This document shows positions 1 to 64,000 of a stretch of DNA of 64,000 bases, piece after piece. Positions within the stretch are counted from its first letter, which is position 1, and every line of letters begins with the position of its first letter. The translations under genes and the position numbers were made by a program. This DNA is from Desulfuromonadaceae bacterium (GTDB taxonomy: Bacteria > Desulfobacterota > Desulfuromonadia > Geobacterales > Pseudopelobacteraceae), in assembly GCA_028687585.1 (NCBI GenBank), contig JAQTZV010000007.1, positions 124,001 to 188,000 on the forward strand, in the 5' to 3' direction. Under the pieces are notes generated by a model. It saw only the letters and a program-made list of their open reading frames with translations. It had not been told where the DNA came from and did not search any database.

Positions 1-1
1 G

Positions 2-1393
2 GGAGACAAGAAAATAAAGGCGATAGCCGTTCGCGGCACAAAAGATGTCTACCTTGCCCGCCCGGAAGATTTTATGGAACAATTGAAGGGTGTTACGGAA
101 TATATTCAACACAGGTGGGCCAACCCTATTCAGGACGTAATGACGATTTTGTCAGGAATCGGCTCACCACAGGAGATGAAGCATACCGATGAAAAGTGGC
201 ATACCGAAAATTTCGTCTGGGGCAATGCCCGCACTCGAAGAAGGGATTTCTGGACCGATGAAATTGATGAATCCTGGTCAAAGTCCCAACATGCCGCAGT
301 GAAGCGGCTGATAAGCTGTTTTAACTGTCCTACCCATTGCGGAGCATTGATTTCTCACAAGAATACCCCGCGGTACATGGCGAAATGCTTCGGAAAGCTT
401 ACCTATGCCATGGCAGCCTATGTGGACGACCTGGACTTCTCCTGGAAAATTCTGCAACGCGCCACTGAGTATGGGGTCGATTCCTTCTCTACTCCGCAGA
501 TTCTGGCCTTCGCCGTTGAGCTCTACGAAGCCGGCATTCTTACCGATAAAGACTTCGCCGGATGTCCTTCCGATAAGGAGGGTCGCTTCTTGTGGCTGCT
601 CGACAGGGTTGTGCGGCGGGAAGGAATCGGCGACATTCTGGCTGACGGTGTCTATTTTGCGGCTCGGAAGATCGGGAACGGTGCGGAAGCATTTGACCAT
701 AATACGATCAAGAAACATGAGCAGCTTCCGGTAAAGCTTGGCACACTGGACCCGCTCTATTTCCTGATGTATTCCACCAATGAGAAGATAAGTATTACCC
801 AAATGGAAGGCCAATGGCCCCAGTCGGCATTTCCCACGATGGAACAGAGAGAAAACTTTGTCAGGGATTGGCCCCAGCTTCCCGATGACAAGTTCAAGAA
901 ATACGTGCTGGACTGGGATATCAGAGGTGAAAAAGCGATACCGTATTACCCGACACCTGACATAGCGTCTGAAATTGTGGATTGGATGGAGACGATGCAT
1001 AACATCGATGATGCCTGCGGTATGTGCTGCGGTATGTCGTCGTTCTGCTTCAAGCCCCCCTATCATATACACAACTACCCAAAAATTATCTCGGCAGCGA
1101 CCGGAATGGATCTGGATGAAGAGGGACTGAAGAAAATTGCCAACAGGAGCCGGAATCTGCACAGGGCATACAATAACAGAAAAGGAATTAGAAGGGTCGA
1201 TGAGAAGCCGCCCGCAGATCATTGGAAAAAGAGGTTTCCTGAACTCGAAGAAGAGCTGCTGTCTACATATTATGCATTCAAGGGATGGAATCACGACGGC
1301 ATTCCAACGAGGGAAAAGCTGGAAGAGCTGGACTTGGGCTACGTTGCCGACGACCTGGAAAAGAGAGGTATACTACACAATGGCCACAATTAA
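2..1393 (+). CDS. AOR-family tungsten oxidoreductase (BamB/aldehyde:ferredoxin oxidoreductase type), 5'-truncated
   Basis: The reading frame is open from the window edge (frame starts at base 2), so the N-terminal part is missing; 463 residues remain of a family that is usually about 600-650. The visible part opens with GDKKIKAIAVRGTKDVYLA, typical of the AOR family just before its helical domains. A CxxCxxxC group (SCFNCPTHCG, about residue 106 of the visible part) and a late Cys-rich stretch (DDACGMCCGMSSFC) fit the single [4Fe-4S] cluster next to the tungsten bis-pyranopterin. Family enzymes oxidise aldehydes to acids with ferredoxin or, as BamB, take part in benzoyl-CoA reduction. The next gene is a multi-cluster ferredoxin overlapping by 14 bp, as in BamB-BamC-type pairs. 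The substrate is not decided by the sequence; with a probable W-enzyme maturase close by and several ADHs in the window, an aldehyde substrate is my preference. Confidence 0.88.
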   Translation, partial: GDKKIKAIAVRGTKDVYLARPEDFMEQLKGVTEYIQHRWANPIQDVMTILSGIGSPQEMKHTDEKWHTENFVWGNARTRRRDFWTDEIDESWSKSQHAAVKRLISCFNCPTHCGALISHKNTPRYMAKCFGKLTYAMAAYVDDLDFSWKILQRATEYGVDSFSTPQILAFAVELYEAGILTDKDFAGCPSDKEGRFLWLLDRVVRREGIGDILADGVYFAARKIGNGAEAFDHNTIKKHEQLPVKLGTLDPLYFLMYSTNEKISITQMEGQWPQSAFPTMEQRENFVRDWPQLPDDKFKKYVLDWDIRGEKAIPYYPTPDIASEIVDWMETMHNIDDACGMCCGMSSFCFKPPYHIHNYPKIISAATGMDLDEEGLKKIANRSRNLHRAYNNRKGIRRVDEKPPADHWKKRFPELEEELLSTYYAFKGWNHDGIPTREKLEELDLGYVADDLEKRGILHNGHN

Positions 1394-1910
1394 GAAGAAG
1401 ATCAAAGTAATCAAGGTTGATGCAGATAAATGCAATGGCTGCCGGACCTGTGAGGTGATGTGCTCCGCTTTTCATGCCGTCCCGAAATACAGCAGCAACA
1501 ATCCGGCACGATCCCGTATCCAGATTATTACTGACCGGTTGGAGGATATCTGGCTTCCGGTATTTGCGGGGGAGTACACCGCATCGGAATGTTCCGGTAG
1601 AAACAGGTATGTGATGAACGGAAAGGAGTACGCTGAGTGCAATTCCTGCCGGGCGTCCTGCCCAGCCCGGGACTTGTTCAAAGAGCCGGACTCCGGCCTT
1701 CCGCTTAAATGTGATATGTGTGATGGCGAAGAAGAGCCGATATGCGTCAAGTGGTGCCTGGTTGGTGCCATCACCTACGAAGAGCGGGAAGAGGAGCGGC
1801 AAGATGAACCGAGGCTGGGAGAGATGGAGATCGGCTTGCAGGCTTTGGCTGACCGGCATGGCATGAAGAAGGTTTTGGAGACTGTTGCGCGAATGTCTAA
1901 GAAGGGCTAA
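1380..1910 (+). CDS. Multi-cluster 4Fe-4S ferredoxin, electron-transfer partner of the AOR (BamC-like)
   Basis: This is a 176-aa cytoplasmic iron-sulfur protein. ATG 1380 is chosen because it follows AAGAGAGG and gives MATIKKKIKVIKVD just before the first cluster motif; the longer ORF only reads through the AOR gene. Cysteine groups are CNGCRTCEVMC (about residues 17-27), CNSCRASCPARD (about 85) and CDMCDGEEEPICVKWC (about 108), enough for three [4Fe-4S] clusters. The DMSO-reductase-type beta-subunit pattern, with a long insert between clusters, is that of the small Fe-S subunits that accompany AOR/BamB-like catalytic subunits. The 14-bp overlap with the AOR implies translational coupling and a fixed subunit ratio. 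It probably passes electrons from the W site to a soluble ferredoxin or another redox complex. Confidence 0.85.
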   Translation: MATIKKKIKVIKVDADKCNGCRTCEVMCSAFHAVPKYSSNNPARSRIQIITDRLEDIWLPVFAGEYTASECSGRNRYVMNGKEYAECNSCRASCPARDLFKEPDSGLPLKCDMCDGEEEPICVKWCLVGAITYEEREEERQDEPRLGEMEIGLQALADRHGMKKVLETVARMSKKG

Positions 1911-1933
1911 TCCTTTCAGTCGCAGGTACATAC

Positions 1934-2377
1934 ATGAGAGTAAATCTATCAATTCGCGCTGCAATTCAGAGCGACCTTGAATCTGTTATCGCCTTGGATC
2001 ATGTCACTACCAGGGAAGCAAAACCGGGTTATTGGCGGGGGATTTTCGCCCACTATGTAACCGGCAGCAGAAAAGACCGTTTTTTTCTCGTCGCGGAAAC
2101 CGGTGATGCTGTCATTGGATTTGTTGTCGGAGAGATCCGCGCCTGGGAATTCGGATCGCCTCCTTGTGGGTGGGTGTTCGCACTCACAGTTTCTCCTCAT
2201 GCACGAGAAATGAGCATGGCTACACGGCTGTTCGAAGAAATATCGGGGCAGATGAAACGGGTAGGGGTCTCGATAGTAAGAACCATGGTTAGTCTTGAAG
2301 ATGCTGAAACAATGTCGTTCTTTCGCGGTATGGGTATGCGGTCCGGCAGATACATAGAACTGAAAAGTCAAATTTGA
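1934..2377 (+). CDS. GNAT-family N-acetyltransferase
   Basis: This is a 147-aa protein with the GNAT fold pattern: an N-terminal IRAAIQSDLESVIALDH strand-helix, a central VFALTVSPHAREMSMATRLF segment where the acetyl-CoA-binding V-x-P-x-x-R-x-x-x-x-A/G motif A sits (about residues 85-105), and a C-terminal AETMSFFRGMGM segment like motif B. It lies 23 bp after the ferredoxin and before the radical SAM gene, in the same direction. Its acceptor is unknown. RimI-like protein acetylation of a neighbour is possible, since small GNATs do occur beside AOR/radical SAM cassettes, but that is inference. The start codon has only a weak upstream AGG. Confidence 0.8.
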   Translation: MRVNLSIRAAIQSDLESVIALDHVTTREAKPGYWRGIFAHYVTGSRKDRFFLVAETGDAVIGFVVGEIRAWEFGSPPCGWVFALTVSPHAREMSMATRLFEEISGQMKRVGVSIVRTMVSLEDAETMSFFRGMGMRSGRYIELKSQI

Positions 2378-2454
2378 AGATAACACGCAGAGAATAGAAA
2401 TGATGTTCAACATAGTGAAACAAGCTTGCCCATAGGAATTTAGGTGATTTTAAA

Positions 2455-3795
2455 GTGATAAAAGCTCTGCTCGAAAACAGTGCTAAAGAAGCAACGCCTT
2501 CCACGGCAGCGTTACGCGAATTTCCTACTAAATTATTCGTGGAGACAACAACCCGCTGTAACCTTGGCTGTTTCATGTGCGTAAAGCAGAACCGGGGCAG
2601 CGAGATCAGTGAAGGTGATTTTTCACCTGAACTGTTTTCCCGCCTTGAGCCGGCACTGCCACATATCGAATCGCTCGTACTCAACGGTGTCGGCGAACCG
2701 CTCCTGAATTCACATCTTGAACCGTTCATTCGCAGAGCAAGAACAAAGATGTCATCATCCGGTTGGATCGGTTTCCAGAGCAATGGTTTGATGATGACAC
2801 ACCCTCGTGCAGTGTCTCTCGTTGCAGCCGGAGTCGACAGGGTCTGTCTGTCAATTGATGCGATATCTCCCGAACAATTCAAAAATATGCGTGAGGGGGG
2901 AGAAGTAGATGAGATTGATATGGCCCTGTCTGCACTAAGGAGTGCCAAGAAACAGTGCCTACGACCTGAAGTAAAGGTCGGTATCGAATTTGTGGCAATG
3001 AAAAAGAATATCAAAGGGCTTCCTGAGACGCTGGAATGGTCAGCAAGCCGTGGAGCAAGCTTTGCCATTGTCACCCATGTACTGCCCTATGGCGAACAGC
3101 ATTCCGGCGAAGCGGTGTACTGCAATATTTCCGATCAGGCACTCACTCTTTACAACTTCTGGCGTCGAAGGGCAATCAAGTCCGGCGTTGATATTCAGCG
3201 CTACTCTGAAGTTCGCTTTAAATACAGACGCACGCGGCAAGACCGGGCCATCATTGCTGCGGTTGATGCTATGAAAGCCGAAGCTGCTCAAAAAAATATC
3301 ATGCTCGACTTGAAAAAACTTCTCCAGGTAGAGCACCAACTGTTTGATGAAATTACTGATATTTTTGGCAAGGCCACAGAAGTGGCTGACAAGACCGGAT
3401 TGGAGCTGCGATTGCCGGAGTTGGCTCTGAAGGAACAGCGAACATGCCGCTTTGTTGAAGAAGGAAGCGCCTTTGTAACATGGAACGGAGATATTTCACC
3501 CTGTTATTTTTTGTGGCACCGCTACAACTGTTTTGCCAATGGCTGGAATCAGACCGTAAAAACCAAAATATTCGGCAATCTGACTCATCAGGATATCATG
3601 GACATCTGGAATACCCCGGAATTCAGTTCGTTTCGCAGGAACGTGATCGCTTATGATTATGCATTTTGTGCCAGTTGTGGTGTGGCGCCATGCGACTATG
3701 TGCAAGCCGAAGAATTCGAACAGGACTGCCACGTCAGAAATGTGCCGTGCGGGTCATGTCTCTGGTGTACCGGGGTATTTCAGTGTCTGAGCTGA
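2455..3795 (+). CDS. Radical SAM/SPASM protein, probable tungsten-oxidoreductase maturase
   Basis: This is a 446-aa protein. The GTG start follows TAGGTGATT. The radical SAM motif is CNLGCFMCVKQ (about residues 36-42), followed by NGVGEPLLN (the GGE-like motif) and an auxiliary C-terminal Cys-rich SPASM-type region (CRFVEEGSAFVTWNGDISPC, then FCASCGVAPC and CGSCLWCTGVFQC). Radical SAM proteins of this layout are known next to AOR-type tungsten enzymes and are annotated in public family models as 'tungsten cofactor oxidoreductase radical SAM maturase'; I recognise the likeness but could not search. The likely job is post-translational or cofactor modification of the upstream AOR. The target atom is unknown. 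It is the last gene of the + strand group, with a hairpin following. Confidence 0.78.
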   Translation: MIKALLENSAKEATPSTAALREFPTKLFVETTTRCNLGCFMCVKQNRGSEISEGDFSPELFSRLEPALPHIESLVLNGVGEPLLNSHLEPFIRRARTKMSSSGWIGFQSNGLMMTHPRAVSLVAAGVDRVCLSIDAISPEQFKNMREGGEVDEIDMALSALRSAKKQCLRPEVKVGIEFVAMKKNIKGLPETLEWSASRGASFAIVTHVLPYGEQHSGEAVYCNISDQALTLYNFWRRRAIKSGVDIQRYSEVRFKYRRTRQDRAIIAAVDAMKAEAAQKNIMLDLKKLLQVEHQLFDEITDIFGKATEVADKTGLELRLPELALKEQRTCRFVEEGSAFVTWNGDISPCYFLWHRYNCFANGWNQTVKTKIFGNLTHQDIMDIWNTPEFSSFRRNVIAYDYAFCASCGVAPCDYVQAEEFEQDCHVRNVPCGSCLWCTGVFQCLS

Positions 3796-3813
3796 TAGAG
3801 GGGAAAAGAGGGT

Positions 3814-3845
3814 AGAGGGAAAAGAGGCGTTGCTCTTTCCCCTCT
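3814..3845. terminator. Intergenic stem-loop between convergent genes
   Basis: A 13-bp stem, AGAGGGAAAAGAG paired with CTCTTTCCCCTCT with one wobble and a 6-nt loop, lies between the converging radical SAM and semialdehyde dehydrogenase genes. A related AGAGGGGAAAAGAG copy stands just before it. There is no long T-run, so it may act as a weak bidirectional terminator or 3'-end stabiliser. Confidence 0.5.
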
Positions 3846-3857
3846 TGATAGATTATC

Positions 3858-5312
3858 TTAAATTCCGCCCATGCAGAGATATTTGATTTCCAGGAAATCC
3901 TCGATCCCGTACCTGGAACCTTCCCGTCCGCTCCCCGACTCTTTAATGCCGCCAAACGGCGCTACTTCCGTGGAAATGATGCCGGTGTTGATGCCGACTA
4001 TCCCGCATTCAAGGGCCTCGGCAACTCGCCAGACCCTGCCGATATCCCGGCTGTAAAAATAGGCAGCCAGACCGAATTCGGTATCATTTGCCATGGCAAT
4101 GGCCTCTTCATCGGTTGAAAAACGAAAGAGTGGCGCCAACGGTCCAAATGTCTCCTCTTTGGCAACGGCCATTTCATTCGTTACGTCCGCCAGGATTGTC
4201 GGCTGGAAGAACGAACCGCCCAATTCATGGCGTTTTCCACCCATAACAACCCGGGCGCCACGGGCGACGGCGTCTGCTATCTGCTCTTCGACCTTTTCAA
4301 CTGAGTTCAGGTCGATCAGCGGCCCCTGCTGAGTCTCTCCTTTGAGGCCGTCTCCCACTTTCAATTCGCTTACGGCAGCAACAAGTTTTTCCATGAAACG
4401 GTCATAGACCCCATCCTGCACCAGAAACCGGTTGGTGCAGACACAGGTCTGACCGGTATTGCGGTACTTGGAGGCAATGGCCCCTTCAACCGCCGCATCA
4501 AGGTCGGCGTCATTGAATACTATGAACGGGGCATTGCCACCCAGCTCCATGGAAACTTTCTTCACGGTGCCGGCGCACTGCGCAATCAACTGCTTGCCGA
4601 TCTCGGTGGAACCGGTAAAGGTCAGTTTACGCACAATCGGATTGGCAGTCATTTCGCCGCCGATTGCACTGGATGAGCCGGTAATGACGCTGAATACGCC
4701 TGCCGGAATTCCGGCCCGTTCGGCAAGAACGGCCAGCGCCAGCGCAGAATACGGCGTTGCGGTTGCCGGTTTGAGCAGCATGGTGCATCCGGCCGCAAGC
4801 GCCGGTCCCGCTTTACGGGTAATCATTGCCGCCGGGAAGTTCCAGGGGGTAATAGCTGCACAGACGCCGACCGGTTCTTTGAGCACAACGATGCGCTTGT
4901 CTTTCTGGTGCGCCGGAATGGTATCGCCATAGATCCGTTTTCCCTCCTTGGCGAACCACTCGATAAATGACGCCGCATAAAGGATTTCACCACGAGATTC
5001 GAACAGCGGCTTACCCTGCTCGGCGGTCATCAGGACCGCCAGATCTTCCTGATTTTCCAGTATTAATTCAAACCAGCGCCGCAGCAGTACAAAGCGCTCC
5101 CGCGCCGTCAATGCCCGCCAGCCAGGATAGGCCGAATTTGCCGCCGCTATGGCGGCGCGTGTTTCCGTGCTGCCCATTTTCGGCACTGAGCCGATGGTTT
5201 CTCCCGTTGCCGGGTTGGTAACCGGAATTGTCTCCAGCGTATCGGCACTGCACCATGTGCCGTTGATGTAACATTGTTGGCGTAACAGATCCGGATCATT
5301 CAAGACAAACAT
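3858..5312 (-). CDS. gabD: NAD(P)-dependent succinate-semialdehyde dehydrogenase (GabD-like)
   Basis: This is a 484-aa aldehyde dehydrogenase, near the length of classical GabD (about 482). ATG 5312 is chosen over the longer ORF because it has AGGGAGATT upstream and begins MFVLNDPDLLRQQCYINGTW, the normal family start. The catalytic Cys is in NTGQTCVCTNRF, the general-base Glu in MELGGNAPF, and the cofactor-binding ITPWNFPAAM and FTGSTEIGKQ segments are present. The substrate class (succinate semialdehyde or a related omega-carboxy or short aldehyde) comes from overall likeness and is less sure than the ALDH assignment. It stands alone: the upstream operon ends in its own terminator 220 bp before the start. 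Confidence 0.85.
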   Translation of the reverse strand: MFVLNDPDLLRQQCYINGTWCSADTLETIPVTNPATGETIGSVPKMGSTETRAAIAAANSAYPGWRALTARERFVLLRRWFELILENQEDLAVLMTAEQGKPLFESRGEILYAASFIEWFAKEGKRIYGDTIPAHQKDKRIVVLKEPVGVCAAITPWNFPAAMITRKAGPALAAGCTMLLKPATATPYSALALAVLAERAGIPAGVFSVITGSSSAIGGEMTANPIVRKLTFTGSTEIGKQLIAQCAGTVKKVSMELGGNAPFIVFNDADLDAAVEGAIASKYRNTGQTCVCTNRFLVQDGVYDRFMEKLVAAVSELKVGDGLKGETQQGPLIDLNSVEKVEEQIADAVARGARVVMGGKRHELGGSFFQPTILADVTNEMAVAKEETFGPLAPLFRFSTDEEAIAMANDTEFGLAAYFYSRDIGRVWRVAEALECGIVGINTGIISTEVAPFGGIKESGSGREGSRYGIEDFLEIKYLCMGGI

Positions 5313-5532
5313 GTAGTCAATCTCCCTTTTAATTGTTTTACTCACCAACCAGTACCCCCGAATAATTATTGGAATATCCGAAATATCAACATCAATTGCT
5401 GTGTACAGCAAAATGCATACCGTAATTATTTGTTAAAGAATTAGGGTAGTTGAGCTGAATGCTGCATGAATAATGATGCAAACAAGCATATTTTATTCGA
5501 TACTGCATAAAATGGGAAATGGTGCAAAAAAC

Positions 5533-5560
5533 AAAAAAACCTTCTCTTGGTAGAAAAGGT
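5533..5560 (-). terminator. Rho-independent terminator of the Mo-hydroxylase operon
   Basis: On the minus strand an 8-bp stem (ACCTTTTC / GAGAAGGT, one G-U) is followed by TTTTTTTG. It lies about 45 bp downstream of the histidine phosphatase stop, so the 17387-to-5604 operon probably ends here. The rest of 5313-5603 holds AT-rich sequence with repeated TGCAT motifs and no gene that I can support. Confidence 0.8.
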
Positions 5561-5603
5561 GCGGGGGAGAACCACTGCCGGGGGACCGTCAAGCTCGAAA
5601 CCT

Positions 5604-6245
5604 CTATTCTCCGCGTAGAGCTGTTTCTGCCGGGATATTGAGCCGATGGATCACCCATGATTTTGCGGAATATTCCAGAATATTCAGGCAGCCGTATTCC
5701 TGGCCCAGGCGGAAGAGATTGGCCGGCGGCATGCCGAGCAGGTGGCACAGGATTACCCGGTTTACTCCGGCGTGGCCGACGATCAGCAGGTTCCCGTGAG
5801 ACTGTTGCACAATTTTTTCAAAGGCCGGCACAACCCGGGCAGAGAGGTCGGCAAAACTCTCTCCGCCGGGGGGGCGGTATCCTCCCAGATCGGCGCCACG
5901 CAGCCGGTACTCCAGCGGGAACAGTTGCTGTACTTCACTGACCGGCATGCCGTCCCAACTGCCGAGATTTATTTCATTCAGGCCCGGCAGGATCGTCAGA
6001 GACGCATGGTGCGGCTGTGCGATGATCCGGGCGGTTTCGACGGCGCGTTGCAGGGCGCTGCAGAAGATGCCGTTGAACGGAATCCCGGCGAGTTCCTGAT
6101 GCCACCATTTTGCCTGTAACCGCCCCGCTTCATTGAGTGAACTCTCGCTCCGGCCAATAAAGCGGCGGACGTCATCAATCCTGGAATCACCGTGCCGCAG
6201 AAGATAAACGGTGCGCCTCCCCTGAATGTGTCCGGCACGATTCAT
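5604..6245 (-). CDS. Histidine phosphatase (phosphoglycerate mutase-like)
   Basis: This is a 213-aa protein with the RHG signature YLLRHGDSRID near residue 15, the second-motif ETARII, a catalytic acidic region GGESFADL and the conserved late histidine in LLIVGHAGVNR. The family removes phosphate from small molecules; CobC-like members act on nucleotide-loop intermediates. It overlaps the preceding MocA-HD gene by 4 bp (ATGA), so it belongs to the Mo-hydroxylase operon. A role in cofactor or nucleotide clean-up fits, but nothing in the sequence names the substrate. It is the last gene before a strong terminator. Confidence 0.8.
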   Translation of the reverse strand: MNRAGHIQGRRTVYLLRHGDSRIDDVRRFIGRSESSLNEAGRLQAKWWHQELAGIPFNGIFCSALQRAVETARIIAQPHHASLTILPGLNEINLGSWDGMPVSEVQQLFPLEYRLRGADLGGYRPPGGESFADLSARVVPAFEKIVQQSHGNLLIVGHAGVNRVILCHLLGMPPANLFRLGQEYGCLNILEYSAKSWVIHRLNIPAETALRGE

Positions 6246-7369
6246 GGATGAACATTCACCAATACTTCTGTAAGCGGGACACCAAGCTGTAACTCCACCA
6301 ATTGAAGAATCCCGCGTGCTCTCTCATAACGCCGGGCAATTGCTTCAACACAGGCGGAATTATCGGCATGACAGGCAATTTGACGTTGGCAGCGATTCTC
6401 CAGCGGGACGATCCGTGTTTCCTCCACCAGTTTGTCGGCAAGATAGAGGATTTCGGCAGCATCGAGTGAAGCGTGATGCCGGGGGGGAAGCTCCATATGG
6501 ACGGCAACCAGCTCGGCGATTGCGCGGTACCCCATACCGCGCAGAGTAGCGGCTCCAACCGCGGCGTGTCGGGCTTCTCCCTTGGCAAGATCGTGGAGCA
6601 GTGCGGCTGCTTCGATCAAGGGGAGATCAAAATGACAGCCGGTGTCGTTCAGCTTTCCTGCCAGCAGCAGCGCCACCTCGGCCACGACTCTGCAATGTGC
6701 GGCAACCGCACTATCGGAACCGAATCGTTCCGCCAGCAGCAGCTCGCAGGCCTGCCGTGAGGGAATTGGAACTCCGCGCAGCGAGTCTCTCAGCCGCTGG
6801 TAATCCTCCGGGGTGTCCATATCGAGCAGAATGCCTTCATCATCGCATTCAACGGTGGCCGAATCGCTTTCATGGCGCATCAGGAGCCCATTCAGTCCGC
6901 CACTGCCGTCCCAGGAAAGGATACGCTCACGGTACGAAGCTGATATCAGCGGCGGGTGGCCGCGCGTGCCGCGAAAGGCGGGATAGAGGACACCCTTTGT
7001 ACTCTGCTGATATTGCCGGAGCAGTAGCTCAATCGTACCCGGCTGCACCAGCGGAATGTCAACCGGCAGCAGCAGGAATGCTCCTGTTTCGGCATCCAGG
7101 CTTTCGGCAGCGGTGACCACCGAGGAAAACATCCCTTCGTGATAGCGTTCGTTCAGTAGCGGGCGAACCTGCATGAACTGCAGCCGCGGCAGCAACTCCG
7201 TTGCACAATGGCCGATAACAACGCGGATATCCTCAATTCCGGCTCCCCGAAAAAGAGCAACGGCTCTTTCCAGCACCGTCGTATCGCCAAACGGCAGGAG
7301 CGGCTTGAAGGCTCCCATGCGTGACGAATAACCGGCGGCGAGAATAACGGTAGCAACGTGGCCTTTCAT
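6242..7369 (-). CDS. MocA/MobA-like nucleotidyltransferase fused to an HD domain
   Basis: This is a 375-aa two-domain protein. The N-terminal half (about residues 1-190) is a molybdopterin nucleotidyltransferase: ATVILAAGYSSRMGAFKPLL carries the GxxSRMGxxK nucleotide-binding loop, followed by LLPVDIPLV and the RGHPPLIS segment. The C-terminal half has HD phosphohydrolase features (HCRVVAEVALL, AALLHDLAKGE, VHMELPP). MocA enzymes attach CMP to Moco for xanthine-dehydrogenase-family enzymes, which fits the Mo hydroxylase in the same operon. The HD domain may hydrolyse a nucleotide by-product (inference). ATG 7369 starts one base past the XdhC stop and is preferred over an upstream start inside xdhC. 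Confidence 0.88.
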   Translation of the reverse strand: MKGHVATVILAAGYSSRMGAFKPLLPFGDTTVLERAVALFRGAGIEDIRVVIGHCATELLPRLQFMQVRPLLNERYHEGMFSSVVTAAESLDAETGAFLLLPVDIPLVQPGTIELLLRQYQQSTKGVLYPAFRGTRGHPPLISASYRERILSWDGSGGLNGLLMRHESDSATVECDDEGILLDMDTPEDYQRLRDSLRGVPIPSRQACELLLAERFGSDSAVAAHCRVVAEVALLLAGKLNDTGCHFDLPLIEAAALLHDLAKGEARHAAVGAATLRGMGYRAIAELVAVHMELPPRHHASLDAAEILYLADKLVEETRIVPLENRCQRQIACHADNSACVEAIARRYERARGILQLVELQLGVPLTEVLVNVHP

Positions 7370-7370
7370 G

Positions 7371-8426
7371 CTACGCAATCCCCTCAGCCCGGATCCGGAT
7401 AAGTTCGGCAATGATGCTGACGGCAATTTCTGATGTCGTAGCAGCTTTTATGTCGAGACCGATCGGGCAGTGTACCCGCTCAAGCGCCTCGTCGGAGAAG
7501 CCTTCCCGCTGCAGCACCTTGAACAGCTCCTTCCGCTTGCGGTGGCTCCCCATCATGCCGATATATCCCGCTCTGGTGCGCAGGGCCTGCGTCAACACGG
7601 TTTTGTCATGCTGGTGTCCCCGTGTGGCGATCACCACATAGCTGTCACCATCCGGCTCCAAGCCGGCGAAGCACTCCTCGAAATTGTCCAGCACCAGGAT
7701 CGAATCGGCCTGGGGAAACCGTTCCCGGTTGGCGTATTCGCTTCGGTCGTCCAGCACCACTGTCCGGAAATCGACCATCTCGGCCAACAGGGCAACCTGT
7801 TGTGAGACATGGCCCGCCCCATAGATATAAACGGTGCTGGGAATAAAACAGCGCTCAATGACGAACTGCTCTCCTTCTATGGTCTCCACCACCGGATAGG
7901 TTGATCGATAGGCCTTTTCAATCAGCAGATGCAGCCATTCCCGCGGATAGGGGAATTCTCCGGTCAGTGAGCCGTCCTCCAGAACCAGGCTGCGGGCCGT
8001 CTGATGCTTCTTGTCACCTACGGCGCCGAGCGATGCGACCAGATAACATTTTTCGCCGTTCTGAAGTGCGTCGCGCAGTTTCCTGAACATCTCGATGTTC
8101 AGCGGTGATGCCGGAATAAAATCCACCAGCAGCTTGACGTTGCCGCCGCAGATCATCTGCATGCTGGCGGCATCCGCTCCCGAGAGATCGAATGCCAGAA
8201 CCTCGGCAACTCTGGACTTGAATACTCTGGCAGCCCTTTTCTGCGCGGCTGACTCCAATACTCCGCCTCCCACCGTGCCGATGGAGCTCCCGTCAGCACG
8301 GACCACCATCTTGGCGCCCGCCAGACAGGGGGCCGATCCCGATTTACTCAGTACCGTAACCAACGCAAAATCTTCACCTTCGCCCTGCACACCGCATACG
8401 GTCTGCGCCAGCCAGCTCATCAACAT
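7371..8426 (-). CDS. xdhC: XdhC-family Mo-hydroxylase maturation factor
   Basis: This is a 351-aa protein with the XdhC/CoxI N-terminal motif (ALVTVLSKSGSAPCLAGAKM and GTVGGGVLE) and a C-terminal Rossmann domain (VYIYGAGHVSQQVALLAEM) ending in YIGMMGSHRKR. XdhC binds Moco, assists sulfuration of the Mo ligand and inserts the cofactor into xanthine-dehydrogenase-family apoenzymes. Its partner here is the 931-aa Mo hydroxylase in the same operon. Start 8426 has GGGAGA eight bases upstream and overlaps the CoA ligase end by 7 bp; an alternative in-frame ATG lies two codons on. Confidence 0.92.
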   Translation of the reverse strand: MLMSWLAQTVCGVQGEGEDFALVTVLSKSGSAPCLAGAKMVVRADGSSIGTVGGGVLESAAQKRAARVFKSRVAEVLAFDLSGADAASMQMICGGNVKLLVDFIPASPLNIEMFRKLRDALQNGEKCYLVASLGAVGDKKHQTARSLVLEDGSLTGEFPYPREWLHLLIEKAYRSTYPVVETIEGEQFVIERCFIPSTVYIYGAGHVSQQVALLAEMVDFRTVVLDDRSEYANRERFPQADSILVLDNFEECFAGLEPDGDSYVVIATRGHQHDKTVLTQALRTRAGYIGMMGSHRKRKELFKVLQREGFSDEALERVHCPIGLDIKAATTSEIAVSIIAELIRIRAEGIA

Positions 8427-9769
8427 ACGATTGTCTCCCTTTGGTCGTGAATTGTCCGTTTGATAGTGCCGCTACTCAGCCAGTTCTGGGCGGAGATGAG
8501 CAGCGGGGCGATCTTGAGCACTCTTTCCGCAAGAGCCATCTGCAGAGCCGGGATGTTTTCCATCGCCTCTCTGGCCAAACGGCATAACTTCTCAGCCGGG
8601 CCTCCCTGAGTGAACAGTGTCGCCTGCAACAGATCGATGCCGTTTTCCCGGGCCACCGCAGCCCGGAAATTGAGAAGGCCGGGCAACGGGAACAGAGCCT
8701 CATCCAGATCAGCCATACTTACCGGATATTTTCCGCCCAGCAGTACCTGTCCGGCCAGCCGTCCCTTGACCCATTCGAGACGTTTCAGGGCGGCTCCGCA
8801 ACGGCACGGTTCCGGGATAATGCGGGACAGGTCGCCGGTGCGGTAGCGGATAAGCGGCATCCCGGTCCGGGTGAGGGTGGTGAAGACAATCTCACCCGGT
8901 TCGCCGTCCGGCACCTGTTGCCCTGTGGCAGGATTGATGATTTCAACATAGAGATCCGCTTCCCGGATGTGTCCGCCGCAGCGCGCCATACAGTCAACCG
9001 CCCCCCCCAGACCCATCTCGGTCATGCCGTAATGGTTGAAGACCGGGCAGTTCCAGATTCTCTCCAATTCACGGGAAATCGCTGCAGGGACATAATCGGC
9101 GCTCAGCAGAATGCTTTTGATTCTTCCGTGCGGGATCGTTGCCGCCTCCGCGTGACGTGCCAGTCCGAGCAGCTGCACCGGGAGCCCGACCAGGCAATCG
9201 ATCTCCCTGGCAATAATCTCGGCAATCGCGGCGCGTTCATCCCGGACGATGCCGTGGATAATACCCTGGACGTTCAGCCGCGCCAGCCCCTGAGTCAGCA
9301 GGTCGCCGACGCTGCCGGGGAGATCGCCCGGCATAAGGATAAGCACCCGCTCGCCTGGCTTGACCATGGTGCTCATGCCATGCCGGAAAAAGTCTACCGT
9401 CAGTTCCAGATCCTGTGCGGTAAAGTGCAGCCGTTTTGCCTTGTTCGTCGTACCGGAGCTGTTCAGGGTCACCACCCGTTCGATCTCGCTTTGGGATACG
9501 CAGAGAAAACGGAGATCATCTGCCAGAATATCAGCCGGGGTGGTGAAAGGGAGCCGGGCGATATCGGCCAGTGTGCGCAGATCTGCACCACCGGTTCCTG
9601 CCAGATGTTCGCGATAAAAGGGGCTCTGGTTGTGGGCTTGCTCAACGGTCGCCTGCACTCTGCCAAGCTGATAGTCGTTAAGGGAGGTTCTCGTCAGCGG
9701 TACGTTTGGCTCCAGGCCGATTTTTGAACATATCCATGGTTCGAGCGGTGTCAGCAAATCTTCCTCCAT
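8420..9769 (-). CDS. PaaK-like AMP-forming CoA ligase of the Mo-hydroxylase operon
   Basis: This is a 449-aa acyl-adenylate-forming enzyme related to phenylacetate-CoA ligase. Visible motifs are the P-loop-like TLNSSGTTNKAKRL (about residue 105), the NHYGMTEMGLGG segment with the ATP-binding YGxTE motif, and RYRTGDLSRII. Start and upstream stop are fused as TAATG. Genes of this type sit in a conserved Mo-hydroxylase neighbourhood known from Desulfovibrio (the DVU_1551-1559 type in public naming), so it may activate the acid made by the oxidoreductase, or a cofactor or scaffold carboxylate. The acid substrate is unknown. Confidence 0.82.
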   Translation of the reverse strand: MEEDLLTPLEPWICSKIGLEPNVPLTRTSLNDYQLGRVQATVEQAHNQSPFYREHLAGTGGADLRTLADIARLPFTTPADILADDLRFLCVSQSEIERVVTLNSSGTTNKAKRLHFTAQDLELTVDFFRHGMSTMVKPGERVLILMPGDLPGSVGDLLTQGLARLNVQGIIHGIVRDERAAIAEIIAREIDCLVGLPVQLLGLARHAEAATIPHGRIKSILLSADYVPAAISRELERIWNCPVFNHYGMTEMGLGGAVDCMARCGGHIREADLYVEIINPATGQQVPDGEPGEIVFTTLTRTGMPLIRYRTGDLSRIIPEPCRCGAALKRLEWVKGRLAGQVLLGGKYPVSMADLDEALFPLPGLLNFRAAVARENGIDLLQATLFTQGGPAEKLCRLAREAMENIPALQMALAERVLKIAPLLISAQNWLSSGTIKRTIHDQRETIVC

Positions 9770-10209
9770 TATTTCCCGACCGTAACGTCATATCCAGCGG
9801 CAATCAAAAGCTCCATCACCTTGGCGTAGGTTTCGGCGACGATGGCGCCGCAGCGCTGGCGAATCTCGGTCCGGTCCCCGACGATCGATTCACATGTGGT
9901 GTCGCCGTAGCGGCTTCCGTAGGTTTGGGTAAACCACGCGCCAAGGTCCCGGAGCATATAGGTGAGATTCTCGTCCTGGTATTCATCGTCAAGACCCTTG
10001 CCGGCATAGAGACTGAGCAGGCAGGCGGCTCCGGTCAGCGTGCCGCACGGTCCGGCGGCAATACCGCAGCCGTTGGCCAGCCCGCCCATAGCCCTGATCA
10101 GGTCGGGATTACTCTTTCCCTGAGCCTCCAATCCCAGCATCAGCAGGATCTGACTGCAGTAATAGCCGTTGTAGGACAACTCCATCATCCGCAACTGGAT
10201 CTGATCCAT
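9769..10209 (-). CDS. C_GCAxxG_C_C family redox protein
   Basis: This is a 146-aa protein with the family signature: an early Cys (YNGYYCSQ), then GLANGCGIAAGPCGTLTGAA with the paired Cys/Gly core, and later single Cys residues (DTTCESIVG, RQRCGAIV). ATG 10209 is used because it follows GAGGAGATACCACCA, 11 codons inside the longest frame. Members are small redox or metal-binding proteins found with oxidoreductases; the exact role is unknown. Gene order and TAATG coupling to the CoA ligase put it in the Mo-hydroxylase operon. Confidence 0.8.
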   Translation of the reverse strand: MDQIQLRMMELSYNGYYCSQILLMLGLEAQGKSNPDLIRAMGGLANGCGIAAGPCGTLTGAACLLSLYAGKGLDDEYQDENLTYMLRDLGAWFTQTYGSRYGDTTCESIVGDRTEIRQRCGAIVAETYAKVMELLIAAGYDVTVGK

Positions 10210-10271
10210 TGGTGGTATCTCCTCTCGTCGTGCCGGTAACATCTGGTAATGGGCCGGCTTCGTACACGGTG

Positions 10272-10475
10272 CTACTTGTCCTCAAGGATCCGTTCAGCAT
10301 CCGCCATCTTGCCGGTCGCCAGCTCCTCGGAGACCAGCGCCTGCCCGCAGGAGCGGCAGGCGGGGAGGTCTACCTCGAAATTTCCTTTCATGTAGGTAAA
10401 TCCCACCTTCGTGATCTCAAGCTTCCCTCCGCACGCGGCGCACCTCCACCCGGAGGCCTCATTTGTCACGCTCAT
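10272..10475 (-). CDS. Small two-CxxC redox/zinc protein (DVU_1557-like)
   Basis: This is a 67-aa protein with two CxxC pairs (WRCAACGGKLEI at about residue 11 and LPACRSCGQALV at about 40), the arrangement of a zinc ribbon or rubredoxin-like site. Its start overlaps the stop of the FAD/Fe-S gene (TAATG), which suggests joint production. Similar mini-proteins occupy the same position in Desulfovibrio-type aldehyde oxidoreductase operons. It could be an electron shuttle or a structural zinc protein; the sequence does not decide. Confidence 0.75.
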   Translation of the reverse strand: MSVTNEASGWRCAACGGKLEITKVGFTYMKGNFEVDLPACRSCGQALVSEELATGKMADAERILEDK

Positions 10476-12799
10476 TACTTGACCCCCACGATCTTCATGC
10501 GATGGCTGTAAGCGTTGTAGATCGTAAACCGGTCACCTTCACCGGTGTAATCAACCCAGAAAGTGACGTTTTCTGTCTGGCACGAAGCCCGGTACTGGCC
10601 GTTTTGTGTGTTCAACAGCCGTTTGCCGGTTTGTTCCGCGTGGTCGATCACCATACGGATGTCGTCATCCAGGATGCGCCGCTCGTCGATTCTGCGCCGG
10701 ATCTCCTGAGTCATTTCCAGCATAATGCCCTCGCAGGATTTCACAATTTCTGCTCCTTGCTCGCCCAGTTCCCGCAGGATCCCCTGTTTCACCCTGGCTC
10801 GATTGGTCCGGCGCTCTGACCACGAAATCCAGCCCCGAGCCGCAGGGTCACCGCCTGCCACGGCCGGAAAGAGGAGTTCGATGAGGTGGCAGACCCGTGC
10901 GCCGCCGGCGGCCAGATGGTCGCGGCACATGGCGCAGTAGGCCAGGTATTCGTGAGCGTTATCGGCCTCAAGCCGCCTGGCGATGACATCTTGCCCCAGC
11001 TTCGGATTGGCGTTGAACATGAGCCCGCCGTAGCCGCAGCACTCCGGCTTATCGCCGCTCAGGGGAAGCGCCTCAATTGACATGCCAAGTGACCGCACAA
11101 TCTGCCTTACACTCGTTTGGGTCTTCGGCTCGTGGCGGCTGCTGCACGGATCGGCTATCGCCACCGTTGTTCCCGCAGTTCCTCCGGTTATGTCAGGAGT
11201 GCCCTCCTCTTCAATGATCGTCCAGAGCGATACCGTTTCCATTCCGGGGATATGTTCCGTGAAGAGGTTTTGGCAGGTAGAACAGGCGGTTATGACCCGG
11301 GGGCTTCCCCGTTTCTGCCACTCGCAGCGGATGGTTGCCATGCTTTCTCTGAACAGGTCGTCGCGCCCGCTCCAATATGCGGGGGCGCCGCAGCAGCCGA
11401 GCATGATTCCGACGCCGCCGGTCAGACGTTCCCGCAGATAGCCGTATGACAAAAGCACCTCACCGGGTGAAGTGGCGCAGAGCTGACAGCTTGGAAAATA
11501 GAGCCAGGCACTCTCATTTTTCCCCGGTTCATGGCGCGCAAGAGTGAAATGCTCCCCATTGCTGTGGGACATGTCCTGAAGGGCAAACTCGTGGAAGGCT
11601 GCGGGCATCAGTTTCTGCTCGTTCATGGTACGCCGCGCCTGGAGGCAGAGGTCGCCCATGTGAAAATTGGTGGGGCAGACGGTTTCGCAGAGACCGCAGT
11701 TGCTGCAGGAGTTGACGAACTGATTTTTCGTATGGGCTGCACCGTAGATGACCCGCTCGTTATTGAATACCTGGCGGGCGTATTTTTTCGGATACGCCTG
11801 GTATCGCTCCAGAAAAAGACAGGTTTTGACACATTCCAGGCACTCACACCGGATGCAGCGTCCCGCCTCTGCCTGTGCCTCGTCATCGCTGAATCCGGCC
11901 GCACGGTCCGCCGGTTGAACTCTGGGGGTGAGGGAGATTCCGTTCAGATTGGTATAGAGCCTGGTCTGGTATGGCCCGTCGTTGCCACGGCCGGCCTCCA
12001 TGTTGGCCTTCTGAATGAAGCGTTCGATGGAAAGGGAACCCTTCCGCCCCTGGAGCGTTTCATTGATAGGAGACCAGGCGCCACAGTCACGGGTGCCGCC
12101 GCCGGCAAAGACCCCTTCCCGGTCAGTCGCGCCGCTGGCTGCGTTAATGGCAATATCTCCCCTGTCGTTCTGCCGGAGCGGCAGATCGCATCCGGTTATC
12201 GTTTCCCGGTCGATGAAGACGGCATCAAATTCCCGGCATATTTCCTCGAAGCGTTGGCCATCCATGGTTTCGCCGAGACGAATACCACCGTTTAGCGCCT
12301 CCAGAATTGCCAGTTCCCCGTCGATGATCTCCTGCGGCAGGAGGGCGTCCGGAAGTTCCCGGAGCGAGCCGCCAAGTCGCCCGCTCTGCTCGAACAGCGT
12401 TACTCCGAACCCTTTTTTGAGCAGATCCCAGGTGGCGGTCAAACCGGCAAGACCACTGCCGAGAACGGCTATTTTCTGTTCCCTGCGGGGCAGGAGCGGT
12501 ACCCGTACCCTCCCGGTTGTCTGCTCCACGCAACTTCGCTCAAGATAACTGATGGCAATCGGTTCATCCACCTCGCCCCGCTTGCACTTCTGCTCACAGG
12601 GGTGGTCGCAGATACGTGCCAGGATACCGGGGAACGGCATTGTTTTGGCGAGAACCCTGAAGGCGGCCTCCCGGTCGCCTCGCGCCATCTCCTTGACGAA
12701 CATCCGGGCATCTACGTGAATCGGGCAGGTTGCCGTACACTCCGGAGGCTCTTCCTGAATGCATTTGTATTCCCATTCCCGCAGGGTGTCCTGTTCCAT
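10475..12799 (-). CDS. FAD-dependent NAD(P)-type oxidoreductase fused to Fe-S and CCG (HdrB/GlpC-like) domains
   Basis: This is a 774-aa fusion. It begins with a GltD-like Cys-rich domain (CTATCPIHVDARMF, then CDHPCEQKCKRGEVDEPI). An FAD Rossmann motif follows (IAVLGSGLAGLTATWDLLKK, about residue 108), then ferredoxin-type cysteines (CIRCECLECVKTC and CSNCGLCETVC). Two CCG domains come next, MLGCCGAPAYW with CSTCQNLF, then ECCGYGGLMFN with YCAMCRDHL. The C-terminal tail resembles a regulatory or docking region. The order resembles proteins that pass electrons between flavin and HdrB-like centres, so it is the likely electron acceptor of the Mo hydroxylase next to it. ATG 12799, preceded by GGTGGAG, is preferred over a GTG two codons upstream. 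Confidence 0.85.
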   Translation of the reverse strand: MEQDTLREWEYKCIQEEPPECTATCPIHVDARMFVKEMARGDREAAFRVLAKTMPFPGILARICDHPCEQKCKRGEVDEPIAISYLERSCVEQTTGRVRVPLLPRREQKIAVLGSGLAGLTATWDLLKKGFGVTLFEQSGRLGGSLRELPDALLPQEIIDGELAILEALNGGIRLGETMDGQRFEEICREFDAVFIDRETITGCDLPLRQNDRGDIAINAASGATDREGVFAGGGTRDCGAWSPINETLQGRKGSLSIERFIQKANMEAGRGNDGPYQTRLYTNLNGISLTPRVQPADRAAGFSDDEAQAEAGRCIRCECLECVKTCLFLERYQAYPKKYARQVFNNERVIYGAAHTKNQFVNSCSNCGLCETVCPTNFHMGDLCLQARRTMNEQKLMPAAFHEFALQDMSHSNGEHFTLARHEPGKNESAWLYFPSCQLCATSPGEVLLSYGYLRERLTGGVGIMLGCCGAPAYWSGRDDLFRESMATIRCEWQKRGSPRVITACSTCQNLFTEHIPGMETVSLWTIIEEEGTPDITGGTAGTTVAIADPCSSRHEPKTQTSVRQIVRSLGMSIEALPLSGDKPECCGYGGLMFNANPKLGQDVIARRLEADNAHEYLAYCAMCRDHLAAGGARVCHLIELLFPAVAGGDPAARGWISWSERRTNRARVKQGILRELGEQGAEIVKSCEGIMLEMTQEIRRRIDERRILDDDIRMVIDHAEQTGKRLLNTQNGQYRASCQTENVTFWVDYTGEGDRFTIYNAYSHRMKIVGVK

Positions 12800-12814
12800 G
12801 ATCACTCCACCTTC

Positions 12815-12903
12815 AAAGGCAAATCCCCCCTGCCCCCCTTTCGCAAAGGGGGAATTTTTAACCTCCCCCTTTATGAAACGGGGATTGAGGGGGATTTGCC
12901 TTT
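12815..12903. repeat. 89-bp palindromic repeat (MITE/REP-like) inside the operon
   Basis: The terminal inverted repeats AAAGGCAAATCCCCC and GGGGGATTTGCCTTT enclose two smaller G/C-run hairpins (CCCCCTTTcgcAAAGGGGG and CCCCCTTTatgAAACGGGG-like). It sits exactly between the Mo-hydroxylase stop and the next gene without breaking either. The form is that of a mobile non-coding repeat or REP/BIME unit. On RNA it would fold into a strong structure that could partly attenuate or stabilise the operon transcript. Confidence 0.75.
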
Positions 12904-12910
12904 AAGCTCC

Positions 12911-15706
12911 TTACTTCTTCAACGTTTCAATTCCACCGTGTGACATGTAGCCGCCTGCAACGGCATCGCAGACGTCGAAGGCTTTCTTCGGTGATTTCAA
13001 CGCGGCCAGGACTTTTTCCGGGTAGGCCGGAATCGACCTGATACGGGCGCCGCAGGCATTGTCGATGGCGTTGATGATGGCGACATGCGGCGACGTGAGC
13101 GGCCCTTCGCCGACACCGGCCGCGCCGAACGGACCTTCGGGACGCGGTGTTTCAACATAGAGAATCTCCATGTCATCGGTAATGTCTTTTGCGAACGGGA
13201 AGCCGGAACCGATCAGCGTGGTGTGTTTCTTCAGATCTTCGAAATCTTCGGAAAGCGCCAGGCCGATTCCCTGGGCAAGGCCGCCGTATACCTGGCCATC
13301 GACCACAAGCCGGTTGGTGATGGTGCCGTAGTCACCGACAGTCGTCATCTTGATTACCGAGGTTTTACCGGTGGTGATATCGACTTCAACTTCGGACATG
13401 AACAGCACGTACATATAGATGCAGAACGGGCTCCCCTGCGAGTGCTCATCCATATGGGTGCAGGGGGTTGTCCAGCTCCCCTCGTGTTTGACGTCAATCC
13501 TTTCCTTGACCATCTCGTCATAGCTGCGGTAGCTGCCGTCTGCCTTGCGCATCGCATTGAGCAACAGGGTGCAGGCTGCCTTGATGGCGTTGCCGGTTAC
13601 CACGTTCTGGCGGCTGCCGCCGGAAGGGCCGGAGTTCGGCACCAGGCTGGTGTCGTTCAGGCAGAGTTTGATCTGTGATGGCTTCAGATTGAGCGGGCGC
13701 AACGTCTCGTGGGCAAATGCCAACGTGCCCATATCCGCTCCCTGGCCGTGATCTTCCCAGGAGTTGCCGACCATGACGTCGCCGTTCGGCAGCAGTTCGG
13801 CCCAGGCGCCCGAGGTATCGGGGCCGTCCAGACCGCAGCCGTAGATGCCGAGAGATACGCCGACGCCGCGTTTCTTCGTGTCGGTGGATTCGGCCTTCGC
13901 CTTCTCCTTGGCCGCCTTGTACTTGGGACGGAGCATGTCGAACATTTCCGGGAACGGGTACACTTCCGGCGCCTGGCCGGTCGGGGTGGTTGCGCCGGGG
14001 CGATAGCAGTTGATGAAACGCAACTCCAGCGGGTCCATGTTCATTTTCCTGGCCAGCTCGTCCATCAGTGATTCGGAGGCGAGGAAGCTCTGGGGTGAAC
14101 CGTAGGAGCGGAACGCCGAACCCCAGCCATGGTTGGTGCAGACGGTACGGCCAACGCTGCGGATGTTCTTGATGTCATATCCGGCGCCGATAAACTGGGC
14201 GCCACGGGTGGTGAGCAGATCGCCGAATTCGGAGTATGGTCCGTGGTCAACCGACCAGTCCCCTTCCATGGCAAGCAGCCTGCCGTCCTTGTCGGCAGCC
14301 AGTTTCAGCTTGAGCCAGAACGGCGAACGTTTGCCGGTGTAGGTCTGCTGCTGGTACCAGTTGTAACCGAGGAAACAGGGCCTGCCGGTGGCGATGGTTG
14401 CCGCTGCAACCAGTGCTTCCAGGGTCGGGCTGAATTTGTAGCCGAAAGTCGCGCCGGTGGGGTTCTGGACGATGACCAGTTTGTCCGGCTCCAGGCCGAG
14501 TCCGGGGGCGATCATATAGAGATGGAGGTGGATGCCGATCGACTTGGAGTGAACCACAACCCTCTCCTGGGCATCGATATAGGCGAAGCCGACATCCGCT
14601 TCGATCGGCATGTGCGGCTGGCGCTGCAGGTAGTATTCACCTTCGACGACATGGGCGGCGCTCTTCATGATCGGTGCGGTCTCGTCCCCTTTTTTCACGT
14701 TCAGTTCATAATAGATATTGGGGGTTCCGGGGTGGATCTCGATAGCGTCATCCGCCATGGCGGCCGGTGCGTTCATGTAGGCCGGCAGCACTTCGAGATC
14801 GACCTTGACCTTCTTTGCGGCGGCATCGGCGTGTTCCTGGGTGTCGGCACAGACGATGGCCACGGCGTCACCGAACTGGAAGATTTTTTCATCGTTGAGG
14901 ATCGGGCGATCCCAGCCGTCGCCCTTGTTGGTCGGGAAGGTGATCAGACCGGTGATGCGGTTTTTACCTTTGACATCCTTGTGGGTAACGACCTTGAACA
15001 CGCCGGGCATTTTCTCCGCTTCGGAGGTGTCGATCCCCTTGATGATGGCATGGGAAACTTCAGGTTGCACCAGGGCGCACTGCAGCGTCCCTTCGGGAAG
15101 CTGGAGCCCCATGTCGGCGCCGAAATCCCAGGTGCCGGTGACCTTGGCCACTGCAGTCGGTCGCGGGTGGCACGTGCCGTAAACCTTGCCGTCGGCCGGC
15201 ATTTTGTATTCGAGATTGGAAGCGGGCAGTTCACCCCGCATTACCTTGGCGGCATCCATGACCGCATCCACGATCATGATGTAACCGGTACAACGGCAGG
15301 CATTACGGTTCTTCTGGAACCAGTCGCGTACCTCTTCGCGGGTCGGGTTGGCGTTCACATCAAGCAGCGCCTTGGCGGAGACGATGAAACCGGGGGTGCA
15401 GAAGCCGCACTGCAGGGCGCCATGGACAATGAATGCCTGCTGCAGCGGGTGCAGGTTCAGCGCGGTGCCGATACCTTCGATGGTGGTAATGGCGGCCCGG
15501 TTTTCGACTTTTTTCATCTTCACAACACAGGATCGCACCAGTTTGCCATCCACAATCACGTTGCAGGCGCCACACTGTCCGGTGCCGCAGCCGACTTTCG
15601 TTCCGGTCAGATGGAGCTGCTTGCGCAGCACATCGGACAGGAGCGCTTCCTGGTCAACGATCAGCGTTCGTTCAATGCCGTTGACAATGAGTACTTTTTT
15701 GTTCAT
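12911..15706 (-). CDS. Mo-dependent aldehyde oxidoreductase (xanthine oxidase family, MOP type)
   Basis: This is a 931-aa single-chain Mo hydroxylase, close to the 907 aa of D. gigas aldehyde oxidoreductase and without an FAD domain. The N-terminal [2Fe-2S] domain has CGTGQCGACNVIVDGKLVRSC (about residues 41-61, written here in part); the second, helical cluster domain has CGFCTPG and NACRCTGY. The Mo domains carry FGYKFSPTLE, GSAFRSYGSPQ, WEDHGQGADMG, SGGSRQNVV and the catalytic-Glu motif AAGVGEG near the end. The reaction is aldehyde plus water to acid. ATG 15706 follows GGAGGAAGAAGC. Accessory genes for cofactor editing (MocA, XdhC, MoeA-like) flank it. Electrons probably leave through the downstream FAD/Fe-S protein, since no FAD domain is present. 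Confidence 0.92.
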   Translation of the reverse strand: MNKKVLIVNGIERTLIVDQEALLSDVLRKQLHLTGTKVGCGTGQCGACNVIVDGKLVRSCVVKMKKVENRAAITTIEGIGTALNLHPLQQAFIVHGALQCGFCTPGFIVSAKALLDVNANPTREEVRDWFQKNRNACRCTGYIMIVDAVMDAAKVMRGELPASNLEYKMPADGKVYGTCHPRPTAVAKVTGTWDFGADMGLQLPEGTLQCALVQPEVSHAIIKGIDTSEAEKMPGVFKVVTHKDVKGKNRITGLITFPTNKGDGWDRPILNDEKIFQFGDAVAIVCADTQEHADAAAKKVKVDLEVLPAYMNAPAAMADDAIEIHPGTPNIYYELNVKKGDETAPIMKSAAHVVEGEYYLQRQPHMPIEADVGFAYIDAQERVVVHSKSIGIHLHLYMIAPGLGLEPDKLVIVQNPTGATFGYKFSPTLEALVAAATIATGRPCFLGYNWYQQQTYTGKRSPFWLKLKLAADKDGRLLAMEGDWSVDHGPYSEFGDLLTTRGAQFIGAGYDIKNIRSVGRTVCTNHGWGSAFRSYGSPQSFLASESLMDELARKMNMDPLELRFINCYRPGATTPTGQAPEVYPFPEMFDMLRPKYKAAKEKAKAESTDTKKRGVGVSLGIYGCGLDGPDTSGAWAELLPNGDVMVGNSWEDHGQGADMGTLAFAHETLRPLNLKPSQIKLCLNDTSLVPNSGPSGGSRQNVVTGNAIKAACTLLLNAMRKADGSYRSYDEMVKERIDVKHEGSWTTPCTHMDEHSQGSPFCIYMYVLFMSEVEVDITTGKTSVIKMTTVGDYGTITNRLVVDGQVYGGLAQGIGLALSEDFEDLKKHTTLIGSGFPFAKDITDDMEILYVETPRPEGPFGAAGVGEGPLTSPHVAIINAIDNACGARIRSIPAYPEKVLAALKSPKKAFDVCDAVAGGYMSHGGIETLKK

Positions 15707-15765
15707 CTGCTTCTTCCTCCTTTTATTGTAAATACAGGCGATTTGCCCGGTGATACGTATGGTTA

Positions 15766-16788
15766 TCAGGTGCCGAAGCCGCAGCCCGGATAACTGCATG
15801 TGGGGCAGCCAAGGCAGAGGCCGCCGTGGCCGAGGCGGGTAAAGTCGGCACGGGTCAGGCGCTCACCGGCCATGATGCGGGGAACAATCAGGTCGAACAC
15901 GGTGGCCTTGTTGTACATGGCACAGCCGGGGACGCCGATCACCGGAATATCGCCGATATAGGCAAGCATGAACATGGAGCCGGGAAAGGTTGGGGAGCCG
16001 TAGGTCACTTCCCGCCCTCCGGCCGCCCGGATACTGGCCGGAGTGCGGTCGTCCGGATCAACCGACATGCCGCCGGTCAGCACGATCATGTCCGCTCCTC
16101 CGCCGAGGAGATCATGTATCGCCTGCACCGTCATGGGGACACTGTCAGGCACCAGTATCTGCCGGAGTACGCTGCTGCCGAGGTCAGTGATCTTGGCGCT
16201 CATGACCGGACCGAATTTGTCCTCAATTCGGCCGTGATACACTTCATTGCCGGTTGTGACCATCCCGACGTTCAGTTTCTTGAACGGCACTACTTCAATA
16301 ACCGGAGCGTTTTCCCGGCAGATAGTCTCGACTTCGACGATCTTGTCTTCTTCGGTGTAGAGCGGAATTATGCGGGTACCCCCCACCAGTTTTTTCGCCG
16401 TTACCTGCCGGTTGGTGTGAGCGGTGGCAAAAACGATCTCGTCAATGGCGTTGATCCGGTCGAGTGCGGCCACGTTGATCTTCAGCAGGCCGGGCCTCGT
16501 CGTCATAAGTCGAACTTTTCCCTCGGTCGGCGGCATCATCTGGATGCCGCGGCCCAGGGCCGCCTTGGCAATGCGGAGCGCCGCCTTGTCTTCGTGAATA
16601 AAACCTTCTTCCAGGTTGAGAACATAGATGTTGTCTTTGCCCAGCTTGAGAAGCGTGTCGATATCGGCCGGGGCGATGATGTGTCCTTTTTTAAAGGCCC
16701 TGCCATGGAATTTCCCCGGATCGATGCGGGTTATATCGTGAAAGAGAACCCTGCCGACCGCCTGCTGTACCGGTATTTCTGTCATCAT
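15766..16788 (-). CDS. MoeA-like molybdopterin-binding protein with Cys-rich tail
   Basis: This is a 340-aa protein with the molybdopterin-binding (MoeA/MogA) fold signature. It has VGMVTTGNEVYHGRIED (about residue 175), then MIVLTGGMSVDPDDRTP with the TGGxSxxxxD pattern, and GSPTFPGSMFMLAYI. The N-terminal half replaces the usual MoeA domains with a VGRVLFHDITRIDPG beginning. The C-terminus has LCLGCPTCSYPGCGFG, a possible metal or cluster site not found in standard MoeA. Proteins of this type accompany Mo hydroxylases and may insert Mo into a dedicated cofactor pool. AGGAGTGCC precedes the double ATG start. Confidence 0.88.
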   Translation of the reverse strand: MMTEIPVQQAVGRVLFHDITRIDPGKFHGRAFKKGHIIAPADIDTLLKLGKDNIYVLNLEEGFIHEDKAALRIAKAALGRGIQMMPPTEGKVRLMTTRPGLLKINVAALDRINAIDEIVFATAHTNRQVTAKKLVGGTRIIPLYTEEDKIVEVETICRENAPVIEVVPFKKLNVGMVTTGNEVYHGRIEDKFGPVMSAKITDLGSSVLRQILVPDSVPMTVQAIHDLLGGGADMIVLTGGMSVDPDDRTPASIRAAGGREVTYGSPTFPGSMFMLAYIGDIPVIGVPGCAMYNKATVFDLIVPRIMAGERLTRADFTRLGHGGLCLGCPTCSYPGCGFGT

Positions 16789-16817
16789 GATCTGGCACTC
16801 CTTTTATTCGATATTGT

Positions 16818-17213
16818 TCAGTGGCTGCAGTTGCAGCCGCCTTCACCGGAGCTGCAGCGCCCTTCAAGGTGGCTCTGAAGCGGGGACAGTTCCGGCAGTG
16901 CGCCGCTTTGAAACAGCGCCACGTTGTCAGCAACCGATGCGGAGTCGGCCTGATGAACGGTGAAACCGCACATATTCATGATCCGGAGCGAATCGTCGCC
17001 GATGCCGCCGACAACGATCCCGTCCATCTGTTGCCCCGTAAGGGCACTGAACGGATTGCATCCGGCATACGGATTGTCCCGGTCACAATTGGTGATGGTG
17101 CTGCTTTGGCGGCTCTCCGTATCGATGATCACAAAGAGCGGAGCCGAGGCGAAATGGCCGTAAATCTCACTTGCCATTCCTTCGTTAGTGATGGCGGGAA
17201 AACATATTTTCAT
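16818..17213 (-). CDS. NifX/NifB-C-terminal-like dinitrogenase cofactor-family protein
   Basis: This is a 131-aa protein that begins MKICFPAITNEGMASEIYGH and contains GIVVGGIGDDSLRIMNMCG, the fold pattern of the NifX/NafY/NifB-C-terminal family that binds Fe-Mo cofactor precursors. The C-terminal tail CSSGEGGCNCSH is rich in Cys and His and may hold a metal. No nitrogenase genes are in the window. Together with the neighbouring MoeA-like gene, this suggests a carrier or scaffold for Mo or an Fe-S/Mo cluster used by the Mo hydroxylase (inference). It starts 4 bp after the preceding mini-gene stops. Confidence 0.82.
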   Translation of the reverse strand: MKICFPAITNEGMASEIYGHFASAPLFVIIDTESRQSSTITNCDRDNPYAGCNPFSALTGQQMDGIVVGGIGDDSLRIMNMCGFTVHQADSASVADNVALFQSGALPELSPLQSHLEGRCSSGEGGCNCSH

Positions 17214-17216
17214 GGT

Positions 17217-17387
17217 CTACCTCCCGAAACAGTTCTTGAGTGTGTACGTCTTGCAGGGTGTGCATTGTGACTTGTACTGCCCAAGATGCAGGTAGCAAAA
17301 CCACGAGCCGCATTCGCTGCACTGCTTGACACGATAATCGTCTGAATCGGCTGCATCTCCGCATATTGCGCATGTTACCTGAGCCAC
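17217..17387 (-). CDS. 56-aa Cys-rich zinc-finger-like mini-protein
   Basis: This short gene starts at GTG 17387 behind GAGGTGACAGC. The product has four paired Cys motifs: VTCAICGDAADS, QCSECGSWFCYLHLG and QCTPCKTY, with a late NCFGR. Spacing CxxC-N-CxxC-CxxH-CxxC is that of a small RING or zinc-ribbon-like fold. It is the first gene after a sigma-54 promoter and lies 4 bp before the NifX-like gene, so it is very likely expressed. Function unknown; a metal-binding accessory of the Mo-hydroxylase operon is the simplest idea. A different overlapping frame is open here too but lacks these conserved-looking features. Confidence 0.72.
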   Translation of the reverse strand: MAQVTCAICGDAADSDDYRVKQCSECGSWFCYLHLGQYKSQCTPCKTYTLKNCFGR

Positions 17388-17427
17388 GCTGTCACCTCGC
17401 TTCCTTTTCGATAGTTATCGTAATAAG

Positions 17428-17443
17428 AGCAGTGAGCATGCCA
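17428..17443 (-). promoter_or_regulatory. Sigma-54 promoter of the Mo-hydroxylase operon
   Basis: On the minus strand TGGCATGCTCACTGCT matches TGGCAC-N5-TTGCW at 13 of the defining positions apart from T for C at -22 and C for T at -14; the GG and GC dinucleotides are 12 bases apart as required. It lies 40 bp upstream of the GTG of the first operon gene and faces away from the sigma-54 activator gene. Confidence 0.75.
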
Positions 17444-17594
17444 AACGTAATAACATTATTTTATTTTGTGGTTGTCGGAATCCGCTGCAGAGCTTTTTCG
17501 ATAACAATTAGATAGTTACAGTTTGGAATGCGTTGGCGCCGGAGAGTGTTTCATATGGAGAGGCGGAGAATGCGGCTAAGGTTATGGAGATAAG

Positions 17595-17644
17595 TGTGCC
17601 ATAATGAGACATTCGATAAATAATTGTGTGCTAAAATAAAACAT
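17595..17644 (+). promoter_or_regulatory. Two 18-bp direct repeats, candidate activator (UAS) sites
   Basis: TGTGCCATAATGAGACAT (17595-17612) and TGTGCTAAAATAAAACAT (17627-17644) agree at 14 of 18 positions and begin 32 bp apart, three helical turns. They lie just upstream of the + strand sigma-54 promoter and about 150 bp upstream of the divergent one, the usual place for enhancer-binding-protein sites serving both. Confidence 0.55.
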
Positions 17645-17659
17645 AGTAATGCATGTTTT

Positions 17660-17675
17660 TGGCACGAATGTAGCA
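17660..17675 (+). promoter_or_regulatory. Sigma-54 promoter of the activator gene
   Basis: TGGCACGAATGTAGCA matches TGGCAC-N5-TTGCA with one change (TAGCA). It is 65 bp upstream of the GTG start of the AcoR-like activator, so the activator is probably itself sigma-54 dependent and could be autoregulated. The remainder of 17388-17740 holds several CGATAAC/GTTATCG half-sites but no gene. Confidence 0.75.
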
Positions 17676-17740
17676 AATAAAATCTGCAGGAAGAGGGGTT
17701 GTTTTATACGCTGTGATCATTCATAACATGGTTTCATGGA

Positions 17741-19717
17741 GTGCCGATGAGAAAACCTGCCTTAGAAGAACTTGATCCAATCCGGAGTGCCAGGGAGGAG
17801 TACCTGTCACAAGGTATTATTCCAACCGGAGTTGTCAGCGATACCATCATCCGCTCATGGCGGCGTTCAGCAGAGCGGGGCATCGGTATGGAACGGGGCG
17901 AGAGCCGTTGTACTCCACGTTATGACCTGATGGAGCGCCGCGAAAAAAACAATACCCTGCTACAACGTTCGCAGCCAGTGATGGAAAACCTGTATCACGA
18001 GATCTGCGGCACCTCCAGCATGGTGCTGCTGGCCGACAGCGCCGGGGTCATACTTCATTCTATTGGCGATCCGAATTTTGTCGGGCAGGCGCAGAAAGTC
18101 TACCTGAAACCAGGAGGCATCTGGGCTGAAAGTGTTAATGGCACCAATGCCGTCGGCACGGCTCTGGAAGAACTGCTGCCGGTTCAGGTCCACTGCAGTG
18201 AACACTACATTGACAAGAACCGCTTTCTGAGCTGTTCAGCCACGCCTATCTTCGATCCTCGGGGGGCTGTTCTGGGCGCGCTGGACGTTTCCGGCGATTA
18301 CCGCAGTCACCAGCAGCATACATTGGCTTTGGTGAGGCTGTCGGCTCAGATTATTGAGAATCAGATGTTCGCCCCGCATTTTCCCAATGACATAGTGATC
18401 AGCTTTCATCTCAAACCCGAGTTCATCGGCACCCTCTACGAAGGCATAGCGGTATTTACTCCGCAGGGTAATTTCATTGCCGCCAACCGCTCTGCTCTGC
18501 TGCAGTTCGGATTGGACAGATTCAGAATGACCGGGCACAGTTTTGCATCGCTGTTCAGGCTCGGCCTGCCGAAACTGTTTGAACAGCTCCGTTTTCAGCA
18601 CCATCCGCTTCTGAAGCTGCAACTGCAATCCGGGGCAGAGGTCTACGGCCGGGTCTGGCCGGGAACCGCAATCTCGCCTGTTACCTTTCTCCCCATCATT
18701 ACACCGGCGTCAAAGGGGACAATTGCGCGGCCAAGCGCCGCAGCAGAGCCGGTCTTGCTGCATGAACTGGAGCTGGGTGACCGTAAGATGCAGACGCTGA
18801 TTGCAAAAGCTCTCAAAGTTGCCGGTCATGATATACCGATCATGATTGAAGGGGAGTCTGGCACCGGCAAGGAGTTGCTGGCCCGAGCGCTGCATTTTGC
18901 GGGACCACGCAAAAACGGCCCGTTCGTGCCGGTCAATTGCGCTTCGATACCGGAAGGACTGATCGAATCAGAACTCTTCGGCTACCAGGAAGGGGCCTTT
19001 ACCGGGGCGAAGCGCAAAGGGCATATCGGCAAAATCCGGGAGGCGGACAAGGGAACCCTGTTCCTTGACGAAATAGGAGAAATGCCGTTTCAACTGCAGG
19101 CGCGACTGCTGCGGGTTTTGCAGGATCACATGGTGTCACCGCTTGGAGGTACCGGCGGCTTCCAGGTTGAAATGTCGGTTGTCTGCGCAACGAACCGGCG
19201 TGTTCGGGATGCAGTTACCGCCGGAACTTTCCGCGAAGATCTCTATTACCGTCTCAACGGACTGCTGCTGACGCTGCCGAGTCTGAGGGAAAGAGAGGAC
19301 AGGGTACCGCTTTCCCGAAAAGTACTCGGAGATCTTGTTGGTGCAGATCGGGATGTCACCATCAGTCCGGAAGTCCTGGGAATTTTTGAAAGCCACCCCT
19401 GGCCCGGCAATATCCGCCAGATGCACAATGTTCTCAGAACTGCTGTGGCGCTGCTTGGAGAAGGAGATGAGATAACCGTTGATGAGCTTTCTGAGGATTT
19501 CATGGAGCAGGCCGGTTGCGGCATTCATGGCAGGAAAATGTGCGGAGAACCGCCATCAGTTTTGTGCGGCGATTCTTTGCTGTCAGACGCCGAGGCACGG
19601 CATATCTCATCGGCGCTCGACCGGAATGGCGGTAATATCGCTGCTACAGCACGGACATTAGGTGTCGGCAGAAGCACGCTGTATAGAAAGCTTCGAGGGC
19701 AGATGATGGACAGTTGA
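17741..19717 (+). CDS. AcoR-like sigma-54-dependent transcriptional activator
   Basis: This is a 658-aa enhancer-binding protein that begins at GTG 17741 (an ATG two codons on is also possible). The N-terminal half is a GAF-type sensor like AcoR (SWRRSAERGIGMERG, GTSSMVLLADSAGVILH, GGIWAESVNGTNAVGTALEE). The AAA+ domain has Walker A GESGTGKE at about residue 370, the sigma-54-contact GAFTGA at about 417 and Walker B FLDEIGEM. A Fis-type helix-turn-helix ends the protein (AATARTLGVGRSTLYRKLRG). There is no receiver domain, so it answers a ligand rather than a kinase. It is divergent from the Mo-hydroxylase operon and both have sigma-54 promoters, so it most likely activates that operon in response to an aldehyde, alcohol or related metabolite. 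Confidence 0.92.
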   Translation: MPMRKPALEELDPIRSAREEYLSQGIIPTGVVSDTIIRSWRRSAERGIGMERGESRCTPRYDLMERREKNNTLLQRSQPVMENLYHEICGTSSMVLLADSAGVILHSIGDPNFVGQAQKVYLKPGGIWAESVNGTNAVGTALEELLPVQVHCSEHYIDKNRFLSCSATPIFDPRGAVLGALDVSGDYRSHQQHTLALVRLSAQIIENQMFAPHFPNDIVISFHLKPEFIGTLYEGIAVFTPQGNFIAANRSALLQFGLDRFRMTGHSFASLFRLGLPKLFEQLRFQHHPLLKLQLQSGAEVYGRVWPGTAISPVTFLPIITPASKGTIARPSAAAEPVLLHELELGDRKMQTLIAKALKVAGHDIPIMIEGESGTGKELLARALHFAGPRKNGPFVPVNCASIPEGLIESELFGYQEGAFTGAKRKGHIGKIREADKGTLFLDEIGEMPFQLQARLLRVLQDHMVSPLGGTGGFQVEMSVVCATNRRVRDAVTAGTFREDLYYRLNGLLLTLPSLREREDRVPLSRKVLGDLVGADRDVTISPEVLGIFESHPWPGNIRQMHNVLRTAVALLGEGDEITVDELSEDFMEQAGCGIHGRKMCGEPPSVLCGDSLLSDAEARHISSALDRNGGNIAATARTLGVGRSTLYRKLRGQMMDS

Positions 19718-19726
19718 TCTCTAACA

Positions 19727-21148
19727 CTACCGTTTTAATGCTATGCTGAGGCTGGAGACACCGGAAGTGTCGGTATTTGACATAACAAGCATCTCTTTAA
19801 AATAGGACAGTTTCCCGAAAAAAGTTGGATCCGCGGCATTGCTGAGGCTTCCGTCCGCATTCACTGCCAGGTTGAAACCGGCTGGCAGCAAAACGTTGCC
19901 GTCGCTGTCAGCAAAGGATGAATAGCCCGCAGCACCGGAAGCATTGATTGTAATGGTTCCTGATGCCGTCAATGGCGTACTTGAACTCTTGAGAAGGTGG
20001 AAGCCGTAGGTGCCTTCCAGGTCAGCCGGGCTGAATGTATTGGGATCACTGGCGATGGTGTTTACCAGCTGATAAATCCGTAAAATGTATCGGGGGCGTG
20101 CTCCGCTGGTGTCCGTAGCGGTTCCGATTATTACCGATTTGTCGGCAGACATGACCCCGCTATCGATCACTACTGTCGGTTGTGGCAAAGCGCCGGCCAG
20201 ACTTTCCGTCACCATGCCGTCTTCAGATATGTTTATTATGCTGGCTTTATCAGCCGGTTTGACAGGATTTGACGGTGCAGTAAACGCGCTGTATTGAACC
20301 TTTTGGTCTCTGCCCATTTGGCCCGCTGCAAATTCCCACTCCTCGCCTGGTCCGCTTGAAATCTGATTGTAGACAAAGCGCCGCCCTCCGCCGCCACTGC
20401 TTCCGAAACCCTGAATATCACCGGCATTGGTGAATATAACGCCTGGAATCTGTTTCTGTAATATGACCAGTTTATGATTGGTGCCACCCGGAGCTGCATT
20501 GGCAACGATAAATTTCCTGTTTGTCGCCATAATTCCTTGAAGCCCCGAATTAGCATCGTGAATTTCGCCGGTAGTATTGAGGAACAATGACCGGAACAGA
20601 TCAGCCGGTGGCACGGTTTCACCGGCACTATTGCGGAACGAGCTGAACGTGACCGCTCCGGCGCTGTCAACGACACATTTCCCGCGCATCCATCCGGCGC
20701 CCGCACCAGAGACCAGAATATTAAAGTTCCAGGCGCCTTCCAGGTCTCCCTGAACAAAGGCGCCGGACAGTGCTGGTACTGCCGATACCTCGTTTGACTC
20801 GGCGCTTTCGCTGCCGGAATTAACCGCAGTGATAACAAAATAATAGGTGGTGTTGTTCGTCAGGCCGCTTTGTATATACGATGTACTGACGACCGTGGCG
20901 GCTTTGTTTCCGTTAGACTTTGAAACGCCCGGTGACGTTGCGTAGTAAATGGTATATGCCGAGGCATTTGCTGCTGCCGGCCAAGTGAGTGAAATCTGTC
21001 CGTTCTCAGCCGTTGCCGCAAGGCCGACAGGTTGCTCCGCTGCTCCGGGACTGTACCGCCACGGCGAATCGCCGCTGCAGGCAGCGAGCATCAGGCAGAG
21101 AAACATAGCAGGGAAAACCGTTACATACTGTCGCCACAAACATTTCAT
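19727..21148 (-). CDS. Fibronectin type III domain lipoprotein
   Basis: This is a 473-aa exported protein. The preferred start is ATG 21148, eight bases after GGAGAT; an ATG two codons upstream is too close to it. A signal peptide ends in a lipobox (LCLMLAACSGD). One fibronectin type III domain follows (PVGLAATAENGQISLTWPAA to NEVSAVPA), then two related copies of a beta-rich module beginning DLEGAWNFNILVSG and DLEGTYGFHLLKSS, each with a FSSFRNS/YSSFADS element. It is the last gene of the ECF/TonB block, 25 bp after the receptor. It may be a surface-exposed ligand or substrate-capture protein; no enzyme motif is visible. Confidence 0.8.
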   Translation of the reverse strand: MKCLWRQYVTVFPAMFLCLMLAACSGDSPWRYSPGAAEQPVGLAATAENGQISLTWPAAANASAYTIYYATSPGVSKSNGNKAATVVSTSYIQSGLTNNTTYYFVITAVNSGSESAESNEVSAVPALSGAFVQGDLEGAWNFNILVSGAGAGWMRGKCVVDSAGAVTFSSFRNSAGETVPPADLFRSLFLNTTGEIHDANSGLQGIMATNRKFIVANAAPGGTNHKLVILQKQIPGVIFTNAGDIQGFGSSGGGGRRFVYNQISSGPGEEWEFAAGQMGRDQKVQYSAFTAPSNPVKPADKASIINISEDGMVTESLAGALPQPTVVIDSGVMSADKSVIIGTATDTSGARPRYILRIYQLVNTIASDPNTFSPADLEGTYGFHLLKSSSTPLTASGTITINASGAAGYSSFADSDGNVLLPAGFNLAVNADGSLSNAADPTFFGKLSYFKEMLVMSNTDTSGVSSLSIALKR

Positions 21149-21173
21149 AGTCATATCTCCAGAAATTATCTCT

Positions 21174-23165
21174 CTACATCCGGAACTCGACGCCGCCGTA
21201 AAAAAAGCGTCCCGCCCGCGGAATCCCGTAGCTCGTCTCGTAGTTTTCATCAAGGAGGTTGTCAACTCCGAGATAGAGGGTAACCGTGTTGTTCACTAAT
21301 TTCTGACTCAGTTTTATATTGAGCAGTGTGTAGTCGTTCAATTTAGCCTTCTGCATGGGAGTGACGTTGTTTTTTGTATAAAAATACTGGTTTCCAACAT
21401 ACCGGAGTGAAACATATGACGAAAATCCGGAATCGAAGTCGTACTTTCCCTCCAGCGCAGCTTTGTCGCCGGGGGTATATTGCTGTTCGTCTCTTCCCAC
21501 CCGCGACCTGTCTTCGGAGTAGAGATGGGCATACGAGGCGCGCAGCAGGAGATTCTTTAAGCAGCGCGTATCAGTGGACAGCTCAACCCCGGCGAAGCGA
21601 ACCTCCGCCAGATTGGTGTTTCTGCTGGTAGACTGATCATTCTGGATAAGATTCTCTGCAATCGTATAAAATCCGGTAAGGCTGACACTGCTGTTTCGGG
21701 GCAGTTTCTGCTCCATTCCGATCTCGTAGGTGAAGGAACGTTCTGGCGACAGGCGCGGATTACCCTTGGAGAGATCGTACAGATCACCAAGCGATGGAAA
21801 ACGGACGCCCCGTTTGAAAGATGCTTTCAAGCGGGTCTCTACTGCAAGGTCATAAGCGACTCCGGCCAAAAGGCTATAGTCATCCGCTCTCTGGTCGTCG
21901 CGACTCTGCAGGTAATGACCATAGCCCGCAACAAGTGCCAACCCCGGCAGCGGCGACAGTTCGTATTCAACGGCACCTGAGTAAATTCCGAGAGACTTGT
22001 CCGCTTCAAGCGGAGAGAATCTGTTTGCCGCCGAAGTTATAACTCCGCTGTTCTCCCAATGGTCCTCTTCGGCAGCCAGGGAGAAACTGAGTACGCCGGA
22101 GCTGCCCATTTCGTACCGTGGCTGAAGGGCTATCCCTTTGACCGAGGTTATGACCCGTTCCTGAAATGATCCGGCGACAAGGTTGAAGGAGTTGAGTCTG
22201 CTGTTGTCATACTGGTTTACCTGCTCTTCCGACCGGTTGAAAAAAGCCCTTCCTCTGAGAGTCAACTGGCCGGTCACGGCGTAATCTGCTGCTATCTGCG
22301 CCGAGCCACCAGAATAATCGTCAACCCTGGTATACTTTGGCGGATTGGCAAAGGGATCGAACGGATCGTTAATCGCGCTGGAGGGTTTACCGAAAGAGCC
22401 CTGGCTGTAACTGAGGGTGACTCCAAGGGACAGATCCTTGTTTGGAGTGAAACCGATACTGCTGAACACCGTGTTCTTTTCGCTGTCGCTGTTTGTCCGG
22501 TAACCGGCACCCTGTTCAGACGTTGCTTTGAAACCGTTGGAAAGCGGATAGCCATCAACTTTCGATGCGCTGCCGCTCAGGAAATAGTTAAATTTGTCCG
22601 TAGCGCCGGAAAGAGTTCCCCGGCCATGGTACGGTGCGTGATCACCCGTTTCCCCGGCTATCATACCCTGCATGCCGGCCACTCCCTTTTTCGTAATGAT
22701 ATTAATGACACCGCCGAGCCCCCCCTGCCCGTAAAGCACTGAACTGGCGCCTGAGGTAAGCTTGATCTCCGCAATGTTTTCCGTAGGGATAATCGTCGGA
22801 TCAAATTGCTGGTCCAAGGCCGAATTCATCGGAATACCATCCAAAAGGAGGAGTACATGCCGGGTGCGAAACCCGCGGATGTCGATGCGCGGTATCCCTT
22901 CGCCGCCTGTCCTGATATTGACGCCGGGCAGCAGCATAATGGCCTGGTCAAGAGTCCTGGCTCCGCTGCTTCGGATATCCTCAGCGGTGACGGTGTGAAC
23001 CGTTTCAGTGACCTCAACCCCGTCGCCCTGACCGGAGACGACCACCTCACCGAGGGTGTATACGCCCGCTCTGTCCGATGGTTCTGCCCCATAAACATGT
23101 TGTTGGAGCAGGCAGAGGCAGCAGATGCCGGAAAATAGGACGTTTTGCAGTGCTTTTTGCTTCAT
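21174..23165 (-). CDS. TonB-dependent outer-membrane receptor
   Basis: This is a 663-aa BtuB/FepA-type receptor. It has a signal peptide (MKQKALQNVLFSGICCLCLL..YGA), a TonB-box-like YTLGEVVVSG, a plug domain with RTLDQAIMLLPGVNIRTGGE, IDIRGFRTRHVLLLLDGIPM and VLYGQGGLGGVINIITKKG, and a 22-strand barrel with the C-terminal pattern LYLGVDNLLDENYETSYG. The chain ends FRM rather than the common aromatic residue. ATG 23165 with GGGTG upstream is used. With TonB and an ECF transporter in the same block it should bring a scarce solute across the outer membrane; the ligand is not shown by the sequence, but the upstream Moco-type riboswitch points to Mo, W or a pterin. Confidence 0.92.
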   Translation of the reverse strand: MKQKALQNVLFSGICCLCLLQQHVYGAEPSDRAGVYTLGEVVVSGQGDGVEVTETVHTVTAEDIRSSGARTLDQAIMLLPGVNIRTGGEGIPRIDIRGFRTRHVLLLLDGIPMNSALDQQFDPTIIPTENIAEIKLTSGASSVLYGQGGLGGVINIITKKGVAGMQGMIAGETGDHAPYHGRGTLSGATDKFNYFLSGSASKVDGYPLSNGFKATSEQGAGYRTNSDSEKNTVFSSIGFTPNKDLSLGVTLSYSQGSFGKPSSAINDPFDPFANPPKYTRVDDYSGGSAQIAADYAVTGQLTLRGRAFFNRSEEQVNQYDNSRLNSFNLVAGSFQERVITSVKGIALQPRYEMGSSGVLSFSLAAEEDHWENSGVITSAANRFSPLEADKSLGIYSGAVEYELSPLPGLALVAGYGHYLQSRDDQRADDYSLLAGVAYDLAVETRLKASFKRGVRFPSLGDLYDLSKGNPRLSPERSFTYEIGMEQKLPRNSSVSLTGFYTIAENLIQNDQSTSRNTNLAEVRFAGVELSTDTRCLKNLLLRASYAHLYSEDRSRVGRDEQQYTPGDKAALEGKYDFDSGFSSYVSLRYVGNQYFYTKNNVTPMQKAKLNDYTLLNIKLSQKLVNNTVTLYLGVDNLLDENYETSYGIPRAGRFFYGGVEFRM

Positions 23166-23193
23166 GAGTTGCACCCGGATTTATAAAAGTAAT

Positions 23194-23215
23194 CCCCCCG
23201 GTTTGAGCCGGGGGG
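23194..23215 (-). promoter_or_regulatory. Strong intergenic hairpin before the TonB receptor
   Basis: An 8-bp perfect stem (CCCCCCGG / CCGGGGGG) with a 6-nt loop stands between the small FnIII lipoprotein stop and the receptor start. The minus strand has TTACTTTTAT after it, not a clear T-run, so it may set mRNA stability or partial termination to lower receptor output relative to upstream genes. Confidence 0.5.
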
Positions 23216-23230
23216 AGATCTCAACATCTA

Positions 23231-23929
23231 TCAGAGAACAGTAACAGCCTGGGCATTTGTCTGTGTTCCGCTTTCTCCTGCGGCATTCTCTGCGGTTATC
23301 AGGACATAGTAGGTTGCACCACTGGAAAGGCCGGTCACGGTAACAGATGCCGTGGCGCTGGTCGAAGGGGCCGAGGCAAGAACTTCAGCTTTCGTCGGGA
23401 CAGAACTTGCCTGCAGGTGGTAAATATTGTATGAGGTGGCGCCCGGTACCGCATTCCAGGTAACGGTTATTTGGCCTGAAACAGAGTTGTCTATCACACG
23501 TCCGTTCGGACTTGCCGGTGGCTGAGGAGCGGCTGCGGGTGTAGCCGTTTTTTCGCTCGATACGCTGCTTTCACCGCCTGCATTTACTGCGGTGACGACA
23601 AAAAAGTATGGGGTGCCGTTCGTCAGTCCAGGTACCACCTTCGGACTTGTTGCCCCGGTGACTTTAGTCACGGCGCTTGTGGTGACTCCTGCTGCTGTTC
23701 CGTAATAGATATTGTAGGAAGTGGCGCCGGTCACCGCACTCCAGGAAACCGTCACCTGGCTGTCTCCTCCGGAAGCAGCGATTCCGGCCGGTTTTGCAGG
23801 AATTGCCGGAGTCGGTGACGGCAGCGGCGTTGAGTCGCTGCCCCCTCCTCCGCACCCCGAACATGCCAGTGTCAGTACCGCCATACTCACGACCATCAGC
23901 CACCCAATCAATTGTTTGTTCCGTTTCAT
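23231..23929 (-). CDS. Small lipoprotein with two fibronectin type III domains
   Basis: This is a 232-aa exported protein with a signal peptide and lipobox-like end (SMAVLTLACSGCGGGG), a Pro-rich linker, and two FnIII repeats. The first runs PAGIAASGGDSQVTVSWSAV to SSEKTATPA and the second SVSGQITVTWNAVPGATSYN to the end. Both carry the GATSYNIY signature strand. The domains resemble the one in the 473-aa lipoprotein at the end of the block, pointing to duplication. It lies between tonB and the receptor gene. A cell-surface binding or scaffold role is likely; there is no catalytic motif. Confidence 0.78.
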   Translation of the reverse strand: MKRNKQLIGWLMVVSMAVLTLACSGCGGGGSDSTPLPSPTPAIPAKPAGIAASGGDSQVTVSWSAVTGATSYNIYYGTAAGVTTSAVTKVTGATSPKVVPGLTNGTPYFFVVTAVNAGGESSVSSEKTATPAAAPQPPASPNGRVIDNSVSGQITVTWNAVPGATSYNIYHLQASSVPTKAEVLASAPSTSATASVTVTGLSSGATYYVLITAENAAGESGTQTNAQAVTVL

Positions 23930-23971
23930 GCTGCTCTCCTTTTCAGTTTTAATATTCGGACCAAGCCGAGA

Positions 23972-24748
23972 TCAATCTCTTGCGAGAGTGAATGTCATGG
24001 TAATAGTAAATGTTTCTTCAGCTCCCCCGAACGCGTCCGGCAGTGGCGGAAACGTGCCCACGGAGGCGATGGCGCGGGTCGCCGCCTCATCAAGAAACGC
24101 GTGGCCGCATGACGAGATTGTCTCGACATGTCTGAGCGAGCCGGTGCGGTCAATAATAAAGCGGCGCTGGCAACTCCCCTCCCGGCGGGATTTCCGCGCC
24201 GCCAGCGGATATTCCTTGTGAGCCTCGATAAGCCGTTTCAGGAGAGCCTGGTAGGCGGCGCGGCGTGACAAAGACGTTGACTCTGCTGAAGAAGCGGCAC
24301 TGCTGCCGGAAGGTACTCCTACAGCAGAAGCTGTTTTTTTGCCGGAGGATGTTTCAGAATCTGTCCCGATTCGCGATACTCCGGCGCCACCGCCGCTTCT
24401 CAGCCCGGAAGTTACCGAAGATCCCGTAGAGACAGACTTTGGTGCGTTGGTCACTACTGGAGCAATTGGCGCTACCGGGCTCACTGCCGAAGGAACCTGT
24501 GCCGGTAACGGCGCCGGTACGGTCTTCGCACCATGCGTCAATGTCTGCAGTAACTCTTGCTGCAGTTCCCCCTGCGGAGGAGCCGTTACCTGGTACTTCC
24601 CGGTTTTTTTCTGTTCAGTAACATACTCGACAGTCATGGCTGATACCGCATGGTCTGGATGGTACTCCCGCTTTACGAAAACAGTGACAGCTTCTATGAC
24701 AGCCAGATGAAGCAGCAGAGATACGAGAATAACGGAAGCAAATCGCAT
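23972..24748 (-). CDS. tonB: TonB-family energy-transducing protein
   Basis: This is a 258-aa protein with one N-terminal membrane helix (FASVILVSLLLHLAVIEAVT), a Ser/Gly/Ala/Pro-rich periplasmic linker and a C-terminal TonB domain (YQALLKRLIEAHKEYPLAAR, then GSCQRRFIIDRTGSLRHVET). ATG 24748 has GGAGC eight bases upstream and is preferred over the GTG at 24772 that overlaps the S-component gene. It would couple the inner-membrane proton motive force to the receptor two genes downstream. No exbB/exbD is present in the window, so those must be supplied from elsewhere. Confidence 0.85.
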   Translation of the reverse strand: MRFASVILVSLLLHLAVIEAVTVFVKREYHPDHAVSAMTVEYVTEQKKTGKYQVTAPPQGELQQELLQTLTHGAKTVPAPLPAQVPSAVSPVAPIAPVVTNAPKSVSTGSSVTSGLRSGGGAGVSRIGTDSETSSGKKTASAVGVPSGSSAASSAESTSLSRRAAYQALLKRLIEAHKEYPLAARKSRREGSCQRRFIIDRTGSLRHVETISSCGHAFLDEAATRAIASVGTFPPLPDAFGGAEETFTITMTFTLARD

Positions 24749-24768
24749 TATTTCAGCTCCGCCGGTGT

Positions 24769-25350
24769 TCACCGCGTATCATCCGCCCCTTGGTCGATGA
24801 GGCCGTTGCGCCGCAGTCTGCGGACGATTGACGGCACTGCAAGGGCACTGAGTCCGGCGTAAAAGGCAAATAAGGATGCGGTTATGATCGTTTTCTGCAG
24901 GATGATCTCCCCCTCCATGCCGCTCAGCCATTCAATCCAGGTGTCAGACAGCGCACGTACGGCGGCGGACACGGCGCCGACCAGTACACAGGCAACCATG
25001 CTGTTCACAAAATTGGGAAAGAAATAACCGGCAACATCTACAAGCAGCGCCGGGAGGAGAAACTTGACGAATACCACCGGTCCCTTGGTCCCCATGCCGA
25101 GAAGAAAGCTCGCCAGGCTGACGATCAGCCCTACGAGGGTGGCTGAACCGATCTTCGGCACGCATCCCCGCGCCAGAAGAAAAAAGAACATGGTGAAGAA
25201 CATGACGTGACCGGGAAGATGGAGATGGAGGCGGAGTCCGGCCCGCGCCAGGATAATAAACGTGGCACAGAAACCGAGGAAGATTCCCTCCCGTAAGGTG
25301 AAACGGCGCCAGAGAAACTTCCGTTCGTTCATATCGTTCATATCGTTCAT
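24769..25350 (-). CDS. ECF transporter substrate-binding (S) component, substrate unknown
   Basis: This is a 193-aa integral membrane protein with about six hydrophobic segments and no similarity that I can tie to a known vitamin S component. After a repeated start (MNDMNDMNE) it has a His-rich turn, LRLHLHLPGH, at the end of the first helix, then FFLLARG and GSATLVGLIVSLASFLLGMG. Size and position directly after the T component make an S component the best reading. The His cluster could contact an anion or metal complex (inference). Three in-frame ATGs in a 9-bp repeat leave the exact start open. Confidence 0.72.
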   Translation of the reverse strand: MNDMNDMNERKFLWRRFTLREGIFLGFCATFIILARAGLRLHLHLPGHVMFFTMFFFLLARGCVPKIGSATLVGLIVSLASFLLGMGTKGPVVFVKFLLPALLVDVAGYFFPNFVNSMVACVLVGAVSAAVRALSDTWIEWLSGMEGEIILQKTIITASLFAFYAGLSALAVPSIVRRLRRNGLIDQGADDTR

Positions 25351-25351
25351 A

Positions 25352-26158
25352 TCAGTCCCTTATGTTTATTCGGTTCATGTCGCCACATGGCTGCAACAGT
25401 GACGGGGTAATTGAACACTGTTTCCCGGATTCCGGGGACAATGGTTCGGTATGGAGGGCTGCATCAAAATAAGTACGCTGTTCACGTGTGCCGAATTCGC
25501 GAGCCTCAGCCGACAAGGAGACATCTTCGGCGGTTTTGAGAGCGCGAACCATGAGCGGCAGCAGCAGGCAGTGGAACAGATCTCCCCAGTTACGCGGGTC
25601 AAGCAGTTGTCGGGGGAGAAGGCGCGCCCCGCGCAACCGTTGCGCCGTCATGATTTCATCCAGCTCACGGAAAAAAAACGGCATGAACCTTATACTTACA
25701 AAGACCAGGAAGGAGATACGATACGGAACGACGCGACGAAGCCCCCGCATCATATCGCCGGTTTTTGTGGTGCGCAGGAGTACCGCCCCCGGTATGTAAA
25801 ACAGGATGACCTGCACGGATGTCCGGATTCCGGGCCAGAGCCCTTTGGACTGGCCGATTTTCAGACAGTAGAGGCCGATGATGATCACGGCCTGGAATAC
25901 GAAAAACCTGGTATCACGCCACAGATCGAAAGGTGTCAACCGGGCCGAAAAGTAGTAGAGGAGAGTCACGGCGACAAGTGCCAGCAGTTCCAAGGGGGTC
26001 CGCACCCCGATGGCGAGCGCACTCAGCAGAGTGCAGATGGCGATCTTCCACCCGGCGCCAAGGCGATGCACCGGCGAGTCGTGAGTCATGTACCGGCAGA
26101 CAGAGCTGCCTGATCGGAGCAATCTGTACCCCGGTTTTTTACCGCCCGGTTTCGTCAA
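25352..26158 (-). CDS. ecfT: ECF transporter transmembrane (T) component (EcfT/CbiQ-like)
   Basis: This is a 268-aa membrane protein with the EcfT pattern: SPVHRLGAGWKIAICTLLSA at the first helix, several further helices, and the two Ala-Arg-Gly-type coupling motifs that touch the ATPases (TAQRLRGARLL and SLSAEAREFG). The TTG at 26158 has GGGGGG upstream and overlaps the ATPase gene by 20 bp; an ATG at 26089 (MTHDSPVHRLG) is nearer the usual family start but has no clear ribosome site. It joins the S component to the fused ATPase. Confidence 0.88.
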   Translation of the reverse strand: MTKPGGKKPGYRLLRSGSSVCRYMTHDSPVHRLGAGWKIAICTLLSALAIGVRTPLELLALVAVTLLYYFSARLTPFDLWRDTRFFVFQAVIIIGLYCLKIGQSKGLWPGIRTSVQVILFYIPGAVLLRTTKTGDMMRGLRRVVPYRISFLVFVSIRFMPFFFRELDEIMTAQRLRGARLLPRQLLDPRNWGDLFHCLLLPLMVRALKTAEDVSLSAEAREFGTREQRTYFDAALHTEPLSPESGKQCSITPSLLQPCGDMNRINIRD

Positions 26159-27533
26159 GTTGCCCCCCGTCCAGTTTCAGTGTGCGATCTGCCCAGGAAC
26201 GATCAGGCAGTTCATCGTGAGATGCGATGACAATCGTGGTTCCATATCTGCCGGGCATTTCCGCCAGGATGTTCAACAGAGCCAGCCGTTGCGGAAAATC
26301 GAGGCCGGCAAATGGCTCATCAAGCAACAGAACTTCCGGTTGGGGAGCGACCACCGTAGCAAGGGCTACGCGGTGCTGCTCCCCGAAGCTGAGCGTAAGC
26401 GGCGTCCGATCGGCAAGATGGGCGATGCCGCAGAGGCTGAGCGCTTCCGCTACAGCCCGGGCTGTTTCCAGGCTGGGGGCGCTCATTCGTTCCGGAGTAA
26501 ACGCCACCTCATCATAGACACTCTCGGCAAATAAATGCCGTGATGGATTCTGGAACATTATGCCGACCTTCCCGGGGAGATGCACCGGACGGGGGTTGGC
26601 AATGCCGGCAAGCGCTACTCTCCCTGAATCCGGCGTTTCCAGGCCGACCATACAGCGCAACAGGCTCGACTTTCCGGCGCCGTTTCTGCCGAACAGATGT
26701 ATCCGCTCACCCCGCATAACTTTAAGGTTCACCTGCTGCAACACCGCACCGGTTTCCGGGTAGGAGAGGCTGACGTCACACAGATCAATGGCTGCCGAAG
26801 TGTCACATACTGCTGCATTCTGCGATGTGACGGCGATTTTCGGTTCGTAGCGCCCAGCCTCCGGCACGGTTGCGGTCGCGGCGCCGACTCTGCCGCCTGC
26901 AATGGGTAAATAGCGGTCAATAATGCTCGTAAAGGGTCGTGGATCATGCTCCGCCATGATGATGGTATAGCCGCAATTCTTGAATCCGGCTAAAAGTTCA
27001 CAAAGGTCTTTCTTTCCGATGCTGTCCAATTGCGAGGTGGGTTCATCGAGCAGCAGCAGTGACGGATTCATTGACAGCACAGAAGCTATCGTCAGTCGCT
27101 GTTTCTGGCCGGCCGAAAATTGCTCAACATGGCGTGTTTCATAGCCGGCAAGCCCCACTGCCTGCAGCGAACTTTGTATCCGCAGGGCGATTTCCTCCGG
27201 CGGTACGCAGAGATTTTCAGGCCCGAAAGCAACCTCTTCGGCAACGGTCGTACAGAGTATGTGCGACTCGGCATTCTGGAACACGAGTCCGATCGGTGTA
27301 GATGAACCGTCATCGACTGACGGCACAGATAATTTGATTGTCTCTCTATAGCTGCTGCCACGCAAAAGCCCTTTTATAGCGAGGAGAAGGGTCGTCTTGC
27401 CGCAGCCGGAATCGCCGGTCAGGCATACACACTCACCGGCCCGTATTGCGCAGGATACATCCATCAGCGCCGCGGTTGTCGATCCGGGATAGCTGTAATT
27501 GAGGCCATCGATTTTCAGAATATCACTGGCCAT
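26139..27533 (-). CDS. ECF transporter ATPase, two ABC domains fused
   Basis: This is a 464-aa protein with two complete ABC modules. The first has Walker A GDSGCGKTTL, signature EQFSAGQKQRL and Walker B LLLLDEPTSQLD; the second has GRNGAGKSSLL, a divergent signature LTLSFGEQHRV and LLLDEPFAGLD. This is the fused EcfA-EcfA' form. The second signature lacks the usual GGQ, so the two sites may differ in activity. It powers the T/S pair that follows. Its start lies 50 bp after the small secreted protein. Confidence 0.92.
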   Translation of the reverse strand: MASDILKIDGLNYSYPGSTTAALMDVSCAIRAGECVCLTGDSGCGKTTLLLAIKGLLRGSSYRETIKLSVPSVDDGSSTPIGLVFQNAESHILCTTVAEEVAFGPENLCVPPEEIALRIQSSLQAVGLAGYETRHVEQFSAGQKQRLTIASVLSMNPSLLLLDEPTSQLDSIGKKDLCELLAGFKNCGYTIIMAEHDPRPFTSIIDRYLPIAGGRVGAATATVPEAGRYEPKIAVTSQNAAVCDTSAAIDLCDVSLSYPETGAVLQQVNLKVMRGERIHLFGRNGAGKSSLLRCMVGLETPDSGRVALAGIANPRPVHLPGKVGIMFQNPSRHLFAESVYDEVAFTPERMSAPSLETARAVAEALSLCGIAHLADRTPLTLSFGEQHRVALATVVAPQPEVLLLDEPFAGLDFPQRLALLNILAEMPGRYGTTIVIASHDELPDRSWADRTLKLDGGQLDETGR

Positions 27534-27583
27534 AATATATCAAGCCCAGCTACGACGAAGCAGAGTGCAGGGTGAGAAAACGA

Positions 27584-27928
27584 TCATTCGCCTGTTTTTC
27601 CTATGGAGAATTTCTTGTTTTTCGGCGAGATCGCAGTTGCATTGACAACTTTGCCGGCGGAAACTTTAACATCTAACGTTGATTTCCTTTCGCCATTCCA
27701 GTGATAAATAACCGTTGGCGGTGAAGAACGTTTATCTTCTCCGCTCTTTGTCCCCTCCGTACCAACCATTTTAACCAATAGATCAAACGGCATCATCGGC
27801 GTTAATTTTTCCATAAATCTTCTGTTAAAAACCATGTCAGCAGTTCCCGGTTGACCGGCATATATCTCCTCTGATGCTGCGCATAAAAAAATCACCAAAA
27901 AGGCAAGAGCTGTTATTTTTCTGATCAT
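27584..27928 (-). CDS. Small exported protein of unknown function
   Basis: This is a 114-aa protein from ATG 27928 (GGAGGAAAGC upstream). The first 24 residues are a signal peptide (MIRKITALAFLVIFLCAASE, cleavage after YAG). The mature part has a helix FNRRFMEKLTPMMPFDLLVK and a beta-rich C-terminal half (PTVIYHWNGERKSTLDVKVS, then GKVVNATAI), recalling small periplasmic beta-fold proteins of the BamE/SmpA size class. It starts just after a terminator-like hairpin and before the ECF ATPase. A periplasmic helper for the transport system is possible; no family could be named. Confidence 0.65.
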   Translation of the reverse strand: MIRKITALAFLVIFLCAASEEIYAGQPGTADMVFNRRFMEKLTPMMPFDLLVKMVGTEGTKSGEDKRSSPPTVIYHWNGERKSTLDVKVSAGKVVNATAISPKNKKFSIGKTGE

Positions 27929-27961
27929 GCTTTCCTCCATTCGATAAAATAATTACTGTAA

Positions 27962-28000
27962 AACAGAAAAAGGGGTCCCCTGAATACGAAGTGACCCCTT
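27962..28000 (-). terminator. Internal terminator-like hairpin
   Basis: On the minus strand AAGGGGTC...GACCCCTT forms an 8-bp stem followed by TTTTTCTG. It lies right after the 70-aa Cys-protein gene and 35 bp before the next gene, which has no room for a clear promoter. It may divide the riboswitch-controlled transcript into a high-expression first part and a lower-expression transporter part. Confidence 0.65.
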
Positions 28001-28014
28001 CCGAGATGCAGTAA

Positions 28015-28227
28015 CTAATTGGTAAACGGCATGTTCTTGCAGCAACTGAACGAAACGGCGGTCCAGCGTCGATAGCGGCAGTTATAACAGGAGAGCAGAT
28101 CGTCGGCGATCTGCTCGTCTTCATCATCTGGATGAAACGTCGCACAGAGCGCCGCAATGCGGGCGGCTCCCTCCCAGCTATTTCTCCCCAGGTCTGCTTC
28201 ATGTTGAATCATTGCGGGCTGTTCCAT
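28015..28227 (-). CDS. 70-aa Cys-containing protein of unknown function
   Basis: This gene starts at the base following the stop of the DDTD-motif protein (TAAATG). The N-terminal half is helical (GRNSWEGAARIAALCATFHP), a DDEDEQIADDLLSCYNCRYRRW segment follows with one CxxC, and CCKNMPF stands near the end. No family was recognised. Its tight coupling to the first riboswitch-controlled gene and the Cys pattern suggest a small metal-binding partner. An attenuator-like hairpin follows directly. Confidence 0.6.
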   Translation of the reverse strand: MEQPAMIQHEADLGRNSWEGAARIAALCATFHPDDEDEQIADDLLSCYNCRYRRWTAVSFSCCKNMPFTN

Positions 28228-28971
28228 TTAATACTTTTTCAGCAGTTGGCGCGAGCAGGTTTGCCAACGGGGTCCGTCCGAAGCTCCTGCCGTTGCAACT
28301 ACCAGCAGAACTGATCGTCCGTCCAGGAGGACCGTCTTTACCTTGTCTCCCAGTCGTACCATATCGAAGTCAGCAACAGCGCTGCCGTCAAGAGAGCGTA
28401 CCTCATCAATCATGTCATGGCCGGCAAGAGCAGCGACGCTGATAATTCCTCCGGGAGCAGAGAAAGAAAGCTGTCCCTTCAGGCGGCCGTCGTTACCGCC
28501 AAGACGCAGGCCTGCTCCGGCAAGTGCGCCGATAACGCCCTGCCCGGTGCCGCCATGCTCGGAAAGGTGCAAACCGAGCTGTTGCGCACGTTCATACGCT
28601 GATTCTTTGGTCAGAACCGATTGCTTTGCCGCTTGGCCAAAGCGGATAAGTTCGCCCGATTCCTGCAGCCGATCAAGAACGGCCACGCAGAGGCCGGGGT
28701 CAGATCCGGGGGCACTCTCCCGTTCCAGAAAATTGGCGGCATATGTGATCACCCTGTCAAGGCACTCCTCTCCGATGTCAGCCGAGAAGCACATGGCGCT
28801 GTTGTGAGAGGTGTAGGGGATGTCGGGGTGAACCAACAACTGGTGCCGGGTGACAAAGCTGCTCTTTCCCCAGCAGTTGCTTTCCAGATCGTAGGCAATT
28901 TGGGACGCCAGAGCGCCGGTGCCGGGGCTTTCGAGGTTGTCTGTGTCGTCGATACTGATCAAAATGCGCAT
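28228..28971 (-). CDS. DDTD-motif protein resembling the N-terminal domain of TiaS (tRNA(Ile2) agmatidine synthetase)
   Basis: This is a 247-aa protein that opens MRILISIDDTDNLESPGTG, the DDTD motif of TiaS-like proteins, and later has EHGGTGQGVIGALAGAGLRL, another nucleotide-handling signature. It is shorter than archaeal TiaS (about 420 aa) and lacks its zinc and OB parts, so tRNA agmatidine synthesis is unlikely; bacterial copies are of unknown function. It is the first gene after a Moco-type riboswitch and terminator, so its level should follow Mo/W cofactor status. ATG 28971 with GGAATT upstream is used rather than a TTG eight codons earlier. Confidence 0.7.
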   Translation of the reverse strand: MRILISIDDTDNLESPGTGALASQIAYDLESNCWGKSSFVTRHQLLVHPDIPYTSHNSAMCFSADIGEECLDRVITYAANFLERESAPGSDPGLCVAVLDRLQESGELIRFGQAAKQSVLTKESAYERAQQLGLHLSEHGGTGQGVIGALAGAGLRLGGNDGRLKGQLSFSAPGGIISVAALAGHDMIDEVRSLDGSAVADFDMVRLGDKVKTVLLDGRSVLLVVATAGASDGPRWQTCSRQLLKKY

Positions 28972-29016
28972 AAAATAATTCCATTTCAGTGACAAGATAG
29001 TGTGCTTCGATGGTAC

Positions 29017-29047
29017 AAAAAAAGGACTCTTTCCAATGAAAGAGTCC
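29017..29047 (-). terminator. Riboswitch expression-platform terminator
   Basis: On the minus strand GGACTCTTT-CATT-GGAAAGAGTCC followed by TTTTTTTGTA is a textbook intrinsic terminator placed between the Moco-type aptamer and the ATG of the DDTD-motif gene. This is the arrangement of a transcription-terminating riboswitch. Confidence 0.88.
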
Positions 29048-29077
29048 CCGGCGAATGAATGAAAAGCATCCGTGTGA

Positions 29078-29175
29078 GATTCTCCTTTTCAAAGGAAGGC
29101 ACCGCTGTTTCCGGCAGTACCCGTAGGCCGCGTTACCATAAGGTTTCCCTGGTAGGTATGACGGCTCGGAGAGGA
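29078..29175 (-). ncRNA. Moco-type (molybdenum/tungsten cofactor) riboswitch aptamer
   Basis: The minus strand carries the Moco-motif landmarks in order: CTCCGAGCCGTCATACC, a short CCAGGGAAACC hairpin arm, TATGGTAACGCGG, CTACGGGTACTGCCGGAAAC, and CCTTCCTTTGAAAAGGAG. The GCCGGAAAC and CCTTTGAAAAGG segments are also found in the two aptamers at 36443-36735, with co-varying changes in the stems, which supports a conserved fold. Placed before the DDTD-motif gene and the ECF/TonB block, it should sense Moco or its tungsten analogue and act through the terminator at 29017-29047. The region from 29176 to 29347 is AT-rich leader or promoter sequence without a gene. Confidence 0.82.
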
Positions 29176-29347
29176 ATAAAATATATTTTTCGGCAGAAAA
29201 GTTTACAGCAAATACCGTACCACCAGCCTAACTGCCTGATCTGCTGATACGCTGCTTTAAAAAAAGCCGCTCAGATAGCGTTAATCGATACTGCAAATAG
29301 GGAAAATGTCCACAGGCACTCAACATACTGTCGCTATTGTCAGCAGT

Positions 29348-29584
29348 TTAACTGTGCCCTTTCTCAACTTCTATCTCTTCATCCTCCTCTTGATGTTTCG
29401 GTCCGCGAGACAGTTCAATCAATTCAGCGCCGACAGATTCGGCGATATGCTTCAACTCGCTCATCCGCAGGTGTTGACCGTAGACCTTGAGATTGAGATC
29501 AGCGACTGCCACCAAGGCATAGCGCGGCTGTTTTGCGCCGTCCTGCATCTTTGTTCTCTGCCGGTAAAAGATTTTTCCTGACAT
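29348..29584 (-). CDS. 78-aa protein of unknown function downstream of the Mo storage gene
   Basis: This is a small soluble protein: MSGKIFYRQRTKMQDGAKQP, then RYALVAVADLNLKVYGQHLR, a helix MSELKHIAESVGAELIEL, and a charged tail. GGGGGTAC precedes the ATG by nine bases. The mixed beta-alpha pattern with a central AVADLNLKVYG strand recalls small regulatory or binding proteins, but no family was recognised. It is the last gene of the tandem-riboswitch operon, 95 bp after the storage-protein gene, so a role in Mo/W handling is an inference from position. Confidence 0.65.
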   Translation of the reverse strand: MSGKIFYRQRTKMQDGAKQPRYALVAVADLNLKVYGQHLRMSELKHIAESVGAELIELSRGPKHQEEDEEIEVEKGHS

Positions 29585-29679
29585 GATACTGTACCCCCTT
29601 TTCTGTGATCCTTCCAGAACAGTGCGGAAGGTTTGTCTATGGGCTACAGTATAACACTCTTTTTTCCATTTCTACAGAT

Positions 29680-30486
29680 TTATGCCCGTATTACGGTACC
29701 GACTTTCTCACCCCGGATTGCCCGTCCAATGTTGCCGCGCTTGTGGCCGTTGACGATTTTAATTTCCTTCACGTTTACTGTATCACGCAGCAGGTGGAGC
29801 ATCTTGCGTTCAAGCACCATATCCTCCATATCCAGTTTGATCAAATCATCGGCAGTGATCTCCTCGATCAATTCAGCTTTCGGGTTGACGTGAGGATCCT
29901 CGGTAAACAACCCGTCGACGTTCTTGACCAGGATGCAGCTCTTTGCGCCGAGAACGTCAGCCATCAGAAGCGCGCCGGTGTCGGTGCGATGCGGAGGGAT
30001 AAGCCCCATTGCCGGCGGATGCTCGAAGAGACCGTACGGAGGCGTACCATGAACGACCGGCAGCAATCCGAGATGAAGCAGGGTCGGCAGATCAAGGAGA
30101 TCACCGGTCTTTATCCGAGATCCGCCCCATTTGGAGAGGAGCAGGGTTACGATTACCGCGTTCTGCTCGCTGATCTTACCCGCCAGTTCAGCGAGGACTC
30201 CGGTCGGCATGCCGAGGTCAATGCCGATGTCGAGGATGTGGCGTACTCTGACCCCGCCGCCGGTGACAACCAGCATTTTGTGCTGCTTCGACAGTTCGCC
30301 GATTTCTTCCATCAGTGGCATAACCACCTCGCGGCCATAGTCAATTGCCCCATGTCCACCAATCTTGACGACATTCAGGTCTGGAACCAGCCTGAGCGTG
30401 GGAGTGTCATTCTGTTGTCGCATAAGCCCTTTACGGACAAGCGTTTCACCTTTGAATTTGTTGTTTACTTCATGTCTATGGGGCAT
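29680..30486 (-). CDS. Molybdenum/tungsten storage protein subunit (amino-acid-kinase fold)
   Basis: This is a 268-aa UMP-kinase-like protein matching MosA/MosB of Azotobacter in length and layout. It has VVKIGGHGAIDYGREVVMPL, MLVVTGGGVRVRHILDIGID, PPYGLFEHPPAMGLIPPHRT, and GALLMADVLGAKSCILVKNVDGLFTEDP. The His-rich, Pro-rich HPPAMGLIPPH loop is where the storage protein differs from true UMP kinase. Family members use ATP to pack molybdate or tungstate clusters in a hexameric cage. Only one subunit gene is present, whereas MoSto is an alpha/beta heterohexamer. ATG 30486 has GGAG seven bases upstream. It follows the oxyanion uptake genes directly. Confidence 0.88.
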   Translation of the reverse strand: MPHRHEVNNKFKGETLVRKGLMRQQNDTPTLRLVPDLNVVKIGGHGAIDYGREVVMPLMEEIGELSKQHKMLVVTGGGVRVRHILDIGIDLGMPTGVLAELAGKISEQNAVIVTLLLSKWGGSRIKTGDLLDLPTLLHLGLLPVVHGTPPYGLFEHPPAMGLIPPHRTDTGALLMADVLGAKSCILVKNVDGLFTEDPHVNPKAELIEEITADDLIKLDMEDMVLERKMLHLLRDTVNVKEIKIVNGHKRGNIGRAIRGEKVGTVIRA

Positions 30487-30526
30487 ACGCACTCTCCTTC
30501 ACCTGTGGGGTATACTGATTCAAGAA

Positions 30527-31624
30527 TCATCCCTTGCGAAACTGATGTACTGAAGTTGCTTTCATTAACGCAAAAACGGTGCCGCCCGCTTTCAGATGCA
30601 GCTCCGAAAGCGACTGATTGGTCACAGCGGCGACCAGCATGAATCCGCAGTCGAGATACACCTTGTTGTACAGGCCAAAAGGAACGATCTTGACAACCGT
30701 GCCTGAATAAACATTGCGGGCGCTGGTCTGCCGGTCAGGGTCGTTGGAGGTTACCACCACATGCTCGGGATGGATACAGAATGTTACGCACTCCCCCGGA
30801 GAACCTTCGCCAAGTATTTCCATTAACTGGGTTCCAATTGTCAGTGAGAGCAGCCCGTTATCCGCTTCTCTGACCGTGCCGGAAAAGACGTTCTCCATAC
30901 CGACGAAGGTTGCGACGAATTCATTTACCGGTTCGCTCATCACATTCGACGGGGCGCCTGACTGGATAATAGTGCCATTCTGCATCACTGCCATACGGTC
31001 AGCCAGTCTGAGCGCCTCTGCCTGATCGTGGGTGGTGATGATTGCTGCCGTGCCTGACTCACGCAGAACATGCTCCAGGTCCTCCGTGAGAGCCTGACGT
31101 GTCGGAGGGTCGAGAGCTACGAACGGTTCGTCCAGTAAAATTACTTCAGGAGCTGTTGCAAAGGCCCGCGCCAGACTGGTGCGCTGCGCTTCTCCACCGG
31201 AGAGCTTGCGCGCCGATCGATCGGCCAGATGGGTTATTCTAAAACGCTCCATACAGACGTCGACCTGTTTGCGGACTTCGTGCCCGGAAACCTTCCTGAT
31301 CTTCAACCCGGCAGCGACATTTTCATACACGGTAGTGTCAAAGAGAAGCGGTTCCTGAAAGACCATGGCGATTTTACGCCGGAAGGCGGTCTCGCCGCCG
31401 TCATAATTGAGCGGTTCGCCCCTGAAGTTGATCTGGCCGGACGAAGGGCGGAGCAGGCACGCCAGGCTGAGCAGCAGGCTCGATTTTCCGGAGCCGTTGG
31501 GGCCGATCAGCGCCATGGTTTCATGCTCATCAAGGGAGAACGACGGGACACGTACGACCTCAACTCCGCCTCGTGCGACAATCAGGTCCCGTACCTCCAA
31601 AAGTGGCGTGGGGCCGCTGCTCAT
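30527..31624 (-). CDS. tupC: Tungstate/molybdate ABC transporter ATPase (TupC/ModC-like)
   Basis: This is a 365-aa ATPase with Walker A GPNGSGKSSL, Q-loop FQEPLLFD, signature KLSGGEAQRTSLARA and Walker B VILLDEPFVALD. A C-terminal TOBE-like domain (YSGTVVKIVPFGLYNKVYLD to FALMKATSV) is the sort that binds oxyanions and regulates transport. ATG 31624 is preferred since the longer frame only reads through the TupA end. A tungstate importer would need a permease; none is encoded before or after it, and the ATG overlaps the stop of a short hydrophobic frame that looks like a permease C-terminus (31621-31695). Confidence 0.88.
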   Translation of the reverse strand: MSSGPTPLLEVRDLIVARGGVEVVRVPSFSLDEHETMALIGPNGSGKSSLLLSLACLLRPSSGQINFRGEPLNYDGGETAFRRKIAMVFQEPLLFDTTVYENVAAGLKIRKVSGHEVRKQVDVCMERFRITHLADRSARKLSGGEAQRTSLARAFATAPEVILLDEPFVALDPPTRQALTEDLEHVLRESGTAAIITTHDQAEALRLADRMAVMQNGTIIQSGAPSNVMSEPVNEFVATFVGMENVFSGTVREADNGLLSLTIGTQLMEILGEGSPGECVTFCIHPEHVVVTSNDPDRQTSARNVYSGTVVKIVPFGLYNKVYLDCGFMLVAAVTNQSLSELHLKAGGTVFALMKATSVHQFRKG

Positions 31625-31695
31625 TGCAGCGACCCCAGTTGCTGCATAATGCCAGAGAAGATCAAAATCATCAGAGTCCCAGTGATTCCGGTTTT
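31621..31695 (-). pseudogene. Possible C-terminal relic of a TupB permease
   Basis: Between the TupA stop and the ATPase start, a frame reads KTGITGTLMILIFSGIMQQL and ends GSLQ with its TGA overlapping the ATPase ATG as ATGA. The hydrophobic run and the ATGA coupling are what the end of a permease gene would look like if the rest had been lost by deletion fused at the tupA 3' end. It is only 24 codons, so chance is a real alternative. Confidence 0.3.
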
Positions 31696-32525
31696 TTACC
31701 GGCATCGGGAAAGAAGAGCGGTGCGCCGAACTTCTCGACGCCAAAAGTACGGATGATATCCTGGGTCTTCTTTGCCACCATGAAATCGGCAAATGCTTTG
31801 CCCCCCTGCTCGTTTACCTTGGGCCACTTGACCGTATTGAGCTCTATCACATGGTAGATGTTGAGCAGTTTACCGTCCCCTTCTACAAGAATTTCGAGGT
31901 TAAGCCCTTTTTTCAGCGCCAGATAGGTCGCGCGGTCCGTCAAGGTATACCCCTTCTTTTCAGCTGCGACATTCAACGTCTGGCCCATGCCGAGACCGGT
32001 CTGCTGATACCATTTCTGCCCTTCCGGGTTCAGTGAAGCGGCTTTCCAGAGCCCTTTCTCTTTTGCATGGGTTCCGGAATTATCTCCACGGGAGGCGAAC
32101 AGAGAACCGCTCTGGGCGATACGCTTCATGGCATCAGCGGCAGTGGCCCCCTTGATTTTGGCCGGATCAGCGGCCGGTCCTATAATGATAAAGTCGTTAT
32201 GCATCACCAGGCGACGGGTAACGCCAAATCCGCCAGCCATAAATTTTTTCTCGGCATCGGGAGAGTGGACCAGCAATACATCGGCTTCTCCTTTCTCCCC
32301 CATTTTCATAGCCTGTCCTGATCCAACCGAAATAGTTTTGACAATGAAACCGCTCTCCTTCTCGAACAGCGGCACGAGTACATCCAGCAGACCGGAATCC
32401 TGGGTGCTGGTGGTGGTTGCCAGGATGACCGTTTTCGAGGCGGCCAGTGCCGGAACAGCAGTAGTCAGCATCATAACGGCTGCACAGAGTAGTAACATAC
32501 GGGAAACAAATCGGAAACTTTTCAT
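31671..32525 (-). CDS. tupA: TupA-like tungstate-binding protein
   Basis: This is a 284-aa periplasmic binding protein with a signal peptide ending ALAAS. The oxyanion motif is TTTSTQDSGLLDVLVPLF, with the TTTS segment known in TupA, plus GSGQAMKMGEKGEADVLLVH and the SRGDNSGTHAKEKGLW motif that holds the ligand arginine. It delivers tungstate (possibly molybdate) to an ABC permease. AAAGGAGTTC stands before the ATG. Its stop lies 46 bp from the ATPase start with no permease gene in between. Confidence 0.9.
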   Translation of the reverse strand: MKSFRFVSRMLLLCAAVMMLTTAVPALAASKTVILATTTSTQDSGLLDVLVPLFEKESGFIVKTISVGSGQAMKMGEKGEADVLLVHSPDAEKKFMAGGFGVTRRLVMHNDFIIIGPAADPAKIKGATAADAMKRIAQSGSLFASRGDNSGTHAKEKGLWKAASLNPEGQKWYQQTGLGMGQTLNVAAEKKGYTLTDRATYLALKKGLNLEILVEGDGKLLNIYHVIELNTVKWPKVNEQGGKAFADFMVAKKTQDIIRTFGVEKFGAPLFFPDAGKKPESLGL

Positions 32526-32552
32526 TTTGAACTCCTTTTACATCGTGCGATT

Positions 32553-33398
32553 TTATTTTTTGTCATGCTGGGCGTGCCATTCTTTGGAATCGGGAAAAAA
32601 CATTTGGGCGCCAAAGCGGTCAATGCCGAATTCTGCGATGATTTTCTGTCCCTTGGATGGATTGGTGAGCCATGTGACAAAAGCTGCCGAATCCAAACTG
32701 TTGACTTTCGGGTATTTTTTCTGACTGACAGGAATGAGCGAAATGCGGTTCAGCAGCGCTTCATCACCTTCAACGAGGATCTCAAGTTTCAGCTCTTTCT
32801 TTATCGAGAGATAGGTGGCACGATCGATAAAGGTATATGCTCCGGAATTGTTCGCAAAGCGGAGCGTTGCAACATTTCCCTCGTTCCCTTTTTCATACAC
32901 TTTGTACCATGCTCCGGAAGGTTTCAGCCCGGCTTTAGTCCAAAGCTCGCTCTCCGCCACATGGGTGCCCGATTTATCGCCGCGACTGATAAAGGTCCCC
33001 TGTTTTTCAGCAATTTTGCTGAGTGCTGCCGTAGCCGATTTCATGCCGCGAACCCCTGCCGGATCACTGGACGGCCCAACGATGACGAAATCATTGTACA
33101 TGAGAGGGATACGTTCCGTACCGAATCCTGCGGCGACGAACTTCTCCTCCAGTGACTTGGCATGCACCATGACCAGATCAATGCTTCCTTTCTCAGAAAT
33201 TTTGAGGGCCGCTCCGGTTCCGGCGCCAACGTGCCGCACCCGTACACCGGATTCCTTTTCAAACGCATCTTCAAGTGTTGTGACGATACCGGCGTCAATG
33301 GGGCCGATTGTGCTGGCCAGCATGATAAATCCCTTTTCGGCATGAGCTGTTGTCGTGCAGATGCCAAACAGTGCCACTGCTGCGATTAGTCGTTTCAT
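32553..33398 (-). CDS. Divergent TupA-like oxyanion-binding protein
   Basis: This is a 281-aa periplasmic binding protein parallel to the next gene through most of its length (GAGTGAALKISEKGSIDLVM, FISRGDKSGTHVAESELW, YTFIDRATYLSIKKELKLEI). The first motif, however, reads MLASTIGPIDAGI in place of the TTTS-TQDSGLL of TupA, so one of the two oxyanion-contact loops has changed. This may alter ligand choice, for example to a different oxyanion. GGAGGAACAGAG precedes the ATG. It probably arose by duplication. Confidence 0.85.
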   Translation of the reverse strand: MKRLIAAVALFGICTTTAHAEKGFIMLASTIGPIDAGIVTTLEDAFEKESGVRVRHVGAGTGAALKISEKGSIDLVMVHAKSLEEKFVAAGFGTERIPLMYNDFVIVGPSSDPAGVRGMKSATAALSKIAEKQGTFISRGDKSGTHVAESELWTKAGLKPSGAWYKVYEKGNEGNVATLRFANNSGAYTFIDRATYLSIKKELKLEILVEGDEALLNRISLIPVSQKKYPKVNSLDSAAFVTWLTNPSKGQKIIAEFGIDRFGAQMFFPDSKEWHAQHDKK

Positions 33399-33409
33399 CT
33401 CTGTTCCTC

Positions 33410-34861
33410 CTATCTGATTTTCTTTGTAATAATCACACTTGTGCCCTTGCTGAAAACACCTTCTTTCTGGGGCTGCTCCAGCAGTATCAGCTCTTTACGT
33501 TCCGTATCGATAAAGTAATCGGCTAGATAGTTGGGGGACTCCTTGGTATGCCACCGTTCTTCAAGGTTGGCGCCATTCCAGGCAAAGGCCGTGACAGAAC
33601 TCTTGCTGTATGAGCGCTGATTGCCGACGGAAAGTGTGCCGCTGTTTTGCGGAACAATAATATTTCCTTCAGGCAACACTACGATCCTCTGTTCTATAAA
33701 GCGCCATCGATAGCGATCAAGGGAGATATTCTGAATCTGCTGTTCATCGCGCAGAAAGTACGTTTCACTGCCGCCGACATGGTCGGCCCCTTTCCACAAC
33801 TCCTTGCCCGCGTCGTCAGCGATATGAAGAACCCTGTCTCTATCTATGTATGCTGTCCGCTGCTTTCCTTCTGTATCGAAAAAGAAATTAAACGAAAAAA
33901 TATCCGCATTCTTTGGCAGCTTAACTGGCTCTCCCAATGAATATGCCGACCCTTTTTTTACGATCTGACGAACATCACCATAAAAATCTTCACTTCCTCT
34001 GCCGGCGTACTGGCCGATGAGTTTCCTGTTTTGTCCATACAGACCAACGGCTCTGAAAAAGAGGGGGAGTTTGTCAGCAATGAGCGTAAACCCTTGCTCA
34101 GTAACCGAGAGGGCCACTGACACCAGTTCCTCGCGATCCACCACGGTAACGTACGCTTCCAGAATGCCATCGTTATCGACATCGGCCGTATCAATAGCCA
34201 GGATTTTCCCCTCTGCCGTAATAGGGTATTCGGCAACCTTTTTAAGGGAGTCTGCCTGGCGATACAGGTACACGCTCTTGGCATCGGCAACGACAAATTC
34301 ACGCTCTTTTCCGGGAAAGCTGCGGCCGGGAGCAATACCAATCAGCGTGCCCTCAATGCGGGTCTGCTGTGTCACCGTTTGGGAAGCAGGAGCAACACGC
34401 ACGAGATCCTCTGACGATTTGGGCGTAACAGGCACACTGGCTGCTGCCGCAGGAACAGGAACCACCGGGAGTTTGACCGGCAGCAGCGGGCGGAGCTGGT
34501 CAGCCAGTCTACCAATCGCCGGAATCAAGTCGTTCGAGCTTTCTCCCTGAACATAGCGCTGGCCAAGGGTTTCACCGTCAGCACTTGTTACTGAAGCATC
34601 AATGCTGAATGTTTTGCCAAAGGAAGCATAACTCCCGGTGATCTTTGCGGTAACGCCTTCTGCACCATCAACCACAATAATATCATCTGAGGCAATGCGC
34701 GACGACAGCAGGTTTTTCAACACTGTTTTCAACTCACTTGCTTGTTCAGCGCCGGTAATCGTAAATTCTGCCACCTGTATTTTTTGCGCGGCGGCCAGAG
34801 CGTTCGTATGTGGGATACAGAAAAAGAGCGTTGAGACAAGTGTCAAAAAAAATAGTACCAT
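33410..34861 (-). CDS. Exported FG-GAP/VCBS-like beta-propeller protein
   Basis: This is a 483-aa protein with an N-terminal signal sequence (FFLTLVSTLFFCIPHTNALA). The first part (about residues 28-125) has a periplasmic alpha/beta look (VAEFTITGAEQASELKTVLK), a Pro/Ala-rich linker follows, and the C-terminal half contains FG-GAP-like units such as ILAIDTADVDNDGILEAYVT, a calcium-binding-type DxDNDG motif. Genes of this layout occur beside porins in Geobacter-like genomes. It lies between the porin and the two binding proteins in the riboswitch operon; a role in assembling or gating the porin is only suggested by position. Confidence 0.7.
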   Translation of the reverse strand: MVLFFLTLVSTLFFCIPHTNALAAAQKIQVAEFTITGAEQASELKTVLKNLLSSRIASDDIIVVDGAEGVTAKITGSYASFGKTFSIDASVTSADGETLGQRYVQGESSNDLIPAIGRLADQLRPLLPVKLPVVPVPAAAASVPVTPKSSEDLVRVAPASQTVTQQTRIEGTLIGIAPGRSFPGKEREFVVADAKSVYLYRQADSLKKVAEYPITAEGKILAIDTADVDNDGILEAYVTVVDREELVSVALSVTEQGFTLIADKLPLFFRAVGLYGQNRKLIGQYAGRGSEDFYGDVRQIVKKGSAYSLGEPVKLPKNADIFSFNFFFDTEGKQRTAYIDRDRVLHIADDAGKELWKGADHVGGSETYFLRDEQQIQNISLDRYRWRFIEQRIVVLPEGNIIVPQNSGTLSVGNQRSYSKSSVTAFAWNGANLEERWHTKESPNYLADYFIDTERKELILLEQPQKEGVFSKGTSVIITKKIR

Positions 34862-34898
34862 GCCGTTTCCCCGGTTTTATTCTTGGTTTGAGAAATAA

Positions 34899-34923
34899 GG
34901 CGAATCGCGCAACGCAATTCGCC
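34899..34923 (-). terminator. Stem-loop downstream of the porin gene
   Basis: A 7-bp stem (GGCGAAT / ATTCGCC) with an extra GCG pair inside lies between the porin stop and the next start, followed on the minus strand by TTATTTC. It is a weak terminator or 3' stabiliser that may let the porin be made at higher levels than the genes after it. Confidence 0.5.
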
Positions 34924-34948
34924 TCTGTAGTCCGGCAACAGTATCAAA

Positions 34949-36265
34949 TCAGAACGTGTAGCTCAACTGCAGATTGAGAGCGTATGGGTCGTCAGCATTT
35001 GCTACGCCGAAACCGGATATGCGGTCAGTTGTCGTAGCGCTGTTCATACCATCACCAAGGAATGCGTAGGCCAGCGCAGCACTGACACTTACGTTATCTA
35101 ACATTTTATAACCGACCTGAGCATTGAGTTCCGTACCGATGGAACTTTTCTCGCTGTTACGGTTTTCAGCGGTCTCTGCATAGCCAATATTGGCATTATA
35201 GAATAGTTTGCCCATGGTGCCTTCGTAGCCGGCAAAAACAGCAACAAGACCGCGACCACCAACAGTCAGGTCGTTGCCAAGGATAGAAGTGGAAGAGTTT
35301 ATGGCATTACCGCTGCGAACCAGTAACCACATTTTTGCCGGAACAAAGTACGAGGTGCTGGAAGTGATCGCAGTAAATGAATCCTTTTTAGTGGTTCCGT
35401 TGCTGTCTCCGGATAGATAGATAGCGGAAAGGTTAACAGAACCGGGGCCGACTTTGGCTTTTGAAACGGCGCCAAGCAGGTAACCGTTCAGATCGGTAGT
35501 GGCCGTTCTGTCGCCTGACTGAACGGCTACAAATGGTTTGATATTTGCGGGGCCGACTTTGATGTCTGCATCCAGACCAAACATGTGCAGCCGGTTAAAC
35601 GCCGGAACGGTCAACGTCGTGTCGTTGTTGACATAGTAGTAGGAAGCGCCGACAGTTACATCCTTGCTGATGGTATATTTACCGCCAAGAACGAACAGGT
35701 CAGCTGTCTTTCTACCAACTTGACCGCCATCAACCGTATTGTCATCAAAACGGAACCAGCCAAGCGAAGCCTTTGCGGGACCAAAGTTTTTTGTCGCGTG
35801 AGCGCCGGTCATGTCAGCGATTAAAAACAGACCCTGATACGAGTCTGCCCATGGCTGCATACCGAGTTTGACATTAGCGCCGGTGAGCGGACAGTTGAAA
35901 TCGACGTAAATGTTTTTGGTTTCGAGAGTCAATTTATCAGCATCAAGGTTACCGGCATCGTCACCAGTGGTCCCCAGATAACCGCCGGTTTTACCGCCGA
36001 AACGGGTATCCAGCTCAAAATGAGTTACCAGCTTAAAATCAGCATTGACTTTTGCTATGTACTGCAAACGGGCACGCTGTTCAGCCATGAAACCTGGTGC
36101 AGGATCGGCGCTGAGCTTGCCTGTCACTCCGTTAAAAAAGTTGCCCTGGTAGCCCATGAATTTGTACAAACCATGAAATTCGTTTTCCAATGCCATAGCC
36201 GGTACTGAAATTGCCCCAAGGGCGCCTACTGCTGCTGCAATTGCTGCTGATTTTTTGAAATTCAT
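34949..36265 (-). CDS. Outer-membrane porin under tandem Moco-type riboswitches
   Basis: This is a 438-aa beta-barrel protein with a signal peptide (MNFKKSAAIAAAVGALGAIS, cleavage after AMA), repeated amphipathic strands and a C-terminal aromatic signature (ALNLQLSYTF). GGAGGAGCAAG precedes the start. It is the first gene after two Moco-type aptamers and two terminators, and the genes after it are oxyanion-binding proteins and a storage protein. That makes a tungstate/molybdate-permeable channel the most likely role (inference); sequence alone does not show selectivity. Confidence 0.85.
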   Translation of the reverse strand: MNFKKSAAIAAAVGALGAISVPAMALENEFHGLYKFMGYQGNFFNGVTGKLSADPAPGFMAEQRARLQYIAKVNADFKLVTHFELDTRFGGKTGGYLGTTGDDAGNLDADKLTLETKNIYVDFNCPLTGANVKLGMQPWADSYQGLFLIADMTGAHATKNFGPAKASLGWFRFDDNTVDGGQVGRKTADLFVLGGKYTISKDVTVGASYYYVNNDTTLTVPAFNRLHMFGLDADIKVGPANIKPFVAVQSGDRTATTDLNGYLLGAVSKAKVGPGSVNLSAIYLSGDSNGTTKKDSFTAITSSTSYFVPAKMWLLVRSGNAINSSTSILGNDLTVGGRGLVAVFAGYEGTMGKLFYNANIGYAETAENRNSEKSSIGTELNAQVGYKMLDNVSVSAALAYAFLGDGMNSATTTDRISGFGVANADDPYALNLQLSYTF

Positions 36266-36370
36266 TCTTGCTCCTCCATTTTTGATAGTTAATGTTCCGC
36301 TACGACGGATTCCAATTCAAAACAAACGTTTGAAGCCCCTCCTTTCATGGATATTTTGCCTGCAGAATAC

Positions 36371-36406
36371 AAAAAAAACGCCCCTTCACTTGAGAGAAAA
36401 GGGGCG
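36371..36406 (-). terminator. Terminator of the proximal riboswitch
   Basis: On the minus strand CGCCCCTTTTC-TCTCAA-GTGAAGGGGCG is followed by TTTTTTTTG. It lies between the proximal aptamer and the porin ATG and is a strong intrinsic terminator, the expected expression platform. Confidence 0.88.
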
Positions 36407-36442
36407 CAGGCAAACCACTGGTGTGGATAGGCAAGCGACAAG

Positions 36443-36545
36443 ATCCCCTTTTCAAAGGAGGGCGGCGCTGTTTCCGGCGACACCCGCAGGGCGCACGCCA
36501 TGAGGGATTTTCCCTGTTAGGCGTAACGACTCGGAGACTGGCTGA
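36443..36545 (-). ncRNA. Moco-type riboswitch aptamer, proximal copy
   Basis: The minus strand shows CAGTCTCCGAGTCGTTACGC, CTAACAGGGAAAATCCCTCA, TGGCGTGCGCCCTGCGGG, TGTCGCCGGAAACAGCGCC and GCCCTCCTTTGAAAAGGGG in order, the Moco-motif landmarks. A short GGGA/TCCC hairpin occupies the position of the variable P3 stem, whose presence or absence has been linked to Mo or W cofactor preference. The element is nearly identical to the copy at 36633-36735. Confidence 0.85.
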
Positions 36546-36560
36546 ATGTGGTGAGGCTTT

Positions 36561-36600
36561 AAAAACAAAAAACCCCTTATCAAAAACTGAAAAGGAGCTC
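36561..36600 (-). terminator. Terminator of the distal riboswitch
   Basis: On the minus strand CTCCTTTTC-AGTTTTT-GATAAGGGG (one G-U, one mismatch) is followed by TTTTTTGTTTTT. It separates the distal from the proximal aptamer, so each aptamer has its own terminator. Confidence 0.8.
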
Positions 36601-36632
36601 GGGCAATCCACAAAAACGGATTGTCAAGCACA

Positions 36633-36735
36633 AGTTCCCCTTTTCAAAGGAGGGCGGCGCTGTTTCCGGCGACACCCGCAGGTCGTACGCCATGAGGATT
36701 TTTCCCTGTTAGGCGCAACAACTCGAAGACTGGCT
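36633..36735 (-). ncRNA. Moco-type riboswitch aptamer, distal copy
   Basis: The minus strand reads CAGTCTTCGAGTTGTTGCGC, CTAACAGGGAAAAATCCTCA, TGGCGTACGACCTGCGGG, TGTCGCCGGAAACAGCGCC and GCCCTCCTTTGAAAAGGGG. Core loops equal those of the proximal copy, while substitutions sit in stem arms. It begins within a few bases of the transcription start expected from the promoter at 36750-36778. Confidence 0.85.
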
Positions 36736-36749
36736 AAAAATGTAGCGGG

Positions 36750-36778
36750 ACAATAGCGGGATCACCGTCCCCTGTCAA
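36750..36778 (-). promoter_or_regulatory. Sigma-70-type promoter of the tandem-riboswitch operon
   Basis: On the minus strand a consensus -35 TTGACA and -10 TATTGT are separated by exactly 17 bp. The predicted start, near 36743, lies just before the distal aptamer. This is the best sigma-70 promoter in the window, fitting a transcript that is always begun and then controlled by termination. Confidence 0.8.
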
Positions 36779-36800
36779 GCGGCAATTGAAGTTCTGTAAT

Positions 36801-36825
36801 AAAAAAATCTTCCGGTAACAGTACC
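36801..36825 (-). terminator. Weak terminator of the upstream membrane-protein gene
   Basis: On the minus strand GGTA-CTGT-TACC is followed by GGAAGATTTTTTT. The stem is short, but the T-run and the place (just after the stop of the 133-aa membrane protein and before the tandem-riboswitch promoter) suit a terminator. Confidence 0.5.
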
Positions 36826-36830
36826 ATTTC

Positions 36831-37232
36831 TCAATCAAGTACCCGTCGATGGACGAGAGACCAATGCCTGAGGAATGCGGGCATATGGCTGCCGGTAACT
36901 CCGACTGCCAGCGCCGTCATAAGAACCGGCAGCAACAGATCCGGGCGAACATGGACAAACCAGATCAGACCTAAATGTAGGCCGGTCATTAAGCCGCGCC
37001 CCTGATACGGCCAGTGGCGGCACTTGAAGATATTAAATATGATCAAGGCGCTACCCGTTGCGATGACCAGATTGTGCCAGTTTGCAAGACGCGCAAATGG
37101 GATCTCCCAGACAAGACCGCCGAACAGGATGCTTGATATCCCGATGTGACAGCTTCGCAAGATCAGATCCACTATCTTGAACCAGCCGGAACGCTTCTTT
37201 CTGTCAGCTCTGCTGTTGTGAGTGCTCTCCAT
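36831..37232 (-). CDS. Small integral membrane protein, function unknown
   Basis: This is a 133-aa protein from ATG 37232, placed after AAGGGGTAGT; the longer frame upstream only mirrors the ALDH gene. About four membrane helices are seen (CHIGISSILFGGLVWEI, LVIATGSALIIFNIF, GLHLGLIWFVHV, LLLPVLMTALAVGVTGS), with a His in the first helix and a late H-x-W-x-x-VHRR tail. Spacing of 8 bp from the aldehyde dehydrogenase stop places both in one operon. The layout could suit a haem- or quinone-interacting membrane protein, but no motif proves this. Confidence 0.65.
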   Translation of the reverse strand: MESTHNSRADRKKRSGWFKIVDLILRSCHIGISSILFGGLVWEIPFARLANWHNLVIATGSALIIFNIFKCRHWPYQGRGLMTGLHLGLIWFVHVRPDLLLPVLMTALAVGVTGSHMPAFLRHWSLVHRRVLD

Positions 37233-37240
37233 ACTACCCC

Positions 37241-38665
37241 TTATTCCTTGAACTGCATCGCCTTGAGTTCGAGAAACTCCTCCAGCCCATGATGCCCCAA
37301 TTCCCGGCCGTAACCGGATTGCTTGCAGCCGCCGAAAGGCGCGAGCAGGTTGAAACCGCCGCCGTTTATATCCACCTGTCCGGCCTTGAGGCGACGGGCA
37401 ATACGCGCTGCCCGCTCGGCGTCCCCTGACCATACGGCGGCAGCAAGGCCATATTGAGTGCTGTTAGCTATCTGAACGGCATCCTCTTCGTCCCGGTAGG
37501 TCATAATTGACAACACCGGACCGAAAATTTCCTCCCGGGCGATGACCATATCCGGGGTGACTCTGCCGAACAGGGTCGGGCGGACGAAGTACCCGCTATC
37601 CATGCCATCCGGCGGCTCAGCGCCGCCTGTCAGCAGGACGGCACCCGCTGCGCTCCCCTGTCTGATGAAGTCGCGCACCCGCTCCCGTTGGGCTGCCGAA
37701 ACCAGCGGCCCGAGTCGTGTCGTGTCATCCTGCGGATCTCCCGGCGCGTACGCCGAGGCTGCGGCAATCGCCAGCGCTGCTGCGGTCTCGTACCGGGACT
37801 CATGTACCAACAGGCGCGTCTGCGCGTTGCAGGTCTGGCCTGAATTTATGAAACAGGCGCCGACTACGCTTTTGACCGCTGTCGGCAGATCGGCATCATC
37901 AAGAATAACGGCCGCAGACTTGCCCCCCAGCTCCAGAGTTACCCGCTTCACCGTTGCCGCTGCCAGCTCCGCTACCCTGCGGCCGGCACGCAGTGAACCG
38001 GTAAAGGAGATCATATCAGTATCGACATGGCGTACCAGGTATTCTCCGACCTCCTCGCCGCTGCCGGTTATCAGATTGAATACCCCGGCCGGAACTCCGG
38101 CGTCGTGAATAATCTCGGCCAGAATAAAGGCGGAGAGCGGTGCCACTTCGCTCGGCTTGAGGACAACGGTACAGCCGGCCGCCAGAGCAGGCGCTACCTT
38201 GGCTATCACCTGATGCAGCGGGTAGTTCCACGGAGTGATACAGAGTGCAACTCCGACAGGCTCGCGCACAACCAGTGAACTACCGATCCGCTCCTCGAAG
38301 GCGTACCCGGAGAGCAACCTGATATAGCTATCGAGGACTGCGACCGGGAGGCCGGCCTGAATGCGGCGTGAGAGCTTGAGCGGCATGCCGACTTCGCTGG
38401 TTATGGTGCGGGCGATCTCCTCGCCCCTCGACGTGAGTCCCTCCAGTATTCTGGTCAGGTAGCCGGTTCGCTCTGCCACCGATGTACGTCCCCAGGCATC
38501 TGCGGCTGCAACGGCCGCCGCAACTGCTCTGTCGGCGTCTTCAGTCGTTGCTGCCGGAATCCGTCCCAGAATCTCTTCGGTTGCAGGATTGATAACGTCG
38601 AATACGTCACTACCGGACGGGGTAAACCATTGGCCATTACCATACAGCTCCGTACGTTCAATCAT
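37241..38665 (-). CDS. NAD(P)-dependent aldehyde dehydrogenase
   Basis: This is a 474-aa ALDH-superfamily enzyme with the catalytic Cys in [14 protein letters not shown], the base Glu in [12 protein letters not shown], the cofactor motif [11 protein letters not shown] and [11 protein letters not shown], and the C-terminal [15 protein letters not shown]. The likely reaction is NAD-dependent oxidation of an aldehyde to the acid. Substrate is not resolved. It is encoded between a porin operon and the membrane protein and gives the organism a pyridine-nucleotide route alongside the AOR and Mo hydroxylase. A terminator stands upstream, so it has its own promoter in 38666-38740, where I see no strong consensus. 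Confidence 0.88.
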
Positions 38666-38742
38666 ACATTCCCTCCCTGTTATTCAATAGATTGGAACCC
38701 AGACTGTCGTTATAATACTCAATACGTGCGCCAATGCCATAC

Positions 38743-38772
38743 AAAAAAAACAGGGGCACCTGAGTGCCCCTG
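38743..38772 (-). terminator. Rho-independent terminator
   Basis: On the minus strand CAGGGGCAC-TCAG-GTGCCCCTG is followed by TTTTTTTTG. The 9-bp perfect stem ends the porin/AmiS transcript and lies just after the AmiS relic. Confidence 0.9.
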
Positions 38773-38782
38773 TTTCAGTCTC

Positions 38783-38930
38783 TTATCGCGTTTTTGGTAG
38801 CTTTACCGCTCCGGTTGCCATGCCGCTATGGGCCCATTGGCTGTTGTTATGAAATCGCGCTTCGAGTACGAAAAAACATAATCATGTTCGGGTTGATCTT
38901 GCCGTAGGTCACGCCGGTTACTTTAGCGGC
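38783..38930 (-). pseudogene. C-terminal relic of an AmiS/UreI-like gene, frameshifted
   Basis: Minus-strand translation gives AKVTGVTYGKINPNMIMFF; the VTGVTYGKINP stretch is identical to the intact AmiS-like protein encoded at 40247-40777. After a run of six T the frame must shift by one base to continue VLEARFHNNSQWAHSGMATG and end AVKLPK-T-R. The rest of the gene is missing. The tail differs from that of the intact gene, so the relic comes from a second paralogue, not a recent copy. It sits after the second porin gene. Confidence 0.7.
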
Positions 38931-38966
38931 AAAACTAGATTTGTCTGATCGATTTCAGTTTTACTA

Positions 38967-40151
38967 TTAGAAGCTGAGGGTCGCACCCAACGCAATGGTC
39001 TTGGTCTTTTCTTTGGGCCCGCTGTCGAGCTTGATCTCGTTGACATTATATTCAGCGACCAGATTAAGGGCGCTGTTTACGGCAAAGAAAACGGCGCCGG
39101 TCATGGTTTTATCCTCCAGGTCCCCGGTAAAGATGGTGCCGTAGTCAACCTTGGTCAGGCCGTAGGAGGCCACAAACCGGGCTGGGCCATAGGTGTAGGA
39201 GCCCTGGACGAGATAGCCGTTGCTGTCTACTTCATCCCCTGCGTTCGCAACGGGGAGTCCAAGAGATGTATCGCCCCCTGGTCCGGCGAGCCAACCGGCG
39301 CCGGAAGCGTTAAACCCGGAAGCGGTGAGGCCGAAACCGGCAATTTTGCCCTGAAGGCCATAGCCGACGCCAGATGTTTTTATACTGTTTCCGCCATCGA
39401 CTTTGGATTTTTGGTACATGAAGTTTGTCCAGGCGGCTAAGGAGCCCTCACCAATTTTTTTGTTGAAGGTCAGTTCGCTTTCGATGCGTGGCATATTCTC
39501 TTCACTGCCAGCGCCGGCAGTGTGGGAGGGATCAAGCAGGCCTATTGCCAGTTTAAAACCGCTTACATCGGGAGTCCGGTAGGTGATCTGCGCAGTTGGG
39601 AGCGGGTAGATGTAGCCGGAACCGATGTTGCCGAAGGATACCCCGCCACCATCAACCAATCCCAGGGTGTCACTCACATTGCCGTAGCCCAGCAGGATCT
39701 CGTCGAGAAAGATATTGGAGCGGTTAAACAGGCCGAAGTCCTTACCGATCAGAACCTGTCCCCAGGCAGCATCTACGGTACCATAGAACTGGCGGACGTC
39801 GATACCGGTAGCGGTCGCCCTGGAGTCCTTTCCACTGATCATGCTGTCACTGTCATTGATTGAAACCCAGAAGGAGGAGCGTCCGCCCAGTTTCAGGTCG
39901 CCGACCTGCTTGCTGAAATTGAAGCCGATATAGTTGGGCAGAAAGCCCATTTTAATACGTGCTTGATCGCGATCAGTATTACCAATTTCATTGTCAGACG
40001 AACTGGTTACGTAGAACGTGTTGAAAAACCCGTCAACACCGAAGGTTGTTTTCTCTTTATCATAAAGAGTGATCGCGGCGGAAGCCGGTTGACTGATCGC
40101 CAAAAGAAGAAGCAAGGCAAGCAACGTGTTGAAAATCCGTGGTGAAGTCAT
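38967..40151 (-). CDS. Outer-membrane porin (Gram-negative general-porin type)
   Basis: This is a 394-aa beta-barrel protein with a signal peptide (FNTLLALLLLLAISQPASAA), a first strand FGVDGFFNTFYVTSSSD, DARGRA-like porin elements GIDVRQFYGTVDAAWGQVLI and FGLFNRSNIFLD, and a C-terminal Phe (IALGATLSF). It differs from the porin at 34949. It follows the AmiS-like gene by 96 bp, with a CCCGCTG/CAGCGGG hairpin in the gap, and probably forms one transcript with it. It may admit the small neutral or acidic solute that AmiS moves. Confidence 0.82.
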   Translation of the reverse strand: MTSPRIFNTLLALLLLLAISQPASAAITLYDKEKTTFGVDGFFNTFYVTSSSDNEIGNTDRDQARIKMGFLPNYIGFNFSKQVGDLKLGGRSSFWVSINDSDSMISGKDSRATATGIDVRQFYGTVDAAWGQVLIGKDFGLFNRSNIFLDEILLGYGNVSDTLGLVDGGGVSFGNIGSGYIYPLPTAQITYRTPDVSGFKLAIGLLDPSHTAGAGSEENMPRIESELTFNKKIGEGSLAAWTNFMYQKSKVDGGNSIKTSGVGYGLQGKIAGFGLTASGFNASGAGWLAGPGGDTSLGLPVANAGDEVDSNGYLVQGSYTYGPARFVASYGLTKVDYGTIFTGDLEDKTMTGAVFFAVNSALNLVAEYNVNEIKLDSGPKEKTKTIALGATLSF

Positions 40152-40246
40152 AATAAATATCCTCCCTTTTTATAGAAATATCCTTCTGTTTTAGATTATA
40201 AAGCGTTCTTCACCCGCTGACAGCGGGCACATGAATGAAATAATAT

Positions 40247-40777
40247 TTAGAACGGTAGCTTGCCATAACCCATCAGGCCGAACGCCGGTGCCAGCAGGCA
40301 GGTGAACGTCAGGACAATAAACATGGTGGCAGCAACTTTTGGGTTGATCTTGCCGTATGTTACGCCGGTTACGGTAAAACAGATTACAACGAAGGTCAGG
40401 TTCATGAATGCCAGATAGGGGACAACGCCGATGATGGTTTTGCCATCAGGTTTTACTCCGCCGCCGGTGGCGTAAAGCAAAGCATATATGGCGCAGACGA
40501 TGCCGACGAGCAGAGCGCCGTTACCGACGGTACGCAGGTCTTCAACACCGGTCAAAAGGGCATGGCCGGTCTGCATATACAGGACGCCGAAAACGAACAA
40601 CAGCCCTGCGGTAAAGGGATCGGTAAAGACCGCTGCCTGCAATGTTGCACCGATGACAACCAGAACACCAACAACCATACTGACAAAACCGGTGCTTTTC
40701 GCCTCACCGTAACCTAAGAAAAACATACCAACCGGAATCCACATAATACTGATCAATACAAGTAGCGCTAATGTCAT
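40247..40777 (-). CDS. AmiS/UreI-family inner-membrane transporter
   Basis: This is a 176-aa protein with six membrane helices from ATG 40777 (GGAGAGTGTC upstream). Landmarks are WIPVGMFFLGYGEAKSTG, MQTGHALLTGVEDLRTVGNG and TVTGVTYGKINPKVA. The family forms channels for urea, short amides and related small molecules, or for acetate-like solutes in some annotations. No amidase or urease gene is in the window, while alcohol and aldehyde dehydrogenases are, so a small polar metabolite of that pathway is possible (inference). Confidence 0.8.
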   Translation of the reverse strand: MTLALLVLISIMWIPVGMFFLGYGEAKSTGFVSMVVGVLVVIGATLQAAVFTDPFTAGLLFVFGVLYMQTGHALLTGVEDLRTVGNGALLVGIVCAIYALLYATGGGVKPDGKTIIGVVPYLAFMNLTFVVICFTVTGVTYGKINPKVAATMFIVLTFTCLLAPAFGLMGYGKLPF

Positions 40778-40845
40778 GACACTCTCCTTAAATTTAAATA
40801 ACAGTCCCTCTCCCGGCCTCTGCCGGGAGGGGAGCAAAGGGATAC

Positions 40846-41118
40846 TTATTCGGCTGTGGTCGGATCGATCATGGTACGTACTTCGGAAACACTGTTGGCG
40901 GGGAATCCGCCTTGTTTGGCATGTTCAAGTACCATTTCCTTATTCGGTGCAATGTAGATGCAGTAGATCTTGTCGTCGGTCACATAGCTCTGTACCCACT
41001 GAATCTGTGGTCCAAGCCCGGTAAGCACGCTGCAGGATTTCTGTGAAATTGCCTGCAATGTTTCAGCCGGTAATTGTCCTGCGCCTGGAAGTTCTCGTTC
41101 GATAACGTATTTCGGCAT
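40846..41118 (-). CDS. DUF4242-like small ferredoxin-fold protein
   Basis: This is a 90-aa protein: MPKYVIERELPGAGQLPAET, a helix ISQKSCSVLTGLGPQIQWVQ, then SYVTDDKIYCIYIAPNKEMV and EHAKQGGFPANSVSEVRTMI. This matches the nickel-responsive/DUF4242 fold pattern (a small alpha-beta barrel dimer) in length and in the YCIYIAPN segment. Function is not established in the family. The ATG overlaps the TGA of a 30-codon frame (TGATG), and the gene precedes the AmiS-like gene by 68 bp. Confidence 0.7.
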   Translation of the reverse strand: MPKYVIERELPGAGQLPAETLQAISQKSCSVLTGLGPQIQWVQSYVTDDKIYCIYIAPNKEMVLEHAKQGGFPANSVSEVRTMIDPTTAE

Positions 41119-41210
41119 CACGGACTCCTTTCAAATGCATTTTCCGGTGAGGTTGCAGCCATTGAGGCTGCCGCGATAAATCCCAGTGCAACGAGTGTTT
41201 TTTTCTTCAC
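41118..41210 (-). CDS. 30-aa signal-peptide-like micro-ORF coupled to the DUF4242 gene
   Basis: A GTG start follows AAGGGGGAATTC and encodes KKKTLVALGFIAAASMAATS plus ten more residues, the form of a Sec signal peptide with almost no mature part. Its TGA overlaps the ATG of the DUF4242-like gene. It could be a leader peptide coupling translation, a truncated exported protein, or the original signal peptide of the next protein now out of frame. Confidence 0.45.
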   Translation of the reverse strand: MKKKTLVALGFIAAASMAATSPENAFERSP

Positions 41211-41720
41211 AACGAATTCCCCCTTTTAGTAAAATATGTTCCTGAATTAGAATTCCGTCCCATCTTTTCCTGCAAAACATGTTTTAAACAACCGTATGTC
41301 CATGCTCGTTGGCAGAACATGTACCGCTTCTCCTTTCCTTGGATTATGTAATCATTTGTCCTCATAACGCATGTTTCCGGCAAAGAACCACCAGGCAGAA
41401 AACCTGAAGAGCAACAGAGTTGACCATCGCACAAAAGCTAGCGAGGCCATTGCAACAGGAGTGCCAAAAATATAACGATGGTTTTGTTGTTATATATTGT
41501 GTGCTTGCAGCACAGCTACCCTCCGTAGATGCGCTAAAGACGATTGTAGAAAAACGGGACATATTTTCTAACATACCGAATTTATTGTATGATAGTATAA
41601 TGAGGCATAGTTCTACACCGTGGAGAATTGTCGCATGTACCTTGTGTTTAATCAAAAAAGGCGGGTACTGCTGATCCATAAGCTGGTTTTGTGCCCGGGA
41701 GAGTAAAAAATAGCAAAAAA

Positions 41721-41737
41721 CATAGAACCTGGTTATG
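41721..41737 (+). promoter_or_regulatory. 17-bp operator-like palindrome, copy 1
   Basis: CATAGAACCTGGTTATG, with the symmetric core AACC-T-GGTT, occurs here and identically at 48368-48384. Here it sits 4 bp upstream of the sigma-54 promoter of the first Fe-ADH gene, where a bound protein would block or bend the promoter. Confidence 0.55.
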
Positions 41738-41741
41738 TGTT

Positions 41742-41757
41742 GGGCACGAGCATTGCT
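41742..41757 (+). promoter_or_regulatory. Sigma-54 promoter of the Fe-ADH/HK/RR/moaA group
   Basis: GGGCACGAGCATTGCT matches TGGCAC-N5-TTGCT in all but the first base, with GG and GC 12 bp apart. It lies 82 bp upstream of the first alcohol dehydrogenase. The rest of 41211-41839 shows no supportable gene; ORFs there lack ribosome sites and known motifs. Confidence 0.8.
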
Positions 41758-41839
41758 TGTATATAGTGGTTGCACTGCACAATGCTTCTGTGGTGAGTTT
41801 GTTGCGTACGTGATGGTTTAAACCAAGAAAGGCCGGAAT

Positions 41840-43006
41840 ATGGAAATGAATCGGGACGGCACTTTGCATAATTATAAATTTGAGGTTCCTGAAATAATTT
41901 TCGGCAGAGGTATGTTGAGCCAGGTCGGGCCGTGCGCCCGCAGGCTTGGCGGCAAAAAAATTTTTCTGGTGAGTGACAAGGGGCTTTTCCATGCCGGTTG
42001 GGTTGATGTTGCCATGCGCAGCCTTCTGGGTGCCGGACTTGAATTTATATATTTTGACGGCATAACCCCGAACCCGAAGGATCATGAGGTGGATGACGGG
42101 GTCAGGGAATATCAGCGTCATGGCGCTGATGTCATAGTTGGCCTTGGCGGCGGCAGTTCCATGGATGCAGCAAAAGCTATCGCCATTCTTGTCTCCAATG
42201 GAGGAAATATCAGTGACTTTGAAGGTCCGGACCGGATCAACCGTCCCCTTCCGCCTCTTGTCCTCTGCCCGACAACCTGTGGCACCGGCTCCGATGTTTC
42301 CCAATTTGCCATTATCAGTGACACTGAGCATCTTCGTAAAATATGTATCATGAGCCGTTGTGTTGCTCCGGACATCAGCCTGACCGACCCGGACACCCTC
42401 TCGACCCTGCCGGATGAATTTGTTGGCACCACCGCAACCGATGCCCTCAGTCATGCCATGGAGGCCTTTTTTTCGATCGCCTCGACAACGCTTACCGATG
42501 TCCATGCCATCAAGGCACTGCGCCTTCTCGCCGGCAGTCTGGCAACAGCTGTTCACGAGCGGAGACCGGATGATCTGGAAAATCTGGCTCGAGCCAGCCT
42601 GCACGCCGGCATGGCCTTTTCGAATTCAATGCTCGGTATCGTCCATGCGTTGGCCCACCCGATCGGTGGTCTCTACGATGCGAACCATGGCAGCATTAAC
42701 GCGATCCTGCTGCCGGAGGTGATCCGCTACGATATTCCGGTGGTAACCGATAAGCTTCAGGAACTCGCCTGGGGGCTCGGACATCGCTCCAACGGAGATA
42801 TAACTGCCGCCAGTGAAAAAATTCAGGAGACCCTCGATTCACTTCTGGAGGCGAGTGGTGCCCCACGCAACCTCCGCAGCATCGGAGTTCTGCGCAAGGA
42901 CCTCCCGGAGCTGGCACGCCAGGCACTCAAGGATGTCTGTATCGTCACCTCCCCGCGGGAAGCTGATGAAGAGGATCTCCTGCGCATTCTTGAAAGGGCG
43001 TACTGA
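41840..43006 (+). CDS. Iron-containing alcohol dehydrogenase (first copy)
   Basis: This is a 388-aa group III ADH. The NAD-binding segment is VIVGLGGGSSMDAAKAIA (about residue 95); metal ligands lie in GTTATDALSHAMEAFF (Asp/His) and MLGIVHALAHPIGGLYDANH (two His). The reaction is NAD-dependent alcohol-aldehyde interconversion; substrate unknown. AAGAAAGGCCGG precedes the ATG. Its TGA overlaps the ATG of a sensor kinase by one base, and a sigma-54 promoter stands upstream, so the enzyme and its probable regulators share one transcript. Confidence 0.9.
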   Translation: MEMNRDGTLHNYKFEVPEIIFGRGMLSQVGPCARRLGGKKIFLVSDKGLFHAGWVDVAMRSLLGAGLEFIYFDGITPNPKDHEVDDGVREYQRHGADVIVGLGGGSSMDAAKAIAILVSNGGNISDFEGPDRINRPLPPLVLCPTTCGTGSDVSQFAIISDTEHLRKICIMSRCVAPDISLTDPDTLSTLPDEFVGTTATDALSHAMEAFFSIASTTLTDVHAIKALRLLAGSLATAVHERRPDDLENLARASLHAGMAFSNSMLGIVHALAHPIGGLYDANHGSINAILLPEVIRYDIPVVTDKLQELAWGLGHRSNGDITAASEKIQETLDSLLEASGAPRNLRSIGVLRKDLPELARQALKDVCIVTSPREADEEDLLRILERAY

Positions 43007-44223
43007 TGGATAAGATTGCCGTTCGGACAAAGATGGATGAATCATCGCTTGAGCGACTGCTTGGCCTGGACAATTCAAAAATCGGCTTCTATGCCGAGGT
43101 CAAGCAGAAAATTCATGAGCTGGAGGCAGCAAATTCCGGCTTACGCAGAAAAAGCAGCGAATTTCAGGCCATGTTCGATTCCATTAGTGATGGCGTTATT
43201 GTCTACGATAACAGCGGGATGGTGCAGCATAGAAACCACATCTGCCCACTGTATTTTCCTCAGGAGACTCTCCCCGGCTGTTCCTGTCGCGAGTTGTTTC
43301 ACCCACAGCAGGAATCAGCTCCGCTGGATTGCCCTGTAGAACGAGCCCTGGCCGGGGAACGAGTTGAAATATCAATTATGTCCGAACCGGTCGGAGTGAA
43401 GGCTCGCTACTTTGATGTTACCGCAACCCCGATCGAAGATTTTAAGGGCGAACAGAATCGTGCGCTCCTCTTTCTGCGCGAGGTCACTGAAAAACGACTT
43501 CAGGAACTACAGCTGATGCAGGCAGAAAAACTGTCAAGCATCGGAGTTCTGGCTGCCGGCGTCGCTCACGAAATCAACAATCCTCTCTCTTCGGTAGCGG
43601 GATATGCCGAGGCCCTGCTGAGGAGATTCAGCGATGAACACTCTCTGTGTGAAGATTCCCGGCTGGATGATTTCCCGAAATATCTGCAGGTGATCGTTCG
43701 CGAATCGTACCGATGTAAAGGCATCATCGACAGCCTGCTCTCCTTCAGCCGCAAGTCTGACGGCTCTGTCAGCAGCGTAAATATTAATGACGTACTGAGC
43801 GAAGTTCTGGAGTTGGTCCGGTACAAATCCCGCTACGAAAAAGTTGAGATAAAAACCAATCTTCAAAACGATCTTCCTGATATTGTTGGAGATCCGAGCG
43901 GCCTTCGTCAGGTCTGCATGAACCTTCTGATGAATGCATATCAAGCGATACAAGGCGCCGGAATAGTAGAAATATCCACCCGAACGAACAAGCAGTCGAT
44001 GGTGCTGTTCGAGATCAGAGATACCGGCTGCGGCATCTCTAAAGATGTCATCGACCAGATCTGGGATCCGTTTTACACCACCAAGGAAGTCGGGAAGGGT
44101 CTGGGACTTGGCCTGGCAGTGACATACAACATAATTAAGCGCCTTGGTGGTGATATCTGTGTAGAAAGCCAGGTTGGCAAAGGATCGAAATTTACCGTAA
44201 GGATGCCGCCATGCCCGAAATAG
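43006..44223 (+). CDS. PAS-domain sensor histidine kinase
   Basis: This is a 405-aa cytoplasmic kinase without membrane helices. A coiled-coil lead (about residues 20-50) is followed by a PAS domain with FDSISDGVIVYDNSGMVQHR and conserved cysteines (CPLYFPQE, GCSCRELFHP, LDCPVERAL). The HisKA phospho-His is in GVAHEINNPLSSVAGYAEAL (about residue 188), and the ATP-binding domain has RDTGCGIS and GKGLGLGLAV. The PAS cysteines could carry a redox or metal signal. It is coupled to the Fe-ADH before it and overlaps the response regulator after it by 13 bp. Confidence 0.9.
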   Translation: MDKIAVRTKMDESSLERLLGLDNSKIGFYAEVKQKIHELEAANSGLRRKSSEFQAMFDSISDGVIVYDNSGMVQHRNHICPLYFPQETLPGCSCRELFHPQQESAPLDCPVERALAGERVEISIMSEPVGVKARYFDVTATPIEDFKGEQNRALLFLREVTEKRLQELQLMQAEKLSSIGVLAAGVAHEINNPLSSVAGYAEALLRRFSDEHSLCEDSRLDDFPKYLQVIVRESYRCKGIIDSLLSFSRKSDGSVSSVNINDVLSEVLELVRYKSRYEKVEIKTNLQNDLPDIVGDPSGLRQVCMNLLMNAYQAIQGAGIVEISTRTNKQSMVLFEIRDTGCGISKDVIDQIWDPFYTTKEVGKGLGLGLAVTYNIIKRLGGDICVESQVGKGSKFTVRMPPCPK

Positions 44224-45602
44224 TTCGTATTGATACAAAGGTTCTTGTCGTCGAGGACGACAAGTCGCTCCGGGAGTTGCTGCAGATGGAGCTGTCCCGT
44301 TCCGGATATAAGGTAACCGCCACTTCGAGTGGTGAAGAGGGACTGGAAGCGTACCGGGAGGAGATATTCAACGTCGTTTTGCAGGATATACGCATGCCTG
44401 GTATGGATGGTGTTGAAACTCTGAAGTTGATGCGCATCGAGTCTACGATTCCGGAGATCATCATGTTCACCGGCCATGGCACTATTGAAACGGCCGTTGA
44501 ATGTATCAAGCTTGGCGCCTATGATTACCTTACCAAGCCGATAAAGCTCGATGAACTGGAGCTTCTGATCGACAAGGCGTGTGAAAAAAACCGTCTGCGG
44601 CTGGAAAATATAAACCTTAAAAAAGAGATACAGCGCTTTGAAAACCATCGCATAGTCGGCAAGAGCAGTGTGATTCAGAAGGTGATGGACACAGTGCAGC
44701 GCTGGGGGGTGACCGATGAACATGTGCTGATCACCGGAGAGAGCGGCACCGGCAAGGAGTTGATTGCCAGGGCGGTACATGACGCGAGTCGGCGCGCAAA
44801 CAAGCCGTTCGTGACGGTCAACTGTGGACGATTCGATGCAAATACAGCGGAGAGTGAGCTCTTTGGCCACATGCAGGGGGCTTTCACCGGCGCAAACAAA
44901 ATGCGTGCCGGCTTGTTTGAGCTGGCCGATACCGGCACCCTGTTTATGGATGAGATTTCGGAGATGCCGCTCGATGTTCAGGTCAAACTGCTGCGGATCC
45001 TCGAAACAAGTACCTTTCGGCGCATGGGCGGCAACCATGATATTCGTGTCAACGTCCGCTTTGTCTTCGCTTCGAACAAAATCCTGGCGGATTGCGTCAA
45101 CCGCGGTGAATTCAGAGAAGATCTTTATCACCGCATCAATCTGCTGCCGATTCCACTCCCGCCGCTGCGTCTGCGCACTGATGACATCATCCCGCTGGCG
45201 TGGTTCTTCATCCAGCAGTGTAACGAAAATGATTCCCGGAGTTGGGAAGTCACCGATGATGCCATGGCTTCACTCATCGCATACCAATGGCCCGGCAACG
45301 TCAGAGAGCTGCGTAACACCATGCGCAGAGCCTGTATTCTCGCCAATGAGCCGATAATCACGCCGGATCTGTTTCCGTTTGCACCGCAAAAAGCGGTGTA
45401 TGCGCCGCCATCAAACGTACCGCGCACTGAAAGTGCAACCTTCACTGCCTCGCCGCTCTGGGAGGTAGAGCGTGACCATATTCAGAAAGTTCTTGAACTG
45501 GTTGAGCAAAACAAAAGTCAGGCTGCGAAACTTCTGGAGATAGACCGGAAAACCCTTTACAGTAAGCTGGAACGCTACGGCTTGGAAACTCAAGGTACCT
45601 AA
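44211..45602 (+). CDS. NtrC-family sigma-54 response regulator
   Basis: This is a 463-aa protein. The receiver domain has KVLVVEDDKSLRELLQ and the phospho-Asp in VLQDIRMPGMDG (about residue 59). The AAA+ domain has GESGTGKELIARAVHD, the sigma-54 contact MQGAFTGANKMRAG and LFMDEISEMPLD. A Fis-type HTH ends it (NKSQAAKLLEIDRKTLYSKL). Its kinase partner is the overlapping PAS kinase, and perhaps also the second, orphan kinase at 53803. Likely targets are the sigma-54 promoters at 41742 and 48288. Confidence 0.93.
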   Translation: MPEIVRIDTKVLVVEDDKSLRELLQMELSRSGYKVTATSSGEEGLEAYREEIFNVVLQDIRMPGMDGVETLKLMRIESTIPEIIMFTGHGTIETAVECIKLGAYDYLTKPIKLDELELLIDKACEKNRLRLENINLKKEIQRFENHRIVGKSSVIQKVMDTVQRWGVTDEHVLITGESGTGKELIARAVHDASRRANKPFVTVNCGRFDANTAESELFGHMQGAFTGANKMRAGLFELADTGTLFMDEISEMPLDVQVKLLRILETSTFRRMGGNHDIRVNVRFVFASNKILADCVNRGEFREDLYHRINLLPIPLPPLRLRTDDIIPLAWFFIQQCNENDSRSWEVTDDAMASLIAYQWPGNVRELRNTMRRACILANEPIITPDLFPFAPQKAVYAPPSNVPRTESATFTASPLWEVERDHIQKVLELVEQNKSQAAKLLEIDRKTLYSKLERYGLETQGT

Positions 45603-45606
45603 TCTA

Positions 45607-46584
45607 ATGAAACTTCGCGACTCAATAGGTAGAACAATCAACTATTTGCGCCTCTCCGTGACGGACCGCTGCAACCTGCGCTGCAGTTACTGCATGCCGG
45701 AGGATGGCATAGGCAAGCATGCTCACGGTGACATCCTCAGCTACGAAGAGCTGTACGAGATTGCCCGTGTTGCCGTTTCCATCGGAATCGACAAAATCCG
45801 GATAACCGGCGGAGAGCCATTGGTGCGTAAAGGGATCATCGGCTTTTTACAGAAGTTGTCAGAAATTCATGGCTTGAAACAACTGGTGCTGACGACAAAC
45901 GGGGTGCTTCTTGCGGACATGGCTGCGGATCTTCATGCAGCCGGTGTACAGCGACTCAACATCAGCCTTGATTCTCTCAACCCGAAAACTTTTGCACAAA
46001 TATCCCGCTGCGGTGAGCTGGCCCCTGTTCTGGCAGGCATAGAAAGGGCGAAATCCTGCGGTTTCCCGATTAAACTCAACATGGTAGTAATGCGGGGCAT
46101 CAACGATCATGAAATCATGGACTTTGCCGCCCTGGCAACGACCTCTGCAACGACCGTCCGCTTTATTGAGTATATGCCGGCAATCCGTGAACAGGAGTGG
46201 CAGCGACATGTGGTTCCCGGGTCAGAAATTTTGGAGCGGCTGGCGCAGCGCTTTACTCTGATTCCTGTGGAACAGGCTGAAATGGCCGGCCCGGCACGGA
46301 ATTTCCGTATCCCCGGAGCTCCCGGCATCGTGGGTGTCATCACCCCGGTTTCTCATCATTTCTGTTCCGAGTGCAACCGGATCAGGGTCACCGCCACAGG
46401 GTTGGCCAAGGGATGTCTTTTTGACGGATCGCAGCTTGATCTGCGGGCAGCATTGCGGGCAGGCTCCAGTGCGCAGCTCGCCAATGTATTGAACGCACTT
46501 GTCAATTCAAAACCGGTACGGCATCAGATGAATCCTGACGAGTGCCATCATCAGGCATTCAGTATGGCCTCAATCGGCGGTTGA
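45607..46584 (+). CDS. moaA: GTP 3',8-cyclase, molybdenum/tungsten cofactor biosynthesis
   Basis: This is a 325-aa MoaA of normal length. It has the radical SAM motif TDRCNLRCSYCMPEDG, RITGGEPLVRKG, the auxiliary cluster HHFCSECNRIRVTATG plus GCLFDG, and the functional C-terminal Gly-Gly. With MoaC it makes cyclic pyranopterin monophosphate from GTP, the first step of Moco and W-cofactor synthesis. It lies 4 bp after the response regulator, so pterin synthesis is wired into the same sigma-54-controlled transcript as the alcohol dehydrogenase. No Moco-type riboswitch precedes it here. Confidence 0.95.
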   Translation: MKLRDSIGRTINYLRLSVTDRCNLRCSYCMPEDGIGKHAHGDILSYEELYEIARVAVSIGIDKIRITGGEPLVRKGIIGFLQKLSEIHGLKQLVLTTNGVLLADMAADLHAAGVQRLNISLDSLNPKTFAQISRCGELAPVLAGIERAKSCGFPIKLNMVVMRGINDHEIMDFAALATTSATTVRFIEYMPAIREQEWQRHVVPGSEILERLAQRFTLIPVEQAEMAGPARNFRIPGAPGIVGVITPVSHHFCSECNRIRVTATGLAKGCLFDGSQLDLRAALRAGSSAQLANVLNALVNSKPVRHQMNPDECHHQAFSMASIGG

Positions 46585-46895
46585 ACAGCAATACAGGCCG
46601 CTGCTGCTTTTTGCAACACTAACAAAATTCCTACCCCCTTTATGCGCCTGTCATCTTCAATTCTACGTAACAAACAACCGATAAATATAGCTTTTATCTA
46701 GCATGGGTACTATTGCTACAGTGTAGAAATAATACACATAGCGGTGCCGGAGTTGACACTCGACAAGCTGACTTCAGCGGCATTGGGTCGACTGACTGTG
46801 ATCAAAATGGTCTTTTCCCATTAACAGCACAACCAATTGATGGTACGGCTTATGCACCTATCCGACATGACAACTCAGGATTGGAGAGACGGATA

Positions 46896-47060
46896 ATGCC
46901 GTGGTATATGAAGCCCGACAAAACGTGCAAAATTTTACGCAGAATAGCCGCTCGACACCCACACGCAAAACTGGGGGATCTTCAGCTGGTGCTGGATCAT
47001 GTGACGCAACAGATCTGGAGAAAGCAGGAAAAATTTCATGCGACCTATTCAACCGATTGA
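46896..47060 (+). CDS. 54-aa small ORF overlapping a radical SAM gene
   Basis: ATG 46896 follows GGAGAGACGGATA. The product begins MPWYMKPDKTCKILRRIAAR, is basic and helical (LGDLQLVLDHVTQQIWRKQE), has one Cys and ends YSTD, overlapping the radical SAM start by 23 bp. It may be a peptide substrate, a partner or a leader for the SPASM protein. It could also be a chance frame, though the ribosome site and coupling support translation. The rest of 46585-46895 contains no gene that I can support. Confidence 0.45.
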   Translation: MPWYMKPDKTCKILRRIAARHPHAKLGDLQLVLDHVTQQIWRKQEKFHATYSTD

Positions 47061-48132
47061 GACACTTCGGCAATTTGGCTTGAAACCTCCCCGCATACTT
47101 ACAGTGGCAATCACTGATGCCTGCAATCTCGTCTGCAACCATTGCTGGGTCGAAGCTGGCGGGCTGAAGGTGCCTACTCACGTGCCAGAGCGGTTGTTAG
47201 AGCGTATGATTACAGAGTTTGCCGCTCTTGGTGGTGAAGGGCTTCGTGTCACAGGTGGCGAACCACTTTGTCATCCTGCCTGGCTCAACATCTTGCGATT
47301 TTCGCGTACGGCAGGACTTCGCACCCTCATTCTTCAGACAAACGGAATGCTGTTTACCGATGAACAGGTATCCGCACTGCAAGAACTGGACTTTCCGGGG
47401 CTTTCAATTGAAATCAGCCTGGACGGAGCGACGGCATTAACGCATGATCTGGTGCGGGGTGCGGGTGCTTTTGCCGGCACACTAAACGGAATTCTGAAAC
47501 TTGTACAAGAAGGGCTGGCCGGTCGCATATCTCTCTTTATGACCGAGATGCGCCACAATCTGGGAGATATCCCGGCACTGCTTGAGTTTGCCGAAAGCAT
47601 GGGCATTGGTTCATTTGTTAGTGGCGCTCTGGTCCGGTGCGGTCGGGCCTCCGATGGGAACAGCATGGTGCCTCCCGATAGTGACCAGTATCTTCGGCTG
47701 CTGGACTACTACGATAGCAATGTGCGATTTCGAGAACTCTACCGTAAAATTGGGACTATTGCCGCTATAGAGTGGCGGACAGACAACTCAGTCAGCCATG
47801 AGGGCTGTTCCTTTATTGAAAACCCCTATATTACGCCATCCGGAAGAATCTATCCCTGTCTGCTGTGCCACACCGATGAGTATTCCCTTACCGGTGTTTA
47901 CGAAAAGGGTCTCGCGGCAACTCTTATTGAAGGAGCTCCGCTCTGGTCGTCGTTGCACCGTATCAGCCGGGATCGCACCGATGCACTGTCGGAGTGCCGG
48001 GATTGCCCGGGAATGCCTTGTTGTGCCGGTGGCTGTATGGGACGGGCATGGGGAAGCTGCGGGAATTTTTTCGCCGCAGATGATCGCTGTGAAGTAAGAC
48101 GGACAATCTATCAGAATAGACAACTGTGTTGA
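47038..48132 (+). CDS. Radical SAM/SPASM-domain protein
   Basis: This is a 364-aa protein with the cluster motif TDACNLVCNHCWVEAG (about residues 24-35), RVTGGEPLCHPAWLN, and SIEISLDGATALTHD. The C-terminal SPASM region has CSFIENPYITPSGRIYPC, LCHTDEY, then CRDCPGMPCCAGGCMGRA with the multi-Cys auxiliary cluster site. Such proteins modify peptides or enzymes (sactipeptide, quinohemoprotein and mycofactocin-type maturases). The target is unknown; the overlapping 54-aa ORF and the nearby alcohol dehydrogenases are candidates. No promoter of its own is obvious. Confidence 0.85.
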   Translation: MRPIQPIETLRQFGLKPPRILTVAITDACNLVCNHCWVEAGGLKVPTHVPERLLERMITEFAALGGEGLRVTGGEPLCHPAWLNILRFSRTAGLRTLILQTNGMLFTDEQVSALQELDFPGLSIEISLDGATALTHDLVRGAGAFAGTLNGILKLVQEGLAGRISLFMTEMRHNLGDIPALLEFAESMGIGSFVSGALVRCGRASDGNSMVPPDSDQYLRLLDYYDSNVRFRELYRKIGTIAAIEWRTDNSVSHEGCSFIENPYITPSGRIYPCLLCHTDEYSLTGVYEKGLAATLIEGAPLWSSLHRISRDRTDALSECRDCPGMPCCAGGCMGRAWGSCGNFFAADDRCEVRRTIYQNRQLC

Positions 48133-48287
48133 AATTCCCCACTGTAGATAAAATCCATAGCCAAAAAATACCTATTGTGGACATTATTATATAAAACTGT
48201 TCCATATCACCCCGATCCTTCAGTCCTTCCCGCCACGTATTCGCAAAAACAAATCATAACTAGCTGAAATATTACAATAAAATAAGT

Positions 48288-48303
48288 TGGCATTCAACTT
48301 GCT
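48288..48303 (+). promoter_or_regulatory. Sigma-54 promoter upstream of the second Fe-ADH
   Basis: TGGCATTCAACTTGCT matches TGGCAC-N5-TTGCW with only one difference (T for C at -22). It lies about 200 bp upstream of the ADH start, giving a long leader. The rest of 48133-48505 has no gene. Confidence 0.78.
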
Positions 48304-48367
48304 AAAGATATAGGCAGCTCAACCATTATGAGCCAGAACTGTTGATACACGGTTCGTCAGCAATAGA

Positions 48368-48384
48368 TAGAGAAGGTCATAGAA
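48368..48384 (+). promoter_or_regulatory. 17-bp operator-like palindrome, copy 2
   Basis: CATAGAACCTGGTTATG is identical to the element at 41721-41737. Here it falls in the leader, about 65 bp downstream of the sigma-54 -12 box and 120 bp before the Fe-ADH start. Confidence 0.55.
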
Positions 48385-48505
48385 CCTGGTTATGAGGAGG
48401 TGGGAGCTAAATTTTTGAAAGGACAGATGTAGCGGTGAACGTAAGCAGTGCAATGCAATCACATCAACCCAAACGCAGCACACACCCAAAAAGGAGGTAG
48501 TACCC

Positions 48506-49711
48506 ATGTCACACAACAAAGACGTCAAACGAACCCTGAAGAATGAGAGACTGGAATACCCGATCAAAATGATGCACGCATATCCTTCTGTAAATGTCGG
48601 TTGGGGCGCACATACAATGGTTGGCAATGACGCCAAGGCTCTTGGCATGACCAATGCTCTGATCGTAACCACCGGCCTTCGCGGCACTGGTATCGTTGAG
48701 ACTATTCAGGGCGTGCTGAAGGCTGCCGGGGTTTCTTCAGAAGTATTTGACAAAGTAACTCCCAACCCGAAAGACCATGAAGTTATGGCCGGCGCCAAGG
48801 TATTGGCATCGGGCAAATTCGACGGCCTGATCAGCCTCGGCGGCGGCAGCTCCCACGACTGCTGCAAGGCCATCAAACTTGTTCACAGTCATGACGGCCA
48901 GGATGTTCGTAGTTTTGAAGGTGCTTTCAAAGCGACCAAGGCTAATTCGATCCCACAGCTTGCCATCAACACCACATCAGGAACAGGTTCGGAAGTTTCC
49001 TGTTTTTCGATCATCAACCACACCGATAAAAAGTACAAGATGGCCCTTTTTGATCCAAACTGTACGCCAAGCAAATCTGTCAATGATCCGTTGATTCATC
49101 AGTGCATGCCTGGCGACCTCGCCGGTTATACCGGTATGGATGCTCTTGCTCATGGCGTTGAAGCTATCACATCCCGTCTGGGTGTTGTCTCCGCTTACGG
49201 TCCTGGTCTGAGCGCAATATCCCTGATCTTCGGCAACCTGCGTCAATCGGCAATGAACAGAAACAACGACAAAGCCGTCGAAGCAATGGTTTGGGCTGAA
49301 ATGGCAGCTGCATACAGCTTCAACAGCGCCGGCCTCGGCCTTATTCACAGTATGGCTCACGCTTTGGGCGGTATGTACGATGCTCCTCACGGACTCTGCA
49401 ACGCTATCGGTCTTGGTCCGGTTATGACTTTCAACCTGCCTGCCTGCCCTGAACGCTTCAAGATGATGGCACAGGCTGCCGGAATCGATACAAACGGCAT
49501 GTCCGATATGAGAGCCGGTCAGGCATTTATTGATGCCTGCCTGGAGCTGAAAGCGGATCTCGGCATCACCAAGACCTTTACCGATCTTGGTCTGCTTGAA
49601 AAAGACGTCGAAGGACTGTCACGCTTCTCGGTTGCTGATATCTGTACAGAGGGCAACCCGACCGATACCGGTCTGCAGGACATGATCAAAATATTCCATC
49701 AGTGCATGTAA
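48506..49711 (+). CDS. Iron-containing alcohol dehydrogenase (second copy)
   Basis: This is a 401-aa group III ADH with GLISLGGGSSHDCCKAIKLV, TTSGTGSEVSCFSI, GYTGMDALAHGVEAIT and GLGLIHSMAHALGGMYDAPH, giving the Asp and three His metal ligands. It is more like the methanol/ethanol dehydrogenase branch than the first copy. A very strong ribosome site (AAGGAGGTAGTACCC) and rare-codon-poor coding suggest high expression. It stands alone with its own sigma-54 promoter, a shared operator and a strong terminator after it. It is a good candidate for the main catabolic alcohol dehydrogenase. Confidence 0.92.
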   Translation: MSHNKDVKRTLKNERLEYPIKMMHAYPSVNVGWGAHTMVGNDAKALGMTNALIVTTGLRGTGIVETIQGVLKAAGVSSEVFDKVTPNPKDHEVMAGAKVLASGKFDGLISLGGGSSHDCCKAIKLVHSHDGQDVRSFEGAFKATKANSIPQLAINTTSGTGSEVSCFSIINHTDKKYKMALFDPNCTPSKSVNDPLIHQCMPGDLAGYTGMDALAHGVEAITSRLGVVSAYGPGLSAISLIFGNLRQSAMNRNNDKAVEAMVWAEMAAAYSFNSAGLGLIHSMAHALGGMYDAPHGLCNAIGLGPVMTFNLPACPERFKMMAQAAGIDTNGMSDMRAGQAFIDACLELKADLGITKTFTDLGLLEKDVEGLSRFSVADICTEGNPTDTGLQDMIKIFHQCM

Positions 49712-49750
49712 TTTTTACCTGAATCATTGTTACTCCCATTGCAATGATAT

Positions 49751-49802
49751 GCCGCTGGCTCCGAAGGGTTGATGTCCCTCACCGGATGCCAGCGGCTTTT
49801 TT
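49751..49802 (+). terminator. Rho-independent terminator after the second Fe-ADH
   Basis: GCCGCTGGC and GCCAGCGGC form a 9-bp perfect stem around a 28-nt loop with a further small hairpin, followed by TTTTTT. It lies 40 bp after the ADH stop. Confidence 0.85.
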
Positions 49803-49916
49803 ATCGAAAAACGGTGCCATTGCTGAAAACCATAATAATGCTCTCGCATAGGCGTAAAGATTGCAAAGAAACAGCAGTGCAGAAAGGCTCACTAAATTCA
49901 ACGACACGAGGCCATC

Positions 49917-50819
49917 ATGATTACCGAACAAGGGGTTAAGGATTTTCTTCAAACAGGTGGATACATTGCCGATGACGCCATCGCCACCGCCGTTTTTCTG
50001 GCACTTCGTATGGAGAAGCCGATCTTGATCGAGGGGCCTCCCGGTGTCGGAAAGACCGGCCTTGCAAAGGCGCTCTCCTCTGCTCTCGATTTCCCCTTGG
50101 TGCGGTTGCAGTGCTACGAAGGAATCGACGAGGGGAAAGCTCTCTATGACTGGGAGTACGGCAAGCAGTTGCTCTACACCCAATTACTCCGCACCCAGCT
50201 TGACAATTACCTCTCCGTGTCGTCCGACCTGCGCGAAGCGGTAGAGCGCCTCTCAAGCGAAGAAAGCCTGTTCTTTTCCAAAAACTTCCTGGTACAGCGG
50301 CCGATTTTGCGCAGTTTCCTTTCTGAAAAGCGCTCCCTGCTGCTTATTGATGAGATCGACCGCTCCGATGACGAGTTCGAAGCGCTGCTGCTGGAGTGTC
50401 TGAGTGATTTCCAGGTCTCGATTCCTGAACTGGGGGTCATCGAGGCCAAGAGAAAGCCGCTCGTAATCCTGACCAGCAACGGCACGCGGATGATTTCAGA
50501 TGCGCTGCGCCGTCGCTGCCTGTATCTCTATATCGGATACCCCGACCTGGAGCGTGAAGTCGCCATTGTGCGGGTAAAATTCCCCGACCTTTGTGAGGAT
50601 CTTGCCCGTCAGATGGTGGCCTTCCTGCGTAAAGCGCGCGATTTGAATCTGCGTAAACCGCCAAGTGTTTCCGAAGCCCTTGACTGGGCCCAGGTTCTGT
50701 CAATAATGAAGGCGACGAAGCTTACGCCCGAGGTGGTCGCCAATACCGTCGGGGTGATCGCCAAGCACCAGACCGATCTGCAGAAGGTGACAGACCTGGC
50801 TGCACAGGAATTGAGCTGA
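49917..50819 (+). CDS. MoxR-family AAA+ ATPase
   Basis: This is a 300-aa ATPase with Walker A EGPPGVGKTGLAKAL (about residue 40), Walker B LLLIDEIDRSDDEFEALL and sensor RKPLVILTSNGTR. It starts at ATG 49917 and is followed after 2 bp by a VWA-domain gene. MoxR/VWA pairs (such as CoxD/CoxE) act as chaperones that insert metals or cofactors into enzymes. In this island a Mo hydroxylase or metal-dependent dehydrogenase may be the client. The exact client is not shown. Confidence 0.9.
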   Translation: MITEQGVKDFLQTGGYIADDAIATAVFLALRMEKPILIEGPPGVGKTGLAKALSSALDFPLVRLQCYEGIDEGKALYDWEYGKQLLYTQLLRTQLDNYLSVSSDLREAVERLSSEESLFFSKNFLVQRPILRSFLSEKRSLLLIDEIDRSDDEFEALLLECLSDFQVSIPELGVIEAKRKPLVILTSNGTRMISDALRRRCLYLYIGYPDLEREVAIVRVKFPDLCEDLARQMVAFLRKARDLNLRKPPSVSEALDWAQVLSIMKATKLTPEVVANTVGVIAKHQTDLQKVTDLAAQELS

Positions 50820-50821
50820 TC

Positions 50822-52234
50822 ATGGAACGGATTATCGCCGGATTTGTCGCCGCCCTCCGTGAAAGCGGTATCCGCGTTTCTCCCGGTGAGAGCCTGGATG
50901 CGGTTCAGGCGTTGGCGCTCTGCGGCATGGACGCTCGCCGCTCTTCCCGGCAGCTCCTCCGGCTGACGCTGGTGAAGAATGTCAACGACATTGCGGTGTT
51001 CAATGAGGTCTTCAACCGCTATTTCAGCCGCTTCCATTATGTCGACCCGGAAAGTGATGTTCCCGCGCTCATGGACGCTGCTATCATCGACATGGAGGGG
51101 GGGGAATTCACCTATCTGAACCAGCAGCAGGGTGACGACCACGATGATCACGGCCCTCTGCTCAAACTTGACAGCGAAATCAGCCCAGAAGATTTGGCTG
51201 AACTGAAAAGCCTGACGGAGATCGATCCGGACGATACGGACGGGACTGAAATAGTTATGCAGATGAAGGGGTACCGCGGCAAGGCAAAGAAACCTCCCCG
51301 GTCGACGCGCCGCTATACGCAGAATCCGCTCGTGATAGAACTTAACAAGAGCGACAGTGTCGGGCGAGGTGTCACTTTTTCTCCTGAAGAGCAAGCCGCC
51401 ATGCAGGATGTTGTGTCCCGTATGATGCTGCGTCTCCGCAAGGATATGAAGCGGATGAAGAACAACCAGAATCGCGGCAAGCTGCACGTCATCAAGACGA
51501 TCCAGAAAAATTACCGCCATGACATGGTGCCGTTTCAGGTGGCACTGCGGCGTAAACGCCGCGAGAAGCCGCGTCTGGTAGTGCTTTGTGATGTCAGTTT
51601 TTCCGTGAGTCACGCTTCCCGTTTCATGCTGCTGCTGCTCCATACCCTGCATAATCAGCTCCTTGATGTACGCAGTTTCATCTATAACCGGGATATTTCG
51701 GAAATCACCGACATGCTCGCCAATATGCCGGTCAACGATCTGATGGAAACCATTGATACCGGCGACATCGTTGATCTTGATGAAAACAGCAGTTTTGGCC
51801 AGGTTTTTCTGAAATTCAAAAAGCAGTACCTGGAAAACCTGCGCGGTCGACCGGCCTTTATCATCCTGGGAGATGCACGCAACAACTACGGCGATGCCAA
51901 TGACTTCGTGCTTGACGAGATCCGTGAGAAGGCCCGCTACATGCTCTGGCTGACTCCGGAGGATCGTGATTCGTGGAGCCGGGGTGATTGCTTGATGGAT
52001 CTCTACGGTTCCTACTGCGACCGGGTAGAGGTTGTAAAAACGGTTGATGAGTTGAGTCTGTTTGTCGAGGATCTCCTGCGCGACATCTATGCCGATAAGG
52101 CAGACCCGCTGGACAGAAAAAAAATCCTTGAAGCCAAGGCAGCAGAGACCTACGACCCCAGTGACTATTATCACCGAGGAGAAAGCAGCCGCAGCGAGCC
52201 GGTTTTCGACCCTGGCGGACGCGGCCATTGGTAA
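50822..52234 (+). CDS. CoxE-like VWA-domain protein
   Basis: This is a 470-aa protein. The N-terminal half is helical (RESGIRVSPGESLDAVQALA, then LRLTLVKNVNDIAVFNEVFN) with an acidic linker; the C-terminal half is a VWA domain with the metal-ion site DVSFSVSHASRFML (about residue 258) and GRPAFIILGDARNNYGD. It pairs with the MoxR ATPase 2 bp upstream. The pair resembles CoxD/CoxE, helpers of Mo-Cu CO dehydrogenase maturation. No CO dehydrogenase is here, so another metalloenzyme is the likely client (inference). Confidence 0.88.
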   Translation: MERIIAGFVAALRESGIRVSPGESLDAVQALALCGMDARRSSRQLLRLTLVKNVNDIAVFNEVFNRYFSRFHYVDPESDVPALMDAAIIDMEGGEFTYLNQQQGDDHDDHGPLLKLDSEISPEDLAELKSLTEIDPDDTDGTEIVMQMKGYRGKAKKPPRSTRRYTQNPLVIELNKSDSVGRGVTFSPEEQAAMQDVVSRMMLRLRKDMKRMKNNQNRGKLHVIKTIQKNYRHDMVPFQVALRRKRREKPRLVVLCDVSFSVSHASRFMLLLLHTLHNQLLDVRSFIYNRDISEITDMLANMPVNDLMETIDTGDIVDLDENSSFGQVFLKFKKQYLENLRGRPAFIILGDARNNYGDANDFVLDEIREKARYMLWLTPEDRDSWSRGDCLMDLYGSYCDRVEVVKTVDELSLFVEDLLRDIYADKADPLDRKKILEAKAAETYDPSDYYHRGESSRSEPVFDPGGRGHW

Positions 52235-52278
52235 CATGGCGAATACGTATTATTTTAACGAACCTATGAGGAGTAGTT

Positions 52279-52590
52279 ATGAGTTGCGATCCTAAACAAC
52301 ACAAGATGCACATATGTGCTCTCAAGGCCCAGGGGCTGGATGACTGTATCAAAAAATTCTCTGATAATCCCACCGTCGAATGCCGGAAATGCGGTGTCAA
52401 GGCCAACAGCTCTGAAAACCTGTGCGCCGCGCATTTAGGTGACTGGGCGCCGAATGTGGCAGGTGGGCATGGCTCCGTCGGCTACGAAGAGGTCGGAAAA
52501 CCGCACGAGGGGTCTGACACTGCGAAAGAGGACGAAAAAGAGATCGCCACTCAGGAGGTACCGGCAGCAGGATCCTGCGGTGGGTACTAA
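52279..52590 (+). CDS. Cys-rich 103-aa protein of unknown function
   Basis: This protein has early Cys/His residues (MSCDPKQHKMHICALKAQGL, DDCIKKF), a CxxC (VECRKCGVKANSSENLCAAH) and an acidic tail ending SCGGY. GAGGAGTAGTT precedes the ATG. The pattern suggests a zinc or Fe-S binding fold. It lies 44 bp after the VWA gene, so it may be a third member of that chaperone set. No family was recognised. Confidence 0.7.
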   Translation: MSCDPKQHKMHICALKAQGLDDCIKKFSDNPTVECRKCGVKANSSENLCAAHLGDWAPNVAGGHGSVGYEEVGKPHEGSDTAKEDEKEIATQEVPAAGSCGGY

Positions 52591-52591
52591 T

Positions 52592-52677
52592 TCCAATACC
52601 AAATCAAAGCGCCATCATCTTTGGCTCAATCCTTGCCGCCTTGATTTTATCTTTGATGTGAAATTGGTATACATTGG
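52592..52677. repeat. 86-bp imperfect inverted repeat (MITE-like) with an embedded sigma-54-like site
   Basis: The left arm ATACCAA-ATCAAAG (52597-52609) and right arm CTTTGAT-GTGAAA-TTGGTAT (52651-52670) frame the element. Within it TGGCTCAATCCTTGCC (52622-52637) matches the sigma-54 pattern in spacing and GG/GC. The structure resembles a non-autonomous mobile repeat; whether the site is a working promoter for the next gene is uncertain. Confidence 0.5.
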
Positions 52678-52693
52678 ATAAGGGGGTACTATT

Positions 52694-53806
52694 ATGAGTC
52701 GGATGCTGCTTGCACCAGGTCGCTACGTTCAGGGGGCCGGTGCCATCAAGGAAATCGGCCTGCACACGTCTCGCATCGGAACCTGCGCTATGGTAATTGG
52801 CGGCAGGACCGCGCTGACGCTCTGTGGAGAGGATATTCAGGCAAGTTGCGCCGAGAAAGGCATCCCCTGTCACCTGGAATGCTTCCAGGGGGTCTCCTCA
52901 CGGCAGGAAATTATACGGCTGTCGGAGATCGCTGCTGCAGATGGAGTGGATGTCATCATCGCCCTGGGAGGGGGAGCCTCCATCGATGCCGGCAAAGCGG
53001 TATCGCATGAGATGAAACTACCGGTGATAGTCGTTCCTACCGTTGTTTCAACTGATGCACCCTGTTCAGCACTGTCCGTCATTTACACGGAGGCGGGGGC
53101 TTTTGAACGCTATCTGTTTTTACGGAAAAATCCGGATTGCATTCTGGTTGATACGACATTAGTGGCCAATTCCCCGGCGAAATTTCTCGTGGCCGGAATG
53201 GGCGATGCCCTGGCCACTTTCTGGGAATCAGATACCTGTTTCAGAAGCGGAAAGCCGAATCCGCTTACCGGAGGTGCTCTCCCCACCCTTGCAACCAGGG
53301 CACTGGCGCGACTCTGCTACGAAACGTTGCTGGAGTCCGGCCTTCAGGCAATGCTGGCTGTTGAAAGGAAGGTCGTGACACCGGCGGTTGAAGCAATTGT
53401 CGAGGCGAACACCCTGCTGAGCGGACTGAGTTCGGAAAACGGGGGACATGCCGGGGCACACTCTATTCATAACGGCTTGACGAACTTGAAGGTTGCGGGG
53501 CGGAAACTTCACGGCGAAAAAGTGGCCTTTGGAGTCCTTGCCCAGTTGGTATTGGAAGGGCGTCCTTCTCGTGATATCAAAGAGGTGCAGGATTTTTGCT
53601 GCAGTGTTGGGCTGCCGATCTGCCTGGAGGATCTTGACATTGTCAACCCTTCCCCTGCGGAGATCAGCCAGATTGCTGCAGCTGCCGTTGCTGACGGCGA
53701 AACCATCCATTCGACCTGGTTTCCCGTCTCTGCGGATATGGTGGAAGCGGCGATATTGACCGCTGATGCCCTCGGAACCGGATACAAAAAGGTGCATCGC
53801 TTATGA
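52694..53806 (+). CDS. gldA: Glycerol dehydrogenase-like iron/zinc alcohol dehydrogenase
   Basis: This is a 370-aa protein with the GldA pattern: VIIALGGGASIDAGKAVSHE, VSTDAPCSALSVIYT, GMGDALATFWESDTC, ENGGHAGAHSIHNGL (the two His metal ligands) and LHGEKVAFGVLAQL. The length equals classical GldA (about 367 aa). It would oxidise glycerol or a related diol/2-hydroxy compound with NAD. AAGGGGGTACT precedes the ATG. Its stop overlaps the ATG of a large sensor kinase by 4 bp, as in the first ADH/kinase pair. Confidence 0.88.
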   Translation: MSRMLLAPGRYVQGAGAIKEIGLHTSRIGTCAMVIGGRTALTLCGEDIQASCAEKGIPCHLECFQGVSSRQEIIRLSEIAAADGVDVIIALGGGASIDAGKAVSHEMKLPVIVVPTVVSTDAPCSALSVIYTEAGAFERYLFLRKNPDCILVDTTLVANSPAKFLVAGMGDALATFWESDTCFRSGKPNPLTGGALPTLATRALARLCYETLLESGLQAMLAVERKVVTPAVEAIVEANTLLSGLSSENGGHAGAHSIHNGLTNLKVAGRKLHGEKVAFGVLAQLVLEGRPSRDIKEVQDFCCSVGLPICLEDLDIVNPSPAEISQIAAAAVADGETIHSTWFPVSADMVEAAILTADALGTGYKKVHRL

Positions 53807-55761
53807 GCCCCCACACTGCAAATCAGGCGACAAGCTGCACGCCGGACGTCTCTGCTTCCTGCCCGGAAGTTGCTGCGTTGCGTTGTCTGCCGCTTGAGCT
53901 GGAAAAGCAGATCGAAGATTTGCGCTCTGCCAATCGGGAGTTGGAGGCATCACGGAATAAATATGCTCTGCTGTACGATTGTGCCCCCGTCGGCTATTTT
54001 ACCTTTGACCGTAACGGGGTAATCAAAAGCGCCAATCTGACCGGCGCCGCCCTGCTGGGACATGACCGTACTGCCCTGACCAATCAGCATTTCCGGCATT
54101 ATGTTGCTGCCGAAGATCGTTTCATGTTCGTAGATTTTCTCCGGATGGTCTTTCTGGGGAGCAACAAAATGACCTGCAGAGTGAAGCTCTCAGTTAACGG
54201 CCGGCCGCCGCTGCATGTCCGGATAGAGGCGATGGCAGCAGGGATAGGTGATGAGTGTCACGCTGCGATGCTGGATATTACGGAACGAAAACAGTGGGAG
54301 GAGTACCTGCGGGAAAGTGAATACAATCTCTCCAAGGCGCAATCAATGTCGCATGTCGGCTCGTGGCGTTCTGATCCTCTGACCGGTGAGCTACGCGTTT
54401 CTGACGAATTGCTCCGGATCATGAATCTCAGCCGTGAGGAGACCACACCGGAAGTCTTGACGAGTTTGATCCATCCGGAGGACCGGGAGTCGGTTATGGC
54501 CCGCCTCCAGCAAGGAACCGAACAGGGCGTCAGCTACGAGATAGAACACCGGCTACTGTTGAAAGACGGCACCTCCAAATGGGTCTATTCAATTGTCGAA
54601 CCGTCGGTAAATATCGCCCGTCAGGTCATCAAGCTGTATGGTACGACGCAGGACATAACCGAACGCAAACAAGGCGAGGTCCGGCTGCGCAACAAAAAAA
54701 ATGAATTGCAGGCAATTTTTGATTCGGTCAACGATGGCGTCATCGTCTTTGACCATACCGGTTCGGTACAGCACTTTAATCATATCTGCCCGCAGTTTTT
54801 TCCTGAGGACGTTCTTTCCGGAGCGGGGTGCAGGGATCTGTTCCACCCTGATACCGACTGTTCTCCGCAAATATGCCCGGTTGAACAGGCTCTGCGCGGT
54901 GAACGTGTGGAGACTTCCATGGTTTCTGTTCGGGAAGGTCACAACACCCGTTATATTGATATCACCGCCAACCCGATCAAGGATGAGTTTGGCGAAAAAA
55001 CCAGGGCGCTCCTCTTTTTGCGGGATGTAACACAGAAAAGAGTGCACGAAATGCAGTTGATTCAGACGGAGAAAATGTCGAGCATCGGTGTTCTTGCCAC
55101 CGGAATAGCCCACGAAATCAACAATCCGCTCACCTCGGTAGCGGGGTATGCCGAAGCGCTGCTGCGTCGCTTCCGTGACGAACCTGCGATGATTGAGGAC
55201 AGCAGACTGGAGGTCTTTCCGAAATACCTTGAGGTTATCGTACGGGAGGCACACCACTGTAAGGGCATTATCGGCAGTCTGCTCAATTTCGGCAGGAAAT
55301 CTGACGGCATGCTCGGCACCGTTAATATCAATGGTCTGCTTCTGGAAATTATTGATCTTGTGCAGCACCAGCCAAGCTACGCCGAGATCGAGATCATTTC
55401 AGATCTGCTCGAACATATGCCCGCCATACTCGGGGACTCATCAGGCCTGCGCCAGGTTTTCATGAATCTGATGATAAACGCCTGCCACGCGGTCCATGAT
55501 GGCGGTAAGATTACCGTGTCGACGTCATATTCGGAGGACGACCGGGTCTTGCTCGTTCAGATCCGTGATACCGGTTGCGGAATTACGCATGATGTAATCG
55601 ACCGCATCTGGGATCCGTTTTTCACCACCAAGGAGGTCGGTGAGGGTGTCGGTCTTGGTCTGGCCCTGACCTACAATATCGTCAAGCGTCATGGCGGTGA
55701 GATCACGGTGGAAAGCCATGTCGGCTCCGGTTCAACGTTCACCATTCTGCTCCCGGCCTGA
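53803..55761 (+). CDS. Multi-PAS sensor histidine kinase
   Basis: This is a 652-aa soluble kinase. A coiled-coil lead (LELEKQIEDLRSANRELEAS) is followed by three PAS-type domains: YALLYDCAPVGYFTFDRNGV, MSHVGSWRSDPLTGELRVSD with its PAC end, and FDSVNDGVIVFDHTGSVQHF with Cys residues CPQFFPEDVL, GCRDLFHPD and CPVEQAL. HisKA has GIAHEINNPLTSVAGYAEAL (about residue 435), and RDTGCGITHDVIDRIWDPFF lies in the ATPase domain. The last PAS, HisKA and ATPase parts closely match the kinase at 43006. No regulator is adjacent, so it may act on the response regulator at 44211. Confidence 0.9.
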   Translation: MSPHTANQATSCTPDVSASCPEVAALRCLPLELEKQIEDLRSANRELEASRNKYALLYDCAPVGYFTFDRNGVIKSANLTGAALLGHDRTALTNQHFRHYVAAEDRFMFVDFLRMVFLGSNKMTCRVKLSVNGRPPLHVRIEAMAAGIGDECHAAMLDITERKQWEEYLRESEYNLSKAQSMSHVGSWRSDPLTGELRVSDELLRIMNLSREETTPEVLTSLIHPEDRESVMARLQQGTEQGVSYEIEHRLLLKDGTSKWVYSIVEPSVNIARQVIKLYGTTQDITERKQGEVRLRNKKNELQAIFDSVNDGVIVFDHTGSVQHFNHICPQFFPEDVLSGAGCRDLFHPDTDCSPQICPVEQALRGERVETSMVSVREGHNTRYIDITANPIKDEFGEKTRALLFLRDVTQKRVHEMQLIQTEKMSSIGVLATGIAHEINNPLTSVAGYAEALLRRFRDEPAMIEDSRLEVFPKYLEVIVREAHHCKGIIGSLLNFGRKSDGMLGTVNINGLLLEIIDLVQHQPSYAEIEIISDLLEHMPAILGDSSGLRQVFMNLMINACHAVHDGGKITVSTSYSEDDRVLLVQIRDTGCGITHDVIDRIWDPFFTTKEVGEGVGLGLALTYNIVKRHGGEITVESHVGSGSTFTILLPA

Positions 55762-55776
55762 CCCGACTAACCGACA

Positions 55777-56637
55777 ATGCCTGTCTATCCTGATCTCATA
55801 AATATTCCCTTCAATAACATCTTCATAAAGGATCTGTTTGTTCCCGGAGTGCCGCACTATGCATCGGAGCGGCTGGAACCGGGATACTGGGCAATCATCC
55901 AGGGCAACAACATACTGCTCCTGAGCGGAGCCGTCAGACCGGAGCTCCCCTTCGGCGCGCTTCCCGACTGGCTGACACCTTCAGAAGAACCACTCGAGAT
56001 CGGTTTGTGGCGCGGACGTCCTCTGCGGATCTTCCCGGTTGACAAAGAGTTCACTCTCCAGCCACCATTTGTTGCTGAGGCGCTCAATGCCGTGGTACAG
56101 ACAATTGATAATGCCACGCTTGGCATCGGCGGAGTTGCCCGGCAGATTTTGCACTGGGAGCTGCAGAGCCGTTTCTGTTCGCTCTGCGGCGGCAGAACCA
56201 ATCCGTTTTCCCGTGAATGGGGCAGGCAATGCTCACTATGCAACGCCAAACAGTTCCCGAAAATATCTCCCTGTGCAATAGTTCTGGTCAGGCGTGACGA
56301 TGAAGTGCTGCTGGTAAGAAATTCTGCATGGCCGGCCGGGCGCTACAGCCTGGCTGCAGGTTTTCTCAGTTTGGGAGAGTCTCTGGAGGAGTGTGCGGCC
56401 CGCGAGGTCCGTGAAGAAACCGGTATTGAAATATGTGAAATCACCTACGTAGGAAGCCAGAGTTGGCCGTTTCCGTCCCAGATAATGACCGGATTTGTTG
56501 CTGCTTACGCAGGCGGAGAGCTGATCGTCGATCACAAAGAGCTTGAAGACGCCCGCTGGTTTCCGGTCTCTCAGCTTCCCACCCTCCCGCCGACCCGAAG
56601 TATCGCCCGCAGGATGATTGACACGTTCTGTTGCTGA
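55777..56637 (+). CDS. nudC: NAD(+) diphosphatase / NADH pyrophosphatase
   Basis: This is a 286-aa NudC. It has the zinc-binding FCSLCGGRTNPF and RQCSLCNAKQFPKISP pairs, the Nudix box GFLSLGESLEECAAREVREE (about residues 187-207), and the NADH-specific SQSWPFPSQIM motif. It hydrolyses NADH to NMNH and AMP and in other bacteria removes NAD caps from RNA. It lies 15 bp after the second kinase gene, so it may share the transcript. No unusual feature is seen. Confidence 0.92.
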   Translation: MPVYPDLINIPFNNIFIKDLFVPGVPHYASERLEPGYWAIIQGNNILLLSGAVRPELPFGALPDWLTPSEEPLEIGLWRGRPLRIFPVDKEFTLQPPFVAEALNAVVQTIDNATLGIGGVARQILHWELQSRFCSLCGGRTNPFSREWGRQCSLCNAKQFPKISPCAIVLVRRDDEVLLVRNSAWPAGRYSLAAGFLSLGESLEECAAREVREETGIEICEITYVGSQSWPFPSQIMTGFVAAYAGGELIVDHKELEDARWFPVSQLPTLPPTRSIARRMIDTFCC

Positions 56638-56761
56638 TTCATCCGTTTTGTCTCCCCGTCAACGCACCATTCGAAACCCCCCATATGTTTCACCGGAGAC
56701 CTGGGTATGTACGCGTAATGCTGGAGAACGCGACCGGTAAGCCAGACAACCACCAGCAGGC

Positions 56762-57901
56762 TCACCGAAGATACTTATCGAGCCCCATGTGCCGGTGCAG
56801 TGCGCCGAACTCTTTCCGACCGAGCCTGACGTACTGCCGCAGATAATGAAACCCTTCAAACGGGAGCGCGTAACGCTCCAAGCCGGGCTCCGTGCAGCAC
56901 TTGCATTCGGGAAATTCCAGGATGTGTCGACGGAAACTGGCGGCCTCGCCGGAGCGCAGTAATTCCTCCAGCGGCGTATCCTTCACGTTCCCCACAAGGT
57001 GGTCGATGATCGGGCAGGGGAAGAACTCACCGGTACTCCGGATAAAGAAATAATTGAACCCCGCCGAACAGGGCTTGTTCATCCGGCCGGTATCCAGGAA
57101 GCGGAGTAGTTCGTCACGGTAATAGTTCCACCGGAAACGGGGGGTGTTGTAAAAACGCCTGAGCTTTGCTGCTTCGTTGGCGGAAAGGGCTAACCGATCC
57201 ATGCCTTCCAGATTGGCGTAGCGATTGGCGGTGAGAATGTACGGCGAGATGATAGTAAAGAGGCCGTGCGCATCGGCATAATTGCATACATTGTCCAACT
57301 CGTCGATGTTGTAGCTGGTGACGGTGGTCTTGATTCCGAGGACGAGACTCGGAAACTTTTGTCGAAGCGCCGCAAGGCCCATGATGGTCGCGTCAAGCTT
57401 CTCCCATCCCCCCTCGAAGTTTCGAATGCGATCGTGGGCTGTGCCCACTGCGTCGAACCCGCAGGCGAATACCAGTGTCACGCCAGCTCCTTCCAAAGGG
57501 GCGAGCACTGCCGCCACATCTTTCAGGATCTTGTCGGTCAGGAAGCCGTTAGTCGTAATGGCTACTGAGCAGAGTCGCTTCAAGCGGGTTGCCTTTAGCC
57601 GCCCGATGCCGAGCAGAAGCTCAACGATGTCGTTTCTCAGAAACGGCTCGCCCCCGGTGACGTCAAGCTCCTTCAGTTCGGAGAGGAGTGGCGATGCCAG
57701 CATCCGCAGCCAGTCGGCCGCTTCCAGTTCCGGGGCGGTCGCCGGCATCTGCCAGATGTTGCACATGACGCACCTGCCCATGCAACGCCGGGTGACCTCC
57801 ATGCTCAGAGCCTCGGGCTTCCCCGGTAGGCCCATGGCCTTAAGGCACTGAAAACGGATTCCTCGGGCGGCAAGTATGAATGGGATGCGATCAAACGCCA
57901 T
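56762..57901 (-). CDS. Radical SAM/SPASM-like protein
   Basis: This is a 379-aa protein with the motif TRRCMGRCVMCNIWQMP (about residues 38-46), ELDVTGGEPFLRNDIVELLL and, at the C-terminus, CSAGFNYFFIRSTGEFFPCP plus EFPECKCCTEPGLERYALPF. The auxiliary cysteines are those of a SPASM-type cluster site. Function unknown. It faces nudC from the other side and is not in an operon with a visible substrate. The region 57902-58230 has only AT-rich sequence and no gene. Confidence 0.82.
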   Translation of the reverse strand: MAFDRIPFILAARGIRFQCLKAMGLPGKPEALSMEVTRRCMGRCVMCNIWQMPATAPELEAADWLRMLASPLLSELKELDVTGGEPFLRNDIVELLLGIGRLKATRLKRLCSVAITTNGFLTDKILKDVAAVLAPLEGAGVTLVFACGFDAVGTAHDRIRNFEGGWEKLDATIMGLAALRQKFPSLVLGIKTTVTSYNIDELDNVCNYADAHGLFTIISPYILTANRYANLEGMDRLALSANEAAKLRRFYNTPRFRWNYYRDELLRFLDTGRMNKPCSAGFNYFFIRSTGEFFPCPIIDHLVGNVKDTPLEELLRSGEAASFRRHILEFPECKCCTEPGLERYALPFEGFHYLRQYVRLGRKEFGALHRHMGLDKYLR

Positions 57902-58204
57902 AACGGGCCTCAGACATTGTCATGCTCAGAATTTGCAGGCAGGTACAGTACGATGGAAAACAAACGCATTGTGTAGCGGGTTATACATCAGGAATTAATT
58001 GGGATACCGGTTACCCAAGTCGGCGGGACGTAGAATATTAATAGTAATAGTAAAATTCCGACGACTATGAATCCTGATGGTATCTGGTGGCATCATATTT
58101 CCTTTAAAATCTAACGGTATGGGAGAACGCCGGCGGCTAAATCAGGCCGGTGCTTCTTCCTGGTTGGGAATTTTGCTTTGATTGCTCTTTATGCATTGAC
58201 TCGT

Positions 58205-58221
58205 ATAAACAAAATGTTTAT
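58205..58221 (+). promoter_or_regulatory. Operator of the HigBA-type module
   Basis: ATAAACA-AAA-TGTTTAT is a perfect 7-bp inverted repeat that ends 9 bp before the toxin ATG, the usual place for autorepression by the HigA-like antitoxin. Confidence 0.65.
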
Positions 58222-58230
58222 TCTTGGGCC

Positions 58231-58512
58231 ATGATCACATCGTTTGCGAATAAAGAAACTGAAAAGCTCTTTGCAACGGGAAAGTCCAAAAAACTTCCTC
58301 CGGAAATCATTACCCGTTCGATCATGCGCTTGACGCAATTGGATAGTGCACGCGAGGTTACTGATTTGCTGATTCCCCCGTCAAACCGTCTTGAAACCCT
58401 CTCTGGCGATAGGGCGGGGCAGTGGAGTCTCAGGATTAACGACCAATGGCGAATATGCTTTCGGTTTACAAACGGCGAAGCAACCGATGTTGAAATAACC
58501 GACTACCATTAA
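58231..58512 (+). CDS. higB: HigB-type (RelE superfamily) toxin
   Basis: This is a 93-aa toxin that starts at ATG 58231 (MITSFANKETEKLFATGKSK). It has the HigB core LDSAREVTDLLIPPSNRLET and GQWSLRINDQWRICFRF. Family members are ribosome-dependent mRNA interferases. The gene comes before the antitoxin, the order of higBA modules, and ends 11 bp before it. The longer ORF upstream reads through the palindromic operator and is not used. Confidence 0.92.
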   Translation: MITSFANKETEKLFATGKSKKLPPEIITRSIMRLTQLDSAREVTDLLIPPSNRLETLSGDRAGQWSLRINDQWRICFRFTNGEATDVEITDYH

Positions 58513-58523
58513 GGAGAAAATTT

Positions 58524-58826
58524 ATGGCGATCAAAAACGGTCTTCCTCCCGTACATCCGGGGGTATTCCTGAAAGAAATACTTGACGAACTCGGTGTGTC
58601 ACAAAACGCTTTTGCACATGCGATTGGCGTTTCACCGATGCGCATATCTCATGTTGTCAAGGGTTCGCGTCCTGTTACGGCTGAACTGGCGGTTCTTTTC
58701 GGCAAGGTATTTGGCCAGACGCCGACCTACTGGATGAACCTGCAAACCAGCTATGACTTGAAAACCGCCGAAAAAATGATGGTTAAGAGGATGCAGCAGG
58801 TGCAGCCACTATTACTTGCTGCGTAA
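58524..58826 (+). CDS. higA: HigA-type (XRE family) antitoxin
   Basis: This is a 100-aa antitoxin, MAIKNGLPPVHPGVFLKEIL, with an XRE helix-turn-helix (VSQNAFAHAIGVSPMRISHV), then RPVTAELAVLFGKVFGQTPT and YWMNLQTSYDLKTA. It neutralises the HigB-like toxin and should bind the palindrome at 58205-58221. AAGGAGAAAATTT precedes the ATG. It borders the integron-like cassette cluster. Confidence 0.92.
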   Translation: MAIKNGLPPVHPGVFLKEILDELGVSQNAFAHAIGVSPMRISHVVKGSRPVTAELAVLFGKVFGQTPTYWMNLQTSYDLKTAEKMMVKRMQQVQPLLLAA

Positions 58827-58836
58827 CTGGGGTAAG

Positions 58837-59265
58837 CTACTGGTAATGGGGTGCCATTTTACCTACCCGAATTATTTCAGCGCAAAATTCTTTCCCGCCA
58901 TTCGGGCATTCCTTCTGTGCTTTTTTCAAAATCTTCTGCCACCGTTCAGCCAGAACCGTCTCGCTCCAAATTCTTTTGTAAATGAATGCCTTAAATTCTT
59001 TGTTCACTTTGGTGTACTTGAGCATTTATGGCAGTTTATTCCATTGGTTAGCCCAGAGCAGTGAAATTGCTTCATCGAATCCTTCTGCAATGCCACCATC
59101 GTCACAATGACCAAACTCTCTGAAAGCAAGGTTGACGTTCTTTCACGAGTCGAGGTAGTCCGTAACTGACTCAGCCGCATATGCCTCCATCTGAGTACAC
59201 TCTTTCGCGTTTGCCACTTGGGCCAGAACAGCAACCAACAATGTGATGAGAATCGTAGTTTTCAT
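58837..59265 (-). pseudogene. Cassette gene for an exported protein, broken by two in-frame stops
   Basis: From ATG 59265 the minus strand gives MKTTILITLLVAVLAQVANA (a signal peptide), then KECTQMEAYAAESVTDYLDS, a TGA, KNVNLAFREFGHCDDGGIAE and more to NKLP, a TAA, then MLKYTKVNKEFKAFIYKRIW and on to GKMAPHYQ. The frame is kept throughout, so the two stops look like point mutations (TGG to TGA, GAA to TAA). Without them it would be a 142-aa exported protein of unknown function, similar in form to its neighbour. It sits immediately before an attC site. Confidence 0.72.
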
Positions 59266-59280
59266 CTTACTCATTTCTTC

Positions 59281-59355
59281 ACCCAACGGCTCGCGCCTTT
59301 GACCCGCAACGGGGCGTTTCTCAGCCCCGGTCGGCTTCCAAGGGACTGGTTGGAC
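59281..59355 (-). other. Integron attC recombination site
   Basis: On the minus strand the 75-bp element starts GTCCAAC (RYYYAAC) and ends GTTGGGT (GTTRRRY), with an internal stem GACC-GGGGC...GCCCC-GGTC. It begins 3 bp after the stop of the 59359-59781 gene, the normal cassette layout. Confidence 0.78.
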
Positions 59356-59358
59356 GGT

Positions 59359-59781
59359 TTACATTCCACACATTCGTGAATATGTCACGACCGACGAGAC
59401 GACGACAGACTCTTTAGTAAATTTAGCCCCAAGTGTTTTCGTCAAATCTTCATTTTCCGAATCGGGAAAACCAAGTTGAATCTCATTGGATGAGTCTTGG
59501 GGATATAAAGCCGCCCAAAACCTGAATCCTCGTTTGATTGCCAAATCGGTGTAGGCGCACATCATCCACCGAGATGCTGCCGCTGATCTGTCTTGGAAGC
59601 CGGGGATTATGAGCGTCGAAATCCTCGGTTCTCTTTTGATTTCAGTAACCGAAAAGTCGAACTCAGTGATTCCCATTTCTCTGGAGCTTACGGAATACAG
59701 GTGTTCTCCAGCAAATACCGTATTTACTTGGGCTAATGCAATTGTCAGCAACAGAATAGCAATGATATTTTTGTTTTTCAT
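59359..59781 (-). CDS. Cassette-encoded exported protein, unknown function
   Basis: This is a 140-aa protein with a signal peptide (MKNKNIIAILLLTIALAQVN, then TVFAG). The mature part has EFDFSVTEIKREPRISTLII, SAAASRWMMCAYTDLAIKRG and FRFWAALYPQDSS. It lies between two attC sites and so forms a single-gene cassette. No family was recognised; cassette genes are often of unknown function. Confidence 0.7.
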   Translation of the reverse strand: MKNKNIIAILLLTIALAQVNTVFAGEHLYSVSSREMGITEFDFSVTEIKREPRISTLIIPGFQDRSAAASRWMMCAYTDLAIKRGFRFWAALYPQDSSNEIQLGFPDSENEDLTKTLGAKFTKESVVVSSVVTYSRMCGM

Positions 59782-59797
59782 TTCTGTTTTCCTTGTT

Positions 59798-59866
59798 ATC
59801 CAACGGGGCTGCGCTTGACCTGCCGGGCGGTTTTATGCCCGGTCATGGTCTGAGCGCGTGTTAGGA
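59798..59866 (-). other. Integron attC recombination site
   Basis: On the minus strand TCCTAAC begins and GTTGGAT (GTTRRRY) ends a 69-bp imperfect palindrome with paired arms GCGCT/AGCGC, GACC/GGTC and CCGGGC/GCCCGG. Its first bases overlap the stop codon of the 59861-60454 gene, as is usual in cassettes. Confidence 0.8.
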
Positions 59867-60454
59867 ACCCTTACCGTTAAAACCACACTTAGCCAATTCG
59901 ACGGCAAGAGCTTCAATGGCTTGTTTACGGCCTGCTTCCTTCTCTTCTTCTGAAGGCCGATCATCTGGTTTTATTGGTGGACGCTCTGCCTTCACAGTAA
60001 GAGCGTGAAGCTTACCGAGAATGCCGCTAGCAGCTGCCGTAAAGTGGCCTCGGGGTGGTCCTTCTGGCTCGTGGCATGAGAACCCTAGATTGTGGCAGCG
60101 GTCGGCGATTGACCGAGTTTCGAAGGAGATAATGGTGGCGTCATGCGCAAAATCATTTCGTATCTTTCGAATTGTGTCGAGGTCGCGTCTGCACTGATCT
60201 GAGATTATGCCCAAGAAATAAGCCAGCTTTATTTTTGCTGAGAAAGAAGACAATGGAGCAGTACCTTCAAAAAGCTCTCCTTCTGCCTTTCTGCCCTCTA
60301 CGAAAGATGCCTTTAGTAACGCTTCAAGTGCAGTATCAAGATAGGCCGCAGCAAATAAGGCACATCCTCGATCAGACTCTTCTCTGAGAGCTCGACGAAC
60401 AATTTTAAACTCCTCATACTGTTTGCGAATTGCTTCGGGTATTTCGATTGTCAT
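59861..60454 (-). CDS. Cassette-encoded MltR-like/conserved hypothetical protein
   Basis: This is a 197-aa protein from ATG 60454, MTIEIPEAIRKQYEEFKIVR. The segment LFAAAYLDTALEALLKASFV, then FSAKIKLAYFLGIISDQCRR and IRKIRNDFAHD, matches the helical MltR/DUF4145-like fold. The C-terminal tail is charged. It is the first gene of the attC-linked group; a GTTAGGA (60464-60470, minus strand) just before its start may be the cassette junction. Function unknown. Confidence 0.72.
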   Translation of the reverse strand: MTIEIPEAIRKQYEEFKIVRRALREESDRGCALFAAAYLDTALEALLKASFVEGRKAEGELFEGTAPLSSFSAKIKLAYFLGIISDQCRRDLDTIRKIRNDFAHDATIISFETRSIADRCHNLGFSCHEPEGPPRGHFTAAASGILGKLHALTVKAERPPIKPDDRPSEEEKEAGRKQAIEALAVELAKCGFNGKGS

Positions 60455-60490
60455 TTTGTAGTTTCCTAACTCGTAGATCACCGGTTTCCG

Positions 60491-60550
60491 TATATAGGTA
60501 ACTTGCTGCCTATATAGGAAGCTTGTTGCTTATATAAGATGCTTTTGCCG
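60491..60550 (+). repeat. Three tandem 20-bp repeats
   Basis: TATATAGGTAACTTGCTGCC, TATATAGGAAGCTTGTTGCT and TATATAAGATGCTTTTGCCG follow one another with exact 20-bp spacing. They lie between the first cassette gene and a conserved hypothetical gene. They could be protein-binding iterons, part of a former attI/promoter region, or a cassette-promoter operator. Confidence 0.65.
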
Positions 60551-60555
60551 TTTGT

Positions 60556-60828
60556 TCACCGTGCCATTATCCTTGATTCGAGTTCAGTTCCGCGAATCAA
60601 TCCATACGGCACAAACCACATTTTTATCTGCGAATCCCATCTGGCACGCATGTTACGCAACTGCTCACGCAATTCAACTTCTTCGTACGCAACCAAAACC
60701 GGGATAATGTCGTTATCCTGGAACCGAGGCATATAAAGCGGTCTTTCGTCAACGATCAACTCAACCGTTTTCAGCTTTACCCTGCGGGCCTCGTCATAAC
60801 GATACCGCACGCAAAGCAGGGCATCCAC
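60556..60828 (-). CDS. Conserved hypothetical protein (RYRYD family)
   Basis: This is a 90-aa protein, MDALLCVRYRYDEARRVKLK, with TVELIVDERPLY, VLVAYEEVELREQLRNMRAR and WDSQIKMWFVPYGL. The pattern (RYRYDxxRRxRLKTVELIV near the start, ELRxxV/MRARW later) is found in a widespread family of small hypothetical proteins, often near mobile elements. It seems complete. Function unknown. Confidence 0.7.
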   Translation of the reverse strand: MDALLCVRYRYDEARRVKLKTVELIVDERPLYMPRFQDNDIIPVLVAYEEVELREQLRNMRARWDSQIKMWFVPYGLIRGTELESRIMAR

Positions 60829-60925
60829 AACCGAATAAAGATGAGCATTTCTTAAAATAAAAAATCAAATTTCGTATACCTGTCAAACATGCCAAAAGCA
60901 ACTGAATAAACTGGAAATTCGCGCT

Positions 60926-62107
60926 TTATTTCACTGCCGAATGGTTTCGGAAGAAGAGGTAGGCAAGCGGAGGGAGCACCACCAGGAATCCGAGCAGCAG
61001 GTACAGAAACGCCTGCCTGACTCCGCCCCGATCAGCCAGCACTCCGACCAGTGGACCGGTGCTGACAAACAGCACCCGGAAACAGAGGGACTGCAGCGAC
61101 AGAATACCGGCCCGGTTTGCGGACGGGCACTCCTTTTGCGTCAGGTTGAGCATCATCGGCCCGCGCAGCCCCCGCATGCTTGTCAGCAGGTAATAGAAGA
61201 GAAAACCCGACACTCCGCCGACCAACCCCAAGCCCAGATACCCCACGAATATCAGAACCAGAAACAGCAGCACCATGAAGCGCTCACCCAGAAAACCATT
61301 GGCACGATGACTGGTCAGGGAGAAAAAGGCAACGGTCAGGTTGGCGCCGCACCAGACCGGGCCGAACCAGGTCAGCGGCACCCCCGCGTGCTGCATATAC
61401 GGCTGGATCAGCCAGACCGGATAGAATGAGGCGATGCCGAGCACCGTGTTGAGCAGAATGGTGTAGCGAAGGTTCTTGTTCTCCGCGAAGGCATAGCGTG
61501 CGATACGCCATGCCTCGGCAAGATGTCCCGGATGCGGGGTAATTTCCCTCGGCGGTTCAACCATGAAGCGGGTGAGCAGCAGTGCCAGAAACCAGACGCC
61601 GATCTGCAGGATAAACGGCAGCAGTGGCGCGTAAGCGTAGAGCACGCCGGCAAAGATCGCTCCCAGCGCCTCACCCACTTGAGCATAGCCGCCCATGCGC
61701 CCCTGATGTCGTTCGTACTGGAGTTCGGCGCCTTCCTGTTTGAGCGATTCATACAGCAGAGCACTGTCAGAACCGCTGATGAAGGCCAGGGATGTGCCGA
61801 GCAGAATCTCGGCGGCCATGACATGCGTAAACGAAGTTGCCACGGTATAGATTCCCCAGCCGATCAGGCCGAGCAGAGAGGCCAGGGTGAGGGAAACTCG
61901 GTAGCCGATCCTGTCGCTGATGTAGCCGCTCGGATATTCCATCACCACCATTGAGATAGAGAGTATTCCCTGCAGCAGCAGGATCTGCGTCAGCGACAGG
62001 CCGATGTGATCTTTCCAGAACAGGGTGATGATCGCCATCGGGAAAAGCGTCATCTGCAGGAAGGAAAAGGCGTAGAGCTTTCTGATATTTGAGCGGGCGG
62101 TTTTCAT
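60926..62107 (-). CDS. Major facilitator superfamily transporter
   Basis: This is a 393-aa membrane protein with about 12 helices, opening KLYAFSFLQMTLFPMAIITL and containing the family loop motif MEYPSGYISDRIGYRVSLTL (the D-R-x-G-R-like signature between helices 2 and 3). FFRNHSAVK ends the chain. The solute is unknown; the layout resembles drug/proton antiporters. A 372-bp gap with no other gene separates it from the divergent IclR gene, so that regulator may control it. Confidence 0.85.
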   Translation of the reverse strand: MKTARSNIRKLYAFSFLQMTLFPMAIITLFWKDHIGLSLTQILLLQGILSISMVVMEYPSGYISDRIGYRVSLTLASLLGLIGWGIYTVATSFTHVMAAEILLGTSLAFISGSDSALLYESLKQEGAELQYERHQGRMGGYAQVGEALGAIFAGVLYAYAPLLPFILQIGVWFLALLLTRFMVEPPREITPHPGHLAEAWRIARYAFAENKNLRYTILLNTVLGIASFYPVWLIQPYMQHAGVPLTWFGPVWCGANLTVAFFSLTSHRANGFLGERFMVLLFLVLIFVGYLGLGLVGGVSGFLFYYLLTSMRGLRGPMMLNLTQKECPSANRAGILSLQSLCFRVLFVSTGPLVGVLADRGGVRQAFLYLLLGFLVVLPPLAYLFFRNHSAVK

Positions 62108-62479
62108 AAATTAGGTCATTTGCGGCCGGGTAAGTGGCGAAGTCCACTCGCCTCAGACTGCTTCAGCCATAATAAATAAAGGCTCAGTTCCCGTGTGCAA
62201 GCAGAGCGAAGGCCGAGTCTCCGGATGCATACTCCCTCCGGAAATACACAGAGAGTACTTACCGCCATGCAACTGTTGACAACCTCCACATCTCGTTTGA
62301 ATTTACGCTGCAATTTTCCCCATCCCAATTCTTGTCGGCCGACCGTATTTCGATAAAACAGTTGTTAATACGGGTTATTACAGTCATGGCCTGCTTATTG
62401 CTTTTTGTATGTCCAAGTATCATATTATGAACATAAAACACAGCATACAAATCGACAAATTCCTGAAAGGATCGCAGAC

Positions 62480-63340
62480 ATGACCAATTACAATATCCTG
62501 GCGGTTTCACGCGCCCTCGATCTGCTTGAACAGTTCGTAGAAAACAATATGGAACTGGGAATAACGGATTTGAGCAACCGACTCAACATTCAAAAAAACA
62601 ATGTATTTCGTCTTGTCGCTACATTGAAAGATCGTGATTACATAGAAATAAACGACGTAACTGGAAAGTATCGACTGGGGTTGAAAACCCGGGTACTCGG
62701 TATGGCCGCCACCACCCAGACCAATCTCATAAACCATACTCGGCCTATACTGGACAAACTGAAAATGCTCTGCCACGAAAACTGTTACTTATCGGTCAAG
62801 AAAGATTCTCACGTATATTATCTGGATGGTGTCGAATCGGATCTCCCGGTTCGGGCAGCCCACCGAATCGGCAGCAGACTGCCATTGCACTGCTCTGCCG
62901 CGGGCAAGGTTCACCTGGCCTTTTTGCGGCAGGAGGAAATGTTTCATCTGCTGCACGACTTGGAACTGAAACGTTTCACGCCGCACACAATTACCGATCC
63001 TGAAACGCTGCGTGCTGAACTGGACAGAATCGCACATCAGGGCTATGCCATAGAGGATCAGGAACATGACCTCGGGGTTATGGAGATTGCCGCACCGATC
63101 ATTGACTGTAACGGCTCTATGGTCGGATCGCTTTGCATATCAGGACCGGCAATTCGTTTAGCCGGAGGCCTTGTTGCAAACGATTTGATCCGGTTGCTGC
63201 AGAGTGAGGCAGCACAGCTCTCTGTCAGTCTGGGACAAAGAGTAAGCCAGTCGGAAAGTTGCGACACTTTGCAGCATAGTCCGAAGAAGCTGCGAACAGC
63301 CAGAAAAGTGATCTGCAAAACTTCTGTAGCACTGCATTGA
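62480..63340 (+). CDS. IclR-family transcriptional regulator
   Basis: This is a 286-aa protein from ATG 62480 (GAAAGGATCGC upstream). The N-terminal winged helix has LAVSRALDLLEQFVENNMEL and LNIQKNNVFRLVATLKDRDY; the C-terminal effector domain has VESDLPVRAAHRIGSRLPLH, CSAAGKVHLAFL, GYAIEDQEHDLGVMEIAAPI and GSLCISGPAIRL. IclR proteins bind small carbon-compound effectors. Likely targets are the divergent MFS gene and its own promoter. Palindromic TATCATATTATGA-type sequence lies just upstream. Confidence 0.9.
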   Translation: MTNYNILAVSRALDLLEQFVENNMELGITDLSNRLNIQKNNVFRLVATLKDRDYIEINDVTGKYRLGLKTRVLGMAATTQTNLINHTRPILDKLKMLCHENCYLSVKKDSHVYYLDGVESDLPVRAAHRIGSRLPLHCSAAGKVHLAFLRQEEMFHLLHDLELKRFTPHTITDPETLRAELDRIAHQGYAIEDQEHDLGVMEIAAPIIDCNGSMVGSLCISGPAIRLAGGLVANDLIRLLQSEAAQLSVSLGQRVSQSESCDTLQHSPKKLRTARKVICKTSVALH

Positions 63341-63352
63341 TACATTTGTTGT

Positions 63353-63868
63353 CTAACGGTGTCCAGGGAACAAAAGTATTCCACCTGTCTCTGTAAAGTA
63401 TCTTCTGATCAACAGATGATGCAGCGGAAAACCGAGGTCGATAGGTTCCAGGATCAGGTCAATCTCCTGCGTCTCCGACGACGAGAACGGTTTCAGGCAA
63501 CTTTTCGGCTGTTTTGCTGCCAGTCCGCTGATGACCAGAGTGTTGTCAAGTCCGTTTGAAACGTCGTAGAGCGTTATCTCGCCGGGAGAAACCGCTATGC
63601 CGGTCTCCTCAAGCAGTTCCCGCGCAGCCCCTTCCTGCCAGGTCTCGCCAATATCCAGGTAGCCTCCCGGCAGCACCAGTGTCCCTTTTTGCGGCTCGAT
63701 ATTGCGCCGGGCCACCACCAGGCCATTTCCCACAGGCACGAGCAGCACGACGACCGGTATGGGGTTCAGATAGCTTGAATTGCCGCAGTCCCGACAAGTC
63801 ACCGGCCAGAGTTTCCCGACAGGGAATTTTGTGCCACAGTATGAACAGCAGGAGTTTTTTACGAACAT
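63353..63868 (-). CDS. Nudix hydrolase with N-terminal zinc ribbon
   Basis: This is a 171-aa protein from ATG 63868 (GAGGTG seven bases upstream; an earlier ATG lacks this). A zinc ribbon comes first (SCCSYCGTKFPVGKLWPVTC, then RDCGNSS). The Nudix box GYLDIGETWQEGAARELLEE follows at about residues 68-87. Such proteins (NUDIX with a zinc ribbon) hydrolyse nucleoside diphosphates linked to another moiety. The substrate is unknown. It converges with the IclR gene. Confidence 0.88.
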   Translation of the reverse strand: MFVKNSCCSYCGTKFPVGKLWPVTCRDCGNSSYLNPIPVVVLLVPVGNGLVVARRNIEPQKGTLVLPGGYLDIGETWQEGAARELLEETGIAVSPGEITLYDVSNGLDNTLVISGLAAKQPKSCLKPFSSSETQEIDLILEPIDLGFPLHHLLIRRYFTETGGILLFPGHR

Positions 63869-63971
63869 GGAAATGCACCTCATAACATTGATGAATAGAC
63901 AAACTAACTACGCGGACTTCGTACCTATAACATAGAAGTATGGAGCGTACGCAAAACTAGATATGAAATAT

Positions 63972-63992
63972 AGTGTGGATATTATCCACACT
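63972..63992. promoter_or_regulatory. Perfect 9-bp inverted repeat at the window end
   Basis: AGTGTGGAT-ATT-ATCCACACT is symmetric and could be an operator for a gene beyond the window or for the Nudix gene 104 bp away. The rest of 63869-64000 shows no gene. Confidence 0.45.
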
Positions 63993-64000
63993 GCCGCCTA

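Follow-up and report, generated by a model that had tools for sequence, protein, structure and literature searches.

The gene block at positions 29175 to 19727 of the window (the whole stretch of 64,000 nucleotides that was analysed, from a Desulfuromonadaceae bacterium) probably serves to bring tungsten and/or molybdenum across both cell membranes. Such a substrate, already suggested in a preliminary description of this DNA, is supported by the placement of Moco riboswitches in a clade of 17 genomes, by Mo/W genes at four of the nine other loci of the order, by a MolBCA-like replacement of the transporter and by the co-occurrence of a protein referred to here as DDTD. From this evidence, we infer that the block is best read as an importer of tungstate, molybdate or a complex of either, composed of a TonB-dependent receptor (TBDR) and an ECF transporter, which would be repressed by the finished cofactor and would lean towards tungsten.

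Gene order, protein families, predicted folds, riboswitch placement conserved among relatives and terminator-like hairpins form the observed part of this reading. Every feature of the window described below lies on the (-) strand. The block follows a single order, i.e. aptamer, terminator, DDTD, the small proteins sm70 and sm118, ECF ATPase, T and S components, TonB, an Fn3-domain lipoprotein, the TBDR and a second Fn3-domain lipoprotein, with intergenic gaps ranging from -20 to 74 bases. These are the genes and families previously described as a one-strand block running from a riboswitch through ECF and TonB genes to FnIII lipoproteins and a TBDR. The block was also present in named Geomonas strains. 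DDTD (28228-28971) is a protein of 247 aa; sm70 (28015-28227), for which no usable Pfam family was found, carries a conserved CxxCRYRRW...C motif; and sm118 (27584-27940), for which no family was found, exhibits a signal-like N-terminus, as judged by eye. TonB (23972-24772) was identified by family match. The first lipoprotein (23231-23929) was identified by a domain match and a lipobox recognized by eye, and the second (about 19727-21154) was assigned, also by eye, the ATG ahead of its lipobox as a start.

Upstream of the block, on the same strand and under the same RNA class, we found TupA-like, TupC-like and MoSto genes. The single MoSto homologue (29680-30492) matched MoSto beta with 192.6 bits, versus 51.7 bits for the best uridylate kinase, which places it nearer to MoSto subunits than to other proteins of the amino-acid-kinase fold, and is accompanied by the small protein sm78 (29348-29584); MoSto is reported to be able to hold tungsten (PMC6448029). 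It is preceded by a Tup/Wtp-type, TupC-like ABC ATPase (30527-31792; WtpC, 274 bits, cut-off 440), whose true start, by eye, is probably near 31620, and by two TupA-like tungstate-binding proteins (31671-32525 and 32553-33398). TupA was the sole NCBIfam family that these two proteins matched, and with 245.1 and 166.6 bits they fell below its curated cut-off of 400, so that they were not assigned to TupA itself. No TupB was seen in the block; within this genome, TupB was matched best by a gene on another contig. Further upstream are a 483-aa protein with an FG-GAP-like repeat (33410-34861), a porin-like outer-membrane protein (34949-36265; DESULF_POR1, 53.1 bits, below the cut-off of 250) and two tandem Moco riboswitches (the first at 36621-36740, 49.2 bits; the second at 36429-36548, 49.1 bits). 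Since this tandem pair heads a same-strand run that continues into the block, the transcription unit may extend over 36740-19727 instead of 29175-19727.

At the head of the block, the Rfam covariance model RF01055 (gathering score, 36) matched positions 29066-29183 with 67.1 bits (E = 5.7e-14 for 64 kb; model positions 1-135). This match encloses the region 29078-29175, in which a Moco-type riboswitch had been proposed from the sequence alone. An intrinsic terminator, consisting of a hairpin and a T run (29017-29049), begins about 17 bases downstream of the aptamer. In our alignment, the P3 stem was missing from the window aptamer and from all 27 aligned aptamers; a motif check matched 24 of the 27, of which 21 showed the P3-less spacing of 12 bases. 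P3-lacking Moco RNAs have been linked, by correlation, to the tungsten cofactor (Regulski et al. 2008; PMC2408646), and the RNA of the window may respond to that cofactor.

A hairpin ahead of a T run followed each of the 22 aptamers examined, a count made without a shuffled control; for the first aptamer copy of L037, the hairpin picked overlaps the aptamer itself. Pairing between the 3' segment of the aptamer and the 5' arm of the terminator exceeded the shuffled mean in all 16 leaders tested, and in 11 of these 16 it surpassed 95% of the shuffles; for the leader of the window, 6.4% of shuffles paired equally well. Folding of truncated leaders favoured an alternative pairing, between the 5' strand of P1 and the terminator GGGGA. 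The switch would have an OFF logic: with cofactor bound, P1 would form, the 5' arm of the terminator would be free and transcription would stop; under cofactor shortage, this arm would instead pair with the 3' strand of P1, which would let transcription proceed into the uptake genes.

The internal hairpin noted previously does exist (27962-28000; annotated here, with its T run, at 27966-28000). In six genomes, an aptamer directly follows sm70 and precedes the ECF genes, and the hairpin of the window is probably the relic terminator of such a second Moco riboswitch, whose aptamer would have been lost here. The same hairpin, read as an internal terminator, would also suit two stacked units, namely a Mo/W storage unit (Tup, MoSto and DDTD) and, brought under the same promoter in this clade, an ECF/TBDR unit whose substrate is unrelated. 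The separation of DDTD from the ECF genes in some genomes points the same way: among the 25 fetched loci that were uncut ahead of the ECF genes, DDTD was outside the stretch in 6 (L052, L053, L056-L059), yet present elsewhere in those genomes. However, we regard such stacking as very unlikely, given the aptamers between sm70 and the ECF part, the relic-like hairpin, and the fact that the S component never occurred without DDTD, either in the order (26 of 26 genomes) or in a sample of 395 genomes of the phylum (11 of 11, with DDTD in 32 genomes in total).

In the same phylum sample, MoSto was found in 26 genomes, 21 of which also encoded DDTD; the two genes were at most 900 bases apart in 13 of these 21 genomes. 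DDTD accompanied MoSto in 21 of the 22 genomes with one MoSto gene versus none of the 4 with two. Moreover, five genomes (G028, G034, G035, G038 and G041) carry two DDTD copies, one with the ECF genes and the other no more than 150 bases from MoSto. As MoSto was missing in 12 of the 26 S-component genomes, storage is not a fixed part of the system. In a PDB search, the predicted model of DDTD aligned with TiaS over about 160 residues (E about 1e-10). By sequence, DDTD was rejected both as TiaS, with which only part of the fold is shared (29.5 bits, cut-off 600), and as methanogenesis marker protein 11 (47.9 bits, cut-off 255.8).

The transporter was recognized as an ECF system by two ABC_tran stretches within one protein (26139-27533), which is therefore described as an ATPase with two fused domains, and by a T component of the CbiQ family (25352-26158; 59.8 bits, cut-off 25). 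The S component (24769-25350) was assigned by predicted fold: the top PDB matches of its model (pLDDT 78.4) were solved ECF S components, with a best E of 2.8e-3 (none at or below 1e-3) and a TM score of up to 0.66, and those nearest to it bind vitamins. No family scored above its cut-off and no sequence match to any solved S component was obtained. A CbiM/NikM-type S component was rejected, with no CbiM/NikM match; PF09819 (ABC_cobalt) was weakly matched by 8 of the 26 S-component members (best E = 4e-4).

The TBDR (21174-23174) contains a plug and a beta-barrel (PF07715, 83.4 bits; PF00593, 113.1 bits), and its nearest solved relative by sequence is BtuB. It was not classed as a vitamin B12 receptor, both scores being below cut-off (TonB-B12, 148.4 versus 599.7; BtuB, 130.6 versus 836). 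Porins would let free molybdate and tungstate pass, given their small size, and why a TBDR should be needed is therefore a point against the present reading. The preliminary description knew of no ECF/TonB pair for Mo, W or pterin cofactors; for the TonB part there is a partial precedent in the genome paper on P. carbinolicus, which reports ligand-gated outer-membrane channels near molybdopterin riboswitches and suggests that these channels may transport metals (PMC3543383).

The likeness to BtuB and to vitamin-binding S components, together with the sensing of the cofactor by Moco RNA (as reported in PMC2408646), would agree with salvage of molybdopterin, of Moco/Wco or of a precursor, in which case the riboswitch would shut off import of the very compound it senses; vitamins are the ligands of many ECF S components. 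Such salvage is improbable, since the TupA-like oxyanion-type proteins, MoSto and the MolBCA-like replacement of the ECF part point to a metal. Free cofactor is, moreover, labile. Of the two substrates proposed earlier, a Mo/W complex is supported, and a molybdopterin-like compound is harder to reconcile with binding proteins of the oxyanion type and with storage.

The S component was found in 26 of the 141 genomes of the order. A tally of Moco motifs upstream of the homologues, as suggested beforehand, gave an RF01055 match (above cut-off, on the same strand, within 8 kb) for 17 of these 26 ECF systems versus 3 of the 65 remaining ECF T components in these genomes (Fisher 2e-9, uncorrected for kinship). 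The 17 systems form one clade, and their association with the riboswitch therefore represents one event that was kept, not 17 independent ones.

Among the nine systems without riboswitch, four keep TupA-like proteins, MoSto, ModE or Moco-II RNA nearby (L051, L053, L054 and L055). At L054, two TupA genes, the TBDR and ECF A, T and S form one run (TupA2-TupA1-TBDR-A-T-S), with ModE, Moco-II RNA and MoSto at the same locus; at L053 and L055, a TupA-like protein (76.5 and 57.5 bits, respectively) is encoded between the TBDR and ECF A; and L051 has a TupA-like protein and MoSto. The scores at L053 and L055 fall well short of the 400 bits required for TupA. The available stretches of L052 and L056-L059 showed neither TupA nor MoSto nor Moco RNA; L058 and L059 are cut by contig ends, and the Rfam search covered L052 and L056-L058. 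At a further locus, L160, the order is TBDR, permease, ATPase, binding protein, DDTD, MoSto and a MoeA-family protein, so that a MolBCA-like importer occupies the ECF position. Its permease was nearest to HI1471/MolB (232 bits; next 176, a margin of 56 bits), and its binding protein matched 4ovk best (95.7 bits) and HI1472/MolA second (80.7 bits); MolA is reported to bind molybdate and tungstate (PMC4031551).

Shewanella also keeps the TBDR-ECF-DDTD unit. Its 33 loci contained no Moco RNA and a single TupA-like match (at the edge of locus L122), the 7 loci searched against Rfam yielded no element of any kind, and 5 of the 14 genomes have AFOR genes; the substrate there may be different. These homologues almost devoid of Mo/W neighbours, the five loci of the order with no Mo/W genes in the stretch seen, and the B12 and siderophore importers among BtuCD-like relatives would be expected if another scarce metal or chelate, such as a corrinoid or an iron complex, were imported and the riboswitch merely coupled its uptake to Mo/W enzyme demand. 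We consider this unlikely, because the Mo/W context recurs at four loci outside the riboswitch clade and DDTD often lies close to MoSto. Tungsten enzymes agree with the main reading: the median number of AFOR genes was 5 in the 26 S-component genomes versus 2 in the 115 others of the order, with at least two in 26 of 26 versus 70 of 115; as AFOR is present in 134 of the 141 genomes, this difference in copy number may reflect ancestry or genome size.

Taken as an importer of tungsten and/or molybdenum, the system would operate as follows. The TBDR, powered by its own TonB, would take a scarce Mo/W oxyanion or complex through the outer membrane; the TupA-like proteins and Fn3 lipoproteins would hold Mo/W species in or at the envelope; the ECF transporter, with its previously undescribed S component, would carry them into the cell; and the neighbouring MoSto would store the metal. 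DDTD, with its TiaS-type ATP-binding fold, would act intracellularly on the metal or its storage. More tentatively, the block could be the first ECF system to handle group 6 metals, supplied by its own TBDR and shut by a tungsten-cofactor riboswitch, and DDTD a new TiaS-derived, ATP-dependent tungstate/molybdate factor that would activate the incoming oxyanion or load and unload the single-gene MoSto. If true, a new metal class would be added to ECF substrates, and the outer membrane would not be a free passage for W/Mo in some settings. The P3-less Moco RNA also gains a natural test operon, and DDTD emerges as a conserved family without known role that accompanies MoSto and Mo/W transporters across the phylum sample.

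The known substrates of ECF transporters are vitamins and Ni/Co, and we know of no ECF-type pump that moves tungsten or molybdenum. Some of the Ni/Co transporters (NikMNQO, CbiMNQO) are paired with TonB-dependent receptors. Like the block of the window, they combine ECF A, T and S components, supply a metal and are controlled by cofactor or metal. The block is set apart from them by its fused ATPases, by a Moco riboswitch and by a TonB of its own, Fn3 lipoproteins and DDTD. TupABC/WtpABC systems are represented just upstream by the two TupA-like proteins and the TupC-like ATPase, under the same RNA class, whereas the ECF genes constitute a separate transporter. In Azotobacter vinelandii, MoSto is encoded by two genes (mosA and mosB), in contrast to the one gene with DDTD and sm78 found here. 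DDTD, at about 250 aa, is far below the cut-offs for the tRNA(Ile2) agmatidine synthetase TiaS and for methanogenesis marker protein 11, and is linked to Mo/W genes. An importer resembling MolBCA, the type II molybdate/tungstate ABC importer of Haemophilus influenzae, lies between TBDR and DDTD in L160, where the window has its ECF genes; the sections of PMC4031551 cited here mention no TBDR. Finally, the Moco riboswitches reported before Mo/W transporters in PMC2408646 have in common with those of the window the RNA class, the P3-less type, the terminators and the tandem copies; the words 'TonB' and 'cobalt' are absent from the main text of that paper (0 matches).

The Moco riboswitch proposed in a preliminary description, made from the sequence alone, was recovered by Rfam as an RF01055 match at positions 29066-29183 on the reverse strand (67.1 bits, where 36 is the cut-off), with the expected terminator downstream of the aptamer. 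The genes that follow were also found, as described, on a single strand, with intergenic gaps of -20 to 74 bases and in the order: the TiaS-like protein DDTD, the small proteins sm70 and sm118, fused ECF ATPases, ECF T, ECF S, TonB, an Fn3 lipoprotein, a TonB-dependent receptor (TBDR), and another Fn3 lipoprotein. The S component matched no family above cut-off and its sequence gave no usable match among solved structures. The best matches of its AlphaFold2 model (26 sequences; pLDDT 78.4) were solved ECF S components, including 5edl, RibU, ThiT, and a pantothenate S component (best E-value 2.8e-3), and the highest TM score, 0.66, was obtained with a folate S component. Searches of sm70, sm78 (a further small protein), and sm118 against Pfam gave no usable match. 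The sm70 protein (28015-28227), which follows DDTD in many loci, carries a conserved CxxCRYRRW...C motif assigned to no family.

Homologs of the S component were identified in 26 of the 141 Geobacterales genomes. In 17 of these 26 systems, the T component was preceded at a distance of no more than 8 kb by a same-strand RF01055 match above cut-off, a count that assumes that the ECF T proteins on G045:C217 and G064:C122 are the partners of S components located at contig ends. Of the 65 ECF T components in these 26 genomes that belong to other systems, 3 had such a match. The 17 riboswitch-bearing systems form a single clade (support 91/77) and thus represent one gain of the riboswitch, retained as the S proteins diverged to 58-59% identity. 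Aptamers were also found ahead of the ECF genes in 11 of 63 named loci, which partly overlap the genomes of the order, so that the two Moco searches are not independent. The possibility, raised in the preliminary description, that another vitamin riboswitch precedes homologous blocks found no support, with none among the Rfam matches in 31 loci (sets of 8, 7, 8, and 8); loci of the riboswitch clade were scanned for Moco RNA only. RNAs of the c-di-GMP type were present in L052, L053, L055, and L088; the one in L055 is a c-di-GMP-I riboswitch (4336-4410, reverse strand; 57.3 bits) located between the ECF genes, on the ECF S side, and DDTD. In two further loci, L177 (G063:C420) and L178 (G064:C25), a different ECF system adjoins Rnf-like genes and is preceded, at a distance of some 4 kb, by a Moco riboswitch.

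An internal hairpin at 27962-28000 had been flagged as a feature that may partly separate the first genes from the transporter. The hairpin is real; in six of the 17 riboswitch-bearing systems (G098, G068, G109, G110, G042, and G036), an aptamer lies at the corresponding place, directly after sm70 and ahead of the ECF genes, where the window has none. The window hairpin aligned with the second-terminator stretches of L035, L036, L037, and L039 with scores of 42, 38, 46, and 33, respectively, versus a mean of 19.5 and a maximum of 38 for the shuffled L035 stretch, and 23 and 29 for first-riboswitch stretches. Judging from this alignment, the hairpin is probably the relic of a second riboswitch's terminator, which probably answers the concern about a separation.

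A hairpin preceding a T run was found after every one of 22 aptamers by a script run without a shuffled control; for the first copy in L037, the hairpin picked overlaps the aptamer. Pairing between the 3' segment of the aptamer and the 5' arm of the terminator, examined in 16 of the 22 with arms picked by eye, was stronger than the shuffled mean in 16 out of 16 and beyond 95% of shuffles in 11; for the window's own leader, 6.4% of shuffles paired as well. When truncated window leaders were folded, pairing of the P1 5' strand with the GGGGA of the terminator was favored instead. Either pairing would set the terminator against an alternative structure, and an OFF logic is predicted.

The P3 stem was absent in all 27 aligned aptamers; a motif check missed three of these and gave wide matches in three, where the alignment shows no P3 either. 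In their account of such variants, Regulski et al. (2008; PMC2408646) reported 58 out of 176 Moco RNAs without P3, with tungsten-cofactor genes in 17 of 19 organisms carrying P3-less RNAs, and proposed that these RNAs sense the tungsten cofactor.

The transcription unit may extend beyond the block originally delimited (29175-19727). Tandem Moco aptamers were identified by Rfam at 36621-36740 and 36429-36548 (reverse strand), followed by genes for a porin-like protein, an FG-GAP protein, two TupA-like proteins, a TupC-like ATPase, the molybdenum storage protein (MoSto; 29680-30492), and sm78, which run into the riboswitch at 29066-29183 on the same strand. No TupB was seen in the block, and the sole strong match in the genome (G000:C47:51274-51942) is far from the TupA-like and TupC-like genes. 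Across the whole genome, RF01055 gave 11 matches, 10 of them above cut-off. Five other stretches were read, with targets assigned by eye: their RF01055 matches precede aldehyde dehydrogenase and aldehyde:ferredoxin oxidoreductase-like genes and a molybdopterin oxidoreductase operon, and the match below cut-off precedes formate dehydrogenase. Elsewhere in the window, 12911-17213 encodes in a row a molybdopterin-dependent aldehyde oxidoreductase (1669.9 bits), a MoeA-like-domain protein, and a NifX-like protein.

The structural model of DDTD (28228-28971, reverse strand; pLDDT 85.2) matches TiaS (E-value 1e-10), which suggests that the protein carries an ATP-using domain. By profile search, DDTD was present in all 26 S-component genomes of the order and in 32 of 395 genomes sampled from the phylum, including all 11 with the S component (Fisher 1.6e-13, kinship ignored) and 21 of the 26 with MoSto (Fisher 1.9e-22, kinship ignored). 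In 13 of these 21, the two genes were less than 900 bases apart. Among the 395 genomes, DDTD occurred in 21 of the 22 with a single MoSto gene (the exception being G501) and in none of the four with two (G151, G195, G223, and G493). MoSto was found in 14 of the 26 S-component genomes of the order. Five genomes (G028, G034, G035, G038, and G041) have two DDTD copies, one placed with the riboswitch-headed ECF genes and the other no more than 150 bases from MoSto. We infer that DDTD acts on Mo/W or on MoSto.

DDTD loci with flanks were retrieved for 20 of the 32 phylum genomes, with ECF parts in nine and MoSto in six. Locus L160 comprises, in order, a TBDR, a BtuC-like permease, an ATPase, a binding protein, DDTD, MoSto, and a MoeA-family protein, with two small genes in between. 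Its permease is closest to HI1471 (MolB; 232 bits, the next match being 176), and HI1472 (MolA), reported to bind molybdate and tungstate (PMC4031551), is the second-best solved match of its binding protein. A similar three-gene ABC set, judged by eye, occurs in L157 without ECF parts or MoSto; an ABC ATPase match lies near DDTD in L154-L156, and only one on the opposite strand in L158. In L171, DDTD and MoSto adjoin WtpA, which scores 444 bits and so exceeds its cut-off of 355. A WtpB-like permease gene and, judged by eye, formate dehydrogenase genes also lie there.

The riboswitch was absent from nine of the 26 systems, four of which retain Mo/W genes on the stretch retrieved. The locus L054 (S component 48% identical) contains two TupA-like genes, a TBDR, and ECF A-T-S in one run, as well as a ModE-type regulator, a Moco-II RNA, MoSto, sm78, DDTD, and sm70. 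This Moco-II RNA (8384-8429, reverse strand; 62.8 bits) lies ahead of DsrM- and DsrK-like genes, followed by DDTD-sm70-MoSto. A TupA-like protein is encoded between the TBDR and ECF A in L053 (76.5 bits) and L055 (57.5 bits), both far below the cut-off of 400, and L051 has TupA-like, MoSto, and sm78 genes. None of these Mo/W genes was found in the retrieved stretches of L052 and L056-L059, four of which have MoSto elsewhere in the genome. These five loci are offset by the DDTD found in every S-component genome and by its second copy beside MoSto, leaving the odds of the Mo/W reading unchanged.

Tungsten is favored over molybdenum by the P3-less aptamers, the TupA-like proteins, and the copy number of AFOR (tungsten enzyme) genes, with a median of 5 in the 26 S-component genomes versus 2 in the other 115. 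The presence of AFOR is not discriminating, since it occurs in 134 of the 141 genomes; copy number alone differs. An exclusive role in tungsten uptake is disfavored by 33 Shewanella loci, in which the S component is accompanied by DDTD (33), ECF A (33), ECF T (32), TBDR (32), and sm70 (26). Moco RNA was detected in none of the 33, nor any Rfam element in the seven searched; a TupA-like match was present in one (L122), and AFOR in 5 of the 14 Shewanella genomes searched. Overall, we infer a system for Mo/W with a preference for tungsten in the order of the window, whereas its substrate in Shewanella may be another.

In a search lying mostly outside the subscription literature, no title among the matches listed described a Moco riboswitch controlling an ECF or TonB (TBDR) system that serves molybdate or tungstate. 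The relevant sections of papers on Geotalea daltonii, treating a cobalt ECF system and Mo/W effects (PMC13119186), and on Geobacter Mo genes (PMC2700814) do not name the present system. Each kind of element taken singly (ECF systems, TBDRs, Moco riboswitches, TupA, and MoSto) is known, and a partial precedent is provided by the genome paper of Pelobacter carbinolicus, a section of which describes TonB-type channels near molybdopterin riboswitches (PMC3543383).
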